The notes beneath the pieces were generated by a model. That model had not been told where the DNA came from. It did no database searches and saw only the letters and a list, made by a program, of their open reading frames with translations. From Polyangia bacterium (GTDB lineage: Bacteria > Myxococcota_A > Polyangia > Nannocystales > Nannocystaceae), in contig JAUHWG010000005.1 in NCBI GenBank assembly GCA_030424595.1, positions 281,177 through 345,176 of the forward strand: a DNA stretch of 64,000 bases, in the 5' to 3' direction. The position numbers were made by a program, and so were the translations under genes. Of this stretch, positions 1 to 64,000 are shown in pieces. Position 1 is the first letter of the stretch. Every line of letters begins with the position of its first letter.

Positions 1-926
1 CCGTAGCCGCCGGCGAGGACGATGACGCGGGCCGCGGCCGGCGCGAGCTGGTCCAGGTAGTCGTGGACCGTGCGATCGCGGCGGAGCATCCCCGCTGCGC
101 TGATCGACCAGTCGCCGAGGGGATCTTCCTCGGCGGGGTCGGTGCCGGCGACGATGTAGACGAGCTGTGGCGCGTGCTCGCGGAGGATCTCCGGCACGTG
201 CTCGACGATCGCCGCGAGGTATTCCTCGTCGCCGACGTCGTGACCGAGGTCGACGCTGCGTGAGGCCTGCGCCTCGACCGGCCCCCAGTGCTGGTTGTGG
301 ATCGACAGGGTGTAGACGCTGGGATCGGCGGCGAAGCACTCGCGGGTGCCGTTGCCGTCGTGGAGGTCGAGGTCGATGATCAGGACCTTGCCGCGGAACC
401 CGCGAAAGCGCTGATCGGCGATCGCGACCGCGACATCGTTGATCGCGCAGAAGCCCGTGCCGCCCTCGGGGCCCGCGTGGTGGAGGCCGCCGCCGAGGTT
501 GGCGACGATATGTCGGCTGCGCAGGGCCCACTCCGTGGCGAGGATGGTCCCGCCGGTCATCGTCCGCTGCAGCTCGAGGATCCGATCGACCGCGGCCGCG
601 TCGACCTTGGCGCCGAAGATCCGGGTGAGGGAGTCGGCCTCGCCGAGGCGGTCGAGGTAGTCGTCGCCGTGGACCCGACGAAGCGCCTTAAAAGTGGCGG
701 ACGGGGGCTCGCGGACGAGCTCACGACGGGTGAGGCCGGCCGCCGCGAGAGCGGTGAGGATCCGCTCACCGCGCAGCGGGTCAAAGGGCATGCCGTCCCA
801 CTCAGAGCCGTAGGCCGGGCTGTAGACCAGGCGAAGCGGCCACCCGCGGAGGCCTGCGCGGATCCTGTGGACCTGACGATGGAGGCGACGGCGGAGCGTC
901 CTGGGGAGGCGGATCGGGGAGCGCAT
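1..926 (-). CDS. Histone deacetylase-family zinc hydrolase (3' end outside window)
   Basis: Zinc-dependent deacetylase of the HDAC/AcuC superfamily, which removes acetyl groups from lysines or polyamines; the substrate cannot be read here. The gene runs leftwards off the window, leaving about 308 residues. All catalytic landmarks are visible: the paired histidines in GGGLHHAGPEGG near residue 150, the zinc ligands in DLDLHDGNGT near 183, the third zinc Asp in EEDPLGDW, and the Tyr loop LAGGYG at the visible end. The ATG at 926 is chosen because it opens the frame that carries these motifs. A basic stretch of about 25 residues precedes the conserved start (LVYSPAYGSEWDG). It is divergent from the hydantoinase gene with only 37 bp between starts, so the two promoters must overlap or lie inside the genes. 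The family is certain; the physiological role is not. Confidence 0.9.
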   Translation of the reverse strand, partial: MRSPIRLPRTLRRRLHRQVHRIRAGLRGWPLRLVYSPAYGSEWDGMPFDPLRGERILTALAAAGLTRRELVREPPSATFKALRRVHGDDYLDRLGEADSLTRIFGAKVDAAAVDRILELQRTMTGGTILATEWALRSRHIVANLGGGLHHAGPEGGTGFCAINDVAVAIADQRFRGFRGKVLIIDLDLHDGNGTRECFAADPSVYTLSIHNQHWGPVEAQASRSVDLGHDVGDEEYLAAIVEHVPEILREHAPQLVYIVAGTDPAEEDPLGDWSISAAGMLRRDRTVHDYLDQLAPAAARVIVLAGGY

Positions 927-963
927 CGGCGGGGAGGGGGGCGGCTGATATCATGCCGAGTCT

Positions 964-3900
964 ATGGCGGCGACGCGAGCCGGCCGCTGGCAGGTCTGGA
1001 TCGACCGCGGGGGCACCTTTACCGACTGTATCGGCCGCGATCCCGTGACCGGCGCGCTACGCGTTATCAAGCTCCTCTCGGACGATGAGGCGCCGCTGCG
1101 GGGCATTCGCCGCCTCCTCGGCGTCGACGAGGGCGAGCCTATCCCCCCCTGCGACGTGCGGATGGGGACGACGCTGGCGACCAACGCCCTGCTCGAGCGC
1201 AAGGGGGCGCCGACCGGGCTGCTTATCACCCGCGGCTTCGCGGATCTCCTCGTCGTCGGCGATCAGGCCCGGCCCGACCTCTTCGCCCTCGAGGTCGCGA
1301 CCGCCGAGCCGCTCACCTCCGCGGTGGTCGAGGTCGACGTCCGCCGCAGCGCGAGCGGTGAGGTCGTCCATGGGATCGATCCAGAGGCGGTCGACCGGGC
1401 CCTGGACCTGCTCCTTGAGGCAGGCGTTCGGAGCTTGGCGATCGTTCTCCTCCACGCTTATTTGGACGGCGACGACGAGGACTGGATCGCCGCGCGGGCG
1501 AGGGCTCGGGGCTTCTCCCACGTCGCCGCCTCCCATGAGGTCGTCGGCGAGCTCGGCCTCCTCGGGCGCGGCGAGACCACGGTCGTCGACGCCTACCTGA
1601 CGCCGGTGCTCAGCGCCTACATGCGCCGCCTGCGGGGGGCGCTGCCGGGGAGCAGCCTCCGGATCATGCAGTCGAGCGGGGACCTGACCGACGGCGGCCG
1701 CTTTCGCGGGCGCGACGCGATCCTCTCCGGCCCGGCGGGGGGCGTGGTCGCGGTCGCCGCGATCGCCCGCTCCCTCGGCATCGACCAGGCGATCGGCTTT
1801 GACATGGGCGGGACCTCGACCGACGTCTGCCGCTGGGCGGGGGAGTTTGAGCGGAGCTACAGCGCCCGGGTCTCGGGGGTTCGGGTGCGGACGCCGATGA
1901 TGGCGATCCACACGGTCGCGGCCGGCGGGGGCTCGCTGTGCACCTTTGACGGCCATCGCTTTCGCGTCGGTCCGGAGAGCGCAGGGGCCACGCCGGGGCC
2001 GCTCTCCTACGGCCACGCCGGGGCGACCCTGCTGGCGCTGACCGACGTCAACCTCCGCCTCGGCCGCCTGGTCGGCGACAGGTTTCCCTTTGAGCTCGAC
2101 CGGGCGGCGGTCTCGCGCAAGCTCGGGGAGCTCCGCGATCGCCTCCCCGGGGAGCGTCGCTCGGAGGTCGAGATCGCCGCGGGGTTCTTCACCGTGGCGA
2201 TCGAGCACATGGCGGCGGCGATCCGGACGATCTCCGTCGGCCGCGGTCACGACGTCCGCGACCACGCCTTGGTCGTCTTCGGCGGCGCCGGGGGCCAGCA
2301 CGCCTGCCCCCTCGCGCGGGCGCTCGGGATCCGCACCCTGGTCTTCCACCCGCTCGGCGGGGTGCTCTCGGCCTACGGGATCGGCGTGGCCCGGGCGGGC
2401 TGGCACGGCGAGCTCGACGGCGGCCGCCGGACCCTGGCGCCGGGGCTCCTCGCCGGCCTGGGTCCCTCCTTCGCAGCGCTGGTCGCTCGCGGTCAGGCGC
2501 TCCTCCGCGAGCACGAGGGCCTGGATGCGGAGGACGTCGAGGCGATCTACCGCGTGGACCTGCGCTACCGCGGCACCGAGGCCTCGCTCTGCCTGACCCT
2601 ACGAACAGGTGAGGATGAGCTCGGGTTGGCGCGGCGCTTCGCCGAGGTCCACCAGCGGGAGTTCGGCTACGCCCGCCCCGAGCATCCGATCGAGGCCGTG
2701 ACGATCCGCGTCGAGCTCTGCGAGCGGCCCGCCGACGCGCTCCCGGAGCAGGCGGCGACGAAGGGCGCGGCGAAGGGCGCGGCGAAGGGCGCGGATCGAC
2801 CCTCAGCCCCGGGCATCCCCCCCGAGCCCATCCGCTACGCGACGATGTGGGCCGAGCAGACCGAGCATCCGCAGGTGCCGGTGTACCGCCGCGAGTCCCT
2901 CGGCGGCGGGGCCACGCTCGACGGCCCGGCGCTGATCCTCGACGCCACCGCGACCCTGGCGATCGACCCCGGCTGGCGCCTCGAGGTCCGCGACGACGGA
3001 GCGCTCGTCGCCCGCGACCTCCGGGGGGCGGCGGCGCTCCTCGGCGGGGCGGCGGGGGGCGTCGACCCTGTGCTCCTCGAGATCTTCGCCAACCGGATCA
3101 CGGCGATCGCCGAGCAGATGGGGGTCGTGCTCCAGCGGACGGCCCTGTCGACGAACATCCGCGAGCGCCTCGACTTCTCCTGCGCGGTCTTCGACGCAGG
3201 CGGTCGCCTGGTCGCCAACGCGCCGCATATCCCGGTCCACCTCGGGGCGATGAGCGAGTCGATCCGCGGGGTCCTGGCGGCGCACCCGAGGCCCGATCGG
3301 GGGGCGGTCTACATCACCAACGATCCCGCGGCTGGCGGCTCCCATCTCCCGGACGTGACGGTGATCGCCCCGGTCCACGACGCCGACGGGGTGCTCCGCT
3401 ACTTCACCGCGAGCCGGGGCCACCACGCCGACATCGGCGGGATCACGCCAGGGTCGATGCCGCCGCACTCGACCTGCCTCGCCGACGAGGGGATCGTCTT
3501 CCGGGCGCTGAAGATCGTCGACGACGGCCTCCTCGATCGTGAGGGGCTGCTGGCGGTGCTCGCCGCGGGCCCCTATCCCGCCCGGCGGCCGGAGGAGAAC
3601 CTCGCGGACATCGAGGCCCAGATCGCCGCCTCCAGGACGGGGGCGCGCCTCCTCGGCGAGCTGGGGGCGCGGATCGGCACAGAGACGGTCGTCGCCTACA
3701 TGGGGCATCTCCAGGACTACGCCGCGGCGACGGTCGCCCAGGCGGTCGCGGAGCAGCCGGACGGCACCCGCCGCTTCGCCGACGCGATGGACGAGGGCAC
3801 CCCGATCGAGGTCGCGATCACGATCTCGGGGTCGCACATGATCGTCGACTTCGCGGGGACCGGCGCCGCGGTCGAGGGGAACCTCAACGCCCCCCGGGCG

Positions 3901-4635
3901 GTCACGGTCGCGGCGCTCCTCTACGTGCTCAGGCTCCTCTGCGGGCGGTCGATCCCGCTCAACAGCGGCTGCCTGAGGGCGATCGACCTGCGGATCCCGA
4001 CGGGCTCGATCCTCGATCCGCCCGCCGATCGGGCGGTGGTCGCCGGCAACGTCGAGACCTCGCAGCGGGTCGTCGACGTCCTCCTCGGCGCCCTCGGCCT
4101 CGCGGCGGCGAGCCAGGGGACGATGAACAACCTGACCTTCGGCAGCGCGACCTTCGGCTACTACGAGACCATCGGCGGCGGCGTCGGGGCGACCGCCAGG
4201 GTCGACGGCGCCAGCGGGGTTCACTCGCACATGACGAACACTCGGATCACCGACGTCGAGGTGCTCGAGTCGCGCTTTCCGGTCCGGGTCCGCGAGTTCG
4301 GGCTCCGGTCGGGCTCTGGCGGCGCCGGGGCGCATCGCGGCGGCGATGGCCTGGTCCGCGAGCTGGAGTTCTTGGCCCCGGCGTCGGTCTCGATCGTCGC
4401 CTCCCGTCGATCGCGGGCCCCCTTCGGCCTCCACGGCGGTCTCCCCGGGACGCCGGGGATCGACACCTGCAACGGTCGACGGCTCGCGGGCCAGGTCTCC
4501 TTTGAGGTCGTCGCCGGTGACCGTGTGCGGATCGCCACCCCCGGGGGCGGCGGTTTCGGGGCGCCGCCGCACGCCGGGCCTGAGCTCATCGGCGGGGCGG
4601 AGTCTCCTTCGGGCCAGAGGCCTCCCCGCGGGTAG
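964..4635 (+). CDS. Fused hydantoinase A/B, 5-oxoprolinase type
   Basis: Cytoplasmic ATP-dependent amidohydrolase of the 5-oxoprolinase/N-methylhydantoinase family, probably opening 5-oxoproline to glutamate. At 1223 aa it has the usual length of the fused enzyme. Residues 11-21 ([11 protein letters not shown]) are the first phosphate-binding loop of the HyuA half; DMGGTSTD at 280-287 is the second actin-like ATPase loop. The HyuB half starts near residue 700 ([16 protein letters not shown]) and includes [15 protein letters not shown] near 780 and a glycine-rich PGGGGFG near the end. The halves are joined by a linker with a short tandem repeat ([11 protein letters not shown], about residue 600) encoded by 12-bp units. 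The next gene lies 119 bp downstream with no visible functional link. Substrate (oxoproline versus hydantoin) is inferred from the fused architecture. Confidence 0.88.
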
Positions 4636-4754
4636 GAGCGCCGCAGAGGGTTCGTTCTCGGGGGAGTGGCCGCGGCCCTGGCCCTGGCCCCCGGGTCCAC
4701 CGACGCGGCCCGCTTTTGCCTCGCCCCTGCCCCTGAGTTAGGGTAGCGCCGCCC

Positions 4755-5699
4755 ATGCTCGAAGCCCTGATCCCCTACCTCAGCATGCCGGAGAAGACCC
4801 TGGTCGATCTCCCCGTGATCGGCCAGCTAAAGCTCCAGGTCTTCGGGCCGCTGGTGGCGGTCGGCGTGATCATCGGTCTCCAGCGGGTCCTGACCTACGC
4901 CAAGCACAAGGACATGGACGAGTTCATGATCCGCGACCTGATGTTCTGGGTCCTGATCTTCGGCTTCGTCATCTCCCACTGGGTCTCGGTCATCTTCTAC
5001 TTCCCCGAGGACGTCGCCAGAAACCCCTGGCTCCTGCTGATGATCTGGAACGGGCTGTCGAGCGTCGGCGGCTTCTTCGGCGCGCTGGTCGGGGTCTGGT
5101 GGTTCTCGCGCAAGCACAACCAGCCTCGCCTAGCGCTGATCGATCCGCTGGTCTTCGGCTTTCTCACCGGCTTCACCTTCGGCCGTCTCGGCTGCTCGCT
5201 GGTCCACGATCACCCGGGCACCTTCGTCGAGAACCTGCCGAGCTGGCTAAGCTGGCTCGAGGTCATGGCCGTGGGCCCCTGGCCGGGCACGGGCGGGCGC
5301 TTCCGCCTCGACCTGGGCCTCCTCGAGTTCATCTACGACGTCGGCATCGCGGTCTACTTTTACACGATCTACAACTGGAAGAAGGATCGTCGGCCGGGGC
5401 TCTTGACCGGCTATGTCTGCATGGCCTACGCGCCCTACCGCTTCATCCTCGACTTCGCCCGCGGGGCGCAGGATGCCCGCTACTTCGGCCTGACGACCGC
5501 GCACTACGCTACGCTGGCGCTCTTCTGCATCGGCGTCTACCTGGTCTTCATCCGCAAGGAGCAGCCCGGGGATCGCGACTACGCCAAGGACAGCGTCCGG
5601 ATCGCGGCGGAGAAGGCCGCGGCGGAGAAGGCCGCGGCGGAGGGCGGGGACGCCGACAAGGGCGCTGCTGCGGAGACCGGCGCCGACGCGAGCGCCTAG
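4755..5699 (+). CDS. Lgt-like integral membrane protein lacking the catalytic His
   Basis: A 314-aa polytopic membrane protein of the prolipoprotein diacylglyceryl transferase (Lgt) family, whose true members move diacylglycerol from phosphatidylglycerol to the lipobox Cys. Family features are GLSSVGGFFGALVG at 100-113 and GRLG at 143-146, plus a conserved Arg-rich segment PYRFILDFAR at 227-236. However, where E. coli Lgt has the essential His103 (SFHGG) this protein has Val104 (SSVGG), and the Asn after GRLG is replaced by Cys-Ser. It is therefore best seen as a divergent paralogue of uncertain activity, with a canonical Lgt expected elsewhere. The C-terminus is a cytoplasmic low-complexity tail with AAAEK repeats. 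Followed by a strong hairpin terminator. Confidence 0.8.
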   Translation: MLEALIPYLSMPEKTLVDLPVIGQLKLQVFGPLVAVGVIIGLQRVLTYAKHKDMDEFMIRDLMFWVLIFGFVISHWVSVIFYFPEDVARNPWLLLMIWNGLSSVGGFFGALVGVWWFSRKHNQPRLALIDPLVFGFLTGFTFGRLGCSLVHDHPGTFVENLPSWLSWLEVMAVGPWPGTGGRFRLDLGLLEFIYDVGIAVYFYTIYNWKKDRRPGLLTGYVCMAYAPYRFILDFARGAQDARYFGLTTAHYATLALFCIGVYLVFIRKEQPGDRDYAKDSVRIAAEKAAAEKAAAEGGDADKGAAAETGADASA

Positions 5700-5736
5700 G
5701 ACCTCTCGACCGAGAGCTCCGACAAGGAGCGAAGAG

Positions 5737-5777
5737 AGAGACGCCGTCGTCACCGTCTGTGGTGCGACGGCGTCTCT
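5737..5777 (+). terminator. Hairpin terminator between convergent genes
   Basis: Perfect stem of at least 12 bp (GAGACGCCGTCG / CGACGGCGTCTC) with a loop of about 15 bases, followed on the plus strand by TTCGTCG. It lies 38 bp after the Lgt-like gene and before the stop of the oppositely oriented VWA gene. There is no long T run, so it may serve mainly as an mRNA 3' stabiliser or bidirectional terminator. Confidence 0.6.
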
Positions 5778-5839
5778 TCGTCGTCGAGCTGCCTGGTGCC
5801 GCCTGCGGGGGCTCGTGGGCGGCCCAGTGTCGCCGAGGA

Positions 5840-7501
5840 TCAGCCCGGATCGATCGGCTCGCAGGAGAACTTGAGGTCGATCTTCGCGTCCTTGTCGCTC
5901 TGGACCGCCTCGCAGGCGCTGGGGCAGAGGTGGACGAGGCCGTCGGCGATGTAGAAGGACTTCGGCCCGCACTGGTCGATGCCCGGGACTTGGTCGTAGG
6001 TCTCGGGGTCGCCGACGCCCATCGGCGAGTACTCGAGGAGGATCGACTCGAGGTCGAGCGTCTTGTTCTCCGGCGGCTCGGGGATCGGGAACTCGCAGGC
6101 GATCTTCGCCCCCTTGATCACGCCCTCGGCGATCGCCTTAAAGATGACGTCGTAGGAGGTCGTGTCGCAGAGCGGGAAGCGCAGCGCGTCGGTCAGGTTG
6201 CTCATCGCCTGGTGGCCGGTGCCGGGGTCTGCCGCGCCCGGGCACTCGCCGGTGATGATCGGGTCCTTGGGGGTGTAGGGCTCGGTCTGCGGGTTGTTGT
6301 AGGACATCCCGACGATCGAATAGAAGAAGTAGTTGCGGGTCTCGGGCGAGTCGCCGAAGTGGAGCGGCGAGAGGGTCTGGAGGTCGGCGTCGAACTTGAT
6401 GGCCGCGTTGTTCCCGTTGTTGACGCTGTTGCCGTCGTTGTAGGGGCCGCAGCTCGAGCCGTCGTCGGAGATCGCGATAAACGTCTTGAGCGAGTCCTCC
6501 CGCAGCCACTCGCTCCAGCCGTTCGGGGCGAAGTTGTATTGGTCGGGGAGGGACCCGTCGTAGCCGTCGATCAGGCGGCACCAGGCGTTATGGGACGAGA
6601 CCGGGACGCTGTAGTGATAGAACTTGCCGGGGTTGTTGACCGGCTGCGGCGGCGGGTTGACGCAGCCGCCGATCTCGATCCCGCTGAGCGGCGCCTCGAC
6701 GCAGATGCTCTCCGGGCCGTTGTACTTGCCGTGCTCGCTGACCAAGATGACGCGGTAGTCGAGCCCGCTGTCCTCGATGATCGAGGCGAAGTTGATGTTG
6801 ATGTTGTCCTGAACCCCCTTGATCTCGCCGCCCATGCTGCCGGAGTTGTCGATGACGATGATGATGTCGACCGGGCTCACCTCGAGCATCGCCTCGTACT
6901 CCTGGACGCCGCAGGAGGAGGGGTTGATCGTGCACATCGCCGAGCAGGCGCCGTCCGGCCCGTTCTCATCGCCGGTGTCGCACTCTTCGAAGGGGCTCTC
7001 GATCCCGTCGCCGCAGACGTTCTCGGTGCAGTCGGGGTTGCAGGCCTCGCCGACCCCGTTGGCGTCGCCGTCGTCGCACTGCTCGCCGTCGTCGACCACG
7101 CCGTCGCCGCAGTTCGGCGGGATGACGTTCGTCGTGCTGTCGCTCTCGCTGCCCTCAGTGGGATCGGTGGTGGTCGGCCCGGTCGTTGAGGAGCTGGCGG
7201 AGGCCGAGCCGTCTGTAGCGGAGGTCTCCGTGCTCCCGGAGCCCTCGGTCGCTGAGTTGCTGCCGCTCATCTCGGTGTCGCTGCCGGCCTCGCTCGCCGA
7301 CGCGGTCGCGCTCTCCGTGCCGGACTCGGTGGCGGTGGCGGTGGCGGTGACCGTGACGGACGTCGAGCTCGCGCTCGCAGCGGAGTCCCCATCATCCCCG
7401 TTGCAGGCGCTGAGGAGCGCGAGTGATGTCAGGAGCCGCAGCGCTGGGGAGAGGCTTCGCGAAGAGGTACTTGAGGGCAGATAAGGCAGCTTTGTGGACA
7501 T
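5840..7501 (-). CDS. Surface lipoprotein with Cys-rich repeats and VWA domain
   Basis: A 553-aa exported lipoprotein. The ATG at 7501 places a signal peptide ending in LALLSAC with the lipid-bearing Cys at residue 33; an upstream in-frame extension to 7900 lacks any signal and is rejected. A Ser/Thr/Glu/Ala-rich spacer of roughly 90 residues follows, then two myxobacterial disulfide repeats of the form CGDGVVDDGEQCDDGD and CGDGIESPFEECDTGD. The C-terminal half is a von Willebrand A domain with an intact MIDAS start (VIDNSGSMGG), so divalent-metal-dependent binding of a protein partner is likely. It stands alone, convergent with the Lgt-like gene. The ligand is unknown. Confidence 0.85.
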   Translation of the reverse strand: MSTKLPYLPSSTSSRSLSPALRLLTSLALLSACNGDDGDSAASASSTSVTVTATATATESGTESATASASEAGSDTEMSGSNSATEGSGSTETSATDGSASASSSTTGPTTTDPTEGSESDSTTNVIPPNCGDGVVDDGEQCDDGDANGVGEACNPDCTENVCGDGIESPFEECDTGDENGPDGACSAMCTINPSSCGVQEYEAMLEVSPVDIIIVIDNSGSMGGEIKGVQDNININFASIIEDSGLDYRVILVSEHGKYNGPESICVEAPLSGIEIGGCVNPPPQPVNNPGKFYHYSVPVSSHNAWCRLIDGYDGSLPDQYNFAPNGWSEWLREDSLKTFIAISDDGSSCGPYNDGNSVNNGNNAAIKFDADLQTLSPLHFGDSPETRNYFFYSIVGMSYNNPQTEPYTPKDPIITGECPGAADPGTGHQAMSNLTDALRFPLCDTTSYDVIFKAIAEGVIKGAKIACEFPIPEPPENKTLDLESILLEYSPMGVGDPETYDQVPGIDQCGPKSFYIADGLVHLCPSACEAVQSDKDAKIDLKFSCEPIDPG

Positions 7502-7932
7502 CGCGAAGGCTACGCTATCACCCCACCAGTGTCCGATTTCGTCGAATATCCCCCGGCCCGCGGGACGGATCTGGGGCGCGATCGCGGGCCTTCTCGCGCC
7601 CGCCAAGGAGCGAGCCTCGTCTTCGCGCAGAGGTCTCGCAAAGTAGCCCCCCTCGCGCCGAGGTGATGACCGACGGTGCGACTCGAACATGTCCCTTGGG
7701 CATGGTTCCTTGAGCGCCCCTGGGGTCGAGGTGCGAGGTGACGGGAGGGGCCCTGGGACTATATTGCCGGTTTTGTGTGGGCTATTGTGACCTGAAAAAT
7801 TCGTCGCCTCAACCGGCATTCGAGGGGAGATGTGGCTATCCTTCGCGAGCCGAGCCGGATAAACAACGGCTCTCTGCGAGTTTTTGATCAGGCTGCGCAC
7901 ACGGACGGCGACCGAGCGAGGCGAAGAGAGAC
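7502..7932. other. Divergent intergenic region, 431 bp
   Basis: Lies between the divergent starts of the VWA lipoprotein and the SulP transporter and must hold both promoters. An AT-richer stretch at about 7760-7800 stands out against the GC-rich surroundings and is the best place for a promoter. No convincing gene, RNA or repeat was seen; the ORFs here lack start signals and family resemblance. Confidence 0.5.
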
Positions 7933-9810
7933 GTGGAGACGAGGAGGTTGCCGATCGCGCCCCAGCCGAGGGTGACGCCGCCCGAGTTCCCGGAGCTCCG
8001 CGCGGAGAGCGAGGATGCCCCGTCGGGGATCGGCCGTTGGATCCCCGCGTTGGCGTCGCTGCGCGGGTATGGCCTCGCCTCGCTAGGCGCAGACCTGTTC
8101 GCTGGCGTCACGGTCGCCGCGGTCGCCCTGCCGCAGGCGATGGCCTACGCGACGGTGATCGGTCTGCCGCCCCAGTACGGCCTCTACACCGCGATCGTGG
8201 TCACGGCCGTGGGCGCCCTCTTCGACTCGTCGAGGCAGCTGATCAACGGCCCGACCAACGCGATCTCGATCGCCGTGCTCTCGGCGCTCTTGGTGGTCCC
8301 CGAGGCCGAGCGGCTGAGCGGCGCGATCCTCCTCGCGCTGATGGTCGGCCTCATCCAGACCGGCATCACCCTCCTGCGGTTGGGCGACCTGACCCGCTTC
8401 ATCTCCCACGCGGTGATCGTCGGCTTCACGGCTGGCGCCGCGGGGCTGCTGATCATCGAGCAGCTGCCGCTGGTCCTGGGGCTGGTGCCGGTCGGCGGCG
8501 GAGGGCACGTGCTCGCCCGCTTCGCCCAGACGCTCCTCGCGGGGGCGCCGGCGAACGCTTGGCCCTTGGCGCTCGGGCTCGGGACGATCGCCGTGGTCCT
8601 CGTGATCCGGGCGATCAATTACTACGGGCTCGCCCGCCGGGGGTTCGTCCGCCTGCCGGAGCTCCTCCTGGCGATGGGCGCGGCCTCGGCCTGCGTCGCG
8701 ATCTTCGACCTCGAGGCGGCCGGGGTCGCGGTGGTCGGCTCGATCCCGGCGGAGCTGCCGAGCTTCGGCGTCCCCGAGGTCGCCTGGCAGAGGGTCCGCG
8801 AGCTCGCCGGTGACGCGATGGCGATCGCCCTCCTCGGGCTCCTCGAGGCGGTGGCGATGGCCAAGGCGATCGCGAGCAAGACCGGCCAACGCCTCGACAT
8901 GAACCAGCAGTGCCTGAGCGAGGGCCTCGCCAACCTCGCCGGCTCCTTCTTCCACTGCTTCCCCGGCTCCGGTTCGCTCACGCGGTCGATGGTCAACCGC
9001 GAGGCGGGGGCCGTGACCCAGTGGTCGGGGGTGATCGCCGCGGCCTGCGTCGCGGTGACCGTGCTCCTCTTCGCGCCCTACGCCGCCTACATCCCCCGCG
9101 CCTCCCTCGCGGCGATCCTCGTCCTCATCGCCCTGCGGATGATCGATCGCCGCGAGCTCCGCTACTACCTGAGGACGACCCGCTTCGACGCGGGGGTCGT
9201 CGCCGTGACGGCCTTCTCGGCGATCGCGATCTCGATCGAGTTTTGCATCCTCATCGGCATCTTCCTCTCCTTTGTTCTCTACGTGCCGCGGGCGGCCCGG
9301 GTCTCCCTGACGGAGCTCGTCCTCACCGACGCGCGGACCATCCGCCCGCGCGACGAGGGGGACGCCCTGTGCACCAAGATGCTCCTCTTCAACATCGAAG
9401 GAGAGCTCTTCTTCGGCGCGGCGCCGGAGCTCGAGGCGCTGCTCTTGGGGATCGAGGCCCGGGTCGACGAGAGCGGCGTCCGGGCGCTGATCCTCCGCTG
9501 CCGTGAGATCCGCAACCCCGACGCGAGCTGCATCCGCCTCCTCGACGACTTCATCGCCCGGGTCGCGGCCCGCGGCGTGCATCTCCTGCTCTGCGGGGTG
9601 CGCCCGGACCTCTACCAGACCCTGGTCCGCACCGGCTCCGCGGCGCGCCTCGGCGAGGAGTCGCTGCTCCGCGAGCGGCCGAAGGCCTGGACCGGGATCC
9701 ACGACGCGGTCGCCAGGGCGCAGGCGCGGCTCAGCGGCGAGCTCTGCGACGCATGTCCTCTGCGCCATGGCGAGTCGGCGGAGCGGGAGAGCTGGTACTA
9801 CATGATCTGA
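7933..9810 (+). CDS. SulP/SLC26-family anion transporter with STAS domain
   Basis: A 625-aa inner-membrane anion transporter, probably sulfate or bicarbonate, by proton or sodium coupling. The SulP core occupies roughly residues 45-450: LGADLFAGVTVAAVALPQAM is the typical first helix, followed by IGLPPQYGLYT and by GSFFHCFPGSGSLTRS. The cytoplasmic STAS domain lies at about 480-590 (LLFNIEGELFFGAA, then a phosphate-loop-like region RNPDASCIRLLDDF). It opens with GTG at 7933; the short hydrophilic N-terminus is usual. The C-terminal tail contains CDACPLRH, a small Cys pair that could bind metal. No neighbour indicates the substrate. Confidence 0.9.
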   Translation: METRRLPIAPQPRVTPPEFPELRAESEDAPSGIGRWIPALASLRGYGLASLGADLFAGVTVAAVALPQAMAYATVIGLPPQYGLYTAIVVTAVGALFDSSRQLINGPTNAISIAVLSALLVVPEAERLSGAILLALMVGLIQTGITLLRLGDLTRFISHAVIVGFTAGAAGLLIIEQLPLVLGLVPVGGGGHVLARFAQTLLAGAPANAWPLALGLGTIAVVLVIRAINYYGLARRGFVRLPELLLAMGAASACVAIFDLEAAGVAVVGSIPAELPSFGVPEVAWQRVRELAGDAMAIALLGLLEAVAMAKAIASKTGQRLDMNQQCLSEGLANLAGSFFHCFPGSGSLTRSMVNREAGAVTQWSGVIAAACVAVTVLLFAPYAAYIPRASLAAILVLIALRMIDRRELRYYLRTTRFDAGVVAVTAFSAIAISIEFCILIGIFLSFVLYVPRAARVSLTELVLTDARTIRPRDEGDALCTKMLLFNIEGELFFGAAPELEALLLGIEARVDESGVRALILRCREIRNPDASCIRLLDDFIARVAARGVHLLLCGVRPDLYQTLVRTGSAARLGEESLLRERPKAWTGIHDAVARAQARLSGELCDACPLRHGESAERESWYYMI

Positions 9811-9965
9811 GCGCCTCGGCGCCTCGGCGCTTCGGGCCTCGGCCCTCCCTGTCAGGGGCCTGCGCTCTGCGTCGCGCGGCCTGTGGCGCGGCAGACCGGA
9901 CCCGTCTGGCGGCGGGCGGCGACAACGGTCTTTCCGCCCCTCGGCGGATGGATTAGAGTCCCCGC

Positions 9966-10427
9966 GTGTCTCGATCCGACGCCGCGCAGGGGGCTGTCAT
10001 CGCCCGGCTCCGGAAGGGTCTCTGGCTAGGTCTCTGGCTGGGTCTCTGGCTAGATCTCTGGCTCACCAGCGGCTGCCTGACCAACCTCAACCAGGCGAAG
10101 TACTTCGACAAGCTCGAGGACGCCGCGCCTGAGCTCGCGGCCCGGGTCCGCGCCCATCGTCCGGCGATCGAGGCCTCCCTGCGCGAGGCGATCACCGAGA
10201 CGAGCGAGAGGATGAGCGACGCCGAGGTCGAGTCGATCGGCCTCTGGGGCGAGCGTTGGGAGCCCCCCGTCAAGGTCACCAACGGCGAGGAGCTCTACAT
10301 GAAGGGTCGTGTGTTCTACGTCGACAGGCCGGCGGCGCCCTTCTACATCGCCTTTCGCGTCGCCGAGGACGGCCGGGTCGATGTCCGCGAGGGGCGGGTC
10401 TTCGGCCACTACAGAGGGCTGCGGTGA
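9966..10427 (+). CDS. Small lipoprotein with repeat-built signal peptide
   Basis: A 153-aa exported protein of no recognised family. GTG at 9966 is followed by a signal segment made of four tandem copies of a 12-bp unit, giving LWLGLWLGLWLDLWL, and then the lipobox-like LTSGC. The mature part is a compact alpha/beta domain (KYFDKLEDAAPELAARVRAH onwards) ending VFGHYRGLR. Its TGA overlaps the GTG of the next gene by 4 bp, so the two are translationally coupled and probably work together at the membrane. The repeat-encoded hydrophobic core could change length by slippage. Confidence 0.7.
   Translation: MSRSDAAQGAVIARLRKGLWLGLWLGLWLDLWLTSGCLTNLNQAKYFDKLEDAAPELAARVRAHRPAIEASLREAITETSERMSDAEVESIGLWGERWEPPVKVTNGEELYMKGRVFYVDRPAAPFYIAFRVAEDGRVDVREGRVFGHYRGLR
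10017..10064 (+). repeat. 12-bp tandem repeat inside a signal peptide
   Basis: Four near-identical 12-bp units (GGTCTCTGGCTA with single-base variants) encode the repeated tetrapeptide GLWL of the lipoprotein at 9966-10427. The period is a multiple of three, so copy-number change would alter hydrophobic length without a frameshift. Confidence 0.85.
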
Positions 10428-11065
10428 GGGACGGCCTCGGCTGGCTGGGCGGGCTCCTCCGGACCCTCGCGGTGTGGGCGGGCTTCTCCCTGTGGTTGAT
10501 CGTGGGTTACGGGCTGCGGCTCTACTTCGGGAGCCTGGCATACCTCGGCAAGGTCCTGGGGGCGGAGGCGTCAGAGCTGGCCGCGCAGCAGCTGATGACG
10601 CAGACCTCGAGGGGGTTTGGGCTCGGCGTGCTCGGCCTGGCGACGGATCTTCGGGCGCTCGCGATCGGCCTGGCCTTCGTCCTCTCGGGGGCCTTCGTCC
10701 TGCTCCTGCTCTGGCCGATCGAGGGGGTCGTCCGCCTCGTCGAGTCGCGTCGGGCCAGCTCGGAGCCGGTGCTCCTCGGGCGGATCGTGCCGAGCGTGCT
10801 CGCGGCGATCGGGGCGACGGCGGCGATCCTCCTCAGCGTTCATCCGCTGCTCAACCTCCGGGCTGTCCCGGAGGGCCCGCGGATGCTCCTCAACTACGCC
10901 TGCGAGGCCGCCGGCTACCCCTGGGTCAACGGCATCGCCTACGCCGGCGCGATCGCGACGGCGCTGGTCTTTAGCGGCCTCCAGCTCCGTCGTCGACGAG
11001 CTGTGTGGAGGTCGCGCAGCGCGGACGCGGCAGCACCCGCGGGGTCCGCCGCCGACCAGGCCTGA
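10424..11065 (+). CDS. Integral membrane protein, coupled to small lipoprotein
   Basis: A 213-aa membrane protein without recognised family. The GTG at 10424 overlaps the stop of the upstream lipoprotein (GTGA), which decides the start over an in-frame ATG farther upstream that would lie inside that gene. Predicted membrane spans by eye: about residues 12-33, 75-105 (GLAFVLSGAFVLLLLWPIEG), 122-140 and 173-193, leaving a periplasmic or cytoplasmic loop at 34-70. The C-terminus is basic then Ala-rich. Function unknown; coupling suggests a two-component envelope complex with the preceding lipoprotein. Confidence 0.7.
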   Translation: MRDGLGWLGGLLRTLAVWAGFSLWLIVGYGLRLYFGSLAYLGKVLGAEASELAAQQLMTQTSRGFGLGVLGLATDLRALAIGLAFVLSGAFVLLLLWPIEGVVRLVESRRASSEPVLLGRIVPSVLAAIGATAAILLSVHPLLNLRAVPEGPRMLLNYACEAAGYPWVNGIAYAGAIATALVFSGLQLRRRRAVWRSRSADAAAPAGSAADQA

Positions 11066-11138
11066 TCGGCCCGTCGCCAACGTCGCGAGGCGTCCGCGGC
11101 CCTCGCTCGCGGGGTCTCCGAAGCGACGAGCGGAGACT

Positions 11139-12017
11139 CTACGCGTCGATCGCCCGGCGGCGGAGCACGAGCGTGATGAGGCTCGCGGTCGCGATCACAA
11201 AGAGGGCGTAGAGCAGCGGGATCCACATCATCTCGCCGTGTCTCTCCGCCGGGAAGGTGGCGATGATGATCCCCAGCGCGAGCGGGCTGTTCTGGATCCC
11301 GGTCTCAAAGGCGACCGCCCGCCGGCTCGGCTCGGGGAGGCGGAAGAGGGCGGCGCTGAGGTAGCCGAGGAGGATGCCGACGAGCCCGAGGCCGATCCCC
11401 GCGACGTAGATCGAAGCGCTCGACTCGAGCAGGAGGTGGCCGTTGCTGATGAGGCCGCTGACGATCAGCAGGAGGAGAACGCCGACCCCCGAGAGGCCGC
11501 CGATCCGCTCGATCTTCCGCGCCGCCGCGGGGCTCCGGGCGCGGACCAGCATGCCGATCGCCATCGGCACGAGCATCACCGCGAGGGTCAGGACGATCGA
11601 GCGGGTGGGGACCGCGAAGTCAGCGTCGGTGAAGGAGCTGCTGTAGAGGCTGAGGGTCAGGGGCATCATCACCAGGGCGGTGACCGAGGAGATGGCGGTC
11701 ATCGACACGCTGAGGGCGACGTCCGCCCCGGCGTAGTAGGTGAAGAGGTTGGAGGTGGTCCCGCCTGGGGTGCAGCCGACGACGATCAGCGAGAGGGCCA
11801 TGGCGTCGGGGAGGTCGAGGGCGACGGCGAGCCCGAAGGCGACGAGCGGCATCCAGCCGAACTGCGAGGCGAGGCCGATCAGCGGACCCTTCGGGCTGCG
11901 GAGGATCTCGCGGAAGTTGGCGACGGTCAGGGTCGAGCCGAGCCCCATCATCAAGACGATCAGGAGGACGCCGAGGAGCGCTTGCTGGGGTCCGGAGAGC
12001 ACGGGGAACAGTCGCAC
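11139..12017 (-). CDS. Bile acid:sodium symporter (BASS/SBF) family transporter
   Basis: A 292-aa inner-membrane sodium-coupled transporter for organic anions. Starts with GTG at 12017. Family hallmarks are the early span LLIVLMMGLGSTLTVANF, the segment SLIVVGCTPGGTTSNLFTYYAGADVALSV near residues 75-105 that contains the conserved GG-SN crossover residues, and a second crossover in VAFETGIQNSPLALGII near 230. About nine to ten hydrophobic spans fit the family. It is convergent with the upstream two-gene unit and divergent from the propeller lipoprotein. The substrate (bile-acid-like, pantoate or other) cannot be told from sequence. Confidence 0.88.
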   Translation of the reverse strand: MRLFPVLSGPQQALLGVLLIVLMMGLGSTLTVANFREILRSPKGPLIGLASQFGWMPLVAFGLAVALDLPDAMALSLIVVGCTPGGTTSNLFTYYAGADVALSVSMTAISSVTALVMMPLTLSLYSSSFTDADFAVPTRSIVLTLAVMLVPMAIGMLVRARSPAAARKIERIGGLSGVGVLLLLIVSGLISNGHLLLESSASIYVAGIGLGLVGILLGYLSAALFRLPEPSRRAVAFETGIQNSPLALGIIIATFPAERHGEMMWIPLLYALFVIATASLITLVLRRRAIDA

Positions 12018-12202
12018 AGAGGCGGGCGTTGGACGAGGACGGCGGGCCGTCGGGGGCCGGGAAGACGCGTTTTCGAGCCTTCCGTGGGGCGTGGGGCCTC
12101 ACAATGTCGACGCCGCGCCGGGCGACTTCCGGCGACGCGCCAATCGGATCCGACCTCGCGCCAGAGCCCCTGCGGCGGCGGGAGACTGCGTATGGATCGG
12201 CC

Positions 12203-13423
12203 ATGAAGCGCGTTTCACCGTGGTCTCGAGCTCGATCCTTCTCGTCCGCAGGCGCCCCCGCGATCGCCGTCTGCGCGCTCGGCCTGGCCTGCGTCAACGT
12301 CTCTGTCGGAGATACGGCGACGGCCGGCGAGAGCGGGGGCCAAGGCACGGAGAGCGCCTCGGCGACCGCCTCGGTGAGCGCCTCGGCGAGCGCCTCGGCG
12401 AGCTCGATGACGGCGACGGAGACGAGCGCCTCGGCGACCGCGACGACGGGTGAGAGCGCGACGGTGACCGACACGGACGCGGGGACGGCGACGAGCACGG
12501 ACACCGCGACGACGGAGACCGACGGCGCGACGGAGACCTCGACCTCCGGCGGCGAGGCGAAGATCGTCGGTCTCAGCCCGGACAAGCTGCTGACCGACGA
12601 TGGTCCGGGTCAGCGGGTCGAGGCGTTGGCGGTGAGCCCGGACGGGACCAAGCTCGTCGCGGCGCTCGGCGGTCGCCGGGTCGTTCTCTTCACCCTCGCC
12701 GACGGCTCGTCATCGGTGGTCCACACGATCGGCAACGGTGATCTCTTCGAGGCGGGCGCCGCCGTGTGGGGGCCCCATGGGTTCGCGGTCGGCACGTACA
12801 GCGCCTGTCTGCTCTTCGGCGAGGGCGGGAGCCTCGAGCATGAGCTCGCCGATCGCTGCTCCTATCTCGCCCTCACCGACGACGGGGAGACCCTCGTCAG
12901 GACGACGCCGACCTCCGTCGTCGCGGTCGACGCGGCGACCGGCGAGAGCGGCAAGGTGGCCTCTCTCAGCAGCAGCGCGGGGCTCGGCCTCGGCGGGTCG
13001 ACCGTCTACGTGCTCGACCTCACCGACGCCGACTATGTGCTCCGATCGTTGACCTTGCCCGAGCTCAGCGCCGGGCAGACCTACCCGCAGGATGTCCGCC
13101 AGCTCTTCGGCGGAGCGCTGCGCGGCACCCTCTTTTACTCGGAGGCGAAGGTCTGGACCGACTTTGCCGGGACGCCTGTGTCGCTGGAGACCGGCGGCCT
13201 CGAGGATCAGAAGCGGCTGATCTTCAGCGACGACGGACGCTGGACCGCGTCGCTGGGCTTCTCCGGCGGCGTCCACATCTTCGACTCGGAGAGCGGGGCC
13301 CACGTCGCCGAGGGGATCGTCGTGGCGACCGCGTCGAACGGCCTGGCCTTCGACGCGGGCGCCGAGCGGCTCTTCGCGGGGAGCGAGGAGGGGGTCCAGG
13401 TCTTCACGATCCTGAAGGAGTAG
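12203..13423 (+). CDS. Lipoprotein with Thr/Ser/Ala spacer and beta-propeller-like domain
   Basis: A 406-aa exported lipoprotein. ATG at 12203 is preferred over an upstream in-frame ATG because it gives a proper signal peptide ending LGLAC (Cys30). Residues of about 40-120 form a low-complexity spacer of Ala, Ser, Thr, Glu and Asp encoded by short imperfect repeats. The rest resembles repeated quinoprotein/WD-type blades (VEALAVSPDGTKLVAAL, LALTDDGETLVRT, LIFSDDGRWTASL, GLAFDAGAERLFAGS). Probably an extracytoplasmic binding scaffold. Its 3' end overlaps the convergent AraC gene by 20 bp. Confidence 0.8.
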   Translation: MKRVSPWSRARSFSSAGAPAIAVCALGLACVNVSVGDTATAGESGGQGTESASATASVSASASASASSMTATETSASATATTGESATVTDTDAGTATSTDTATTETDGATETSTSGGEAKIVGLSPDKLLTDDGPGQRVEALAVSPDGTKLVAALGGRRVVLFTLADGSSSVVHTIGNGDLFEAGAAVWGPHGFAVGTYSACLLFGEGGSLEHELADRCSYLALTDDGETLVRTTPTSVVAVDAATGESGKVASLSSSAGLGLGGSTVYVLDLTDADYVLRSLTLPELSAGQTYPQDVRQLFGGALRGTLFYSEAKVWTDFAGTPVSLETGGLEDQKRLIFSDDGRWTASLGFSGGVHIFDSESGAHVAEGIVVATASNGLAFDAGAERLFAGSEEGVQVFTILKE

Positions 13424-14279
13424 GCGGCGATCCGGAGCCCTCGGCGGAGGCGATCTCGCGTCGCTGCGCGGCTCGCCAGGACGCCGGGGCGAGGCCCGTC
13501 TCGCGGGCGAAGAGCTCGCTGAAGCGCTGCGGCGCGGCGAAGCCGAGCTCGAGGGCGATCCGCTTGATATCCGCGTCGGTGTCCCGAAGCTCGAGCTTGG
13601 CCGCCTCGACCAGGGTCTGGGCGCGCTCGCTGGCGAAGGTGGTGCCCGCCGCTCGGAGTCGGCGCTGCAGGGTCCGCGGGCTCATCCCGAGGGGGCGGGC
13701 GGCGTCGGCGAGGGTGAGGCCCGCGCCGTCTCGGCGGAGGAGATCGGCGAGCGCGGCGAGGAGGGGACCGCCGGGGTGGGAGCGCCGGAGGAGACCCTCA
13801 CGGATCTCGGCGACCCAGGGGGAGAGGGAGCCCAGCCCCAGCCACTCGAGGGCTCGCCGCTCGGAGGTGAAGACCCGACCGGCGAAGGGCAGGGGGACGA
13901 CCCGGTGAAAGCCCTCCGCGAGGAGGGCGACGACCCCCTCCGGGCGGACCACCGCCTCTTTGGCGATGCCGCCGAGGTACGCCGGTCGCGACGCGTAGTA
14001 CCGCATCAGCTCGGCGAGGGCCTGCGGGGCGACGGCGACGACGTCGCGGAGGAGCACGAGGTGCAGGCGCTCGCGGGGTCCGTGACGCTCGCAGGCCTTG
14101 AGGGTGGTCAGCAGCTCGCGAAGATCGTGGAGCTCGAGGTGACCCCAGGCGACGAGGAGGAAGAGCTGAGCGTCGGGGCTGGCGCAGCGGAAGCGTCGCC
14201 CCTCGAGCTGGTAGGTCTGCGGGCTCGAGAAGTAGGCATCGGCGTCCGTCGTCCGCTTCGTCTCGTTCGTGGCGGTCAT
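13404..14279 (-). CDS. AraC-family transcriptional regulator
   Basis: A 291-aa regulator. The C-terminal AraC DNA-binding domain covers roughly residues 185-280: LTLADAARPLGMSPRTLQRRL is the first helix-turn-helix and IKRIALELGFAAPQRFSELF with GLAPASWR the second, both well conserved. The N-terminal 180 residues form a sensor region of no recognised family, starting ADAYFSSPQTYQLEGR. The last 20 bp overlap the convergent lipoprotein gene, which makes antisense interference between the two transcripts possible. Target genes are unknown. Confidence 0.88.
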   Translation of the reverse strand: MTATNETKRTTDADAYFSSPQTYQLEGRRFRCASPDAQLFLLVAWGHLELHDLRELLTTLKACERHGPRERLHLVLLRDVVAVAPQALAELMRYYASRPAYLGGIAKEAVVRPEGVVALLAEGFHRVVPLPFAGRVFTSERRALEWLGLGSLSPWVAEIREGLLRRSHPGGPLLAALADLLRRDGAGLTLADAARPLGMSPRTLQRRLRAAGTTFASERAQTLVEAAKLELRDTDADIKRIALELGFAAPQRFSELFARETGLAPASWRAAQRREIASAEGSGSPPTPSGS

Positions 14280-14494
14280 GAGCCGGCGCCAACACTAGCG
14301 CAGGGGTCGGCCGCCCGGCGCCAGTCTGGGAGGCGCATGGGCGGGCTTGTACGCGCTCCTGTGGCGTTCTTGCGAGGCTCCTGGCGGATCCTCGCGGGTA
14401 CCGGCGCGCGCGCGGGAACGCGCTCCCCCGCGCCTGTCGATCGCGGGGGGATCGCGCGCTCGACAACAGCCGGTGGTTCGCGGTACCGGCATGT

Positions 14495-15121
14495 GTGGCC
14501 GCGTCTGGCTCCCGTAGGTTCATCGCCGTCGCTGGCAACATCGGCGTGGGCAAGTCGACGCTGGTCCAATTCCTCGCCCGCGACTACAACCTCACGCCGC
14601 GCTACGAGCCGAACGAGGGGAACCCCTACCTCAAGGACTTCTACGGCGACATGCGCCGCTGGTCCTTCCACTCGCAGGTCTACTTCCTGGCGAAGAAGTT
14701 CAGGATCCACCAGGAGCTGAGCGAGGCCGAGGAGCGGGTGATCCAGGACCGGACGATCTACGAGGACGCGGAGATCTTCGCCGAGAACCTCTACCGCCGC
14801 CGGCAGATGTCGAAGCGCGACTACCAGACCTACCGCGATCTCTACGAGTCGATCGTCCGCCAGCTCCGGCCGCCGGACCTGATGATCTACCTGACCTGCT
14901 CGATGCGGACGGTGCGAAAGCGGATCAAGATGCGCGGGCGGCCCGAGGAGCAGGCGATCCCGATAGGCTACCTCCGCCGCCTCCAGCAGCTCTACGACGG
15001 ATGGTTTGAGCGCTACGATCGCAGCGAGACGGTCGTCATCGAGACCGACAAGCTCGACTACATCCAGGACCTGGTCCACCGGATCGACCTCCGTCGGCGG
15101 GTCGAGAAGGTCCTGCGCTAG
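14495..15121 (+). CDS. Deoxynucleoside kinase
   Basis: A 208-aa cytosolic kinase of the dNK/dGK/dCK family, phosphorylating deoxynucleosides in salvage. Starts with GTG at 14495. The P-loop GNIGVGKST sits at 14-22, followed by the substrate-site Glu in YEPNEGNPYL (about 37), the Arg/Tyr-containing segment SFHSQVYFLAKKF (about 57-69), the DRT motif (VIQDRTIYEDAEIFA) near 84 and the LID-like Arg region KRIKMRGRPEEQ. Length and motif order fit the family well. It is 156 bp upstream of the large kinase gene, with no sign of a shared function. Confidence 0.92.
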   Translation: MAASGSRRFIAVAGNIGVGKSTLVQFLARDYNLTPRYEPNEGNPYLKDFYGDMRRWSFHSQVYFLAKKFRIHQELSEAEERVIQDRTIYEDAEIFAENLYRRRQMSKRDYQTYRDLYESIVRQLRPPDLMIYLTCSMRTVRKRIKMRGRPEEQAIPIGYLRRLQQLYDGWFERYDRSETVVIETDKLDYIQDLVHRIDLRRRVEKVLR

Positions 15122-15277
15122 AGCCCACGGCGGTCCCGCGCGTTCACCCGTCCTCGTCGGCGCCTTCGATTTCACCACACCGCACGCGGGCTTGCGCGTG
15201 TGTGGGAGACGTCCTCAGAAGGGGACAACTCCGGCGTTTGTCGACAATCAAGGACCCTTCCGCAATGATCGGCCCGC

Positions 15278-18200
15278 TTGCGAACGCCCTCAGAAGTTGA
15301 CGTCATCTTCCGTGATGACGGGATCTGTCTCCTCCACGACGGAGAGACCTGCGAGCTCAGCTATGAGGCGCATCAGCGCTGGATCGTCGACGGAGAGGCC
15401 CCCTCGGAGGTCTTCGCGGCGGGCTCTTCAAGGCCCGAGCCGGGGGAGACGAGAGGCCCGGAGAGCGGGGCGACGAGCTTTCCGCTGGTGGTCGGCGAGC
15501 ACCTCCTCCTGCGCCCGCTCGGCAGCGGCAGCTTTGGCGAGGTCTTCGCGGCCTGGGACCCGCTGTGCGGCGAGCAGGTCGCGGTAAAGGTTTTGCGCCG
15601 CGTCGACCCCTGGTCGCTGCAGGCGTTCAAGAACGAGTTTCGCCGGATCGTCTCGCTCGCCGCCGTCGACGGGCTGGTCGTGCCGGAGGAACTGGTCGAG
15701 GCCCGCGGCCGATGGGCCCTCGTGATGCGCCTCGTCGGCGGTCGTGAGATCGACGCGGCCCTGCGGGAGGCGGCCGGCGCCGAGGGTCCGCTAGCCGATG
15801 AAGACCGGCTCCGCGAGCTGACGATCGATCTCGTGCGGACGCTGGTGACGCTGCACTCCGGCGGCCTCATCCACATGGATCTCAAGCCCGGCAACATCCG
15901 GGTCGACGAGGGGGGAAGGGTCTGCGTCCTCGACTTTGGCCTCTCGCGCCTGCGCGGGCGGGACCGGGCTGAGACCCACTTCGCCGGATCGCCGCTCTAC
16001 ATCGCCCCGGAGCAGCTGCTCCGTCAGCCGCCGACCGGCGCGGTCGATCTCTACGCCCTCGGGATCATGCTCTACTCGGCGTTCACCGGGGAGCATCCGT
16101 TTCGGGGCGCTCATGATCTGATGATCGCGAGGCTCGAGGAGCCGGCGCCGTCGCTCACGAGGCGACGCCCGGAGGCGGGCAAGCTCTGGGCGAAGATCGT
16201 CGCCGGTCTCCTGCATGATCGGCCGGCGAAGCGCCTCGGAGCGGAGGAGCTCCTGGCGCTCTTCGGCGCGCGCCCGCCGAAGAGCGTGGCGCCGCCTCGC
16301 TTGATCGGCCGGGAGTCGGAGCTCGCGGACCTGCGCTCGGGGTGGCGCGGCGTCTGCGAGGGGGTGCCGTCGCTGGTGGTCCTCAGCGGCGAGCCGGGCG
16401 TCGGCAAGACCGAGCTGGCCCGGGCCTTCGGCGATGAGCTGGCCGAGGGATCGGCGGCGATGGTCTGGGGCGCCTGCTACGACCGCGAGACCGTCCCCTA
16501 CAAGACCGTCGACGTGCTCGTCGAGGGGTTGGTCGACCTCCTCCTCGGCGACCCGGAGCGGCTGGCGCTGGCCCGTGACCTCCCGGCGCTCGCGGGCCTC
16601 GCCCGGGTCGCGCCGGCGCTCGCGGCCGTCCTCGGCGAGGGCGCCGGGGAAGAGAGCGACGACCGGAGCGGCGACGGGCAACCAGCGGCGCAAGGGGGCC
16701 GCGGCGAGGGGCTCACCGCGCTCGTCTCCCTGGTCGCCGAGCGGGCGCCGCTGCTCCTGGTGATCGATGATGCGCAGTGGGGCGACGCCGACTCCGCTGA
16801 CCTGCTGGCGCCGCTCCTCGCGAGCCCGAGCCCGGGGCGGGTGATGATCATCTTCACCGTCCGCGCCCGGGACTGGGAGACCTCGCCCTTTGGCCGGGCG
16901 TTGGAGTCGCAGATCGCCAAGGGCTTGCCCCGCGAGCTCGCTCGCCCGGAGATCGGCCGCCTAGGCGCTTTCCAGGCCCGGGCGATGCTCCTCGCCTGCG
17001 CCCCGGAGGCCGCCTCCGAGGGGGCGATCGCGAAGGTGCTCGAGCTCGCCTCGGGCAGCCCCTACCTCCTCTCCGCCTACGCTCAGCTCCTCACGGGGGA
17101 GCGCGGGATCGCCGAGGTCCAGGGGGGAGATGTCATCGGCCTCCGCCTCGCCGAGCTCAGTGAGCATGAGCGTCACGTGATCGACGTGATCGCTGTCGCG
17201 GGCGCGCCGCTCGAGCTCTCGATCGTTCTGGCGGCGGCGGGGGTCGAGGCGCCGTCGCGGCGGACCCTCGCGAAGCTCCGCGCGGAGCGGGTGTTGACGT
17301 TGGACCATCGCGGCGTCGAGCGGCGGGTGGCGATCGCCCACGGGCTCATCCGTGAGGGAGTGCTGGAGCGACTCTCCGCCGAGGAGGTTCGTCTCCTCCA
17401 CGCCGACCTCGCCCAGGCGATGCTCTCGCGGGGCGCCGAGGACCCGGGGCGGATCGCCCAGCACCTCTACAGCGCTGGCCGCTTCGCGGAGGCCCGCGAG
17501 CTCGGCCTGCGCGGCGCCGCAGAGGCCGAGGAGGCGGGCGCCTACGCCCAGCTCGCGGAGCTCCTGGGGCTGGTCTTGCGGGCAGATCGCGATACTCGCC
17601 GCGATCACGAGCGCATCAAGCTTCGGCGGGCGAGGGCGCTCATGGCCGCGGGGCGAGGCGGAGAGGCCGGTGAGATCTACGCCGCGCAGGTGGGGGCGGA
17701 CCCGGCCGAGGTGCGGGCGTTTCGGCGGGCGGCGGTCGAGGCGTGGATGACCGTCGGACAGGTGGAGCGCGGCCTCGAGGTGTTCCGGCCCCTCCTCCGG
17801 GAGCTGAGGATGCCGAAGCTCCACGGCGGCGTCGCGGGGCTCGCTCGGTTCCTGTCCCGGCTGGCCAAGATCGCCGCCCAAGGCGGACGACTTCGCCCCG
17901 CGGAGCTCGAGGATCCGCGGGCGGCTGAGCGAGCGGACACCTGCTGGGTCGGGATCAAGGGGCTGTCGACGGTCGAGCCTGTGTACGCGCTCAACCTGAT
18001 GGCCGACGGGCTCTTCTACGCCGCGGCGAGCGGATCGCGGCTGCGCCTCGGGCGGGCGATGGGGCACCTGGCCGCCCTCTTCGGCGATGCCCCAGGTCTT
18101 CGTCGACACGTCCCGCGGTGGTTCGATCAGCTCGTGGAGTGGTCGAAGGACGAGCCCTACCTGGCGGCGACCCTGCCGCTGTGGCGGAGCTTTCGCGCCC

Positions 18201-19051
18201 ACTCCGAGGGCGAGCTGACGCGGGCTCGCGAGGAGGGGCAGCGGGCGATGGAGCTCCTCGGAGAGCTCCCGGAGGCGAGCTGGGAGCGGCTGCAGGCGGC
18301 GAGCTGCGCCGCCCGTGCGCTGCGAAACCAGGGGGAGTACGTCGCCTGCGCAGCGCTCGCGAGGTCCCAGCTGCGCACCGCGGAGCGTTGCGGCGATCTC
18401 TACGCGCAGGTGCTCTTCCGCCTCACGCCGCTCCTCGCGGTGCTCGCCCGCGGCGGCCAGCGTGAGGTCCGAACCGCCTGTGATTGGATCGAGGAGGTGT
18501 GGCTGCCCGGGCGCTACACGGTGCAGAGCTTCTACGTGATGGTCGAGCGCTGCTACGAGGAGCTCGCCCGCGGGGACTCGAGCGCCGCCGCAGATCGCCT
18601 GAGCCGCGGGCGCTGGGCCTATTTCCGCAGCGGCGGCGAGATGATCTCGCTCATGAGGGTCGAGTGGCGGCTCATCCAGGGGCGGGTCCTCCTCGCGCTC
18701 GAAGGTCCGCCGCCTCGGGCTCTGACGCCTGTCGCGAAGGTGATAGCTCAGCTCCGCGCCGCCAAGACGCCGGAGGCGGTCGGCAACGCGGAGCTGATGG
18801 CGGCCGCCCTCGCGGCTCGGCGGGGCGATCGAAGCGACGCTCTCGCGGCGCTTCGGCGGGCGATCCAGAGCTTTGACTCGGTCGGGATCGCGATGGAGCG
18901 GGAGGCGGCGCGCCTGCGGAGCGCCGAGCTTATGGGCGATACGGCGGAGGCCGAGGACGCGCTGCTGCAGATCCGCCGCTTGGGCGCGAGGGAGCCGGAG
19001 CGCTGGGCGAGGGTCATCGCGCCCGGCTTTTCGCAGGTCCAGGTCGCCTGA
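15278..19051 (+). CDS. Ser/Thr protein kinase fused to AAA ATPase and TPR-like region
   Basis: A 1257-aa multidomain signalling protein. TTG at 15278 is the only start before the kinase domain. Kinase: glycine loop LGSGSFGEVF near 82, VAVKVL near 103, catalytic loop HMDLKPGN near 200 (Met in place of the usual Arg of HRD), DFGLSR near 218. ATPase of the PknK/MalT-like AAA_16 class: RLIGRESELADL then Walker A GEPGVGKTEL near 374 and Walker B LLLVIDDAQWGD near 494. The C-terminal half is helical with TPR-like repeats, usual for signal-integrating STAND proteins. This combination is common in myxobacteria. The missing HRD Arg suggests regulation that does not depend on activation-loop phosphorylation. 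Partners are unknown. Confidence 0.88.
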   Translation: MRTPSEVDVIFRDDGICLLHDGETCELSYEAHQRWIVDGEAPSEVFAAGSSRPEPGETRGPESGATSFPLVVGEHLLLRPLGSGSFGEVFAAWDPLCGEQVAVKVLRRVDPWSLQAFKNEFRRIVSLAAVDGLVVPEELVEARGRWALVMRLVGGREIDAALREAAGAEGPLADEDRLRELTIDLVRTLVTLHSGGLIHMDLKPGNIRVDEGGRVCVLDFGLSRLRGRDRAETHFAGSPLYIAPEQLLRQPPTGAVDLYALGIMLYSAFTGEHPFRGAHDLMIARLEEPAPSLTRRRPEAGKLWAKIVAGLLHDRPAKRLGAEELLALFGARPPKSVAPPRLIGRESELADLRSGWRGVCEGVPSLVVLSGEPGVGKTELARAFGDELAEGSAAMVWGACYDRETVPYKTVDVLVEGLVDLLLGDPERLALARDLPALAGLARVAPALAAVLGEGAGEESDDRSGDGQPAAQGGRGEGLTALVSLVAERAPLLLVIDDAQWGDADSADLLAPLLASPSPGRVMIIFTVRARDWETSPFGRALESQIAKGLPRELARPEIGRLGAFQARAMLLACAPEAASEGAIAKVLELASGSPYLLSAYAQLLTGERGIAEVQGGDVIGLRLAELSEHERHVIDVIAVAGAPLELSIVLAAAGVEAPSRRTLAKLRAERVLTLDHRGVERRVAIAHGLIREGVLERLSAEEVRLLHADLAQAMLSRGAEDPGRIAQHLYSAGRFAEARELGLRGAAEAEEAGAYAQLAELLGLVLRADRDTRRDHERIKLRRARALMAAGRGGEAGEIYAAQVGADPAEVRAFRRAAVEAWMTVGQVERGLEVFRPLLRELRMPKLHGGVAGLARFLSRLAKIAAQGGRLRPAELEDPRAAERADTCWVGIKGLSTVEPVYALNLMADGLFYAAASGSRLRLGRAMGHLAALFGDAPGLRRHVPRWFDQLVEWSKDEPYLAATLPLWRSFRAHSEGELTRAREEGQRAMELLGELPEASWERLQAASCAARALRNQGEYVACAALARSQLRTAERCGDLYAQVLFRLTPLLAVLARGGQREVRTACDWIEEVWLPGRYTVQSFYVMVERCYEELARGDSSAAADRLSRGRWAYFRSGGEMISLMRVEWRLIQGRVLLALEGPPPRALTPVAKVIAQLRAAKTPEAVGNAELMAAALAARRGDRSDALAALRRAIQSFDSVGIAMEREAARLRSAELMGDTAEAEDALLQIRRLGAREPERWARVIAPGFSQVQVA

Positions 19052-19084
19052 TCGCCCTGCCCATCACGACCTGGGGGGCCGCCG

Positions 19085-20179
19085 CTAGGCTGTCGCGCGA
19101 AGCTCGACCTGGCTGTCCTGGGCGCACCGCCGACCGGGCCTTCGGCGGCGCAGGTGGAGGCCGAAATAGGCCTTCACCTCGACCGCGGCGTGGGGGTGGA
19201 GGACGAGCTTGAGGTGGACGCTGCGGACCGTCCGCGGATCGGCGTCGTGAGGGGCTGGACCGTGGGTCCAACGCTCGAGCGCGGCCACTCGCCCGTGGTC
19301 GGTCAGGCCAGCCTCGATGAGGCTCGTGAGCAGGCGCGCCCGCTCCCGGCGGTCGACGGTGGAGAGCTCGGTCTGTCGAGGTTCGAGGCCGAGGTAGGCG
19401 GTCGGGGCCCCGTCTGCGACCTCGACCTGGAGGAACACATCCTCCCAGGGGGCGGCCACGAGCGGCAACCAGCGGCGCACTCGGGCTCGCTCGCCGGGCC
19501 AGCCGATCGAGTCGAGCCAGGGCAGGACGAGCGGCAGGGGGAGGCTGACGAAGAGGCGAGCGCCGTTCTTGCCGCGGGGGCGGAGGCTGGTCGCGGAGAG
19601 CGCCCGAGCGCCCCGCGGCAGGCAGGTGACAAGGCGGCGAAAGGCGGCGAGCGTCGCCGCGTCCGCGGGCTCGCCGAAGGTCGCCCGGTGTCCGTCGTCG
19701 ACCATCGCCACGAGCTCCTCGCGGGGAGACGGAGCGGCCTTGGGGTCGCCCCAGAAGCTCTTGGCGATGCAGGGGTGCTGGAGGGGCGGAGCGCTGTAGG
19801 GGGCGTCCCACTCGAGCCAGAGGATCGTCGTCCTCTCGAGGCAGCTCCGCTGCGGGTGCTCCTCAGGCGAGGCCCAGGCGTTGAGGAGCGGGCGGGCGCT
19901 CTCCAGGAGGGGCGACGTGGAGCCGGCGAGGGTGTCGCGGAGGGCCTCACGAGCGCCCGGCGCGTCGACGATGCAGGCGAGGAGGTCGACCTTCGGATCG
20001 TCGCCGGTGAGGCGGGTCTCGAGCATCAGCCAGTGAAAGATCGGGGGGAGCGTCGAGGCGGCCGCGCGGGCCGCCTCGACGCGATCGGCGGGGAGCAGCG
20101 CCGCCGGCCATAGCGGTCTGTGGACTTCGATCTCCCGGGCGAGGGAGAAGTGGATCAACTTGTGGTCTATGGCTGGCAT
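19085..20179 (-). CDS. Unrecognised 364-aa cytosolic protein
   Basis: No family recognised. A soluble alpha/beta protein without signal peptide or membrane spans. Distinctive segments are IFHWLMLETRLTGDDPKVDL near 47-66, WLEWDAPYSAPP near 125, LVTCLPRGARALS, and near the C-terminus SVHLKLVLHPHAAVEVKAYFGL followed by a run of five basic residues. It lies 57 bp downstream of the stop of the 130-aa gene on the same strand and reads as the second gene of a two-gene operon. Convergent with the large kinase gene (33 bp gap). Function unknown; the KLVLHP..VEVKAY strand pair is only loosely reminiscent of ABBA-type prenyltransferases and is not taken as evidence. Confidence 0.65.
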   Translation of the reverse strand: MPAIDHKLIHFSLAREIEVHRPLWPAALLPADRVEAARAAASTLPPIFHWLMLETRLTGDDPKVDLLACIVDAPGAREALRDTLAGSTSPLLESARPLLNAWASPEEHPQRSCLERTTILWLEWDAPYSAPPLQHPCIAKSFWGDPKAAPSPREELVAMVDDGHRATFGEPADAATLAAFRRLVTCLPRGARALSATSLRPRGKNGARLFVSLPLPLVLPWLDSIGWPGERARVRRWLPLVAAPWEDVFLQVEVADGAPTAYLGLEPRQTELSTVDRRERARLLTSLIEAGLTDHGRVAALERWTHGPAPHDADPRTVRSVHLKLVLHPHAAVEVKAYFGLHLRRRRPGRRCAQDSQVELRATA

Positions 20180-20236
20180 GGCGGGGCTCGCGTTCCGATG
20201 TGTGGTTGTTTCTCTCTTCGATGGTTCGGTCTGGCG

Positions 20237-20629
20237 CTACTTCACCCGCAGGAGGCCGTCTTCGGTCCCCGGGATCGCGACCGTCTCGTGGTGATAGGGG
20301 CCGCTCATGTCGGCGCCCTGCGGCCAGTGGATGACCACCTGGTAGGCGCCGCTCTCGGGCGCGTCGAAGACCAGCCGGTAGGTGCGGTCGCCGTCGTCGT
20401 CGCCGCCGGCGATCCGCGCGACCGTCCCCCGCTTGGCGACAGCGCCGTCGAGGCGGGCGTCAGCCCCCTCGTCGCGGCGGTAGAGGACCGCCTCGATGAC
20501 CTCGTCGGCGGGGAGGACGTCCTGCTCGACCGCGTCGATGTCGACGTCCATGGCGACGACGCGACCGACGGTGATCGAGTTGCGGAGGACGGTGGTGAGG
20601 ATTTCAGCGGATTCTTGGCTCCAAGTCAT
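20237..20629 (-). CDS. Unrecognised 130-aa acidic protein, first gene of pair
   Basis: A small soluble acidic protein of no recognised family. The N-terminal 25 residues are helical (SQESAEILTTVLRNSITVG), the rest looks like a beta sandwich (TYRLVFDAPESGAYQVVIHW) ending in a short basic tip LLRVK. Good purine-rich ribosome-binding region (AAGAAGAGAGAAAG) just upstream of ATG 20629. It precedes the 364-aa orphan, and the AT-richer segment at 20640-20740 is the likely promoter. The pair may be substrate and enzyme or a two-subunit complex; nothing in the sequence decides this. Confidence 0.65.
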   Translation of the reverse strand: MTWSQESAEILTTVLRNSITVGRVVAMDVDIDAVEQDVLPADEVIEAVLYRRDEGADARLDGAVAKRGTVARIAGGDDDGDRTYRLVFDAPESGAYQVVIHWPQGADMSGPYHHETVAIPGTEDGLLRVK

Positions 20630-20650
20630 GGTTCTTTCTCTCTTCTTGTT

Positions 20651-20674
20651 TGTGTTGCTGTGTTGCTGTGTTGC
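20651..20674. repeat. 8-bp tandem repeat in leader of the orphan pair
   Basis: Three perfect copies of TGTGTTGC immediately upstream of the ribosome-binding region of the 130-aa gene, so copy-number change would alter the spacing between promoter and ribosome-binding site. A slippage-prone spot, too short to call a satellite. Confidence 0.7.
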
Positions 20675-20805
20675 TATTGCGTGTTGTCTGTATTCAGTTG
20701 TGAGCGCGCGATAAGAAATGCGTGTACGTAATGGCGAATCTCGGGCGCTAGGGCTTCGACTGGCGCCTCAGGGATCGGGCAGGCAGCAGGAGCTGCGAAG
20801 GGGGC

Positions 20806-22761
20806 TCAGGACGGCGGCGGCTCGAGGTCGGGCTCGATGAGGACGCTGGCCCCGGCGAGCTCGATCGGGCTCGCGCTCGTGACCAGGAAGCCGGGGTGCT
20901 TCACCAGCCGCCAGCGGACGGTGACGGGCCCGTGGGGCGGACGCGCCAGGCTGATGTGACGATCGCCGTAGATATGTCCATAAGAGAGCGGACCATCGGC
21001 GTCGCGGACCCCATCGACGCCGATGACTGTCGCCGGCCCACGGTGGGTGACGATGGTGGCGGGCGTGGTCGTCGTGAGCGCCGTGGTCGAGGTGGCGCTC
21101 TCGCAGCCGCCGCAGGGGCACGCTTGGTTTGCCGGGCCGCCGTAGCAGCGGGTCTCTTCATCGTCGTGGTGGAGCCCGCGGGCGCTGACATAGGGGAGCA
21201 TCCGCGCGGCCATCGGCTCGGCGAGCGAGCGCCGTCGTGGGTTCGCGAGCGGGAGGGGTCGGGGGTTGCTGTCTAGGTGATAGGTGTCCTCGTCCCAGCG
21301 GCCGCGGAGGCCGACCAGGGGAGCGCCGATACAGTGGCCGTTGCTCCTCGACTCCGGCTCGCACTCGCCGACGGTCATCCGCCCGACGAGGAGGTCGAGC
21401 TCGGCGCTCGCCGGGCCGTCAGGCTCCTCGCTCCTGGGCGCTCTGGGGAGCGTGGTCCAGCGCAGCGCCGAGGCGATCCCGTCGAGCTCGACGAAGCTCT
21501 CGGCCCAGGCCTGGTCTCCCTGTCCACTCGCTGCGAGGGAGCGCTGCCAGAGGTGGACACCGGAGCGCCCCAGGGCCCCGCAGGTCCCGCTCGTCGAGCA
21601 GGAGCTGCTCGCCGCGATCAGGGCTCGGGCAGACCCTCCGCTCGGGGGATCGACGTGGACGATGTCGATCCCGATCGAGTAGTCGTCCGCTTCGCCGCCG
21701 CCCAGCCGCTCGCACAGCGGCCGGTCGTCCTGTCCCAGAGGCCCGTAGAGGACTTCGACAGCGCGGCCGGCGACGAGGAGGTCGAGGTGGCCGTCGAGGT
21801 CGACGTCGGCGAGGCGGAGCTGGAAGGGGCTGACGGAGGGGATCCGCAGGCTGCGGGTGAAGGCGCCGTCCTCTTGGAGGTAGAGATAGACAGGTCCGTG
21901 CGCGCCGCGGGGGAGGAGCTGGCCGACGCTCGGGGCCGGGCTCGGGGGCTCGGGCTCGGAGCTGGCGCAGGAGCTCGCCTGCGGGGTCCCGTCGACAGCG
22001 CTCGGCGGCGCCCAGTAGGTGGCGACGGCGAGGTCGAGGTCGCCGTCGCCGTCGAGGTCCCCGATCGCGATCGACGAGGCGGCGATGCCACGGTCGATCC
22101 AGCGTTCGTCCCCCTCCGGGCCGAGGAGGAGCAGCCCGCCGGTGGTGGGCTGAGCGTCGGGGCCGGCGAGCGCGGTGAAGATCGCCTCGTCGCGGCCGTC
22201 GCCGTCGAGGTCGGCGGTCGCGACGTCGGTGTAGAAGAGCGCGCGCTCGGAGGTCGCCGCGGGCCTTCTCCGGGGCGTACAAGCGGAGCCCATCGTCATG
22301 GCAGTCGCGTACTGAGGGGTGTGATCGTGGCCGTTGGCGACGAGGATGGATCCACAGCTTCGATCCCGGTCGCGGCGGACCGCGACTCCATAGCTATAGA
22401 GGTGACGGGTGAGGAATGGGGAGACTCGCCACGGGGTTTGTGCCGAGGACCCCCGTTCTCCGTCGATCAGCTCGATCTGCTCGATCACAGCTCGCGGATG
22501 GACGGAGCTATCCTTATAGTCCGGGGCAGAGTCGTGGGTCGTCGGCGTCGACGTGGCGCGGATCGTGGGAGATGTCTGAGGCGCACAGCGCTCCCTCGCC
22601 ACAGCGCCCCGATCGACAGCGCCACAGGCGATGCAGGTGAGGCCGGTGAGGCAGGCGAGGCCGGCGACAATGCCCGTGAGCGGGCCTGAGCAGGGTCCCC
22701 CGCCGGTCTTCGGCGATGTTTGGGCCGCGTGTCGGGGCTGAGCGTGTCGGGACTTGGTCAT
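20806..22761 (-). CDS. FG-GAP/VCBS-repeat lipoprotein
   Basis: A 651-aa exported lipoprotein. The N-terminus has a long hydrophobic signal ending LTCIAC near residue 46. From about residue 170 there are repeated FG-GAP/VCBS calcium-binding motifs: TADLDGDGRDEAIF, IGDLDGDGDLDLAVA and LADVDLDGHLDLLVAG, as in integrin-like seven-bladed propellers. The C-terminal 150 residues hold a Cys-containing segment (CPCGGC) and a beta-rich end (GPVTVRWRLVKHPGFLV). Likely displayed on the cell surface and calcium-stabilised. A 540-bp region separates it from the divergent Cip1-like gene. Confidence 0.82.
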   Translation of the reverse strand: MTKSRHAQPRHAAQTSPKTGGGPCSGPLTGIVAGLACLTGLTCIACGAVDRGAVARERCAPQTSPTIRATSTPTTHDSAPDYKDSSVHPRAVIEQIELIDGERGSSAQTPWRVSPFLTRHLYSYGVAVRRDRDRSCGSILVANGHDHTPQYATAMTMGSACTPRRRPAATSERALFYTDVATADLDGDGRDEAIFTALAGPDAQPTTGGLLLLGPEGDERWIDRGIAASSIAIGDLDGDGDLDLAVATYWAPPSAVDGTPQASSCASSEPEPPSPAPSVGQLLPRGAHGPVYLYLQEDGAFTRSLRIPSVSPFQLRLADVDLDGHLDLLVAGRAVEVLYGPLGQDDRPLCERLGGGEADDYSIGIDIVHVDPPSGGSARALIAASSSCSTSGTCGALGRSGVHLWQRSLAASGQGDQAWAESFVELDGIASALRWTTLPRAPRSEEPDGPASAELDLLVGRMTVGECEPESRSNGHCIGAPLVGLRGRWDEDTYHLDSNPRPLPLANPRRRSLAEPMAARMLPYVSARGLHHDDEETRCYGGPANQACPCGGCESATSTTALTTTTPATIVTHRGPATVIGVDGVRDADGPLSYGHIYGDRHISLARPPHGPVTVRWRLVKHPGFLVTSASPIELAGASVLIEPDLEPPPS

Positions 22762-23301
22762 CGGCTTGTACGGTCTTCGACCCCGAGCTTGGGGCGAGCG
22801 AGGGTGGCGAGCGGCGCGAGGTCGCCGCAGGACATATCGTCATATGCGGTCGCGTCGCGACCGGTGTGCTATCAACAGTCTGTCTATATGTGGCCTAAGG
22901 AGACCGTCGCCGACCGGGTCGGGAGAGGACAGGCGCGGGACCACCTATGGAGGAGATGCTCCTACGCGCCCTCGAACTATGCGTCGAGCGCTCGCGTCGG
23001 ACTCTTCTTGGTAGTGCCCGGCGAACCGAGAACCGGTACACACTTTCTGAAAAAAAATTGTCCTCCGACGTGAACGGGTGTCACTCGCCGGGTGACCGCT
23101 GGAGCTCTGACGCTGCGGAGGTCCGGTCACGCCGTCGGATCGCCGGGGACGGCCCGCAGCGCCGGTCCCGAGGCGGGCCGGGACGGCGCTGTGAGTCCAG
23201 GCCCCTGTGCGGGCTCGCTCATGGCCCCGAGATGTCCAGCGCAGAGGACATGTCGAGAAATTCTTTCATCCGTTCTCTCGCCGCGGGGCCACTGAAGCGG
23301 C
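22762..23301. other. Divergent intergenic region, 540 bp
   Basis: Between the FG-GAP lipoprotein and the Cip1-like lipoprotein. It holds an AT-richer patch at about 22840-22900 and an A8 run near 23050, both unusual for this genome and suitable for promoters. ORFs that cross it show no family resemblance and no clear ribosome-binding site. No repeat of the dispersed families was found here. Confidence 0.45.
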
Positions 23302-24291
23302 GTGCAGATCGAACCAGGCCGACGCCCCTCTGTTCTCGCCCTCTGGCTCGCCCTCCTGGGGCTCGGAGGCGGCTGTGCCAGCGACGACGTCGCAGGGGAG
23401 ACGGACGCGTCGTCAGGGCCGGCGAGCGTGACGATGGGAGCCTCCGGAGCGTCGAGCGCGACGGCCTCGACGGAGGGGAGCGGGACCGAGACGGCGACGA
23501 CGGGCGTCAGCGCGGGCACCGGCGGGGCGGACCCGACCAGCTCGACCTCGCAGCCCTCAAGCTCGGGGACCGGCGAGCCGCTCTCCTGCGCCGACCTCCC
23601 GCTCTGCGACGGCTTTGAGGGCCCCGCCGCCGGAGGTCCGCCGGACCCCTCGATCTGGTCCGTGGTCTCGCCCAATTGCAGCGGTCTCGGGACCCTGGCG
23701 ATCGACGATCAGGTCGACTACCGCGGCGGGAGCTCGCTCCGGGTCGACGGCGCAGGGGGCTACTGTGACCACATCTTCATCGCCAACGAGGGGGCGATGG
23801 CCGCGATCGCCGGGGAGGGCTCGCCGGTGTACGGCCGCTTCTACCTCCGCCTAGGTGCGGCGCTCGGGTCCGGTCACGTGACGTTCTTGACGCTCCGCGA
23901 CGACGCCGACGGCGGCAAAGATCTTCGAATGGGTGGGCAGAGCGAGATCTTGATGTGGAACCGCGAGTCCGACGATGCGACCCTGCCAGCCCTGAGCCCC
24001 GCTGGAATCGCGCTGAGCGTGCAGCCCCCGGTCGACGCCTGGTCCTGCGTAGAATTCATGGTCGACGGAGCGAACGGCTCGTTGCGGACGTGGGTCGACG
24101 GGGCCGAGGTGCCAGGGCTCGAGGTCGACGGCGAGCCGACGATGGACGTCGATCAGCAGTGGCACCAAAAGGCGGACTGGAAGCCTGGGCTCGGCGACTT
24201 CAAGCTTGGGTGGGAGAGCTATGCGGGGCAGTCGATGACGCTGTGGTTTGACGAGGTCGCCCTTGCGGGAGAGCGGATCGGGTGCGGGTAG
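23302..24291 (+). CDS. Secreted Cip1-like/ConA-fold lipoprotein
   Basis: A 329-aa exported lipoprotein starting with GTG at 23302; signal peptide ends LGLGGGC (Cys25). A Ser/Thr/Gly spacer runs to about residue 93, then SCADLPLCDGFEG opens a beta-jellyroll. Motifs such as GRFYLRLGAALGSGHVTFLT, LRMGGQSEILMWN and WSCVEFMVDGANGSLRTWVDG resemble Cip1-type carbohydrate-binding/lyase-like proteins. The end, SMTLWFDEVALAGERIGCG, is the usual closing strand. The 3' 60 bp exist again as a decayed fragment at 30462-30526. Carbohydrate binding is likely; catalysis is not established. Confidence 0.75.
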   Translation: MQIEPGRRPSVLALWLALLGLGGGCASDDVAGETDASSGPASVTMGASGASSATASTEGSGTETATTGVSAGTGGADPTSSTSQPSSSGTGEPLSCADLPLCDGFEGPAAGGPPDPSIWSVVSPNCSGLGTLAIDDQVDYRGGSSLRVDGAGGYCDHIFIANEGAMAAIAGEGSPVYGRFYLRLGAALGSGHVTFLTLRDDADGGKDLRMGGQSEILMWNRESDDATLPALSPAGIALSVQPPVDAWSCVEFMVDGANGSLRTWVDGAEVPGLEVDGEPTMDVDQQWHQKADWKPGLGDFKLGWESYAGQSMTLWFDEVALAGERIGCG

Positions 24292-24340
24292 ATCGGCTGT
24301 CTGCGGGCCCTGGGTGTGGGAGGCGATAGAGGAGCGGGCG

Positions 24341-24500
24341 TAGGCTGTAGGGCGGCGCTCGGCCGGTCCCTTGCGACGCGGGTCCCCCATGCCACGTGCT
24401 GGCCACGGGGGGGTGAGCTGACGGAAGAGACAGGTTGCGTGTGTCTCCGCGCGAGGCACGGGTCCCCCCGCTGCGCCCACCCGTCGCCCCTCGCTCGCCC
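24341..24500. repeat. MITE-like dispersed element, copy A
   Basis: About 160 bp resembling copies B (49172-49331) and C (49993-50152). The right end CGTCGCCCCTCGCTCGCCC is intact, the left inverted end is degenerate. The interior shares the blocks ATGCCACGTGCT, AGAGACAGGT and CGCGCGAGGCACGGGTCC with the other copies. It lies in the 334-bp gap between the Cip1-like gene and the convergent heme-protein gene; nothing else was seen in that gap. Confidence 0.75.
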
Positions 24501-24625
24501 GAGCAAGGCTGGCTCGGGCTCCGCACGAGCGGATGTACGAAGCTGGCCACGCGAGGCTGATGTACTGATGGGGAGTACTGATGGGGAGCACCGCCGGCCC
24601 TCCGGGCCGTGATGCGAGCGAGGAG

Positions 24626-27600
24626 CTAGTCGAGGTCCCAGCTCACAGGCTCGCGGGGCGTGGTCGCGTTGCTGTCGTGGCGGAGCTTCGCCAGGGCGCG
24701 GTAGGCGTGGCGACGCAGGCGGTTGATCCCGCCGAGCGGTCGGTGCTCCGGGAGAGCGCGCCAGGGGTTGAACGTGAGCTCTTCACAGAACTCTCGCAGG
24801 CTTGCGCTCTCGACCTCCTGCTGCGGCAGCTTCAGGGTCGCGAGCTTGACCAGCGTCGAAGGCTCGGAGGCCCACTCGATCCGCGGGTCTTCGATCGGCG
24901 TCGACGCCGGATCGATCCGGAGCTGGATCAGGAGGTCGAAGGCGGCGCTGCCCTCCGCGAGGCGAGCGGCGAGCCTTTTCCTAAGAATGTCGGGCGAGTC
25001 GTCCTTGGGGTGTCGGCTCGGGTTCTGATTCGGCTGCGGCCGGAGCAGGTATTTCACCGCACGATCGCCGAAGAGGTAGGGCGTGACGCTCGAGTAGGGG
25101 ATGTCGAGCAGATCGTCGCAGCGGACGAAGCTCGCCCGCATCGTCCGCCAGGCCCGAAAGCGCAGGGTCCCGAGGCCGATAAAGAAGCCGATGATCTTGG
25201 ACAGCCCCCCGTCTTCGGCCTTGATAAGCGTTTCGGTCTCGGCGACGTCGCGGGTCATGAGCGCGGGGTAGCTCGAGAGGAGGAGATCGTGGGTGGTGTC
25301 GTCCTCGCGCCCCTCGAGGAGCTTGGCCCCGGGGACGTCCATCAGCTTGATCGCGAGGCCGCGGATGTCCTTCTTCCGGTCGGCTTGGGGCTGGGCGGCA
25401 GCGTTTGAGAGGCGGATCCAGGCCCGGTACTCGCGGGGCTCGCGGAAGAGACCGATGCGGTATTCGGCGGGGAGGTCAGGCTCGACCTTGAGGGTCGCGC
25501 GGACGCAGGCGTGCCCCTTGGCGAAGCGACCGCGGAGCGTCCTCCGGTAGAGGTTCTCGCGGCCCATCCGCGCGCGGGTGATGTCGATGATGCTGTTGAC
25601 GTGGAGCTCTTCGTCGGCCGGCACTTCCTCCAATTGCTCGCCCGGGGGCGCCTGGCCAAGCGCGGCGCCGAGGAGCCGCACCGCGGGGAGCGAGGGCATG
25701 AAGAGGTAGGCGCTGCCCCGGACCTGGACAAAGCCGCCCATCTCGGTGCAGCGCCCCCGCAGCCCGAGCTCGACGTCGCTCTGGATCGTGAAGGTGGGCG
25801 GATCTGTCCCGAGCTCGGCGTCATAGCGGACGCCGACCAGCGGGTCGGGATCCGCGTTGAGGCCGGCGAAGTTGGGGTTGTTGCACCATTGCTGCTGGAT
25901 GAACTCGAACTGGCGCTCGATGTTGGCGTTGAAGCAGAGGAATTGCAGCCCGCGCTCGGTCGCGGCGTCGGTCGGTCGGTCGGCGGCTCGCTCGGGTCCC
26001 TCCTCCGCGGTGGCGGCTCGGAGCATCGCCTCCGGTCGCAGCTCCGGGTCGAGCGGCGGGCCGTAGGGGCGTCCACGGCGGAGGATCCGGTGGAGGTTGG
26101 AGAGGCGCAGCGACTCTGCGCGGGAGACCCCGAGCGACCAGTCGCGGGGGTTGGTGCGGCGGACGTGCGAGCCGAAGGGACAGCGAGCGCCGTAGCGATC
26201 GTTGTCGCCGCCGTTCTCGAGGTAGTTGAAGTCGTCCTCGTCCTGGAAGCGCGCCCGCTCAGGGTCGCCGTCGGGGTGACGGACGAGCGAGGCCCCGCTC
26301 GGCCAACGACCGACCATCTTGCTGGCGACCGTGAGCCCGTCGAGCTCCTCGCTGCGACCGTCGCAGTAGCGCCAGAACGCCTCGACGTCCTGCGAGAGCT
26401 GGCGGAAGACCAAGTAGCTGCCGTTGCGGCCGAAGTCGAAGCCGCTCGCGGTGGTCGGGCTCGGCGAGACGTTGCCGTAGCCGTCGCGGTGCCCCAGGAG
26501 AAACTCACCGGCGGCGAGGGTGTTGCCGCTGACCTCGGGTCGTCCGCTGCCGGCGACGACCGGCTGGGCGATGCCGTCGCGAAAGCCGAAGTGCTCTTTG
26601 CGCCCGTGGAGCGTCCGCCCCTCGAGGTCGACGACCAGCTCCGCCCCGCAGCGCTCCGCCTGGAGCTGGTAGTGGTCGCGCCAGCGGAGGACCGCCTCCT
26701 CGGTAGAGGCGTAGATCATGAGGGCGATGTGCACCGGGTTCTCGCGCGAGCCCCAGCGCCAACGCTCGGGCGCGTTGTCGCCGACATCGCCGTTGACCCG
26801 CGCTCGGTAGGGGCTGTGCGAGTCGTCGACGAAGGCGGAGGAGAAACGGTCACAGAGGGTCTTGTCGAGGCCCAGCGCCCGCAGGCCGGCGTGGCTGAAG
26901 GCGACGTTGACGAAGGGGTCCGCGGAGGCGGCGGAGGCGGGCGCGGAGGCGGCGGAGGTCAGGGGCAGCTCGCTCAGCCAGCGGAGCAGCGCGTCGCCGG
27001 GCTCGCGGACCCGCAGGAGCAAGAACCTCGCCTCCGTCTTATGACCATAGCCGCGGAGGATGATCCCCTGGATCTCCTCCAGCGGCAGCGGCGGGTCCCG
27101 GGTCTGCTCCGCCCCGTAGAGCCTGTCGACGCCCTTGCGGTTGACCGAGCGCAGGCGGAAGAGCCAGCTCGTCGCGTCGACGGCCTCGGGATCGGCGAGC
27201 CCCCGCCGGATCATCGTGTTGTCGTTGACGTTGATGATCGACAGGCCCGGGTAGGCGCAGTACCAGACCTGGGTCTGGAGCTGGTGGTGGCGGGTCCAGG
27301 CGAGGAAGCGGGAGGCGTCGCGGGAGCCTGCCTCGAGCAGCCACTTGGTCCGCGGATAGCGGTCGGTGTTGCTCCACACCGCGGTCAAGCCTGCGCTCGC
27401 CTGATCGATGAAGTCTCCGAGGTAGCTCTGCCAGGAGTTGTCGAAGTTCGAGAAGAAGAGCACTCCGCCCTTCGCCGTGAAGACCCAGCGGGCGAAGTGG
27501 ATCGACGGGATGTCGCCGAGCTTGCCGTGGTTGAAGACGTTGGTCGCGAGGAGCTGGAGCACGCGGAAGACCGCCCGCAGGAGCACCCAGCGCAGGGGCC

Positions 27601-28531
27601 CAGGCTTGCGAGCGACGAAGTGGGTGAGGGGGTTTTGGAGGAAGAGATTCTCCCCGCTCGACGCCGCTCGGAGGCGCTCATCGGCCTCTGGGGAGCGCTC
27701 TGGCTGGAACTGGGGGTCGCGTTCCTCGAGCATCCGCAGGCGGAGGACGCCGAGGAGGGCGATGAGCACGAGGGCGCCGAGGAGCCCGTAGAGGGCAGAG
27801 CTGAGCGGAGGCGCCGAGACCCAGGCGCCGAAGAGGAGCCCAGCGACGGCGACGACGAGGGCGAGCTGGAGCGCGATCGCGAGGCCCGTGACCCGGCCTT
27901 GGAGGTCCGGCTGCGGCGGAAACTCGGGCACGCCGTCGGCGTAGTCAGGGTGCTCGCCGATGGCCTCGCAGATCGCAGCGCGGACAGCCTCCGGGCTGAG
28001 CTCTCCCCATTGTCTGGCGTCGAGCTCGCGGTCCACCGCGCGCCGGAGCTCGGCCTCCCAGAGGATCTGCGCGCACGAGCGGCCTGGGGCGCCGACGAAG
28101 AAGGTCTGCGAGGGGACGCGGCTTCGCTGGAGGTAGCGCTTGAAGTCTCGCTCGACGTAGCCCTCGCAGCACTCGAAGACCCTCGCGAGGCCAGCCCCTG
28201 CGCGCTCCAGCAGCGCGTCCAGGTGGAGGCTGCGGGCCCGCCGCTCGGAGCAATCGCTCTCCCCCTCGGGACCGTCGTAGTTGGTGGAGAAGGCGAGCTG
28301 TGGCGCGGTCAACGGCTCGCGATCGACGATGACGAAGCGGGCGTAGTGGAGCCCGGTCAGGGCCTGGAAGGGGACGGTGACCTCCGCCGGTGGACACCCG
28401 CGCATGACCTCGACGGTCTCCTCGCCGATCCTCTCGAGGAGCGCCCGCAGCTCCTCGATCCTCCCGGGCTTTATCGGGACGAGGACGAGGAGCGCGAACT
28501 GGCGCGTCGGCGTTGTCGAAGGTCGCGGCAA
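24626..28531 (-). CDS. Membrane-anchored fusion: unknown N-domain, DyP-type peroxidase, catalase-like domain
   Basis: A 1301-aa protein joining parts normally encoded separately. Residues 1-210 and about 290-430 form an uncharacterised region (LARWV-like segment IHFARWVFTAKGGVLFFSNF, then YCAYPGLSIINVNDNT); two membrane helices lie at about 215-270. The middle is a dye-decolourising peroxidase: distal GFRDG with Asp652, NGSYLVFRQLSQD, and the proximal heme His789 in CPFGSHVRRTNPRD, so the heme pocket looks intact. From about 1000 onwards is a catalase-like domain (ATLKVEPDLPAEYRIGLF, IRGLAIKLMDVPG, SSVTPYLFGDRAVKY). There the usual distal His (HxK) is Phe (RFAKGH) and the distal Asn position is Ser. 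TTG start at 28531, 3 bp after the stop of the DUF4331 gene, so co-transcribed and probably co-translated. Confidence 0.85.
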   Translation of the reverse strand: MPRPSTTPTRQFALLVLVPIKPGRIEELRALLERIGEETVEVMRGCPPAEVTVPFQALTGLHYARFVIVDREPLTAPQLAFSTNYDGPEGESDCSERRARSLHLDALLERAGAGLARVFECCEGYVERDFKRYLQRSRVPSQTFFVGAPGRSCAQILWEAELRRAVDRELDARQWGELSPEAVRAAICEAIGEHPDYADGVPEFPPQPDLQGRVTGLAIALQLALVVAVAGLLFGAWVSAPPLSSALYGLLGALVLIALLGVLRLRMLEERDPQFQPERSPEADERLRAASSGENLFLQNPLTHFVARKPGPLRWVLLRAVFRVLQLLATNVFNHGKLGDIPSIHFARWVFTAKGGVLFFSNFDNSWQSYLGDFIDQASAGLTAVWSNTDRYPRTKWLLEAGSRDASRFLAWTRHHQLQTQVWYCAYPGLSIINVNDNTMIRRGLADPEAVDATSWLFRLRSVNRKGVDRLYGAEQTRDPPLPLEEIQGIILRGYGHKTEARFLLLRVREPGDALLRWLSELPLTSAASAPASAASADPFVNVAFSHAGLRALGLDKTLCDRFSSAFVDDSHSPYRARVNGDVGDNAPERWRWGSRENPVHIALMIYASTEEAVLRWRDHYQLQAERCGAELVVDLEGRTLHGRKEHFGFRDGIAQPVVAGSGRPEVSGNTLAAGEFLLGHRDGYGNVSPSPTTASGFDFGRNGSYLVFRQLSQDVEAFWRYCDGRSEELDGLTVASKMVGRWPSGASLVRHPDGDPERARFQDEDDFNYLENGGDNDRYGARCPFGSHVRRTNPRDWSLGVSRAESLRLSNLHRILRRGRPYGPPLDPELRPEAMLRAATAEEGPERAADRPTDAATERGLQFLCFNANIERQFEFIQQQWCNNPNFAGLNADPDPLVGVRYDAELGTDPPTFTIQSDVELGLRGRCTEMGGFVQVRGSAYLFMPSLPAVRLLGAALGQAPPGEQLEEVPADEELHVNSIIDITRARMGRENLYRRTLRGRFAKGHACVRATLKVEPDLPAEYRIGLFREPREYRAWIRLSNAAAQPQADRKKDIRGLAIKLMDVPGAKLLEGREDDTTHDLLLSSYPALMTRDVAETETLIKAEDGGLSKIIGFFIGLGTLRFRAWRTMRASFVRCDDLLDIPYSSVTPYLFGDRAVKYLLRPQPNQNPSRHPKDDSPDILRKRLAARLAEGSAAFDLLIQLRIDPASTPIEDPRIEWASEPSTLVKLATLKLPQQEVESASLREFCEELTFNPWRALPEHRPLGGINRLRRHAYRALAKLRHDSNATTPREPVSWDLD

Positions 28532-28534
28532 TGG

Positions 28535-30061
28535 TCAGTGCCTTGAGTGCGGCGGGGCGAGGCTGCGCCTGCGCAGTCCGAGCGCGATCGCGGAGCCGAT
28601 GATGAAGAGCGTCGGAGCGCGTATCGAGGTGCTCCCGGAGAGGATCACGCTGACCCCGGCGAGGCCGAGGAGGAGGGAGATGAGGCCGAGGCTGCGGGCT
28701 CTCGCTCGGCGCGACAATCCGCGGCTCCGCGCTGCGCTGATGCCGACGCGGAGGGCGTGGATGAGCGCGATCAGGGCGGCGAGGAGGGTGAGGATCGCCG
28801 TCGCGAAGGTCATCAGCCCGCGCCAGCGGGCCTTTCCGGAGGACTGGACCCGAGCGCCGTTGCGCTGGACAAAGCCGAGGATGGCAGGGAGCGCGCCCTC
28901 GTTCGGCGGGGCCAGGTAGGGGAACACGGGGGAGGGGGGCTGCGTCGCCCGATCGACGCCGTCGCGGATCCGCGGGCCCTCGCCGCGGTTGACGAGCAGC
29001 GTGTAGAGGTCGTCGATGATGTCGTCGTCGAGCGAGCGACCGCCGCAGCCGAGCTCCTCGACGCCCTCGAGCATCGCCCGCTCGATCGCGAAGGTGGGGG
29101 CGCGAGAGCGGCTGCACTCGCGGTGGACGTCGACCACCAGGTAGTCGTCCAGCAGTAGCTCTGCGAGGGCGTCTCTGTCGGCCGTCGGCCATTGACGGGC
29201 GCCGTCCGCCGCGTCGTACCAGTCGATGCTGGCGCGCAGCTGTTCACGGTACGCGGGTCGGCCTGAACTCTCGTCTGCGAAGGGTTCGTCGGCGTTGTAC
29301 ATCGGCCGCAGATCCGCCGCCCCACGCGGAGCCAGGAGGATGTTGGCGAGCTCGGGCCGGCCGAGACGATCGAGGCGGCGGAGAGCTCCGCTGCGGCGAT
29401 CGGTCGTCATCGCCTGCGCCGCGACAGCGACCAAGCCTCCCCCTCCGTCGAGCCCCTCGGCGCCGACGTTGATCTCGAGCGCGAGGGCGAGGACATTCGC
29501 GTGCTGGAGACCGTTGCGGCCCTGCGGCTCCTCGAGGACGCCGCGCTCGCCGAGCGCCGCAAACCACGCGGTGTTGATGAAGAAGGGATCTGAGCGCCGC
29601 CCCGCGAAGACCCGCAAGCGCTCGCCCGGCACGGGGTCGGAGATGTCGTCAACATCGGCGAGGGCGATCGCCCCGGCGCTGCTCTGGCAGCGAACCTTGT
29701 GCGCGGCGAAGGGGCGGTGTGGAGTCTCGAAGGAGCACTCGATCGCGTAGTCCCCGGCCGTCTCAAAGCTCCGAGCCTGTCCGGTCGTTCGGGCGCGGGC
29801 GGGGCGGAGAAGGATGTCGTAGCGGACCTGCTCGGAGAAGTGCCCGCTGCTGCGGACCAGCGGGTAGACGCCGAGAATGACCGATAGATAGCCAGGGCGG
29901 TCAGGCGTCGGGAAGGCGTAGAGATCCGTGAGATCGGCGATCGGGTGGTCGGTGGTGATAGGGCCGTCGACGTGATCGCTGGCGACCGCGACCTTCGGGG
30001 CGTCGAGGGCGACGAGGAGCGCGACGAGGAGCGCGACCACCGGTGCCCTGCCTGCCATCAT
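28535..30061 (-). CDS. DUF4331-family exported/membrane protein
   Basis: A 508-aa protein with a signal peptide (VVALLVALLVALDAPKVAVA) followed by SDHVDGPITTDHPIADLTDL, the typical opening of DUF4331. The family-wide domain spans roughly residues 27-400, with YAFPTPDRPGYLSVILGVYP and QHANVLALALEINV. Unusually, the C-terminus carries two or three membrane helices (about 430-455 and 465-495) and a basic tail, which would anchor the domain outside the cytoplasmic membrane. First gene of an operon with the DyP/catalase fusion 3 bp downstream, suggesting a shared envelope redox or heme-related role. Either of two adjacent ATGs (30061, 30058) could be used. Confidence 0.82.
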   Translation of the reverse strand: MMAGRAPVVALLVALLVALDAPKVAVASDHVDGPITTDHPIADLTDLYAFPTPDRPGYLSVILGVYPLVRSSGHFSEQVRYDILLRPARARTTGQARSFETAGDYAIECSFETPHRPFAAHKVRCQSSAGAIALADVDDISDPVPGERLRVFAGRRSDPFFINTAWFAALGERGVLEEPQGRNGLQHANVLALALEINVGAEGLDGGGGLVAVAAQAMTTDRRSGALRRLDRLGRPELANILLAPRGAADLRPMYNADEPFADESSGRPAYREQLRASIDWYDAADGARQWPTADRDALAELLLDDYLVVDVHRECSRSRAPTFAIERAMLEGVEELGCGGRSLDDDIIDDLYTLLVNRGEGPRIRDGVDRATQPPSPVFPYLAPPNEGALPAILGFVQRNGARVQSSGKARWRGLMTFATAILTLLAALIALIHALRVGISAARSRGLSRRARARSLGLISLLLGLAGVSVILSGSTSIRAPTLFIIGSAIALGLRRRSLAPPHSRH

Positions 30062-30312
30062 TGAGGATCATCGCTCTCGAGAGGAGCGTCGCCGTCGAGC
30101 ATAGCGGTGATCGCCGACGTCGTCGTGGTCGCCATCGCCGTCGTGGTTCAGCGTAGCCTGCGAAGCCGAGCGCCGAGATCGGGACGCTCGGATCTGCGGG
30201 CCGAGTCCGCGCACAGCGGCGCCCGGCGGCTGGACGCGCGAAGCCGACCGCGGCGTTTCGGCGCGGGCTCGGACGAGCACGCAGAACTGTTCATGCGGAC
30301 AGAGTTGCGGCG

Positions 30313-30450
30313 GCGCCGTGCAAGGGCGCCGTGGAGGAGCGCCGCGATCGCGCCGCGATCGGTGACGACCTCGAGGAGTATCGTCCGCCCGCCGCGCTCC
30401 GAGCAGACCGTCACGTCTACGGCGAAGACCCGCGAAAGGAGGGCGCCTGA
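30313..30450 (-). pseudogene. IS91-family transposase C-terminal remnant
   Basis: Minus-strand translation gives LLSRVFAVDVTVCSERGG followed by RTILLEVVTDRGAIAALLHG, matching the C-terminal signature of IS91-type (Y2 rolling-circle) transposases, usually RVFxxDVLVCPRCGG. The second Cys of the CxxC pair is lost and no N-terminal part is present, so it is a fossil. It breaks off within 12 bp of the duplicated Cip1-like gene end, marking a rearrangement junction. Confidence 0.7.
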
Positions 30451-30461
30451 CCGATGCGACG

Positions 30462-30526
30462 GGGCAGTCGATGACGCTGTGGTTGGACGAGGTCGCCCTT
30501 GCGGAGAGCGGATCGGGTGTGGCTCG
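30462..30526 (+). pseudogene. Decayed copy of the 3' end of the Cip1-like gene
   Basis: About 62 bp closely match 24229-24291, covering the codons for GQSMTLWFDEVALAGERIGCG. Differences include TTT to TTG (Phe to Leu), one missing G that shifts the frame after the Ala of VALA, and a lost stop. Similarity stops at the position of the original stop codon. It is a truncated partial duplication, not a gene. Confidence 0.8.
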
Positions 30527-30725
30527 GTGCGCTTGTGTATGGTCCGGCTTGGCCTTGCGGGCCGGAGAGTATGTCGGAGGCTGGAGAAGAAGGGGCGTCG
30601 GCGTGGAGGTCGGGTCCTCACGCAGCTCCCGAGCCGCCGCCGCTGCTCGCTCGTACGAGGGATGGTTTGGTCTCCGTAGGATATCCTCCAGAGGTGGACG
30701 ATGAGGTCGGCGAAGGCGGTGCTCG

Positions 30726-31406
30726 GTGAACGCTCGGCGAAGGGGGGATACGGCGCTCGCAGAAGGGGTGGAGGCGCTGTGTGCGGAGGTGGAGGCGGAG
30801 CTTCGACGGGCCGAGGGTGCAGGCTACGACGAGCGCCACAACGGGCTCGCGAAGGCTTCGTGGGCCGCGCAGCGCCTGTGTTGGCGGTTGACCGCGAAGG
30901 AGGCGCAGGCTGCTCGGCGGGCCTTCCTCGCGGTCGTGGCGATGCCTGAGATCAGCGGGTGTGCGCCCGCCTGCTGCAACGCTTCGTATGTGCGGGCGGA
31001 GATCCTGCGGGCGAAGTTGCAGGTGCTGCGAGCGTGGACGGCGAGGGATCCCGGCGTGGCGACGGAGCTCCCGAGAGAGCGCGTAGAGCTGCTCCTGGCG
31101 CCCTACTCGACGCGGATCGCGTCGGCGACGGCGGAGCTCTTCGCGCGGTCGCCGAAGGGGACGGCTGCGCACCTAGACACGCTCCTCGACGTCGCCAAGA
31201 ACCACCCTCGCTGGCAGGTGCAGTGGGCGCTCGTGCGGGCGCTGGGGCGCGCTGAGCTGAGCTCCCGGACGCCCAAGCGGGTGAGCGATGCCCTTCAGCG
31301 GGCGGAGAAGAGCGAGCGCTCCGAGATCCAGCGGGCGGCGACCAAGGCGACGGTGATCCGCAAGCGCCGTGATCAGGCGCTCCTCAAGGCCGCTCTGGAC
31401 GGCTGA
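30726..31406 (+). CDS. Unrecognised helical (HEAT-like) protein
   Basis: A 226-aa soluble, mostly helical protein starting with GTG at 30726. The pattern of paired amphipathic helices (HPRWQVQWALVRALGRAEL, IQRAATKATVIRKRRDQALL) suggests HEAT/ARM-type repeats, i.e. a protein-interaction scaffold. A Cys cluster CAPACC lies near residue 80. No enzyme motif was seen. Followed by a 223-bp gap containing a TTCG microsatellite. Function unknown. Confidence 0.6.
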   Translation: MNARRRGDTALAEGVEALCAEVEAELRRAEGAGYDERHNGLAKASWAAQRLCWRLTAKEAQAARRAFLAVVAMPEISGCAPACCNASYVRAEILRAKLQVLRAWTARDPGVATELPRERVELLLAPYSTRIASATAELFARSPKGTAAHLDTLLDVAKNHPRWQVQWALVRALGRAELSSRTPKRVSDALQRAEKSERSEIQRAATKATVIRKRRDQALLKAALDG

Positions 31407-31559
31407 GGCCGACGGTGAAGATCCTGCCCTCTCGCGGAGCGCTGCGAGCGTCGTCCCGCGAGCGTCGACAGGATGCGGTCGGGGGCACCCGGCGAGCCTC
31501 GGCCGCGCAGAGGGGAGGCGACGAGCATGGGGAGGCCGGAGGGCGCGCTCGGGGAGCTG

Positions 31560-31577
31560 CTCGTTCGTTCGTTCGTT
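31560..31577. repeat. TTCG tetranucleotide repeat
   Basis: Four to five copies of a 4-bp unit in the gap between the convergent HEAT-like and membrane-protein genes. Non-coding; the only tetranucleotide run noticed in the window. Confidence 0.7.
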
Positions 31578-31629
31578 CGTTTACCGCGGGATTCCTGTCT
31601 CTTTGGACATGTGTAATGGCGACCGCTGG

Positions 31630-32502
31630 TCAGTCGATCGCCACGAGGATGAGCGGCACGACGACGAAGAAGAGGAGGCCGAGGAGGGGGATGATCCGGA
31701 GGAGGGAGATCCGGGCCTTGAGCTGGTCAAAGACGAGGGTGAAGGCGTTTCCCTCCATAAAGGCGACGAAGCTCGAGAGAGAGATCCGTCGTTCGGCCCG
31801 GTCCCCTGCCTCGGGGCCGGCGCTCTGTGTCTCGTCGGAGTCGCCGGCCTCGTCGGAGCGGTCGGCGGTGTCGGCCCGATCGACGAGCGAGCGGAGGATG
31901 ACGGCGCGGATCGTGCCGAAGAGCGCGCGCTGCATCCCGCCCGTCAGGCGTCTACGTAGACGCCTCCCACGCCCGGCGGGCTCTTCGGCGGTGGCGATGA
32001 GCTCGCCTATCTTGTCGTCGAGGAGCTCGGTGAAGCGGTCGGCTCCGATCGTTCGTCCGAGCTTCTCGCCGGCTCGCTCGTAGGCCTCGCGGACCCTGGC
32101 GAGGACCGCCTCGATCGCGGTCGCGACCGCCTGCTCGACGGTCTCGACCTGGATGATGAGGCTGCGGTAGACCCCCCAAAGGACCCCCGAGATCAGGCCT
32201 GCGAGGGGGAAGAGGAGGATGATCGCCACAAACTCCAACACCTTGATCGGGAGAGAGACCGACTGGGCGTTGACCTCGACGAGCTGGAGGACGACGCCGA
32301 CGATCGTAAAGCCGATCGTCCACAGGAGGGCGTTGCGGAGCACGCGGCCGACGCTGCCGAGGGTCAGCTCCCGGAGAAAGCGGGCGCCGCCGGCATGGAT
32401 GCGGCCGACGGCCCGCTGGCCGAGGTCGAGGTCGAGGTCCTCGCCGTCCGCTGTCTGGCGCTCCGGAACGACGGTCGCGGAGGCGTGGGGCTTTGGCTCC
32501 AT
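31630..32502 (-). CDS. Unrecognised membrane protein with cytoplasmic helical domain
   Basis: A 290-aa protein of no recognised family. Two membrane spans at about 55-75 (LLWTIGFTIVGVVLQLVEV) and 85-110, a long helical middle part (AVATAIEAVLARVREAYERA), an acidic low-complexity loop (about 205-230) and a final strongly hydrophobic span IIPLLGLLFFVVVPLILVA. A lone gene, with 107 bp to the divergent lipoprotein start. Role unknown. Confidence 0.65.
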   Translation of the reverse strand: MEPKPHASATVVPERQTADGEDLDLDLGQRAVGRIHAGGARFLRELTLGSVGRVLRNALLWTIGFTIVGVVLQLVEVNAQSVSLPIKVLEFVAIILLFPLAGLISGVLWGVYRSLIIQVETVEQAVATAIEAVLARVREAYERAGEKLGRTIGADRFTELLDDKIGELIATAEEPAGRGRRLRRRLTGGMQRALFGTIRAVILRSLVDRADTADRSDEAGDSDETQSAGPEAGDRAERRISLSSFVAFMEGNAFTLVFDQLKARISLLRIIPLLGLLFFVVVPLILVAID

Positions 32503-32609
32503 AGTCTCTCGACGATAGGCGAGGTCGAGGCGAGAGTGTGTACATCCTCGGCGCGATTGCGTGGATATCGGAGGTTGCCCTGCCGGGGGGGATCCGCGAT
32601 CGTAGATCT

Positions 32610-34274
32610 ATGGTGTCGCGCAGAGCCGGGGTCGGGTGGGCGCTCTTCCTGGTCGGGGGGTGCATTCTCCCGAACCCGGACTTTGACGGGGCTGGCGCGA
32701 GCGGTGGCGCGAGCGGTGGCGCGAGCGATGGCGCGAGCGATGGCGCGAGCGATGGCGTGACGACAGCGACAGCGACAGCGACGACAGCGACAGCGACGAC
32801 AGCGACGACCGTCGACTCCGCTGCCTCGGAGACCGAACCTACGTCGGTGACGAGCGCGACCGGTGTCGACACAGACGGGACAGACGGGACAGACGGGACG
32901 GACGGGACAGGCGGGACAGAGTCGACGAGCGGGACAGAGTCGACGAGCGGCGGCGGGGTGGTCTGCGAGGGTCCCTCCGTGGAGTGGGTCGTCCGCCTGC
33001 ACGGGCCGGGCGTTCAGCATGTGGAGAGCGTCGCTGTCAGCAACGTCGGGGATGTGGCGGTCGTCGGGACCTACGACGGTACCCTCCAGATCGACTCGAG
33101 GGCGGATGGCATCGGTCAGCCGAGCGACGGCTCGGACGTCTTCGTCGCTCGCTTTACTAGCAGCGGCGAGCTGCAGTGGCTGAAGACCTTCGTCGGCGTC
33201 GGCGAGCAGAGAGGCGAGGCGCTCGCCTTTGACAGCGTGGGCAACGTCATCCTCGCGGTCCGCAACAGCGGCACCGTGAACTTTGGCGGCGGCAACAAGA
33301 TCGCCGCAGGCGAGAGCGACGCGGTGCTGGTGAAGCTCAACACGGCGGGCGGGCACGTCGACTCATGGCTCTACACGAGCCCCGGCGAGGCGCTGATCCA
33401 CGACGTCGCGGTCGGTGCGAATGACGACATCCTGGTGGGCGGCGCCTTCAACCTCTCCCTCGTCCCCGAGCCCGGCAAGCAGCTCGTGATGGGCTCCCCC
33501 CAGATGACCGGCTTTGTCGCCCGCCTGAAGAGCGATGGTTTCCCAAAGTGGATCAAGCTGCTCTCCGGCCCGGCGACGAGCTACGTCTACGGGCTGGACC
33601 TGAGCGGTTCGAACAAGGTGGTCTTCGCCGGGGCGTACGCCCAGGGGACCCTGGTGATCGACGGCGACAACCTCGTCCACGAGGGGGAAGAGGACGCCTT
33701 CGCGGCGAGGATCGACGGTGACACCAAGGTCCTGCTCTGGGCTGACCGCGCCGGCGATGAGCTCGGTCAGAACGTCCGTCAGGTCGGCCTCGGCAGCGCG
33801 GGGACGGTGCTCTTCGCCGGCTCGTACCGCGGCGCTCTGGGGAGTTCTCTCCTGAACCCGAGCATGGTCGAGGACGCCTATCTCCTCCAGTACTCGGGAG
33901 ATCAGGAGATGTGGTCGCTCTCGGTCGGCACGGGCCTGCCCCTGCAAAGCCGGGCCCTCGACGTGGGCTCGACCGGTGCGAGCATCTGGGGCGGCGATCT
34001 GCGCGGGAACGCAACGCTCGGGGAGTGCTCGCTGAGCAGCCCAAACCCGGGCTTCTTCCTCTCGGAGGTGAGCGCTGACGGTGAGGTCGTGTGGGCCACG
34101 GCCTACAGCGCTGGGTCTGCCGCCGGGATCGAGGGGGTGGTCTACCGGAAGTCGACGGCCGTCGCGGCGGTCGGCTGGCATCAGGGCGCGATGAGCCTCG
34201 GAGACGTGGCCCTGCCGGCGCCGGTCGACGCGTCTGAGGATTCGTTCCTCGTCCGCCTCGACCCCAGTCGTTGA
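32610..34274 (+). CDS. Lipoprotein with repeat spacer and beta-propeller
   Basis: A 554-aa exported lipoprotein. The ATG at 32610 is chosen because it gives a short signal peptide ending FLVGGC (Cys18); an in-frame GTG at 32538 would bury it. The spacer (about residues 25-125) is built from tandem GASG/GASD, TATAT and DGTDGT units encoded by short repeats. The remaining 430 residues are repeated beta-propeller (SBBP-like) units: VAVSNVGDVAVVGTYDGTL, EALAFDSVGNVILAV, VAVGANDDILVGGAF, VGLGSAGTVLFAGSY. Likely surface-displayed binding protein. Confidence 0.82.
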   Translation: MVSRRAGVGWALFLVGGCILPNPDFDGAGASGGASGGASDGASDGASDGVTTATATATTATATTATTVDSAASETEPTSVTSATGVDTDGTDGTDGTDGTGGTESTSGTESTSGGGVVCEGPSVEWVVRLHGPGVQHVESVAVSNVGDVAVVGTYDGTLQIDSRADGIGQPSDGSDVFVARFTSSGELQWLKTFVGVGEQRGEALAFDSVGNVILAVRNSGTVNFGGGNKIAAGESDAVLVKLNTAGGHVDSWLYTSPGEALIHDVAVGANDDILVGGAFNLSLVPEPGKQLVMGSPQMTGFVARLKSDGFPKWIKLLSGPATSYVYGLDLSGSNKVVFAGAYAQGTLVIDGDNLVHEGEEDAFAARIDGDTKVLLWADRAGDELGQNVRQVGLGSAGTVLFAGSYRGALGSSLLNPSMVEDAYLLQYSGDQEMWSLSVGTGLPLQSRALDVGSTGASIWGGDLRGNATLGECSLSSPNPGFFLSEVSADGEVVWATAYSAGSAAGIEGVVYRKSTAVAAVGWHQGAMSLGDVALPAPVDASEDSFLVRLDPSR

Positions 34275-34401
34275 GGTCGCGGCCTTCGCTCCACGCTGAC
34301 CGTCGAGCTCAGGGCGACGAGCGCGAGCCGCCCACGCATCTGCGAGCCGAGGCCGAGGAGGCTCGCTTGGGCGAGCGGCGCGGGACTCTTGCCGGGGTCT
34401 G

Positions 34402-34749
34402 CTAGGGGCGGGTCTTGGCTTCGGCCTTGGCTTCGGTCTTGGCTTCGGCCTCGGCGTTGACCTCCCGCCGGAGGTTGGCGTCGAAGATAAAGGTGCCGAA
34501 GGGGAGGACAGAGGCGATGAAGCCGGCGGCGATCTTCTTGAGCGGCCACTCGCGCTCGCTCGCCGCGTGGAAGAGGGCGAGGATGAAGACCAGGAAGAGG
34601 AAGCCGTGGGCGGAGCCGACGATCCGGACCGCTTCGGGGCGGCCGGCGAGGTACTTCAGCGGCATCGCGATCCCGAGGAGGATGAGGAAGGAGGAGCCTT
34701 CGAGCAGTCCGATGAGGCGGAGTCGGCCGATGGGGGTCGTTAGCTGCAT
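34402..34749 (-). CDS. DUF3817 small membrane protein
   Basis: A 115-aa inner-membrane protein of the DUF3817 family: three spans, with the family signature RLIGLLEGSSFLILLGIAMP, LKYLAGRPEAVRIVGSAHG (conserved HG) and FHAASEREWPLKK. ATG at 34749. The last 20 residues are a repetitive Ala/Glu/Lys/Thr tail (AEAKTEAKAEAKT) encoded by 12-bp units, absent from the usual family length. Located 79 bp downstream of the RND operon on the same strand and possibly transcribed with it. Function of the family is unknown. Confidence 0.82.
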   Translation of the reverse strand: MQLTTPIGRLRLIGLLEGSSFLILLGIAMPLKYLAGRPEAVRIVGSAHGFLFLVFILALFHAASEREWPLKKIAAGFIASVLPFGTFIFDANLRREVNAEAEAKTEAKAEAKTRP

Positions 34750-34828
34750 GGTTCGCTCGCGGGGCGGAGGATAGTCGATGCGGTGGCTGCCGCCCACCTG
34801 TGGGACCAAAGGCCGCGGGCTGCGGGGC

Positions 34829-37800
34829 TCAGCGGACGACGGAGCGCCAGGCCGCCTGCGCCGAGAGGGTGAGGTCCTCGATCAGGGAGTAGGTCGCCGG
34901 GAGGAAGACGAGGGTGATCACGGTGCTGGTCGCGAGGCCGCCGGCGACGATGATCGCGATCGAGTGGTAGTAGACGCCGGCCAGGGTCGGGTGGTGGAGG
35001 ATCATCGGCACCACCCCGAGGATCGTCGTCCCCGCGGTCATCAAGATCGGCCGGATCCGATCCTGCCCGGCCTGGGCGAGCGCCTCGCCCCGCGGGACGC
35101 CCTCGGCCCGGAGCTGGAGGGCGCGGTCGACGAGCATGATCCCGTTGTTGACGACGATGCCGATCAGGATAAAGAGGCCGATCATCGCCGCGGTGTCGAC
35201 CGTCGTCCGCGTCGCCCACATCGCCCAGGCCGCGCCGAAGCAGCCGAGGAGGCAGGTGACGAGGATCGAGAAGGGCTGGAGGAAGCTCTCGAAGAGCGAG
35301 GCCATCACCGCGTAGACGAGGATCAGGCAGAGCACGAGGTTGATCAGCATGTCGTCGCGGGACTGCTGATCCTTCCACCACGGGACCCAGTCGCCGACGG
35401 TGTAGCCGGCGGGGAGCTGGAGCCCTTCGAGGGCCTCGTCGACCAGCGCGCGGTTGGCCTGGGCGTCGGCGTTGACGAAGCGGATCTTGATCGAGACCAG
35501 GGTCTCGCGGTCGAGGCGCTGGACGAAGTGGGGGGCGCGGGTCGTCGAGAACGAGGCGAAGTTGGAGAGCGGGACCTCCTCGCCGGACGCGAGGGTGATC
35601 CGCAGGTCGCGGAGCTCGGCGAGGCCGGGGGCGCTCTCCTGCTCGCGCAGGCTCATGGTCCCGGCGCTAAGGCGCAGCTCGATCTCCCCCTCCTCGCCGC
35701 GGACCTTGCCCATCGGCACGCCCTGAAAGGCGGTCGTGATCACCTGCGAGATCGCGTCGGCGCGGAGACCCGCGCGGATGATCCTGGCGGCGTCGAGCTC
35801 GACGTGGACCTCGCGGGAGCCCTCGTCGTAGGGGCCGGAGACGACGTCGTAGCCGCCCGACTCCGGGTCTTGCACGTCGCCCTTGGGGAGCCGCTCGCGG
35901 AGGCGGTCGACGACCCGCTGGGCGAGCTCCATCAGCACCCCCATGTCCTCGCCGCGGACGGCGATCCGGACCTCGTTGCGGTCGCCGCGGCGACGGCTCG
36001 AGCGGCGATCCTCGCCCACCAGGAAGCGGAGCCCAGGGCGCTCCGGGAGGTTCTTGGAGATAGCCAGCTTAAAGGCCTCGATGTCCTCCTCGCTCTCGGC
36101 GCGGGCGCTCGGATAGGCGTCGCATTGGCCCCACCAGTCGGAGTACTGGCAGGAGAGGTGATCGAGGCCGATCGTCTCCTTGACCGCGAGGAGCGCCTTC
36201 TCGACGGCGAGCACATGGCCGCCGATCTCCTCGTGGTCGGGCGAGCCGGAGAGCTGGAAGGTGATCGGCGTCGCCTCGGTCTGGGAGTCGAGATCGCCGA
36301 GCTGGTAGGTGAGCTGGGTCGCGGGGAAGGCCGCGCTCGCGGCGAGGCAGAGGCCGGCGAGGACGGTCAGCCGCGGCCACCGGAGCGAGCGAGCGATCAG
36401 CCAGCGGTAGCCGCGGGCGATCGCCTCCAGGACGGGGATCCGCGGCTGCGCCTTCGCCTCGCCGAGCGACCTCGACATCATCAGCGGCACCGCGGTCTGC
36501 GAGATCACCAGCGAGCAGAGGAGCACCGCCGCGAAGGTGATCCCGAGCGGCCGCAGGTAGGCGGTCATCCGATCGGCGGGCGGGCCGAAGACCAGGGGCA
36601 GGAAGACGATCACCGACGAGAGGGTCGAGGCGATGGTCGCCAGGCCGACCTCACGGCTGCCGCGGAGGATCGCCGGCTCTTTTGCCTCGCCGCGGGCGAG
36701 GTGGTTCTCGATCGCCTCGACGATGACGACCGCGTTGTCGATCAGGGCCCCGACCCCGAGCACCAGGCCGAGGAGGACGATGCAGCTCAGCTCATCCCCG
36801 CGCAGGAAGAGCACGCCGGTGGTCGCGAGGAGCGTCAGCGGGATGCACATCGCCGCGATCAGCGTCACGCGCATGCGCCGGAGGAAGAGGAAGAGGACGC
36901 CGATCCCGAGGAGGCCGCCGAAGATCCCGGTGGTCCGGAGATCGCCGAGGGTGTTGAGGATCTGCTCGCCCTGGTCGGCGAAGATCATCATCCGCACGTC
37001 GCCGAGCGCCGGGTCTCCGCCCATCTCGGCGATCGCCGCGCGGACCCGCTCGGAGAGGTCGACCGGGCTCGCGCCGGCCTCGGCGTAGATCGCCAGGTTG
37101 ATCCCGGGGCGGCCGTCGAGGCGCCTGAAGTGGCGCTGTTCTTTGGCGTGGACGGAGACGTCGGCGACCTCGCCGAGGCGCGCCTGGATCTCGGGGGGGC
37201 CGCGGGCTCCGAGGCCCGAGCTCGCCCCCTGGGAGCCGCGCAGCTGCGAGAGCATCGCGCTCGTGAGGGCCGGAGAGGTCCCGAGCTGGCCGGAGAGGGC
37301 GAGGGTGGCCGCGGAGCCGATGCCGACGTCGGGCATGGTCTCGGCATCGGTGGCGGCGGTGGCTGTACCGCCGCGGCGCAGGGGCAGGGCGGCGTAGGCC
37401 TCCGGGTCAGCGTCGATCCCAGGAGCGCGGACGCCAGGGGTGACATCGCCCTCCTGGATGAGCCCGAGGCTGCGACCTTGCCTGGCGGAGCGGACAGTCT
37501 CCGTGATCGACTGGGTGGCGACCCCGGTCCGGCGGACGCTCTCGAGGTCGAGGGCGATCTCGAGCTCGTCGGGCTCGACCCCCTCAAACTCGATCCGCGA
37601 GACCCCCGGGATCCGCTCGAGCTTGCGGACGATGTGGCGCTCGATGGTCTGGTAGCGGAGGTCGCCGTCGCTCGCCAGGCGGAGCGAGAGGACCGGCTCG
37701 TCGGCGGAGCTCCAGGAGTCGATCGTGATCCGCTGGATCGTGTCGGGGAGGTTCGGCTTGGCGCGATCGAGGCGCTCGCGGATCTCCGCCTTGCGGGCGT

Positions 37801-38119
37801 CGATGTCGGTCCCGGGGGCGAAGTCGAGGTTGACCCGGACCCCCCAGCCGCCGCTGCCGACCTGGATCTGCTGGAGGCCGCGGAGCCCGGCGATCTCCTC
37901 CTCGATCGGGCGGATGACCTCGCGCTCCAGCAGCTCCGGGGTCGTCCGCAGGACGCTGAAGCGGATCGAGATCTTCGACGCGCCGACGTCCGGCATGAAC
38001 GTCAGCGGCATCTTGAAGGTCGCGATCACCCCGAGGACGAAGGCCGCGACCAGGAGCATCGTGATCATCACCGGCCGGCGCAGCGCCAGGTTCGCGAGGG
38101 TGAAGGTGCGCGCTGCCAT
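34829..38119 (-). CDS. RND efflux permease, second copy of operon
   Basis: A 1096-aa inner-membrane proton-driven efflux pump of the RND (AcrB/HAE1) superfamily. Two sets of six helices flank porter domains. Helix 1 is preceded by ALRRPVMITMLLVAAFVLGV; the proton-relay helix reads LGVGALIDNAVVIVEAIENH. A 90-residue insertion of low complexity (about residues 225-315, rich in Ala, Gly, Thr) interrupts the first porter region. ATG at 38119 abuts the stop of the preceding permease with no gap. Together with the other permease and adaptor it resembles MdtABC-type pumps in which two different permeases form one trimer. Confidence 0.9.
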   Translation of the reverse strand: MAARTFTLANLALRRPVMITMLLVAAFVLGVIATFKMPLTFMPDVGASKISIRFSVLRTTPELLEREVIRPIEEEIAGLRGLQQIQVGSGGWGVRVNLDFAPGTDIDARKAEIRERLDRAKPNLPDTIQRITIDSWSSADEPVLSLRLASDGDLRYQTIERHIVRKLERIPGVSRIEFEGVEPDELEIALDLESVRRTGVATQSITETVRSARQGRSLGLIQEGDVTPGVRAPGIDADPEAYAALPLRRGGTATAATDAETMPDVGIGSAATLALSGQLGTSPALTSAMLSQLRGSQGASSGLGARGPPEIQARLGEVADVSVHAKEQRHFRRLDGRPGINLAIYAEAGASPVDLSERVRAAIAEMGGDPALGDVRMMIFADQGEQILNTLGDLRTTGIFGGLLGIGVLFLFLRRMRVTLIAAMCIPLTLLATTGVLFLRGDELSCIVLLGLVLGVGALIDNAVVIVEAIENHLARGEAKEPAILRGSREVGLATIASTLSSVIVFLPLVFGPPADRMTAYLRPLGITFAAVLLCSLVISQTAVPLMMSRSLGEAKAQPRIPVLEAIARGYRWLIARSLRWPRLTVLAGLCLAASAAFPATQLTYQLGDLDSQTEATPITFQLSGSPDHEEIGGHVLAVEKALLAVKETIGLDHLSCQYSDWWGQCDAYPSARAESEEDIEAFKLAISKNLPERPGLRFLVGEDRRSSRRRGDRNEVRIAVRGEDMGVLMELAQRVVDRLRERLPKGDVQDPESGGYDVVSGPYDEGSREVHVELDAARIIRAGLRADAISQVITTAFQGVPMGKVRGEEGEIELRLSAGTMSLREQESAPGLAELRDLRITLASGEEVPLSNFASFSTTRAPHFVQRLDRETLVSIKIRFVNADAQANRALVDEALEGLQLPAGYTVGDWVPWWKDQQSRDDMLINLVLCLILVYAVMASLFESFLQPFSILVTCLLGCFGAAWAMWATRTTVDTAAMIGLFILIGIVVNNGIMLVDRALQLRAEGVPRGEALAQAGQDRIRPILMTAGTTILGVVPMILHHPTLAGVYYHSIAIIVAGGLATSTVITLVFLPATYSLIEDLTLSAQAAWRSVVR

Positions 38120-41638
<3,519 letters not shown>

Positions 41639-41639
41639 G

Positions 41640-42971
41640 CTACTTGTCCTCGCTCTTGCGGGGGCGTTTTCCGGCGCCGCGTTTGTGCTCCCCGGGACCG
41701 CGCTTGCCTGCGCCGCGTTTGCCCTGCTCGTCCGCTCCTGCGGCGGCGTTCGCCTCTTTGCCCTCGTCGCTCGTGTCGCGCTTGTCGCTCTCGCTGCCCC
41801 CGGCGTCCGCCGGCGCGAGGGCGTTGGCGGCTCCGGTCGCGCTCGCCTCGCCGGGGCCAGCCCGGTCGCCCGCGCCGAGCATGCGGACCGGCATCCCCTC
41901 GACGATCCCGCCGCTGGCGTCGGCGATCACCGAGGCGTCGCTGGCGATGTCGCCGGTGACCTCGAAGCGCTGCTCGCCGCGGAGGCCGACGCTGATCCGG
42001 GTCCGCTTGGCCTTGCCGTCGACGACCGTGTAGACGTGGGGCTCGCCCTCGTAGTCGAAGAGCGCCTCGATCGGCAGGGTGAGGCTCGCCTCGCGGGCGG
42101 CGACCCGGACCTTCGCCCGGGAGAACGCGCCCGGTACGGCCGCCGGGGGGAAGGTCTCGGCGCGGGCGATGAACTTCACGGTGCCGGTGAGGGCGTCGAC
42201 GATCGGCGCCCTGCGGATCACCGAGGCTGGGAAGCTCGAGCCGTCGAGGAGCTCGAGCTCGACCTCCGAATTGACCGCGACCTCGCCGGCCTCCGCCTCG
42301 GGGATGTGGAGCTCGAGGTCGAGCTTGGAGAGATCGGCGATCGAGAAGAGCGGGGTCGCCTGGGTCGCCATGTTGCCGACGTCGACGTGGCGGGCGATGA
42401 TCGTCCCGGCGAAGGGCGCGGTCACCTTGGTCTGGGTGACCTGATGCCGCGAGACCTTGACGCTGGCCAGGGCCTGCTCGACCGCGTAGCGCTGCTTGTC
42501 GAGCTCTTCGCCGGAGACCGCGTCGAGGGCCGCGATCTGCTCCAAGCGGCGGAGCTCCGCCTGGGCGTTCTTCGCGGTCACCTGGGCGGCCGAGGCCTGG
42601 AGGTTGAAGGCGCGGCCGTCGAGGCGGGCGAGGAGCTGGTTGTCGGTGACGACATCCCCCTCTTCGGCCCGGAGCTCGAGGATCACGCCGGCCTGGGTGG
42701 CGACCAGATCGGCGCTGCGCAGGGCTTGGAGGGTCCCCGAGGTGCGGTAGAAGCGCTCGACCGTCGCCGGCGCTGGCGTGGTCACCGCGACAGGGAGGGC
42801 GTCCTCGCCCTTGCCGCCCTTGCCGTCCTTGCCGCCCTTGCCGCCCTTGCCCTGCCAGGCGGCCTTTCCAGCCTTGCCGCCCTTGCCCTGCTCCTCGCCC
42901 GCGGCAGCGCCGCAACCGGTCGCGATGGTGAGCGCGAGCATGAGTGCGTGGTGGAGGCGTAGCTGGGGCAT
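41640..42971 (-). CDS. RND periplasmic adaptor (membrane fusion protein), lipid-anchored
   Basis: A 443-aa adaptor bridging the inner-membrane pump and an outer-membrane channel. Signal peptide ends LTIATGC (Cys20). Residues 25-58 are a Gly/Lys repeat linker (KGGKGGKDGKGGKG), then the barrel-sandwich hybrid (GTLQALRSADLVATQAGVI), a helical hairpin (AAQVTAKNAQAELRRLEQI) and the return lipoyl half (VTAPFAGTIIARHVDVGNM), followed by the beta-barrel. The C-terminus ends in an unusual basic repeat tail (GKRGAGKRGPG). First gene of the three-gene operon; no TolC-like gene is nearby, so the channel must be encoded elsewhere. Confidence 0.9.
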   Translation of the reverse strand: MPQLRLHHALMLALTIATGCGAAAGEEQGKGGKAGKAAWQGKGGKGGKDGKGGKGEDALPVAVTTPAPATVERFYRTSGTLQALRSADLVATQAGVILELRAEEGDVVTDNQLLARLDGRAFNLQASAAQVTAKNAQAELRRLEQIAALDAVSGEELDKQRYAVEQALASVKVSRHQVTQTKVTAPFAGTIIARHVDVGNMATQATPLFSIADLSKLDLELHIPEAEAGEVAVNSEVELELLDGSSFPASVIRRAPIVDALTGTVKFIARAETFPPAAVPGAFSRAKVRVAAREASLTLPIEALFDYEGEPHVYTVVDGKAKRTRISVGLRGEQRFEVTGDIASDASVIADASGGIVEGMPVRMLGAGDRAGPGEASATGAANALAPADAGGSESDKRDTSDEGKEANAAAGADEQGKRGAGKRGPGEHKRGAGKRPRKSEDK

Positions 42972-43433
42972 GGGCGGCCGGGAGAGCGTACTCGAAGATC
43001 CGAGGAGTGCGGACCCAGGAGGGGGCGAACGAGTGTGAGCAGGGCGTAAAGGATCGATGAAACAGCGCGTTTCTCGCCCTCTATCGAGGGTCCTGCGGAG
43101 GGTCGCCTCTCGCTGGAGCGCTCGTTTGGGATCATCGATCGAGCGGTCGACCTGCGCTCGGGTTGTGGGCGGCTCGACGCACAGACACCGCGTTCTCCAC
43201 TACAGGAGTTGTCGGAGCCGGCACCGAACGCAGGGCGTCGCTCGCGGGACGAGCCTCCGCTCGGAATTCGCAGGGGCCGCGGTGTGACGGCTGCGCTCGA
43301 GGAGACGCCTCGATCGCCGGAGCTCCGCGCGCCCCATGGCGTTCGACGTCGGCCCTAAGCGGGCCCTAAGCGGGCCCTAAGCGGGCTGGACAGGAGCTAG
43401 ACGTGACGCTCGAAGCTGCGCTAGCGTGCGCGA
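42972..43433. other. Divergent intergenic region, 462 bp
   Basis: Separates the RND operon from the divergent lipoprotein gene and must carry both promoters. An 11-bp tandem repeat lies at 43351-43386 about 50 bp before the lipoprotein start. No gene with recognisable product was seen. Confidence 0.5.
43351..43386. repeat. 11-bp tandem repeat upstream of lipoprotein
   Basis: Three perfect copies of GGCCCTAAGCG plus a partial fourth. The period is not a multiple of three, so it is non-coding. The unit contains a GGGCCC palindrome at each junction. It lies 47 bp before the start codon, where it could influence promoter spacing or act as repeated operator. Confidence 0.75.
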
Positions 43434-44633
43434 ATGCGCTCCTTGTCTGCCGGCCTCTCCCGCATGTCCTTGCTCGTCGGCCTGTGCGCGGGCGCGGGTG
43501 TGAGCGTGAGCGCCTGCGCCGAGGACCCGGAGCGAGAGGGGACGGCGGCGACCTTCCAGGCGAGCGCATCGGCCGGCCTGGCCTCGGGCGAGGGCAGCGA
43601 GGGCAGCGAGGAAAGCGAGGGGAGCGGGGACTCGGAGACGAGCGAGGGCACCTCCGACTCGGCGACGGGGACCTCCGGGGCGTCGGCGAGCGCTGGGACC
43701 TCGGGCTCGGGCGAGCCGACGACGACGACGGAGCCGACGACCGCCGGAGGATCGTCGACCGGCGGGTCGAGCGGCAGCGGCGACGTCCTGCCGCCAGCGA
43801 TCGCTTGCTCCTTTCAGTCGCTCACCTACGGCAGCGGTCTCTTCGAGCTCGACGTCGACAAGGGCTCGAAGGAGACCCTCAGCTTCTTGATCCCGGGCCT
43901 GCCCGCGCCGGAGCTGGTGACCGAGGCCACGCTCCACTTTCGCGGCTACGACATCGATCATCCCGGGGAGGAGGGCGACGTGCACATGAACGGCGGCGCC
44001 GCGATCCCGCTGCCGGCGAACGCCGGCTGGGACAACCAAGAGCACGCGCTGCAGCTCGACATCCTCGGCGAGACGGTGGCGGGCGACAACAGCGCGGTGT
44101 TCACCGCCGGGACCTTCTCTGGCGGGACCTTCTACCGGATCGGCGACGTCCGGATCGAGGCGATGGCCCAGGTCGAGGAGTGCCCCGAGCCGCCGGAGTC
44201 GATGGGCGAGGAGGTGATCCTCGACTACCACCAGGCGGTGTTCACCAAGCGCCACAACTGGGTCGACCGCTGCGACTTCAACGGCGGCTACGCCTACACG
44301 GCGAAGAGCGACGAGCACATCCCCGCCGACTGCGAGGGCCTCTACGCCCCCGACGGCACCCGCCAGGGCAAGGCGATCTTCACCTTCGAGGACCTGGCCC
44401 CGGCGACCTACGAGATCGGAGTCCGCTCGCGGCACACCGAGAACCGCAACCCCAAGGGGGCGTTGGTGATCGTCGACGGCGAGTCCAAGCGGATCAAGCA
44501 AAACGACGACAAGGACTTCGTCGAGGACATCTGGGGCGCCAAGGCGCTCTCGGGGACGATCGAGGTGATCATCGACAGCACTCAAGAGGACGCCAGCGAC
44601 AGCGTCATCCACGTCCGGGTGACGCCGATCTAG
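43434..44633 (+). CDS. Lipoprotein with Ser/Thr/Gly spacer, two beta domains
   Basis: A 399-aa exported lipoprotein; signal peptide ends VSVSAC (Cys28). Residues of about 45-115 are a Ser/Gly/Glu/Thr spacer. The mature part has two beta-rich domains: the first (about 120-255) begins SFQSLTYGSGLFELDVDKGS, the second (about 258-399) contains YHQAVFTKRHNWVDRCDFNG, then AIFTFEDLAPATYEIGVRSR and the closing VIHVRVTPI, resembling carbohydrate-binding jellyroll modules. No catalytic motif. Convergent with the M36 peptidase gene (93 bp gap). Confidence 0.72.
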   Translation: MRSLSAGLSRMSLLVGLCAGAGVSVSACAEDPEREGTAATFQASASAGLASGEGSEGSEESEGSGDSETSEGTSDSATGTSGASASAGTSGSGEPTTTTEPTTAGGSSTGGSSGSGDVLPPAIACSFQSLTYGSGLFELDVDKGSKETLSFLIPGLPAPELVTEATLHFRGYDIDHPGEEGDVHMNGGAAIPLPANAGWDNQEHALQLDILGETVAGDNSAVFTAGTFSGGTFYRIGDVRIEAMAQVEECPEPPESMGEEVILDYHQAVFTKRHNWVDRCDFNGGYAYTAKSDEHIPADCEGLYAPDGTRQGKAIFTFEDLAPATYEIGVRSRHTENRNPKGALVIVDGESKRIKQNDDKDFVEDIWGAKALSGTIEVIIDSTQEDASDSVIHVRVTPI

Positions 44634-44726
44634 ATCTAGGCGGCCGAGAGGAGCGCGGGCAGAGCCCGGATCTGCGGTCGAGCGGTCGGCTCGCGGAGCG
44701 TGTGGTGGCGACACCTCCGCCCTGAT

Positions 44727-47700
44727 CTAGGCGCGGCGACGCCGGCGACGGATGAGCCCTGCGAGGCCGAGCCAGAGGGCGAGGCTCGCGGCCTTCTCCC
44801 CCGCGCTCGCGCTCTCGACGGTGCAGCCGCAGCCGCTCTCCCCGTCGATCTCACCGGTCGTGGAGGAGGTCGCCGAGTCGTCGTCGGTGTCGAAGCCGCC
44901 GGTCTCGGTGTCGAAGCCGGTCTCGCTGTCGGAGGTCGGCCCCATGCCGCAGTTGTCGGGGATCCAGGTCGGGAAGGGCGTGTTGGAGATCCCGCTGACG
45001 GCGATGTTGTCGATGTTCCAGCCGGGCGCACCGGCGGCGGAGTCGGTGCCGATGCGGAAGCGGAGGTGGACCGTCTTGCCGGCGAAGGCCTCGCCGAAGT
45101 CGAGCGTCATCGGCTGCATCTTCGGGTAGCCTGGGCTCTCGTCGGTGAAGGCGTTCGCGCCGTTGATCGGGTTGGCGGCGGAGTTGATCACGCCGTTGTA
45201 GCCGGGGTCGAGGTAGTTGGACACGTCCTCCCAGCTCTCGCCCTGATCGCTGGAGACCTCGAGCACGCCGCCGTCCCAGGCGATCTCCTCGGAGAACTCG
45301 AACTTGAAGGCGTGGTCGAAGGTGATCACCAACGGCTCGCCGGCGACGGACTCGAGCGCCGGTGAGATCAGCGAGGTGTCGCTGACATTGCCGATGTCGC
45401 GGCCGGTCCAGACGTAGCCGCTCTCGGTCGTCGCCTGGCGGCTCCAGACGGTGTCGCCGGCGGTGCCGTTGATCTGCCAGGGCGAGTCCGGGACCTCGAC
45501 GTCGTCGGTGGCGGAGCTTTGCGGGTAGATGTCCGCGTGGAGGACGACCGGCAGCTTGAGCTCGCGGACCTCTTCGCAGCCGCCTGGGGTGGAGAGCCGC
45601 ACCGTCAGGTTGACGTGCTCATCGTCGACCAGACCCTCGACCACCGAGACCGGGAAGGAGAGGTCCAAGTTGTCGAGGCGGGCGACAGCCGGGAGGGTCA
45701 CGGATGAGCCCTCGGGGAAGGTCAGGCTCGGGGTCGGCGAGAGGACCTCGACGGTCGCCCCCGCCGGCAGCTCCTCGACGCCGTAGTTGAAGAGCTCGAT
45801 CGAGATGAGCCCGGACTCGCCGCCGTCGATCACCCCGTCGCCGTCGCAGGAGTCGTCGCCCTCGCCGATGTTGAGGCTCGTCAGGGCGGCGTTGGCCCGC
45901 AGATCGTAGGACTCGACGATCCCCGTGAAGTCCTTGGAGTCGCGGTCGGGGCCGACCGCGCAGGTCCCGGCGCCGCGGCGGGCGAAGGCCTGGGCGGCGG
46001 TGATGAAGTCATCCTCGTCGATCTGCGAGATCGCGATCAGGATCGCGTCGCGCTGCTCGGTGTAGGTCGGCGCCGGCGGTGTCATGATCATCCCGGCGAC
46101 GACGTAGTCGGCGAGGGAGCGCCGGACCTCGGCGAAGCTCTTGTCGCCCGCGTTGGCCTTGTGGAGGCTGATGTAGAGCTCCCACATCATCGTCGCCCAG
46201 ACCTCGCCGGCGTTGTGCACCTGGGAGTTCAAGCCGCCGCCGTTGAGCGGGGCGACCTGCGGCAGGCTGTTGTCGGTGCCGATGTGCTTGAACGTCAGCG
46301 GGTCCTTCTCCATGTTGACGGAGTAGGGGACCCGGCGGATCCCGAAGTACCCCGTGTCGTCGAAGCCCGCGTAGGTCTGGCTGGCGTAGGTGCCGTCGAG
46401 GTCGTCGCCCTCGCGCAGGGTCTGGTGGAGGGCGATGAAGTCGCCCCAGCCCTCGCTCATGGCCCCGCACTGGGCGCTGCCGCACTCGACCAGGCGGTGG
46501 TGGATGTAGTGGCCCCACTCGTGGGCGACGATCTGGTTGTCGATGGTCCCGTCGCGCTCCGCGTCGGAGTCGCCGACCATCGTCGCCGTGACCTCGCCCT
46601 GCTCGAGCTCCGCCTTGATCAGGGCGCCGTCGGCCTTGGTCACCGCCTGGGTCGGGATCGACGGGTCCTCCATCATGCTGTCGTTGCCGAGCCCGGGCGG
46701 CGAGTTGCCCTCGACGTTGTCGGCGATGACCACCGCGATCGCGCCCTGGGACATCGCCCCGTTGACCTTGGTCTCGAAGGTGCAGTCGCCGCGGTCGATG
46801 AGGACGATCTTGCCGGCGACGTCGTTCTTCGGCGGCTCGCAGCCGTCGGTCGGGCTCATGCCCTCGCCGTCGTCGACCAGCACCATCGTCCCGGACAGGT
46901 CGTACTTGGTCGGCCCGAACTGACCCTTGGTGACCGTATAGGTCGCCTCCGAGGGGGCGAGGGTCAGGCTCGCGCTGCTGTTGCGCGGGGTCCACAGGTA
47001 CATCTGCATGACCGGAGAGACGCCGTCGCTCGGCGTCATCATGTTCGCGTTGTTGCGGGCGCCGGTCAGGGCCGCGTCCTGGGCCTGGGCCTGGAGGCGG
47101 TCACCACCTTCGCCGCCGCGGCCGAAGTTGTCGTCTTGGGCGTTGCCTGCGGCCTCGTTGAAGCCGGAGTCGTACCAATAGTCGTGGAGCCAGTTGATGT
47201 CGTAGAAGAGCTGCGTGATCGCGGCCAGCGACTGCTCTTCGTTCGCGAGCGGCTCCGAGTTGGGGTCGTAGACGTAGTCGAAGGTGGCGGGGGCGCTGGT
47301 CTTCGCCCGGAACTCGCCCTCCTCGGGGTTGAAGCCGCTGGGGCTCGTGTGGTCGACATAGGCGTCGACGTTGTTGCCGAGGGTCTCGACCGCGCCGTCG
47401 GGGAGCCAGGGATCGCTGCCCCCGTCGGGGTTGGTGTTGAAGGCGTCGATCGTGATGAGGTTCGGCTTGGTGTAGTCGGTGGGCCCGACGTCGGGGAAGC
47501 CGGTCGGGTGCGGCGTGTGATCGGCGAAGGGCCCGTCGTGGGGGCGATGGTCTCCGTCAGCGTCGGCCCAGACCCGGTAGGAGACGGCCTCGTTGGCCTT
47601 CATGCTGCGGCGGTGGAGGATCCGGCCGTCGTCCGCCGCGATCACGTACTGATAGCCGTCGAGCTCCGGGTCGGCGCCGACATAGGTCTGGGTCTCGACG

Positions 47701-48476
47701 AAGAACGCCGGGACAAGGCCGTCGCCGAGGGGGAAGTAGACCGGCTTGACCCGCGCCGGCGCCCGCATGTGGACGGCGGTCGGGCCCGCGTCGGCGGCGA
47801 AGTCGAGGAGGGTCTCGCCGGGGAGGTTCGCCCGGCTCGCGGTGCGGGTGAGCTGGGCGGCGAGCACCTCGCTGCCGTAGAGATCGCCGAGGGCGCTCGC
47901 GGTCGCCTCTTCGGGCTCGAGATCGAAGTCGAGCGCAGCGTCGGCGCGGGCCCTCGGGTGCGGGCTGCCGGAGACCGCGACCAGGCGATAGTCGCGATCG
48001 AGGAGCACCTTGACGTCACCGTGGAAGACGTCGACGCCGTCGACAGTCTGCCGGAGGACGACGATCACGCCGCCGCGACCGATGTCGTGGGTGAAGAGGG
48101 GGCGAGCCTCGTCGATGACGGCCGCTGAGACCCCGTAGGTGTCGCGGATGTTTCGCAGGTGCTGCCGGGCCGCCTGGTCGGCGGTGCTCCCCGCCTTCGC
48201 CGGCTGCGTCGGCGCGCTGACGAAGATGGACGGGACCCCGCGGGTGGTCTCCCGCGCTTGGACCACGCCAGGGGCTGCTTTGAAGACGTCGCTCGCCGGT
48301 GAGGCGGAGGTCGCCGACCAACCGGCGTCGTAGAGCTCGCGCTCCGCCGCCGTCGCTGTTGATGAGTGCGCGATCGTGGCGGCCGAGATCACCCCGGTGA
48401 TCAAGCCCAGGCCGACGCCGATCCTCCTGCGACGGGTTGGCGAAGAGGAGAGGCGATGCGGCGGGACGTTCTTCAT
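44727..48476 (-). CDS. Secreted M36 (fungalysin-type) metallopeptidase with PA domain and MYXO-CTERM tail
   Basis: A 1249-aa secreted zinc endopeptidase. ATG at 48476 gives a basic N-region and a signal peptide (GLGLITGVISAATIAHSSTATA). An FTP-type propeptide follows (about 60-230; DTYGVSAAVIDEA, GVDVFHGDVKVLLD). The catalytic region holds HEWGHYIHH at 652-660 with zinc ligand Glu675 in SEGWGDF. A PA domain (GKIVLIDRGDCTFETKVNGA, about 560-640) is inserted just ahead of HEXXH. Two or three beta domains follow. The tail has an acidic Thr/Asp spacer, the Cys-containing CGCTV, a hydrophobic helix (LALWLGLAGLI) and a poly-Arg end, the MYXO-CTERM sorting layout that leads to surface anchoring. Confidence 0.92.
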   Translation of the reverse strand: MKNVPPHRLSSSPTRRRRIGVGLGLITGVISAATIAHSSTATAAERELYDAGWSATSASPASDVFKAAPGVVQARETTRGVPSIFVSAPTQPAKAGSTADQAARQHLRNIRDTYGVSAAVIDEARPLFTHDIGRGGVIVVLRQTVDGVDVFHGDVKVLLDRDYRLVAVSGSPHPRARADAALDFDLEPEEATASALGDLYGSEVLAAQLTRTASRANLPGETLLDFAADAGPTAVHMRAPARVKPVYFPLGDGLVPAFFVETQTYVGADPELDGYQYVIAADDGRILHRRSMKANEAVSYRVWADADGDHRPHDGPFADHTPHPTGFPDVGPTDYTKPNLITIDAFNTNPDGGSDPWLPDGAVETLGNNVDAYVDHTSPSGFNPEEGEFRAKTSAPATFDYVYDPNSEPLANEEQSLAAITQLFYDINWLHDYWYDSGFNEAAGNAQDDNFGRGGEGGDRLQAQAQDAALTGARNNANMMTPSDGVSPVMQMYLWTPRNSSASLTLAPSEATYTVTKGQFGPTKYDLSGTMVLVDDGEGMSPTDGCEPPKNDVAGKIVLIDRGDCTFETKVNGAMSQGAIAVVIADNVEGNSPPGLGNDSMMEDPSIPTQAVTKADGALIKAELEQGEVTATMVGDSDAERDGTIDNQIVAHEWGHYIHHRLVECGSAQCGAMSEGWGDFIALHQTLREGDDLDGTYASQTYAGFDDTGYFGIRRVPYSVNMEKDPLTFKHIGTDNSLPQVAPLNGGGLNSQVHNAGEVWATMMWELYISLHKANAGDKSFAEVRRSLADYVVAGMIMTPPAPTYTEQRDAILIAISQIDEDDFITAAQAFARRGAGTCAVGPDRDSKDFTGIVESYDLRANAALTSLNIGEGDDSCDGDGVIDGGESGLISIELFNYGVEELPAGATVEVLSPTPSLTFPEGSSVTLPAVARLDNLDLSFPVSVVEGLVDDEHVNLTVRLSTPGGCEEVRELKLPVVLHADIYPQSSATDDVEVPDSPWQINGTAGDTVWSRQATTESGYVWTGRDIGNVSDTSLISPALESVAGEPLVITFDHAFKFEFSEEIAWDGGVLEVSSDQGESWEDVSNYLDPGYNGVINSAANPINGANAFTDESPGYPKMQPMTLDFGEAFAGKTVHLRFRIGTDSAAGAPGWNIDNIAVSGISNTPFPTWIPDNCGMGPTSDSETGFDTETGGFDTDDDSATSSTTGEIDGESGCGCTVESASAGEKAASLALWLGLAGLIRRRRRRA

Positions 48477-48636
48477 GTTTGCTAGGAACCTCAGGCTCAG
48501 AGGTAGGCATGGTAGCCCTGGGTCCAGGGGCGGTCTATGGGGCTTGCGCGGCTTTGGGGCTATCTGACGCACTCGGCGAGTCTCTCCGGCTACCGAGGAT
48601 CCATGGGGAAATAGGTTCGCAGGCTGCGCCCCTGCG

Positions 48637-48852
48637 ATGAGCGGGGGCGTACGCGCCGCTTCCCGGCGGAGCGCGACTTCGCGCCTGGGCTGCGGGTTCG
48701 AGAGCGGCGGGAGGCTACTGGTCAGCGGGGTGGGTGTGCGTGACGACGGGTCCGGTGCTGGTGTCCCCGCCGGGCTCGTCGCCGGGCTCGTCGGGGTGGC
48801 CCTTCTCGCTGGCGCTGCGCTCTGGTGGGCGCGCTCCCTGGGCCTGATCTAG
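48637..48852 (+). CDS. Possible small single-span membrane protein
   Basis: A 71-aa ORF (ATG 48637) whose C-terminal 35 residues form one hydrophobic helix (GLVAGLVGVALLAGAALWWA) followed by RSLGLI. A start inside the ORF near 48730 (GTG) would give a 40-aa protein. The N-terminal half looks like non-coding GC-rich translation. No ribosome-binding site is convincing; listed only because the hydrophobic segment is well defined. Confidence 0.25.
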   Translation: MSGGVRAASRRSATSRLGCGFESGGRLLVSGVGVRDDGSGAGVPAGLVAGLVGVALLAGAALWWARSLGLI

Positions 48853-48914
48853 CTAGGGGACACAAGCTCCGTTGAGCGAACGCATCATCGCATCGCTAGG
48901 CGAGCCCTCGACCG

Positions 48915-49017
48915 GCGCGGGACTTGCCGCGGGACTTGCCGCGGGACTTGCCGCGGACTTTGCCGCGGGACTTGCCGCGGACTTTGCCGCGGACTTTGTC
49001 GCGGACTTTGCCGCGGC
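48915..49017. repeat. 12-bp tandem repeat array
   Basis: About 8.5 copies of GCGGGACTTGCC with single-base variants (GGACTT / GACTTT alternating types). It lies 63 bp after the small ORF and immediately before the large inverted repeat. Open on the minus strand (PRQS/PRQV units) but with no start, stop context or flanking domain to support coding. Confidence 0.85.
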
Positions 49018-49021
49018 CTCC

Positions 49022-49525
49022 TAGCCCTGAAATAAGCGCTGCTGTGAGGCGTCCTAGACAACCCGCGTAGAAACGTCAGTGACACGGGTTTTGCGCTTCG
49101 CGCTGTATTCGTGTGGGTGAGCGCTCACCTCGTGCTTGGCGAGGGGCGGAGCTTGGGGGCTGTAGGCGGGCGGGCGAGGGGCGACGAGGCGGGTCCCTCG
49201 CGGACGCGGGTCCTCCCATGCCACGTGCTCGCCACGGGTCAGGCTGGTCTGCTTGAAGAGACAGGTACGCGTGTCTCCGCGCGAGGCACGGGTCCTCCCG
49301 CTGCGTCCCATCCGTCGCCCCTCGCTCGCCCGAGCAAGTCGTCCTGGGCTCCGCTACCGGGTACGTGGATCGCTTGCTCCCGTAGGTCTTCGCTCGACAC
49401 ATGCTCGTCGAGTCTCTCGCGCACCTGGTGAGCGACAACGCGCATCGCCGGTCGAACTTCGGTCCGTGCCGAAGCCCAAGCGATCGAGAGCCTCCGAAAC
49501 GCCTGTGAGAACACCGAGCACGAAG
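49022..49525 (+). repeat. Left arm of large imperfect inverted repeat
   Basis: About 500 bp that recur, inverted and diverged, at 49803-50308. Matching blocks include CCTGAAATAAGCGCTG / CAGCGCCTATTTCAGG at the outer ends, the whole 160-bp MITE-like unit (49172-49331), and an inner segment whose minus-strand translation reads SEALDRLGFGTDRSST. The inner part looks like a decayed protein-coding sequence (VFENKRGYDEATHVLSHVYN continues into the spacer), family not recognised. Confidence 0.7.
49172..49331. repeat. MITE-like dispersed element, copy B
   Basis: A 160-bp element with terminal inverted repeats: left GGGCGAGGGGCGACG, right CGTCGCCCCTCGCTCGCCC (12-bp perfect core CGAGGGGCGACG). Interior shares long blocks with copies A and C. 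No coding capacity for a transposase, so movement would depend on an enzyme supplied in trans. Confidence 0.75.
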
Positions 49526-49802
49526 CTGCCGCCGAGGAAGAGGTTGTAGACGTGGCTCAGGACATGCGTCGCTTCGTCGTAGCCGCGCTTGTTCTCGAAG
49601 ACTTCACGCGGCCGTTGATCGAGCGCCGGAGCTTGAGGCGATCGATCGAGCCGCGAGCGTGAGCCCAGAGAAGGGTGTCACAGGAGCCGGGTCGACGACC
49701 AACTCTACCGGCGGAGGCTCGAAGCTCTTGCACTTCGGTCGAGCGCTTGCCTGTGGGCTCCGTTCTCGCCGACAGTCGGCCTTGAGATGACTCGCGCGAG
49801 TT
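49526..49802. other. Spacer of the inverted repeat with decayed coding sequence
   Basis: The 277 bp between the arms. Minus-strand reading frames are open for stretches (KRGYDEATHVLSHVYN just inside the left arm; KCKSFEPPPVELVVDPAPVT farther right) but are joined by stops and frameshifts. It probably is the remains of one gene, perhaps of the element that made the inverted repeat; no family can be assigned. Confidence 0.4.
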
Positions 49803-50308
49803 GTCCCGCTCGGTGTTCTCACTGGGGCTCGGAGGCTCGCGCTCGCTTGGACTTCGCCACGGGCTGGAGTTCGACCGTCGATGCTCGTTGTTGCTCGCGA
49901 TCTGCTCCCGACTTCATATGATCTGTACCAAGGGTCACTCTCTCGATCGAGACGATCGCCGAGCGTCCAGCGGAGCGCCGACAGACTCGCTCGGGCGAGC
50001 GAGGGGCGACGGGTGGGACGCAGCGGGAGGACCCGTGCCTCGCGCGGAGACACGCGTACCTGTCTCTTCAAGCACCTCAGCCTCACCCGTGGCGAGCACG
50101 TGGCATGGGAGGACCCGCGTCCGCGAGGGACCCGCCTCGTCGCCCCTCGCCCGCCCGCCCTCAGCCTCCGAGCTCCGCCCGCCTTCAAGCAGGAGGTGAG
50201 CCTTCACCCGCACAGATACGGTCGAAGCGCGAAATCCGTGTCATCAGGGGTTCTACGCGGGCTCGTGAGGGCACCTCACGCCAGCGCCTATTTCAGGCCT
50301 AGCGCGCC
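49803..50308 (-). repeat. Right arm of large imperfect inverted repeat
   Basis: Reverse-complement counterpart of 49022-49525, diverged by substitutions and small gaps. It ends exactly at the stop region of the CBS-domain gene, whose last codons overlap the arm. Contains MITE-like copy C. Confidence 0.7.
49993..50152. repeat. MITE-like dispersed element, copy C
   Basis: 160 bp, same length as copy B but inverted. Ends GGGCGAGCGAGGGGCGACG and CGTCGCCCCTCGCCC. The lengths of B and C agree exactly, which fits a defined element rather than chance similarity. Confidence 0.75.
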
Positions 50309-50709
50309 GCGAGCTTGTTGAGCGCCCGGAGGGCGTCGACCGTCGTGAACACGCCGAGGACCTCCGCGGGGTGCTCACGGTCGACCACCACGGCGGTGCC
50401 GTACTTGTGCTCGGCCATCTCCAGCGCCACCGCCCGGATATGCGCCTTCGGCCCGCAGGTGAAGGGCTGGACGGCCATCGCCTGGTCGACAGGACAGGTG
50501 TCCAGGTCGCAGCCGGGGACCGACTGGAGCACGAGGATGTCGCGCTGGCTCAGCACGCCCACCAAGTTGCCGTCTTTCAGCACCGGCAGGTGGCGGATCC
50601 CGTTGACGTGCATCCGCTCCGCCGCCTGCGCGAGCGTCAGGTCGGACTCGATCGTCGCCGGGCTCGCGGTCATGTACTCGCTGATGATCGGCTCGTGGGT
50701 TGGGTTCAT
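50299..50709 (-). CDS. Two-CBS-domain protein
   Basis: A 136-aa protein consisting of a CBS pair (Bateman module), which binds adenine nucleotides such as AMP, ATP or SAM. First CBS: IISEYMTASPATIESDLTLA to VLSQRDILVLQ; second: VDQAMAVQPFTCGPKAHIRA to GVFTTVDALRALNKL. ATG at 50709 is chosen since it starts right at the domain; the upstream in-frame extension has no domain. Two Cys (CDLDTC) between the modules could be redox sensitive. Stand-alone CBS proteins usually act as regulatory subunits; the partner is not adjacent. Confidence 0.88.
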   Translation of the reverse strand: MNPTHEPIISEYMTASPATIESDLTLAQAAERMHVNGIRHLPVLKDGNLVGVLSQRDILVLQSVPGCDLDTCPVDQAMAVQPFTCGPKAHIRAVALEMAEHKYGTAVVVDREHPAEVLGVFTTVDALRALNKLAAR

Positions 50710-50914
50710 GACGGGGACAAGCCTACTCGCCCGCTGCGCGTGGCCCCTGCGCAAGCTTTGCGAGGCCGCGCGCGCTGCTGACCCTAGCGGCCGTGGCAAA
50801 AGTCCCGAACGCTCTCCAGCCCTCGTCGTCCCTCTCGACTCGGCCAAAAATTGCACTACGGCCCAGTACAGCGGCGTTCTGTCCAAGCCGAGAGGGCCGA
50901 CGAGTGCGGCGCGA

Positions 50915-51029
50915 GGGCGCGCGTTTTCATGCACGCGTGGTGGGCCGGATGCCCATGGGGTCTGTCATGAAAATAGGGCGCGGGGTCGCCGACGAGTTCG
51001 ATCTCCAAGCGCGATTCTCATCGAGAGGT
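50915..51029. repeat. 115-bp direct repeat, copy 1
   Basis: Matches 52162-52276 at 112 of 115 positions by eye, same orientation. Contains an 8-bp inverted pair TTTTCATG / CATGAAAA separated by 34 bases, with an inner GGGC/GCCC stem, so it can fold into a long hairpin. It starts the AT-richer cassette carrying two small lipoprotein genes; the first lies 61 bp downstream. Confidence 0.92.
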
Positions 51030-51090
51030 ATCCATGCGAGGATTTCAAGAGTGCAGTGTTCACAGACTGCCCAGGAGTTTGGGGGAACCA

Positions 51091-51504
51091 ATGAATGCCA
51101 GGCAGAGAAACCGAAAAGAGTGCCTGGCAAGGGTTTCTCTGCATATGATCATGTTGAGCTCCATCCTTCTCCTTGTTGGATGCGAGAAGAAGGGCGATGG
51201 CAAAGCCGAAGATGCATGTCGGGCAGGCTATACAACTTTGCTTTGTGAGGCCGACTTTGTGGAAGACTCGGATGACGAGTTCATCAGAGAGTGCTTGGAC
51301 GACGTTGATGCGGCAAGTGGGGTTAGTACAGAATGCGAGGAGAGGATCGTTGGCCTTCTGAGCTGTCTCGGCGACCTTGCTTGCATGGACATTGAGCACT
51401 GGCGCGATGATAAATGCGGGGAGGCGAGTGAAGGCTACTGCGGGCCAGAGTCGGCTGCGTTCTGCGAGGAGTGTCCAGGTGTCTGGTACGCAGAGGGTGA
51501 GTGA
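51091..51504 (+). CDS. Small Cys-rich lipoprotein, paralogue 1
   Basis: A 137-aa exported lipoprotein of no named family. ATG at 51091 is preferred over 51034 because of the GGGGGA ribosome-binding site 7 bases upstream; the signal peptide ends LLLVGC (Cys31). The mature acidic domain has about ten Cys in the pattern CRAGY..LC, FIREC..., ECEERI, LLSCLGDLAC, KCGEASEGYCGPE, FCEECPG, ending VWYAEGE. Codon use is more AT-rich than in the rest of the window, suggesting acquisition. Followed directly by its paralogue. Confidence 0.75.
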   Translation: MNARQRNRKECLARVSLHMIMLSSILLLVGCEKKGDGKAEDACRAGYTTLLCEADFVEDSDDEFIRECLDDVDAASGVSTECEERIVGLLSCLGDLACMDIEHWRDDKCGEASEGYCGPESAAFCEECPGVWYAEGE

Positions 51505-51557
51505 AATGGGCCCTCGCTGCCGCCAACCGCCTGAAGGCATTCTCGTCACAAATTCAT

Positions 51558-51950
51558 ATGAAGCATAAAATAGTTAATGGGAAAGTAGGCCTGGCTGCGC
51601 TGATGTTGCTGCTTTTTGCGCCAGGTTGCGAGGAGAAGAACCCAGAGGTGGAAGTCGAAGAAGCTTGCAAAGCCGGGCTTGGACGACTCGGGTGCGACGG
51701 CGATCTGTTCGATGAAGACAATGATGAGGAGATTAAGGGGTGCGTGGAGGATGCTGAAGACGCGCGAGCGATCAGTGAGGAGTGCGGTGACAGTCACCTT
51801 GAGCTTCTGAACTGCCTAGGTGGACTTGCATGCACTAACATCGGGACATGGCGCTCCGATAAGTGTGGCGAAGTGACCCCCGATTACTGCGGGCCAGAGG
51901 CTACTGCGTTCTGCGAGTTGTGCCCCGGAATTTGGTACGTCGAGGAGTAG
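51558..51950 (+). CDS. Small Cys-rich lipoprotein, paralogue 2
   Basis: A 130-aa lipoprotein clearly related to the preceding one: CKAGLGRLGC, EIKGCVEDAEDAR, LLNCLGGLACTN, DKCGEVTPDYCGPEATAFC, then CPGIWYVEE. ATG at 51558 gives the signal peptide MKHKIVNGKVGLAALMLLLF ending APGC; an upstream GTG at 51501 overlaps the first gene's stop by 4 bp and would add 19 residues, so coupling is possible. Local base composition is low in GC (25 of 60 bases at 51541-51600). The conserved Cys spacing implies disulfides outside the cytoplasm. Function unknown. Confidence 0.72.
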   Translation: MKHKIVNGKVGLAALMLLLFAPGCEEKNPEVEVEEACKAGLGRLGCDGDLFDEDNDEEIKGCVEDAEDARAISEECGDSHLELLNCLGGLACTNIGTWRSDKCGEVTPDYCGPEATAFCELCPGIWYVEE

Positions 51951-52035
51951 GTGAGCGGAGTGCGGCCGAGTATCCGGACGCTGCACGGACTTCCCCTGGT
52001 GGCGAACCAGGGGCGTCTCGTCGACCTGGGACGGG

Positions 52036-52160
52036 TCAGCTCGAACTCTCGCTGCTCGGCATCAGCAGCTCATGAGGCTCAACGTCGAGCGCCGCGGCGA
52101 TCTTGGCCAGCCGGTCGAGGGTCATGGACTCGGTTCCGCCCAGGCAGCGGTAGAAGGATG
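52036..52160 (-). pseudogene. Truncated XRE-type HTH regulator
   Basis: Minus-strand frame reads SFYRCLGGTESMTLDRLAKI then AAALDVEPHELLMPS, the C-terminal half of a Cro/CI-type helix-turn-helix domain, with a stop at 52036. Going upstream, the frame meets TGA inside the 115-bp repeat copy 2 before any start codon, and the N-terminal helices are missing. The gene was cut by whatever placed the repeat. Confidence 0.75.
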
Positions 52161-52161
52161 C

Positions 52162-52276
52162 GGGCGCGCGTTTTCATGCACGCGTGGTGGGCCGGAGGCC
52201 CATGGGGTCTGCCATGAAAATAGGGCGCAGGGTCGCCGACGAGTTCGATCTCCAAGCGCGATTCTCATCGAGAGGT
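52162..52276. repeat. 115-bp direct repeat, copy 2
   Basis: Second copy of 50915-51029, three mismatches. It interrupts the XRE remnant at its left edge and ends 30 bp from the stop of the next minus-strand gene. The two copies enclose 1132 bp. Confidence 0.92.
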
Positions 52277-52306
52277 GGTGCGGGCCTGCCCCCGCATGTG
52301 GGTCTG

Positions 52307-52957
52307 CTAGGGCGCCTCGAGCTCGCGGAGGCGACGCTCGCCGCTCTCCGTCACGCAGCCGAGGGCGTTCGCCTCGCGGTCACCCTGGGAGCGCCACTCG
52401 CAGGTCGTCCGCCCGGACTCGCAGGCCGGCGCGCTCGAGACCCAGAGGTCTTGGCCGCAGAGACAGCGAGCGCCGGTCGGCGGCAGGAAGGGACACTCCC
52501 CGCTCTCCTCGAGCGCGTCGAGCTCGCGCTTGAGCTCTGTGCACGTGGAGTCGGGATCGATGACCGGGAAGAGGGGGCCTAGACCCTCTCGGAGCAGCTT
52601 CTTGCGCTCGCTGAGAGATTCCGTGAGCTGCGCTTTTGAGCAGATCCTCCGGCTCGGGGCTCTCCGCTCGACGTAGTAGGTGAAGAGCCCGAGGCCGACC
52701 AGCGCCGCGAGGGTCCCGAGGACCGCGACCGCGCGCAGGCTCGCCTTGAGCCGCTCCTCGCTCGGCCAGCTCTTGATCCAGCGAACGCCGCCGACGATCG
52801 TCCCGCTGAGGGCGAGGACCGCGAGCGCCTGCATCACCCGCCAGAGGTTGCGCGGGACGCCGCCCCAGAGATCGTAGGCTGCGTACACCGAGCCGAAGGT
52901 GATCAGCGCGGCGACCCCCGTGCAGAAGTAGGCGGCCCCTCGAGTGCGCGGACTCAT
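52307..52957 (-). CDS. Membrane protein with Cys-rich C-terminal domain
   Basis: A 216-aa protein of no recognised family; an upstream ATG at 53002 would add 15 residues and cannot be excluded. Three membrane spans: about 6-26 (GAAYFCTGVAALITFGSVYA), 38-57 and 75-97. The C-terminal 110 residues are hydrophilic with about seven Cys (CSKAQL, STCTEL, CPFLPP, ARCLCG, PACESGRTTCEW, LGCVTE), probably disulfide-bonded outside the cytoplasm. Lone gene between the 115-bp repeat and ssrA. Confidence 0.65.
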   Translation of the reverse strand: MSPRTRGAAYFCTGVAALITFGSVYAAYDLWGGVPRNLWRVMQALAVLALSGTIVGGVRWIKSWPSEERLKASLRAVAVLGTLAALVGLGLFTYYVERRAPSRRICSKAQLTESLSERKKLLREGLGPLFPVIDPDSTCTELKRELDALEESGECPFLPPTGARCLCGQDLWVSSAPACESGRTTCEWRSQGDREANALGCVTESGERRLRELEAP

Positions 52958-53031
52958 CGCCCTTGATGATAGCTCGGCGATCGATGCCCCCTCTCGGCGC
53001 ATCGCCTCCCATGATCGCGCCCAGAATTGAA

Positions 53032-53061
53032 GACGGGCAGCTAGTCGCCTAGCTGCCCGTC
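53032..53061. terminator. Terminator hairpin of ssrA
   Basis: Perfect 13-bp stem GACGGGCAGCTAG / CTAGCTGCCCGTC with a 4-base loop, starting 5 bases beyond the tmRNA 3' end. On the minus strand it is followed by TTCAATTCT, a weak U-rich tract. Symmetric, so it may also stop transcription from the other side. Confidence 0.8.
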
Positions 53062-53065
53062 AGGT

Positions 53066-53426
53066 TGTTGGAGGCGCCGGGAGTTGAACCCGGGTCCGGA
53101 AGTCGTCAGGCTGGGTATCTACGTGCGTAGTCGGTGGATTTGATCTTGGAGCGAGGCATGCCCGCCGACAGGCCCTCCTCGCTCCGATCCCCTGAATTTC
53201 GCCTGCGATTCGGGGCGTCCCCGCAAGCTAGCTCCCCGTTTTGACACCTTCATCCCTACTGGGAGCACCTCAGAAGAAGATGTCACCGTTCTTAGGCGGC
53301 GATGGCCATACGGCCGTAGTTGCTGTCGTTGGCAGCTGTGTTTTCCCGACCGTTTTGACGCGGGGATCGAGATCCGCGGCACGCAACCTTCGCGTTCAGA
53401 GCCCCCGTCGAAACCGTAACACCCCC
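53066..53426 (-). ncRNA. ssrA: Transfer-messenger RNA
   Basis: One-piece tmRNA of about 361 bases for trans-translation with SmpB. The 5' end reads GGGGGTGTTACGGTTTCGAC, and the 3' end carries the T arm GGGTTCAACTCCCGG and acceptor strand CGCCTCC that pairs with GGGGGUG. The tag is encoded at 53333-53295 with stop TAA at 53294-53292: ANDSNYGRMAIAA, preceded by the usual resume Ala position. After the discriminator A the genome shows ACA, so the mature CCA seems to need addition or exchange after transcription. Confidence 0.95.
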
Positions 53427-53683
53427 TGAAGGTGGAAAATTCTCGCTCGTGTGGGCCCGCGGACGGAGGTCGCGAACCCAGTGGTCGAGTATGGGGGTCC
53501 TCTGCGGCCGGCGCAAGAGGGGCGTCGACCGCGGCCTCTCGGGGGGCTGGCGCAGAGGGCGCGCCTGCGATCGCCGCTGGATCTTCCGAGGGACGGGCGC
53601 GGGTTGGCCCGATAGTTGCGGGGCCTGTGGCGGCGCGCCTACGATCCTTCGCGCGCGGCCCTCTGCCCGCCCAAGCTACTCCG

Positions 53684-54628
53684 ATGTCCCCCTCCGACCC
53701 GCACACTCCGGCTCCGCCCAGCAGCACGGACCCCGCAGGTCCCGCGGGTCGCGACAAGAAGAGCGCGAGCGGGCGGCGAGCCTACGTCGTCGTCCTCGCG
53801 GGGGACCGGATGGGCGAGATGTTCGCGCTCGGCCCCGGCACCTCGTCGATCGGCCGCGGGCTGACGGCCGACATCCGGATCAACGACGAGGGAATATCGC
53901 GGACCCACACGACCGTCGTCTATCAGGACGACGTCTACTACTTGATGGACGCGGGCTCGACCAACGGGACCTTCGCCAACGGTGAGCGGGTCGATCGCTA
54001 CCCCCTGCACGAGGGGGATCGGATCCAGCTCGGGGCGACCAGCGTTCTCAAGTTCACCTACCGCGATGACACCGAAGAGGATCTCCAGCGCCGTCTCTTT
54101 GAGTCGGCGCTCCGCGACCGGCAGACCGGGCTCTTCAACCGCGGCTACTTTCTCAACCGCCTCGAGAGCGACGTCACGGTCGCGCTGCGCCAGGGGAAGG
54201 CGCTGACGCTGGTGCTCTTCTCGGTCGACGACTTTGAGGGGGTGCTCGGCCGCCTCGGGATCGCCGACGGCGAGATCCTCCTGCGGGAGCTGGCCCAGCG
54301 GGTCCAAGCGATCACCCGCGAGGACGACGTGCTCGCCCGCTACGGCCACGACGTGATGGGGCTTACCTGCCGCTGGGTGGACGCGATGCGGGGGTCGCGG
54401 GCGGCGTCGCGGATCCGCGACGCCGTGGCGTCGGAGCCCTTCGTCGTCAGCGGCGAGCGGGTCGTGATCAGCGTCTCGCTCGGGGTCGCCGATCTCGGGA
54501 TGCTCCTCGAGGCGACGGCGGACGGGCTGGTCACCGCCGCGGAGCTGGCGATGCGCCAGGCCGGTCGCCTCGGCGCCGGCCGGGTCGAGCTCTACGACCC
54601 CGAGAGCGAAGCGACCCACCACACCTGA
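53684..54628 (+). CDS. FHA domain plus degenerate GGDEF domain protein
   Basis: A 314-aa cytoplasmic signalling protein. ATG at 53684 gives a short Pro/Ser-rich N-terminus before the FHA domain (about 28-130), with the phosphothreonine-binding motifs SSIGRG, SRTHTTV and STNGTFAN all present. A GGDEF-fold domain follows (about 145-305; DRQTGLFNRGYFLNRLESDV). The signature loop at 221-225 is GHDVM instead of GG(D/E)EF, so diguanylate cyclase activity is very unlikely; it may bind nucleotide or another protein. The FHA part should read threonine phosphorylation, matching the kinases in this region. Followed 54 bp later by the transglycosylase gene. Confidence 0.88.
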   Translation: MSPSDPHTPAPPSSTDPAGPAGRDKKSASGRRAYVVVLAGDRMGEMFALGPGTSSIGRGLTADIRINDEGISRTHTTVVYQDDVYYLMDAGSTNGTFANGERVDRYPLHEGDRIQLGATSVLKFTYRDDTEEDLQRRLFESALRDRQTGLFNRGYFLNRLESDVTVALRQGKALTLVLFSVDDFEGVLGRLGIADGEILLRELAQRVQAITREDDVLARYGHDVMGLTCRWVDAMRGSRAASRIRDAVASEPFVVSGERVVISVSLGVADLGMLLEATADGLVTAAELAMRQAGRLGAGRVELYDPESEATHHT

Positions 54629-54682
54629 TCTCCTCCCCTCTGCCTCCAGCTCAGCTCAGCTCAAGATACGGACTCGACGACG

Positions 54683-57229
54683 ATGACGACTCAAGGACGC
54701 GATGACAGCGGCACAGCAACGCGCGAAGAGAGCCCCTCGCGCTCTCATGGCCCGGTCGTCGGCGGTCTCGTCACGGTGAGCGGCGACGATCCTGGCCCTC
54801 TCCCTCCCGCGCTACGGCGGACGCAGGGCTTCGCCTGGGGGCTGACCCGGGGCGCGGTGTTGTCGGGGCTGGTCGTGCTCGCGGTCGGGGCCTGTCGCTC
54901 TGAGGGCAAGACGCCGCCGCTCTTCACCGGCACGGAGGAGCCGTCCTCGCCGCCGACGACGACCACAGAGGCCGAGGCGCAGGAGCTCGAGGCGGTCGCG
55001 GAGCCGCGCCGCGATCTGTGGTTCGCCCGGGGTCCGGGGCGCGACGCGATCCTCGCCCGCGAGCAGCACGACTACGCCCGCGCAGCGGCCCTCCTCGACG
55101 AGGTGTTGGCGGACCCGAGCGCGACCGCAGACGAGCGCGGCGCGGCGCTCTGGCTCCGCGGCCTCGAGGATGTCCGTGCCGGGGATCATGCTGCGGCGGC
55201 GGAGCGCTTCGCCGGGGCCCGCGAGGTGCCGGGGCTCGCGGCCGTGGGCGGTCGCCTGCGCCTCCTCCAGGGGCAGGCGCTGCTCGACTCGGGGCAGCCC
55301 TCCGCGGCGCTCGCGGTGCTGGAGGGGGGACCGCTCGACGGGGCGATCCGCGGCGATGGCCTGATCGCCAACGGGGACGCGCGCCAGCGGACCGGCGATC
55401 GCCAGGGCGCTGAGACGCTCTACGAGAAGTACATCGCCGAGCACCCGAAGGCGTCGCGACGCCACGAGGCCAAGGCGAAGCTCGCGCGGATGCTCGTGGA
55501 GTCCGAGGAGGCGCCGGGGCTCGAGCGGGCGCTGCAGCTCTACGAGCAGCTCATCATCGAGGTCCCGCTCTCGGACTACGGCGAGGAGGCGGCGGCGGCG
55601 ATCCCCGGCCTCCAGGCGAAGATCGGCGGGCCGAGGACGCTCTCCAACGAGCTCAAGGCGACCCGCGAGCGGACGATCGCTCGCCTCCAGGAGCTGCTCT
55701 CGCGCGGGCGCTACAAGACCCTGATCGCTGAGGTCGGCTCGTTCCTGCGGACGCGCAAGCTCCCGCACGAGGATCGCTGCCAGGCGCTCTACCTCCGGGC
55801 TTCGGCGATCTTCAAGCAGCGCAAGCGCAGCGAGGCGCGGCCGAAGTTCGACGAGGCGGCGGCCGAGTGCAAGCGGGCGGGCAGCTTCGACACCGAGGTG
55901 CGGGCGCGCTACCAGGCGGCCCGCGGACGCTACGCCGCCGGCGAGTACGCCCGCGCGGCCAAGGAATTCGAGCGCCTCGCGACCGACTATCCAAAACACT
56001 CCTACGCCGACGACGCCTACGTCCTGGCCGGCGAGTCGTGGGCGGAGATCGGCAAGGAGGCGGAGGAGCGGGCGGCCTACGAGGCGGCGGTCGACAAGGG
56101 CGGCGACATGTCGGCGGAGGCGCGCCGACGCCTGGTGGTCGGCGCCTTCGTCGGCTCGCGCGAGGGCGACGCGCTCGAGCTGGTCGAGGCCGGCCTCGCG
56201 AGCGGCGAGTCCGATCCGATCGAGGTGGCCAAGCTCCACTACTACCGCGGCAAGGCGCTCGCGGGGCTCGGTCGGGCCGAGGAGGCGCAGGCCGCCTGGA
56301 TCGACGCGATCCGTCCGGCGCCCCTCAGCTATCCGTCGATCCTCGCGCTCTCGCGCCTGCGTGATGTCGGCGAGGAGGCGCACGCGGCTGGCCTTGCGGT
56401 GCTCGAAGGGTCGGCCGCGTCAGGGTCGATCCCGAAGGCGGGCTCGCTCGAGCTGCCGAAGGTCGAAGGGGCGACGCGGGCGAAGATCCTCGCCGAGCTG
56501 GGTCTCGGCGTAGAGGCCCGCGACGAGCTCCAGGAGGCGTCGATCAAGGGCTGGCCTGCGGCGAAGATCCTCGCCCAGGCGGGGCTTTATTCGGAGTCCC
56601 AGCGGCTCCTCGGCGCGCTCGGACGGAGCTGGCGGTCGACGCCGCCGGTCGGCGAGCAGCGCGAGTATTGGGAGCTGGCGCACCCGCTCGCCTTTGAAGA
56701 CGTGATCCGCAGCGGCGAGGGGGCCCACCAGGTCCCGCGGCTGCTGACCTTCGCGATCATGCAGACCGAGAGCCGCTTCGATCCGGGGGCGACCTCCTGG
56801 GCCGGCGCTCGCGGGCTCATCCAGATGATGCCGGCGACCGCCAAGGACGTCGCTAAGCGGGCTGGGCTCGGCAAGCTCGACCCGGAGAAGCTCTACGATC
56901 CGGCGTTCAACCTGGACCTCGGCATGCGCTACCTCGGCGGTCTTGTCGGCCGCTACGGCGGCGGCGACGAGGTCGTGCCGCTCGCGATCCCGAGCTACAA
57001 CGCGGGTCCCGGGGCGGTCGAGCGTTGGCTCGAGAAGCGCGGCGAGCGGGACTTTGATCTCTTCATCGAGAGCATCCCCTACGACGAGACCCGGAAGTAC
57101 ACGCAGTCGGTGCTAGAGCGCTGGATGGTCTACCGCTGGGTCTACAGCGAGGGGATCCCGGCGGCCGAGCGGGTGCCCTACCTGCCGCTGAAGATCCCGC
57201 GCAACGGCGACGGGGCGAAGTCTGGCTAG
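54683..57229 (+). CDS. Soluble-lytic-transglycosylase-type lipoprotein with TPR-like repeats
   Basis: An 848-aa periplasmic wall hydrolase of the Slt family, cleaving peptidoglycan glycan strands to 1,6-anhydro products. The C-terminal SLT domain has the catalytic Glu696 in MQTESRFDPGA, then GARGLIQMMPATA and the AIPSYNAGPGAVERWL motif. Residues of about 110-640 are tandem helical TPR-like repeats (ADDAYVLAGESWAEIGKEAE), the ring-forming part of Slt70. A hydrophobic stretch ending LVVLAVGAC suggests a lipobox, but with ATG 54683 it would lie about 70 residues in; an internal GTG at 54779 would shorten it. The true start is therefore uncertain. Possibly co-transcribed with the FHA gene. Confidence 0.9.
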   Translation: MTTQGRDDSGTATREESPSRSHGPVVGGLVTVSGDDPGPLPPALRRTQGFAWGLTRGAVLSGLVVLAVGACRSEGKTPPLFTGTEEPSSPPTTTTEAEAQELEAVAEPRRDLWFARGPGRDAILAREQHDYARAAALLDEVLADPSATADERGAALWLRGLEDVRAGDHAAAAERFAGAREVPGLAAVGGRLRLLQGQALLDSGQPSAALAVLEGGPLDGAIRGDGLIANGDARQRTGDRQGAETLYEKYIAEHPKASRRHEAKAKLARMLVESEEAPGLERALQLYEQLIIEVPLSDYGEEAAAAIPGLQAKIGGPRTLSNELKATRERTIARLQELLSRGRYKTLIAEVGSFLRTRKLPHEDRCQALYLRASAIFKQRKRSEARPKFDEAAAECKRAGSFDTEVRARYQAARGRYAAGEYARAAKEFERLATDYPKHSYADDAYVLAGESWAEIGKEAEERAAYEAAVDKGGDMSAEARRRLVVGAFVGSREGDALELVEAGLASGESDPIEVAKLHYYRGKALAGLGRAEEAQAAWIDAIRPAPLSYPSILALSRLRDVGEEAHAAGLAVLEGSAASGSIPKAGSLELPKVEGATRAKILAELGLGVEARDELQEASIKGWPAAKILAQAGLYSESQRLLGALGRSWRSTPPVGEQREYWELAHPLAFEDVIRSGEGAHQVPRLLTFAIMQTESRFDPGATSWAGARGLIQMMPATAKDVAKRAGLGKLDPEKLYDPAFNLDLGMRYLGGLVGRYGGGDEVVPLAIPSYNAGPGAVERWLEKRGERDFDLFIESIPYDETRKYTQSVLERWMVYRWVYSEGIPAAERVPYLPLKIPRNGDGAKSG

Positions 57230-57253
57230 CAGCCGGTGGCCCGTCGCGGGGGA

Positions 57254-57610
57254 TCAGGCTTCGGGGGTCTTCACGTGGCTCTTCGCGAGCTCGACGATGT
57301 CGCCGCCGCCGGTGAAGGTGCCCGAGGGAAAGTTGAAGGGCTTGCCGTCGAGCCGCTCGACGGTGTGCGGGGCCATGAGAGCGCCGAGCAGTCCGGCGGC
57401 AGGGGCACGCCTCACCTCGGCGATGTCCGCCCACTCGACCCGCTTGACGGTCAGCCAACGGTACTCAAAGCCCTTCTCGTCGGTCTTGGCGTAGGCCCGG
57501 AAGGCGATCAGGAGGACCGGGACGCCGGCGAGGAAGATCGGCAGGGCGATGATGCCGAGGACCACAAAGAAGATCTTGAAGCCGGTCTTGAGCCTGTACT
57601 CGTGGGCCAT
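57254..57610 (-). CDS. Small membrane protein with PH-like domain
   Basis: A 118-aa protein with one helical hairpin (FKIFFVVLGIIALPIFLAGV) followed by a small beta domain resembling bacterial PH-like folds (GFEYRWLTVKRVEWADIAEV, VERLDGKPFNFPSG). Good GGAGGG ribosome-binding site 7 bases before ATG 57610. Convergent with the transglycosylase gene (24 bp). Membrane-associated; binding partner unknown. Confidence 0.65.
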   Translation of the reverse strand: MAHEYRLKTGFKIFFVVLGIIALPIFLAGVPVLLIAFRAYAKTDEKGFEYRWLTVKRVEWADIAEVRRAPAAGLLGALMAPHTVERLDGKPFNFPSGTFTGGGDIVELAKSHVKTPEA

Positions 57611-57704
57611 AGGATGTCCCTCCAGACAGGAAATCTAGCAAGGGCAGGGGGGCTCCCGGAGGTCGATGATCGCGCGTCGAGCGGCGGTCGGCGAAGCGCG
57701 GCGC

Positions 57705-57959
57705 TCAGGCCGGGCCGTCGCCCGCGGGGCGGGCGAGGAAGGCCTGGCCGACCTCGACGGGGGTCTTGCTGGCGGTGTCGGCCCAGGCTTCGTCGCCGGT
57801 CTCCTTGGCGAGGAGGAGGCGCAAATTCTGGACCCTGCGCTTGACCTGCTGGGTCGAGAGGTCGACCTGGCCCGCGATCGAGGGGTAGGAGATGCCCCGT
57901 GCGAGAAGGCGAGCGATCTCCGCCGCTTTGCCGAACTCGCGGCGTCTCCCTCGGGTCAT
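57705..57959 (-). CDS. Small helix-turn-helix DNA-binding protein
   Basis: An 84-aa protein whose first 55 residues make a LuxR/sigma-4-type helix-turn-helix: AAEIARLLARGISYPSIAGQ then LSTQQVKRRVQNLRLLL. The C-terminal 30 residues are without structure signals. It is divergent from the Ser/Thr kinase gene with a 115-bp AT-rich promoter region between, so it may control that gene and itself. Confidence 0.75.
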   Translation of the reverse strand: MTRGRRREFGKAAEIARLLARGISYPSIAGQVDLSTQQVKRRVQNLRLLLAKETGDEAWADTASKTPVEVGQAFLARPAGDGPA

Positions 57960-58043
57960 CCGCGATTGTTATCGGTCATTCGTGCGATATGCAACACGGA
58001 TAAAATCCGATCCTGCGGTTCGGAAATGTTGGTAGTCTGTTTT

Positions 58044-58065
58044 CGAGCATCACGGACGATGCTCG
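58044..58065 (+). promoter_or_regulatory. Hairpin overlapping the kinase ribosome-binding site
   Basis: Inverted repeat CGAGCATC / GATGCTCG with a 6-base loop. Its right arm ends at the first base of GGAGG (58065-58069), 5 bases before ATG 58075. In RNA it would place a stem against the ribosome-binding site; in DNA it is a possible operator, e.g. for the divergent HTH protein. Confidence 0.5.
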
Positions 58066-58074
58066 GAGGTCACG

Positions 58075-59238
58075 ATGACTCTTGCATTCACGAGGTCCCA
58101 GGGGCCGGCGCTCACCGGCCGGACGATAGGCGGGCGTTATGCCCTCCACGATCGTCTCGCCCGGGGCGGTGCTGCCGACGTCTACGCGGCGACGGACGCT
58201 CGCCTCGGCCGAGAGGTCGCGGTCAAGGTGTTGCGCCTCGACGGCTGCACCTGCTCAGAGTGCCAGGTTGGAGGAGAGGTCGACGCTGCGGCGGAGCCCT
58301 GCGGGCGGCTCGCCCGTTTCGCCCACGAGGCCGCGATCGGGGCGCGGATCGACGACCCCCACGTGGTCGAGACCTACGACGCGGGCGTCGATCGCAGCGG
58401 CCCCACGCCGCTGCCCTACCTGGTGATGCCGCGGGTGGCTGGACGGAACCTTCGCACGCGGATCCTCTCGGGTCCGCTCCATTGGCGCAACGTCAGCACC
58501 TTCGGGCGGCAGCTCCTCGCCGGCCTCGCGGCGATCCACGAGCAGGGGGTGCTGCACGGCGATCTCAAGCCTGAGAACTGCATGATCTGCGAGCGCAGCG
58601 GCCGAGAGCCCTACCTCCGGCTCATCGATCTCGGCGAGGCCGTCGCGGTTCGGGCCTCCGGCGTCCGGCCGGTCTGCACCGTCGCCTACACCGCCCCGGA
58701 GCGGATCCTCGGCCAGGAGGTCGGGGTCCAGGCCGACATCTACGCGGTCGGGGTGATCCTCTACGAGATGCTCTGCCGGCGGCAGCCCTTCGTCGGCACC
58801 GACGAAGAGGTTATCCGCGGGCATCTGCGGGCTCCGCCGCGTCCGCCGAGCGAGCTTATCGGACGCTTGGGGGTCCCGCGCCCGCTGGAGCAGCTCGTGC
58901 TCGCGGCGATGAGCAAGGATCCGCGGCATCGCCTGGCGAGCGCGTCGTCCTTTGAACGGGCCCTGGAGCTCGCCTGCCCCGATGTGCGGCAGGGTTTTGT
59001 CGGCGAGCTGGGGCAGAGCGATCGGCTCATGGTGGGGCACTCTCGCCTCGGCAGCGCGGGGTTTCCCGGGCTCAGCTGCTCTGCCACCCATGCCGGCAGC
59101 GCCCAGGCCCAGGCCTCGCTCGCCGCCTGGACCCGCTTTGAGTACGAGCAGGCTCGGCACGAGGCGGAGGTCGCCTCGGCGCTGAACCGGGCCTGGTCGC
59201 CGCTGCGGCTCTTGATGAGCCTGGCGCCCGAGGATTAG
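58075..59238 (+). CDS. Ser/Thr protein kinase with Cys-rich insert
   Basis: A 387-aa soluble Hanks-type kinase. Gly loop LARGGAADVY near 27, AVKVLR near 45, then a Cys insert absent from most family members (DGCTCSECQ and EPCG, residues 50-73), catalytic loop HGDLKPEN near 161 (Gly for Arg), LIDLGEA (DLG in place of DFG), PERILGQE as the APE region. No transmembrane segment follows; the C-terminal 90 residues are Ala/Ser-rich with no recognised sensor. The four Cys may bind zinc or sense redox state. ATG at 58075 has a clear GGAGG site. Upstream HTH gene may regulate it. Confidence 0.88.
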   Translation: MTLAFTRSQGPALTGRTIGGRYALHDRLARGGAADVYAATDARLGREVAVKVLRLDGCTCSECQVGGEVDAAAEPCGRLARFAHEAAIGARIDDPHVVETYDAGVDRSGPTPLPYLVMPRVAGRNLRTRILSGPLHWRNVSTFGRQLLAGLAAIHEQGVLHGDLKPENCMICERSGREPYLRLIDLGEAVAVRASGVRPVCTVAYTAPERILGQEVGVQADIYAVGVILYEMLCRRQPFVGTDEEVIRGHLRAPPRPPSELIGRLGVPRPLEQLVLAAMSKDPRHRLASASSFERALELACPDVRQGFVGELGQSDRLMVGHSRLGSAGFPGLSCSATHAGSAQAQASLAAWTRFEYEQARHEAEVASALNRAWSPLRLLMSLAPED

Positions 59239-59257
59239 GCGGAAGTAGGCGGAAGTA

Positions 59258-59463
59258 GGCGGAGCGCGGCCCCGCTGCGGCAGACGTCGCGGACAGGGCG
59301 GAGCCGCGGCCCCGCTGGGCCAGAGACGTCGCGGACAGGGCGGAGCCGCGGCCTCGCTGGGCCAGAGACGTCGCGGACAGGGCGGAGCCGCGGCCCCGCT
59401 GGGCCAGAGACGTCGCGGACAGGGCGGAGCCGCGGCCTCGCTGGGCCAGAGACGTCGCGGACG
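59258..59463. repeat. 42-bp tandem repeat with alternating unit types
   Basis: Four full 42-bp units start at 59296, 59338, 59380 and 59422, preceded by a degenerate, shorter first unit. They alternate between CGGCCCCGCT and CGGCCTCGCT, so the array has a higher-order 84-bp period, implying duplication of a dimer. It fills the gap between the convergent kinase and RluA genes; a 10-bp GGCGGAAGTA repeat (2.5 copies) precedes it at the kinase stop. Confidence 0.9.
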
Positions 59464-59472
59464 AGCGAGACC

Positions 59473-60753
59473 TCAGGCAGGGTCGTCGTCGTCGCGCTCT
59501 GGGGCGTCGACGATGTCTGCGAGCTGCCGCGGCCAGGGTGCCCGGAAGGTCATCCGCACGCCGGTCCGCGGGTGGTCGAGGCTTAGGCGTATCGCGTGCA
59601 GAGCGTGCCGTCGCAGCCCGAGCTTGTCCCCGAGCTCGCCCAGCGAGGTGAGCTCGTCGGCGACGGCGAGGAAGTGCTCCTCGTCCAGCCCGTAGAGCTT
59701 GTCGCCTAGGAGGGGGTGACCGACGAGGGCGAGGTGGACGCGGATCTGGTGCTGACGTCCGGTCTTGGGGGAGGCCTCGACGAGGGTGACGGGCTCGCCG
59801 CGAAAGGTGCCGCGGGCGAGGGGGCGGACGGCGGTGCGGGCTGGGACACCGCCGTCGTCGAGCTCGCGGGCGCCCATCTTGATCCGGATCTTCGAGCCGA
59901 GCGCGGGGCCGAGGGGGATGTCGATCATCTGCGGCGCTCGGAGGTCGCCGCGGGCGATCGCCCAGTACCGCTTGTCGATCGTCCGCTCGAAGAAGCTGCG
60001 CTTGAGGACCGAGCAGGAGGCGCCACGACCACGGCGGCCGAGGAGGAGCACCCCCGAGGTCTCGCGGTCGAGGCGATGGGCGAGCTCCCAGCCGTGGCCC
60101 TCGCCGAGCCGGGTCCGCAGGAGGTGGGTGAGCGTGTGCCGGTGGTAGCGGGCGGAGGGGTGGACCGGGAGCCCGGACGGCTTGTCGAGGACGAGGAGGT
60201 CGTCGTCTTCGTAGAGGATGTCGTAGTCGAGGACGACCTCCGGCTCGCTGGGGGCGGGCCGCTCGATGATCAGGCGCTGGCCGAGGCGCACCCGCTTGGA
60301 GGGCCGGAGGATGATCGTCCCGGTGTCGGCGGCCCGGACCTGGCCGGCGGCGATGATCCGCTGGATCCGGCTGCGGGAGAGCCGGACGATGCGGCTGGAG
60401 ATGAAGCGGTCGAGGCGGAGCCCCGCACGGTTGGCGTCGACGTCGAGGGGGATCTCGATCAGGTCGTCGTCGTCGGTCGGGTTTGCGACGGGGTCGTCGG
60501 TGCTCAGGTTGGGATGCTGGGAGGCGGAGGCAGAGTCGCGGCCTCGGACGGGCTGGGAGCGGAGGTCTGTCGTCCCGTCGATCGTCTGCGGTCCGCCCTC
60601 GGCGCTCTTGGTCGAGCTGGAGATAGGGCTGGAGATAGGGCTGGAGATCGGGCGGGCCTCGGGTTCAGGTCGCGGATCGTGGCGCTCGGCGGTCTCCTCG
60701 GGAAGAGGCCCGCAGAGAGATTGTTTGGGGCCCTCGCCTCGAGCGTGATTCAT
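59473..60753 (-). CDS. RluA-family pseudouridine synthase with S4 domain
   Basis: A 426-aa RNA-modifying enzyme converting uridine to pseudouridine in rRNA or tRNA. S4 RNA-binding domain at about 110-165 (RLDRFISSRIVRLSRSRIQR), catalytic domain from 180 with DDDLLVLDKPSGLPVHPSAR and the catalytic Asp229 in AHRLDRETSG; later TGRQHQIRVHLALVGHPLLG closes the core. The first 105 residues are a disordered extension with PISS repeats and acidic runs, much longer than usual, so the true start may be downstream. Target uridine cannot be deduced. Confidence 0.9.
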   Translation of the reverse strand: MNHARGEGPKQSLCGPLPEETAERHDPRPEPEARPISSPISSPISSSTKSAEGGPQTIDGTTDLRSQPVRGRDSASASQHPNLSTDDPVANPTDDDDLIEIPLDVDANRAGLRLDRFISSRIVRLSRSRIQRIIAAGQVRAADTGTIILRPSKRVRLGQRLIIERPAPSEPEVVLDYDILYEDDDLLVLDKPSGLPVHPSARYHRHTLTHLLRTRLGEGHGWELAHRLDRETSGVLLLGRRGRGASCSVLKRSFFERTIDKRYWAIARGDLRAPQMIDIPLGPALGSKIRIKMGARELDDGGVPARTAVRPLARGTFRGEPVTLVEASPKTGRQHQIRVHLALVGHPLLGDKLYGLDEEHFLAVADELTSLGELGDKLGLRRHALHAIRLSLDHPRTGVRMTFRAPWPRQLADIVDAPERDDDDPA

Positions 60754-60796
60754 CCGCAGGAGCCTGCCATCGTGCCCGTGCTATAACCTGGGGGCC

Positions 60797-61372
60797 ATGA
60801 GCACCGAAACCCCGCCCGCTAGTCCGGAGGAGGGCAGCCCGCTGCCCGCGATCGTCGCAGGTGTCGCGATCCTTGGTGTTGCTGCCTTCCTGATCTTCGG
60901 GGGAGGAAGCAGCGAGGAGGCGACCGAGAAGACCTCAAGCGCCAAATCGAGCCAGTCTGCGGACCGGGCTGAGGAGGTCGTGGCGGGCGGTGGGGGCCGT
61001 GTGCGCGGTGGCGTCGGCGCCCGCAGCATCGACGACGCGAAGGGCCGGTCGACGGCCCGACGCAACCCGAAGCTCGGCGCGCCGATGGAGGGGATGAAGC
61101 TCGATCCGACGCCGCGCCCCAAGGAGCCGCCGGACTTCCAGAGCGCGGCCGAGGAGATCGAGTACTACGAGAAGAAGCTCGAGCGGGAGCGGGAGATCCT
61201 GGTCCAGCGCGAGCGCTTCGTCGAGCGCCTGGAGAAGGTCAAGAAGGAGGCCGTCTCCGCCGAGGAGCGGGAGGTCGCCGAGGGTCGCGGGAAGATCGTC
61301 ACCGACAACTACGCCAAGCAGCAGCAGGTCGTCGAGGAGCTCGAGAAGAAGCTCGAGGGGCTAAGGGGCTAG
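60797..61372 (+). CDS. Membrane-anchored coiled-coil protein
   Basis: A 191-aa protein with one N-terminal membrane helix (LPAIVAGVAILGVAAFLIFG, residues 16-35), a Gly/Ser/Arg-rich linker, and a C-terminal coiled coil of about 65 residues (EIEYYEKKLEREREILVQRE, QVVEELEKKLEGLRG). No family recognised. ATG at 60797, divergent from the RluA gene by 43 bp. Probably a structural or tethering protein of the envelope. Confidence 0.65.
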   Translation: MSTETPPASPEEGSPLPAIVAGVAILGVAAFLIFGGGSSEEATEKTSSAKSSQSADRAEEVVAGGGGRVRGGVGARSIDDAKGRSTARRNPKLGAPMEGMKLDPTPRPKEPPDFQSAAEEIEYYEKKLEREREILVQRERFVERLEKVKKEAVSAEEREVAEGRGKIVTDNYAKQQQVVEELEKKLEGLRG

Positions 61373-61519
61373 GGGCCGGGCTCGCAGAGGGGCTCTGCTC
61401 GGGCGCCTGCTGCAAGCCGGCGTTTCGGGGCTGCACCGCCCGGAGCGGCGGCGGTCGAGGTGCTGTGGTCGTCCGAGGTAGGCTCGCCCGACGAGGTGAG
61501 GAAGCGGGGCTCGCCCTCC

Positions 61520-61591
61520 GGGTGAGGCTCCGGGTGAGGCTCCGGGTGAGGCTCCGGGTGAGGCTCCGGGTGAGGCTCTGGGTGAGGCTCT
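61520..61591. repeat. 12-bp tandem repeat array
   Basis: Six copies of GGGTGAGGCTCC (the last two with CT for CC at the end), located between the stops of two convergent genes. Non-coding on the plus strand; on the minus strand it gives ASPG repeats without a supported gene. Confidence 0.85.
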
Positions 61592-61599
61592 GGCCGGGG

Positions 61600-62286
61600 C
61601 TAGGGTGACGCCGGCTCTTCGACGATGTCGCCGAAGAGGACGGTCATCTTGACGGTCTTGCCGTCGACGACGTCGAGGCGGACCTGGGCGGAGTCGCAGC
61701 CGGGGGCGAGGCGGATGGTGCGGTCGGGGAGCTCGATCGCGAGGAGGCCGGGGGGTTCGCGGGTGAGGCCAAGGCGGGCCTGTCCGCTCGACCATGTCAT
61801 GGTGCGCGAGCGCTTGGAGATGTCGGTGCCGTCGGGCAAGGGGACGGCGTGCTGCGGGGTGCGGTTGGCGTGGAGGTAGGTGATGTACCAGTAGCCGGTG
61901 ATCACCGCGGCGATCGACGAGAGGGCGAGGCCGATGAAGACGAACTTGCGGACCCGGGAGCCGGCCTGGTAGCCGGCGAAGCGCCCCCGGTGGTAGTCGG
62001 TGTCGGGGGGATCGTCGAGGAGCTGGTCGATGTCGCCGCTGTGGTTGTCGCGGCGCGGGGCGACGTCGGGGAGCTCGTCGTCCTCCGGGGGATCGTCGAG
62101 GAGCTGGCTGGTGTCGCCGCTGTAGTGATCGTGACGGCTGGGGGGGAGGCCTCGGCTGTCGCGATCACCGGTGTCCGCGGCGTCGTCGGCCGCGGAGAGA
62201 TCGTCGAGGGTCGGTCCCTCGGGCTTGCCGTCTCGGTCGCGCACGCGGAGATCGAAGCACCTTCGACGACGATCCGCCACCCCCAA
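61600..62286 (-). CDS. Unrecognised membrane protein with internal peptide repeat
   Basis: A 228-aa protein, start uncertain (TTG 62286 or GTG 62280). The cytoplasmic N-terminal 115 residues are acidic and contain a duplicated segment, HYSGDTSQLLDDPPEDD and NHSGDIDQLLDDPPDTD. One membrane helix at about 116-136 (FVFIGLALSSIAAVITGYWY). The outer C-terminal 90 residues form a small beta domain (TMTWSSGQARLGLTREPPGL). Layout recalls single-span receptors or kinase-associated proteins; function unknown. Confidence 0.65.
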   Translation of the reverse strand: MGVADRRRRCFDLRVRDRDGKPEGPTLDDLSAADDAADTGDRDSRGLPPSRHDHYSGDTSQLLDDPPEDDELPDVAPRRDNHSGDIDQLLDDPPDTDYHRGRFAGYQAGSRVRKFVFIGLALSSIAAVITGYWYITYLHANRTPQHAVPLPDGTDISKRSRTMTWSSGQARLGLTREPPGLLAIELPDRTIRLAPGCDSAQVRLDVVDGKTVKMTVLFGDIVEEPASP

Positions 62287-62367
62287 GGTGAGAGCGGGCC
62301 TCCGGTCGAAGGTCGCGGCTCTCTCGCGCAGGGGAGAGCGCCGCCCGGGGCGCTGAGCGAGTCGCGC

Positions 62368-63855
62368 TCAGGAGGCGCGAGGGAGCCAGGAGGGCCGCAT
62401 CTGGGCCCACATGACGTCGGCGACGAGGCCGAGCTTGGTGCTCGCCATGCCGACGGCGCCGCGGACCTGGCGGAGGCGATCGCGGACCGGGTAGTGCTGG
62501 GCGTGGCGCGGGATGAGGCAGGAGCTGACCGCGTGGCCCGCGGTCTTGAGGTACTCGCTGAGGAAGACCCGCGGGCGGCCCTCGGCGCAGGAGAGGAGGG
62601 CCATCGACCGTCGACGCGCCTCGGGGCCGCTCATCCAGTACTCGAAGAGGGCGCGCTGGATCGCCCGCGCGCCCTCATTGCCGCCGCGGAAGGCCTCGTA
62701 GATCGCGTCGGCGAGGGCCTGGCGGGTGGGGACGTAGCGGTCGTGCTCGTTGCGGTAGCGGCGGAGGCTGGCGGCGCCGAGCCAGGGCTCGCCGTCGCTC
62801 GCGGAGGCCCTGCGCCGGGCCTCGAGGCCGAGGGTCTCGGCGTCGCGGAGGCCCATCGTCATGCCGCTGGCGGTGATCGGGTGCGAGCAGCCGGCGGCGT
62901 CGCCGACGAGGGCGAGGCCCTTGGCGATCGCCCGCGGCGCCGGCAGGTTGACGGTCGGCGCCATCTCCAAGTGCCCCTTGCGGGCGAGGATCGCCGCCGC
63001 GGCCTGCTCGGCGAGCTCCGAGGGGAGGAAGGGGATGAAGGCGTCGTAGAGGAACTCGACCAGGCGGGCGCCCTTGGCCGGGAGGGCGTGGGGGAGGTCG
63101 ATCGTCATCCGGTAGAGGACATCACCGTTCTCCTCGCGGGAGATCGGGTAGACGAGCACGGGGCCCCAGGCCCCGAGGATCACGTTGGCGAAGCTGGCGG
63201 AGGCGACCGCCGCGTCGCGGAGCTCGATGCCGACGGTGAAGCCGATGGTCTGCCGCTCGTCGGGCATGCCGATCAGCTTGCGCACGGCGCTGCCCTTGCC
63301 GTCGGCGCCGATCAGCAGGTCGGAGCGGACCTCGCGGGTCTCGCCGTCTTTGTCCGCGAGGAGGGCGCCCGTGACCGCGCCGGTGTGATCGCGGAGGACC
63401 TCCTTGATCACCCAACCCTCGAGGAGATCGACCTGCGGGCGCTCGCGGACGACCTTGCGCATCACCCGGACCAGGGTCTTGTGGTGGACGGCGAGGCCGT
63501 GGGGGCGGGTCTTGGGGATCGCGGCGTAGGGGAGCTCGACGTAGCGGCCGTCGGCGCGCTCGAGCACGGTGAAGCCGTCGACGTCGACCGCCCCGGCCTC
63601 CTTGAGCGGGCCGTAGAAGCCGAGGTCCTCGAGCACCTGCGCCCCGCGGGGGTGGATGAACTCGCCGGCGAAGCGGGGCGAGACCCCCTTGTGGCGATCG
63701 ATGAGGAGGATCCTTCGTCGGCGCGAGGGATCGGCGACGGCGAGGGCCTGGGCGGTCGCGCAGCCGGCCATTCCGGCGCCGATGATCACCACGTCGTAAT
63801 GGTCCTGGTCCTGGTGCCGGTCCTGGTCCCGCTCCTGATGGTGGGTCGTCGTCAT
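62368..63855 (-). CDS. FAD-dependent monooxygenase, squalene-epoxidase-like
   Basis: A 495-aa flavoprotein. The Rossmann motif DVVIIGAGMAGCATAQAL (about 22-39) binds the FAD ADP moiety; GADGKGSAVRKLIG is the middle DG motif, and GDAAGCSHPITASGMTMGL is the GD motif that contacts ribityl phosphate. GEFIHPRGAQVLEDLGF resembles the GELLQPGG segment of squalene monooxygenases, and the GD motif with HP-TASGMT also fits that branch better than ubiquinone hydroxylases. Sterol-producing Nannocystineae need such an enzyme, but geranylgeranyl-reductase-like roles cannot be excluded. The N-terminus has a His/Gln/Asp repeat (DQDRHQDQDH). A 9-bp repeat array lies directly upstream. Confidence 0.8.
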   Translation of the reverse strand: MTTTHHQERDQDRHQDQDHYDVVIIGAGMAGCATAQALAVADPSRRRRILLIDRHKGVSPRFAGEFIHPRGAQVLEDLGFYGPLKEAGAVDVDGFTVLERADGRYVELPYAAIPKTRPHGLAVHHKTLVRVMRKVVRERPQVDLLEGWVIKEVLRDHTGAVTGALLADKDGETREVRSDLLIGADGKGSAVRKLIGMPDERQTIGFTVGIELRDAAVASASFANVILGAWGPVLVYPISREENGDVLYRMTIDLPHALPAKGARLVEFLYDAFIPFLPSELAEQAAAAILARKGHLEMAPTVNLPAPRAIAKGLALVGDAAGCSHPITASGMTMGLRDAETLGLEARRRASASDGEPWLGAASLRRYRNEHDRYVPTRQALADAIYEAFRGGNEGARAIQRALFEYWMSGPEARRRSMALLSCAEGRPRVFLSEYLKTAGHAVSSCLIPRHAQHYPVRDRLRQVRGAVGMASTKLGLVADVMWAQMRPSWLPRAS

Positions 63856-63866
63856 GGTGATCTTCC

Positions 63867-64000
63867 TTCTCGGCCTTCTCGGCCTTCTCGGCCTTCTCGG
63901 CCTTCTCGGCCTTCTCGGCCTTCTCGGCCTTCTCGGCCTTCTCGGCCTTCTCGGCCTTCTCGGCCTTCTCGGCCTTCTCGGCCTTCTCGGCCTTCTCGGC
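63867..64000. repeat. 9-bp tandem repeat array running off the window
   Basis: Nearly 15 perfect copies of TTCTCGGCC reach the right edge. On the minus strand all three frames are open: (AEK)n, (PRR)n and (REG)n. The REG frame ends RSP-stop, its TGA overlapping the ATG of the flavoprotein gene, so the array could be the C-terminus of an upstream gene that is translationally coupled. Alternatively it is an intergenic minisatellite in the leader. Confidence 0.9.

Follow-up and report, generated by a model that had tools for sequence, protein, structure and literature searches.

In corals, fusions of an allene oxide synthase with a lipoxygenase and of a hydroperoxide lyase with a lipoxygenase are known, as referred to in PMC5617202 (PDB 3dy5, 1u5u), and in Nostoc a 10S-dioxygenase is paired with a catalase-related hydroperoxide lyase, according to work cited in PMC13049297. 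The latter source also names fungal fusions of a dioxygenase with a P450, the linoleate diol synthases. Here, we analyzed a stretch of 64,000 nucleotides from a Polyangia bacterium (contig JAUHWG010000005.1), referred to as the window, which encodes a three-part, predicted membrane-anchored heme protein with the following features.

24626..28531, minus strand: 1301-aa fusion gene of N-module, DyP and catalase-like domain (open reading frame, TTG start)
27917..28510, minus strand: first barrel of the N-module, residues about 8-205 (H62 and C122 invariant in alignment A2)
27719..27901, minus strand: transmembrane helical hairpin, predicted for residues about 211-271 (hydropathy and model helices)
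27152..27691, minus strand: second barrel of the N-module, residues about 281-460 (H345, W349, Y370 and W423 invariant in A2)
25664..27082, minus strand: DyP-type peroxidase domain, residues about 484-956 (sequence model and predicted structure)
26576..26578, minus strand: DyP Asp652 (GFRDG; aligned to 8re3, invariant in alignment A1)
26165..26167, minus strand: DyP His789 (aligned to 8re3, invariant in A1)
24629..25654, minus strand: catalase-related domain, residues about 960-1301 (profile and predicted structure)
25523..25525, minus strand: F1003, at the catalase distal-His position (A1 and A3; register from catalase alignments)
24701..24703, minus strand: Y1277, presumed to be the proximal heme Tyr; R1273 precedes it by four residues (both invariant in A1, Y1277 also in A3)
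28535..30061, minus strand: DUF4331 gene, directly upstream of the fusion gene and co-directional (PF14224)

An earlier note on this DNA had read the three domains as one 1301-aa product, which is borne out by profiles, predicted structure and homologues. Of the 120 matches listed in the homologue search, 77, including the window's own protein, span at least 96% of the query. Because of the 76 others, the joining of two genes by an assembly error or frameshift, which the note had considered, can be dismissed. No further full-length fusion was found in the 377 Myxococcota genomes sampled, with at most two candidates scored per genome. Pfam alone, which the note had proposed for the domain search, would miss both enzyme domains, since DyP_N and Dyp_perox_C score under their cut-offs on the 1301-aa protein and PF00199 is not listed for it at E up to 1; the domains were recovered by TIGR01413, profiles and structure.

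For the middle domain, TIGR01413 reaches 104.9 bits on residues 490-949 (cut-off: 100.5), and the predicted structure confirms the DyP fold. D652 and H789, which had been noted before as intact, align with the corresponding Asp and His in the DyP 8re3 and are invariant in all 29 rows of A1, the window protein included; we take them to be the catalytic Asp and the proximal heme His, respectively. DyP peroxidases occur widely, and for most of them the natural substrate is not known.

The third domain has a catalase/allene-oxide-synthase fold in the predicted structure. Its single-sequence match to 3e4w is weak (E=0.0015 with the full protein, 3.1e-5 with the domain alone), and the profile search matches 3e4w at 1.7e-13, catalases from 7.7e-6 and the coral allene oxide synthase at 1.1e-5. 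R1273, Y1277 and R1284 are retained together with the fold, and by analogy with catalase Y1277 and R1273 presumably form the heme ligand pair. The distal-His column of A1 holds His in 26 of 29 rows and Phe in the window, P0002 and P0003; these three are also the only carriers of Phe among the 94 listed homologues in which the site was found. In A3, Asn occupies the column in 5 of 21 rows. An ordinary catalase is ruled out by F1003 at this column, and PF00199 adds no listed match. Catalase activity is therefore unlikely, so that the earlier designation as catalase-like holds for the fold and not for the activity. F1003 also counts against classical catalase-type chemistry in this domain. It is conceivable that the domain is a degenerate passenger on what would in effect be a membrane-anchored DyP, as the rarity of the Phe and the fact that 5 of 11 homologues inspected (P0084, P0088, P0092, P0097 and P0117) stop after the DyP would suggest, but we consider this improbable, given the retained residues and fold and the preservation of the domain across its length in P0002 and P0003.

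The N-module (residues about 8-460) is predicted to consist of two duplicated monooxygenase-like barrels on either side of a membrane hairpin. The second barrel is a duplicate of the first (hhalign probability 99.6%), H62 pairing with H345, and the predicted structure displays the fold of the ABM superfamily (dimeric alpha+beta barrel) as an intrachain tandem. No ABM sequence model is found for the N-module among the Pfam matches at E up to 1 or among the NCBIfam matches. Hydrophobic peaks at residues 216-234 and 245-263 coincide with model helices 211-237 and 242-271, in agreement with the two membrane helices noted before; the hairpin is predicted to lie in the membrane and the enzyme domains in the cytosol. 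Across the membrane segment, a PDB profile search retrieved only cytochrome oxidase subunit 2 (E 0.03 or worse), and Pfam only Wzy_C (0.06) and DUF7269 (0.13). The N-module represents a membrane protein family without a Pfam or NCBIfam model match.

The DUF4331 gene encodes 508 aa (PF14224, E=1.3e-27) and stops 3 bp before the fusion start, the spacing that had been read earlier, and may be co-transcribed with the fusion gene. Its product has hydrophobic peaks at residues 1-26 (signal-like), 416-434 and 458-476, the latter two corresponding to the C-terminal membrane helices seen before. Judged from sequence, the two proteins probably face opposite sides of the membrane, since the DUF4331 protein has a signal-like start, which the heme protein lacks, and the positive charges of the latter flank the hairpin toward the enzyme domains. 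DUF4331, proposed in the note as a membrane partner, is not supported as a conserved member of the system and is rejected in that role: it was found in none of 3 other fusion genomes searched and in none of 18 other Myxococcota regions (single-sequence profile), and blastp against the ORFs of 117 stretches matched only window-derived ORFs. The genome of L076 does carry DUF4331 genes, yet none was found in the 20 kb surrounding its cassette (L130). DUF4331 has no PDB relative by sequence, and the literature search returned no paper using the term.

The fusion condenses a widespread gene cassette into one gene, a context absent from the earlier note; the literature searched (titles and abstract openings) yielded no description of this cassette. 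Genes for the N-module and the DyP occur as a pair in eight named phyla. The survey of architectures and neighbours that had been suggested shows the fusion to be real and its parts to be separate genes in most other loci, in line with the statement that DyP and catalase parts usually occur as separate proteins. We counted 74 loci, i.e. 80 named loci minus L063, L064, L065, L068, L086 and L097, whose core ORF was lost by the longest-first ORF caller. The third partner is a catalase-like protein in 37 loci, a P450 in 18 and both in none of the 74, an exclusivity statistic that is inflated by related genomes; on the DyP tree, the two partners switch 9 times. Neither is present in 19 of 74 loci, some of which lie at contig edges and one of which (L067) has a divergent fused catalase. 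Among 23 later loci, 6 lack a core from the ORF caller, including L135 and L141, which were chosen for their catalase-related gene and carry it as a stand-alone gene without a called N-module or DyP close by. Cassette fusions occur in several orders, including P450-N-DyP and DyP-P450, and extra stretches that could be assigned to no family are fused ahead of the N-module in L069, L091, L154, L114 and L074, several of which may be wrong starts of the ORF caller. The acid is kept in 9 of 25 P450s, which could thus be ordinary monooxygenases.

Recurrent neighbours, detected by profiles built from these loci with a Pfam check on representatives only, are an operonic patatin phospholipase, a class III cyclase (near 30 of 74 loci) and An_peroxidase (near 6 of 74), the Pfam family that includes cyclooxygenases. 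GMC oxidases lie near 5 of 74 loci, one of them matching a cholesterol oxidase model far under its cut-off. Within positions 15001-45000 of the window, the patatin, P450, An_peroxidase, GMC and cyclase profiles had no match among the called ORFs. Of 22 cassette genomes tested, 21 lack lipoxygenase and the sole carrier is the window's own genome, so that a role as regular companion is not supported; An_peroxidase is missing from 16 of the 22, the window's included. A dedicated hydroperoxide maker is consequently not evident in most cases. The N-module was found in 1 of 395 Bacteroidota genomes, the centre genome itself, in the sample for the exclusivity test, and in 5 of 396 Chitinophagales, centre included.

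We tentatively read the fusion as a membrane-bound lipid-oxidation machine whose catalase-related domain rearranges or reduces a lipid hydroperoxide produced or handled by the other parts, a reading to which we give not quite an even chance. In this scheme, the phospholipase would come first, releasing a fatty acid or attacking a different membrane lipid, for oxidation by the DyP or, where present, the cyclooxygenase-like peroxidase. The hydroperoxide so formed would be the substrate of a second heme enzyme, a role in which catalase-related protein and P450 would be interchangeable, and the neighbouring cyclase would derive a signal from the product or from its precursor. The step of the third domain may differ in the window's lineage, since the distal histidine is lost. 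A membrane oxidative system acting on lipids had been suggested before and fits the neighbourhood evidence. Among the observations that count against lipid oxidation are the 19 loci without a third partner, the stand-alone catalase-related genes, the usual lack of an evident hydroperoxide maker, the P450s that keep the acid, the missing neighbour-profile matches and F1003 in the window, and the fatty acids of the hosts, many of which (Streptomyces, rhizobia, Bacteroidota) are to our knowledge not known for polyunsaturated fatty acids.

Membrane peroxide detoxification, in which the DyP and the catalase-related domain would remove H2O2 or organic peroxides without a specific product, appears unlikely to us: the alternation with P450 and the operonic patatin would be unexpected, the distal His is replaced in the window and in part of A3, and the N-module is too rare among Bacteroidota for a housekeeping function. 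Tailoring of a polyketide, terpenoid, sterol or similar secondary metabolite by the ABM-like N-module, the DyP and the P450 or catalase-related enzyme would agree with the patchy distribution in Bacteroidota and Chitinophagales, with the GMC oxidases and with the N-module's two top fold matches, both from polyketide pathways (9lmn, 9ltx). A fold match proves no function, a pathway synthase or cyclase was not found among the small selection of neighbour representatives scanned, and the patatin and nucleotide-cyclase neighbours better suit lipid signalling, so that we regard tailoring as distinctly unlikely. A defence or abortive response with lipid oxidation as effector and the class III cyclase as sensor is very improbable, because, although these cyclases match a Pycsar cyclase profile, one patatin matches phospholipase effector profiles, TIR-SIR2 and STAND proteins adjoin L049 with relatives in L055 and L112, and the distribution is equally patchy, the cyclase, kinase and patatin matches concern broad families, STAND/TIR genes occur in 3 loci only, and, for L057, PADLOC has no model matching any of the three core proteins (N-module, DyP, catalase-related), which speaks against a dedicated defence system.

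Returning to lipid oxidation, an eicosanoid-like circuit across many phyla can be envisaged, in which a patatin would release a membrane lipid for oxygenation by the N-module with the DyP or cyclooxygenase relative, the catalase-related protein or P450 would rearrange the hydroperoxide into the mediator and the class III cyclase would provide the readout; the window would hold this chemistry as one polypeptide whose third site is remodelled, Phe having replaced His. We consider this extended version unlikely. If the lipid-mediator reading is true, a compact bacterial cassette would embody a phospholipase-oxygenase-isomerase-cyclase logic and be a bacterial counterpart of animal and plant lipid-hormone pathways. 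The alternating catalase-related and P450 partners, together with the phospholipase, cyclooxygenase-family and cyclase neighbours, point to a substrate class that can be tested for one branch of the DyPs.

The chains of the Deinococcus and D-type DyPs (8re2, 7anv) comprise the DyP only, whereas two modules flank it here. Among solved structures, the third domain is closest to the 33-kDa catalase-related protein of M. avium (3e4w/3e4y), for which no paper was found under its name and whose chain of 320 residues includes neither a DyP nor an N-module. In contrast to tandem ABM-like proteins (WhiE-ORFI, 9lmn), the N-module has no sequence match in the PDB profile search, a hydrophobic hairpin between its barrels and an invariant His pair of its own, H62/H345. 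The coral fusions join the catalase-related domain to a lipoxygenase; here, no lipoxygenase or COX-like domain is fused, the partner and middle domain being a DyP with a membrane N-module, and the distal His is Phe. As far as PMC13049297 presents the Nostoc system, its combination of a heme dioxygenase with a catalase-related protein resembles the An_peroxidase genes beside some cassettes, although DyP and N-module are the constant parts here and An_peroxidase is the exception. Similarly, the fungal linoleate diol synthases, as outlined in the same source, share with the P450-N-DyP and DyP-P450 proteins the fusion of a peroxidase-type heme domain to a P450, but the peroxidase superfamily differs and the P450 of the cassette alternates with a catalase-related protein.

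The 1301-aa ORF lies on the minus strand (28531 to 24626) and has a TTG start codon, which follows the stop of a 508-aa DUF4331 ORF after 3 bp; the ORF coordinates thus confirm the spacing described in the earlier note. Its three-part architecture, comprising a DyP and a catalase-like part, was also borne out by a family model, a structure alignment and a profile match. While Pfam returned only sub-threshold matches, NCBIfam TIGR01413 placed a DyP-type peroxidase at residues 490-949 over its cut-off, and 8re3, a DyP structure from Deinococcus according to its title, aligned at E=3.7e-46, its DyP Asp and His falling on D652 and H789. For the C-terminal 340 residues, the match to 3e4w, a catalase-related protein of M. 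avium, was weak with the single sequence and stood at 1.7e-13 with a 21-row profile, which also reached catalases and coral allene oxide synthase. The N-terminal module (N-module), a predicted barrel-hairpin-barrel, matched no Pfam or NCBIfam model, and no signal-like hydrophobic segment was found in the heme fusion protein.

The three-part fusion is a family and not a single case: of 148 homologues 120 were listed, and in 77 of these, the window's own protein among them, query coverage was at least 96%. Of the order and family of the window, 29 genomes were searched, and a full-length match came from the window's genome alone. No further full-length fusion appeared in a 377-genome Myxococcota sample, in which at most two candidates per genome were scored, and the order of fusion locus L037 (183 genomes) yielded only the three fusions already known as L037-L039. 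We therefore conclude that the distribution is patchy, close relatives included. In a DyP tree of 81 rows (quick method, SH-aLRT support only), the window and three other fusions formed a group (support 98). This group was joined next (support 98) by the Polyangia locus L076, which has a P450, and by L073, where neither a P450 nor a catalase-related gene was called. Two three-part fusion genomes, G395 and G396 (L152, L153), hold a second N-module/DyP copy whose match ends before the catalase part; around these copies (L154, L155) there were no catalase-related or P450 matches.

When genomes were scanned with the alignment of the family, 247 loci resulted, the best 80 of which were named and are used for the following counts. 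The match spanned into both N-module and DyP at 76 loci. At 52 of the 80 the two were separate adjacent genes on a common strand, with an intergenic gap of 3-30 bp in 42 of these, and at 12 they formed a single ORF; the other 16 were truncated, lost in ORF calling or without N-module. The loci, two of which lack a phylum assignment, belong to Myxococcota, Bacteroidota, Nitrospirota, Cyanobacteriota, Chloroflexota, Actinomycetota, Planctomycetota and Pseudomonadota. Within 6 kb of the 74 cores called among the best 80 of 247, we found a catalase-related protein at 37, a P450 at 18, neither at 19 and both at none (hypergeometric probability 2.4e-7 for the zero overlap, relatedness ignored). Twenty-three later loci gave 3, 5, 9 and 0, respectively, the core not being called in 6. 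On the DyP tree the partner state requires 9 changes over 59 labelled rows, and both states occur inside Bacteroidota, Myxococcota, Chloroflexota and Pseudomonadota. Since no N-module/DyP was called near the stand-alone catalase-related loci L135 and L141, this family also exists outside the cassette. The parts were found fused in these orders:

N-module, DyP, catalase-related: window, L037-L039
DyP, catalase-related: L103, L111
catalase-related, N-module, with DyP separate: L067 (PF00199 E=3.4e-9), L124 (fused parts 51% identical)
P450, N-module, DyP: L071, L072, L095
DyP, P450: P0119 (a homologue of the fusion protein), L013

Because the same parts are fused in differing orders, we infer that they act jointly.

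A patatin gene lies immediately upstream of the N-module gene at 10 of the best 80 of 247 loci (L057: PF01734 E=5.2e-32). Among the 74 cores from this set, patatin occurred within 6 kb of 11 and only farther away at 2, An_peroxidase near 6, GMC oxidase near 5 and a class III cyclase near 30, of which 16 match the long-type profile (as in L044: kinase, AAA, GAF, cyclase) and 14 only the shorter type (as in L057: cyclase, TPR). An_peroxidase was also present in L064 and L068 (core not called) and in the Myxococcota loci L127 and L129; the PF03098 match was confirmed in L064 and L103. Two scanned P450 proteins of about 700 aa (L043:7634-9748, L076:13641-15752) match a GST C-terminal domain. An acidic I-helix residue marks oxygen-activating P450s; among the 25 distinct P450s that are fused to DyP or neighbour it (21 after dropping four duplicate rows, plus 4 added; L115 alignment unsure), the heme Cys was present in 25/25 and this acid missing in 16/25. 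Beside Streptomyces cassettes, large proteins (L064:9665-12682, L065:14474-19219) had no Pfam matches at E up to 0.001. In L049, TIR-SIR2 and STAND ATPase genes (15361-18868; relatives in L055, L112) adjoin the catalase-related gene. Called ORFs at 15001-45000 of the window included no patatin, An_peroxidase, cyclase, GMC or P450 gene. Other genes of the window are:

15278-19051, plus strand: Ser/Thr kinase and AAA protein, cyclase match absent
34829-42971, minus strand: two RND efflux pump genes and a HlyD-type adaptor, consecutive
44727-48572, minus strand: large fungalysin-type (M36) peptidase carrying a PA domain
62368-63855, minus strand: squalene epoxidase-like gene (PF08491 E=3.6e-32), a hint that the bacterium may make sterols

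The kinase-AAA protein, about 5.5 kb from the fusion gene, shares its first two domains with the L044 protein.

The earlier proposal that DUF4331 is probably a membrane partner of the heme protein did not hold as a conserved trait: DUF4331 was found in none of the three other fusion genomes, although L076's genome has it, and in none of 18 Myxococcota regions, that of L076 included (single-sequence profile). Blastp matches of the window's DUF4331 were confined to window-derived loci. DUF4331 is thus outside the conserved cassette set, and it may be co-transcribed with the fusion gene in the window. Its product is probably exported, since its N-terminus is a hydrophobic, signal-like segment. 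A second copy lies at G000:C21, about 60915-62200, of the window's genome.

In the window's protein, F1003 stands where catalases have their distal His. A 29-row alignment of fusion homologues has His in 26 rows and Phe in 3 (window, P0002, P0003), and the 21-row alignment of the catalase-related domain has His 15, Asn 5 and Phe 1, the window. A motif search located the site in 94 of the 120 listed homologues: 82 have His, 8 Asn, 3 Phe (among them the window's own entry) and 1 Tyr. R1273 and Y1277 are retained. The catalase fold is thus kept, whereas F1003 makes catalase chemistry unlikely in the window's lineage. In a catalase-related sub-branch (L052, L068, L088, L089, L094), Asn (motif NTKT) replaces the distal His.

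Both P450s and catalase-related proteins rearrange lipid hydroperoxides in known oxylipin pathways, according to PMC5617202 and PMC13049297, and beyond this and heme they have little in common. The N-module/DyP pair is accompanied now by one and now by the other, and this alternation, together with phospholipase and cyclooxygenase-family neighbours and the predicted membrane hairpin, points to lipid-hydroperoxide chemistry as the putative role of the cassette. Against this reading stand the 19 of 74 loci with neither partner (from the best 80 of 247), the I-helix acid borne by 9/25 P450s, F1003 in the window's own third domain, and the hydroperoxide maker, which was not found in most genomes tested. 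Lipoxygenase (PF00305) gave three matches in the window's genome (G000:C51:212870-214147, G000:C29:324255-325322 and 322405-323670) and none in 21 other cassette genomes tested. Each enzyme class of the cassette is already known, and the literature matches listed include no description of the cassette itself. We liken the cassette to heme enzyme fusions of the lipid-peroxide type; this is a working analogy and does not make it a member of the AOS-LOX family.
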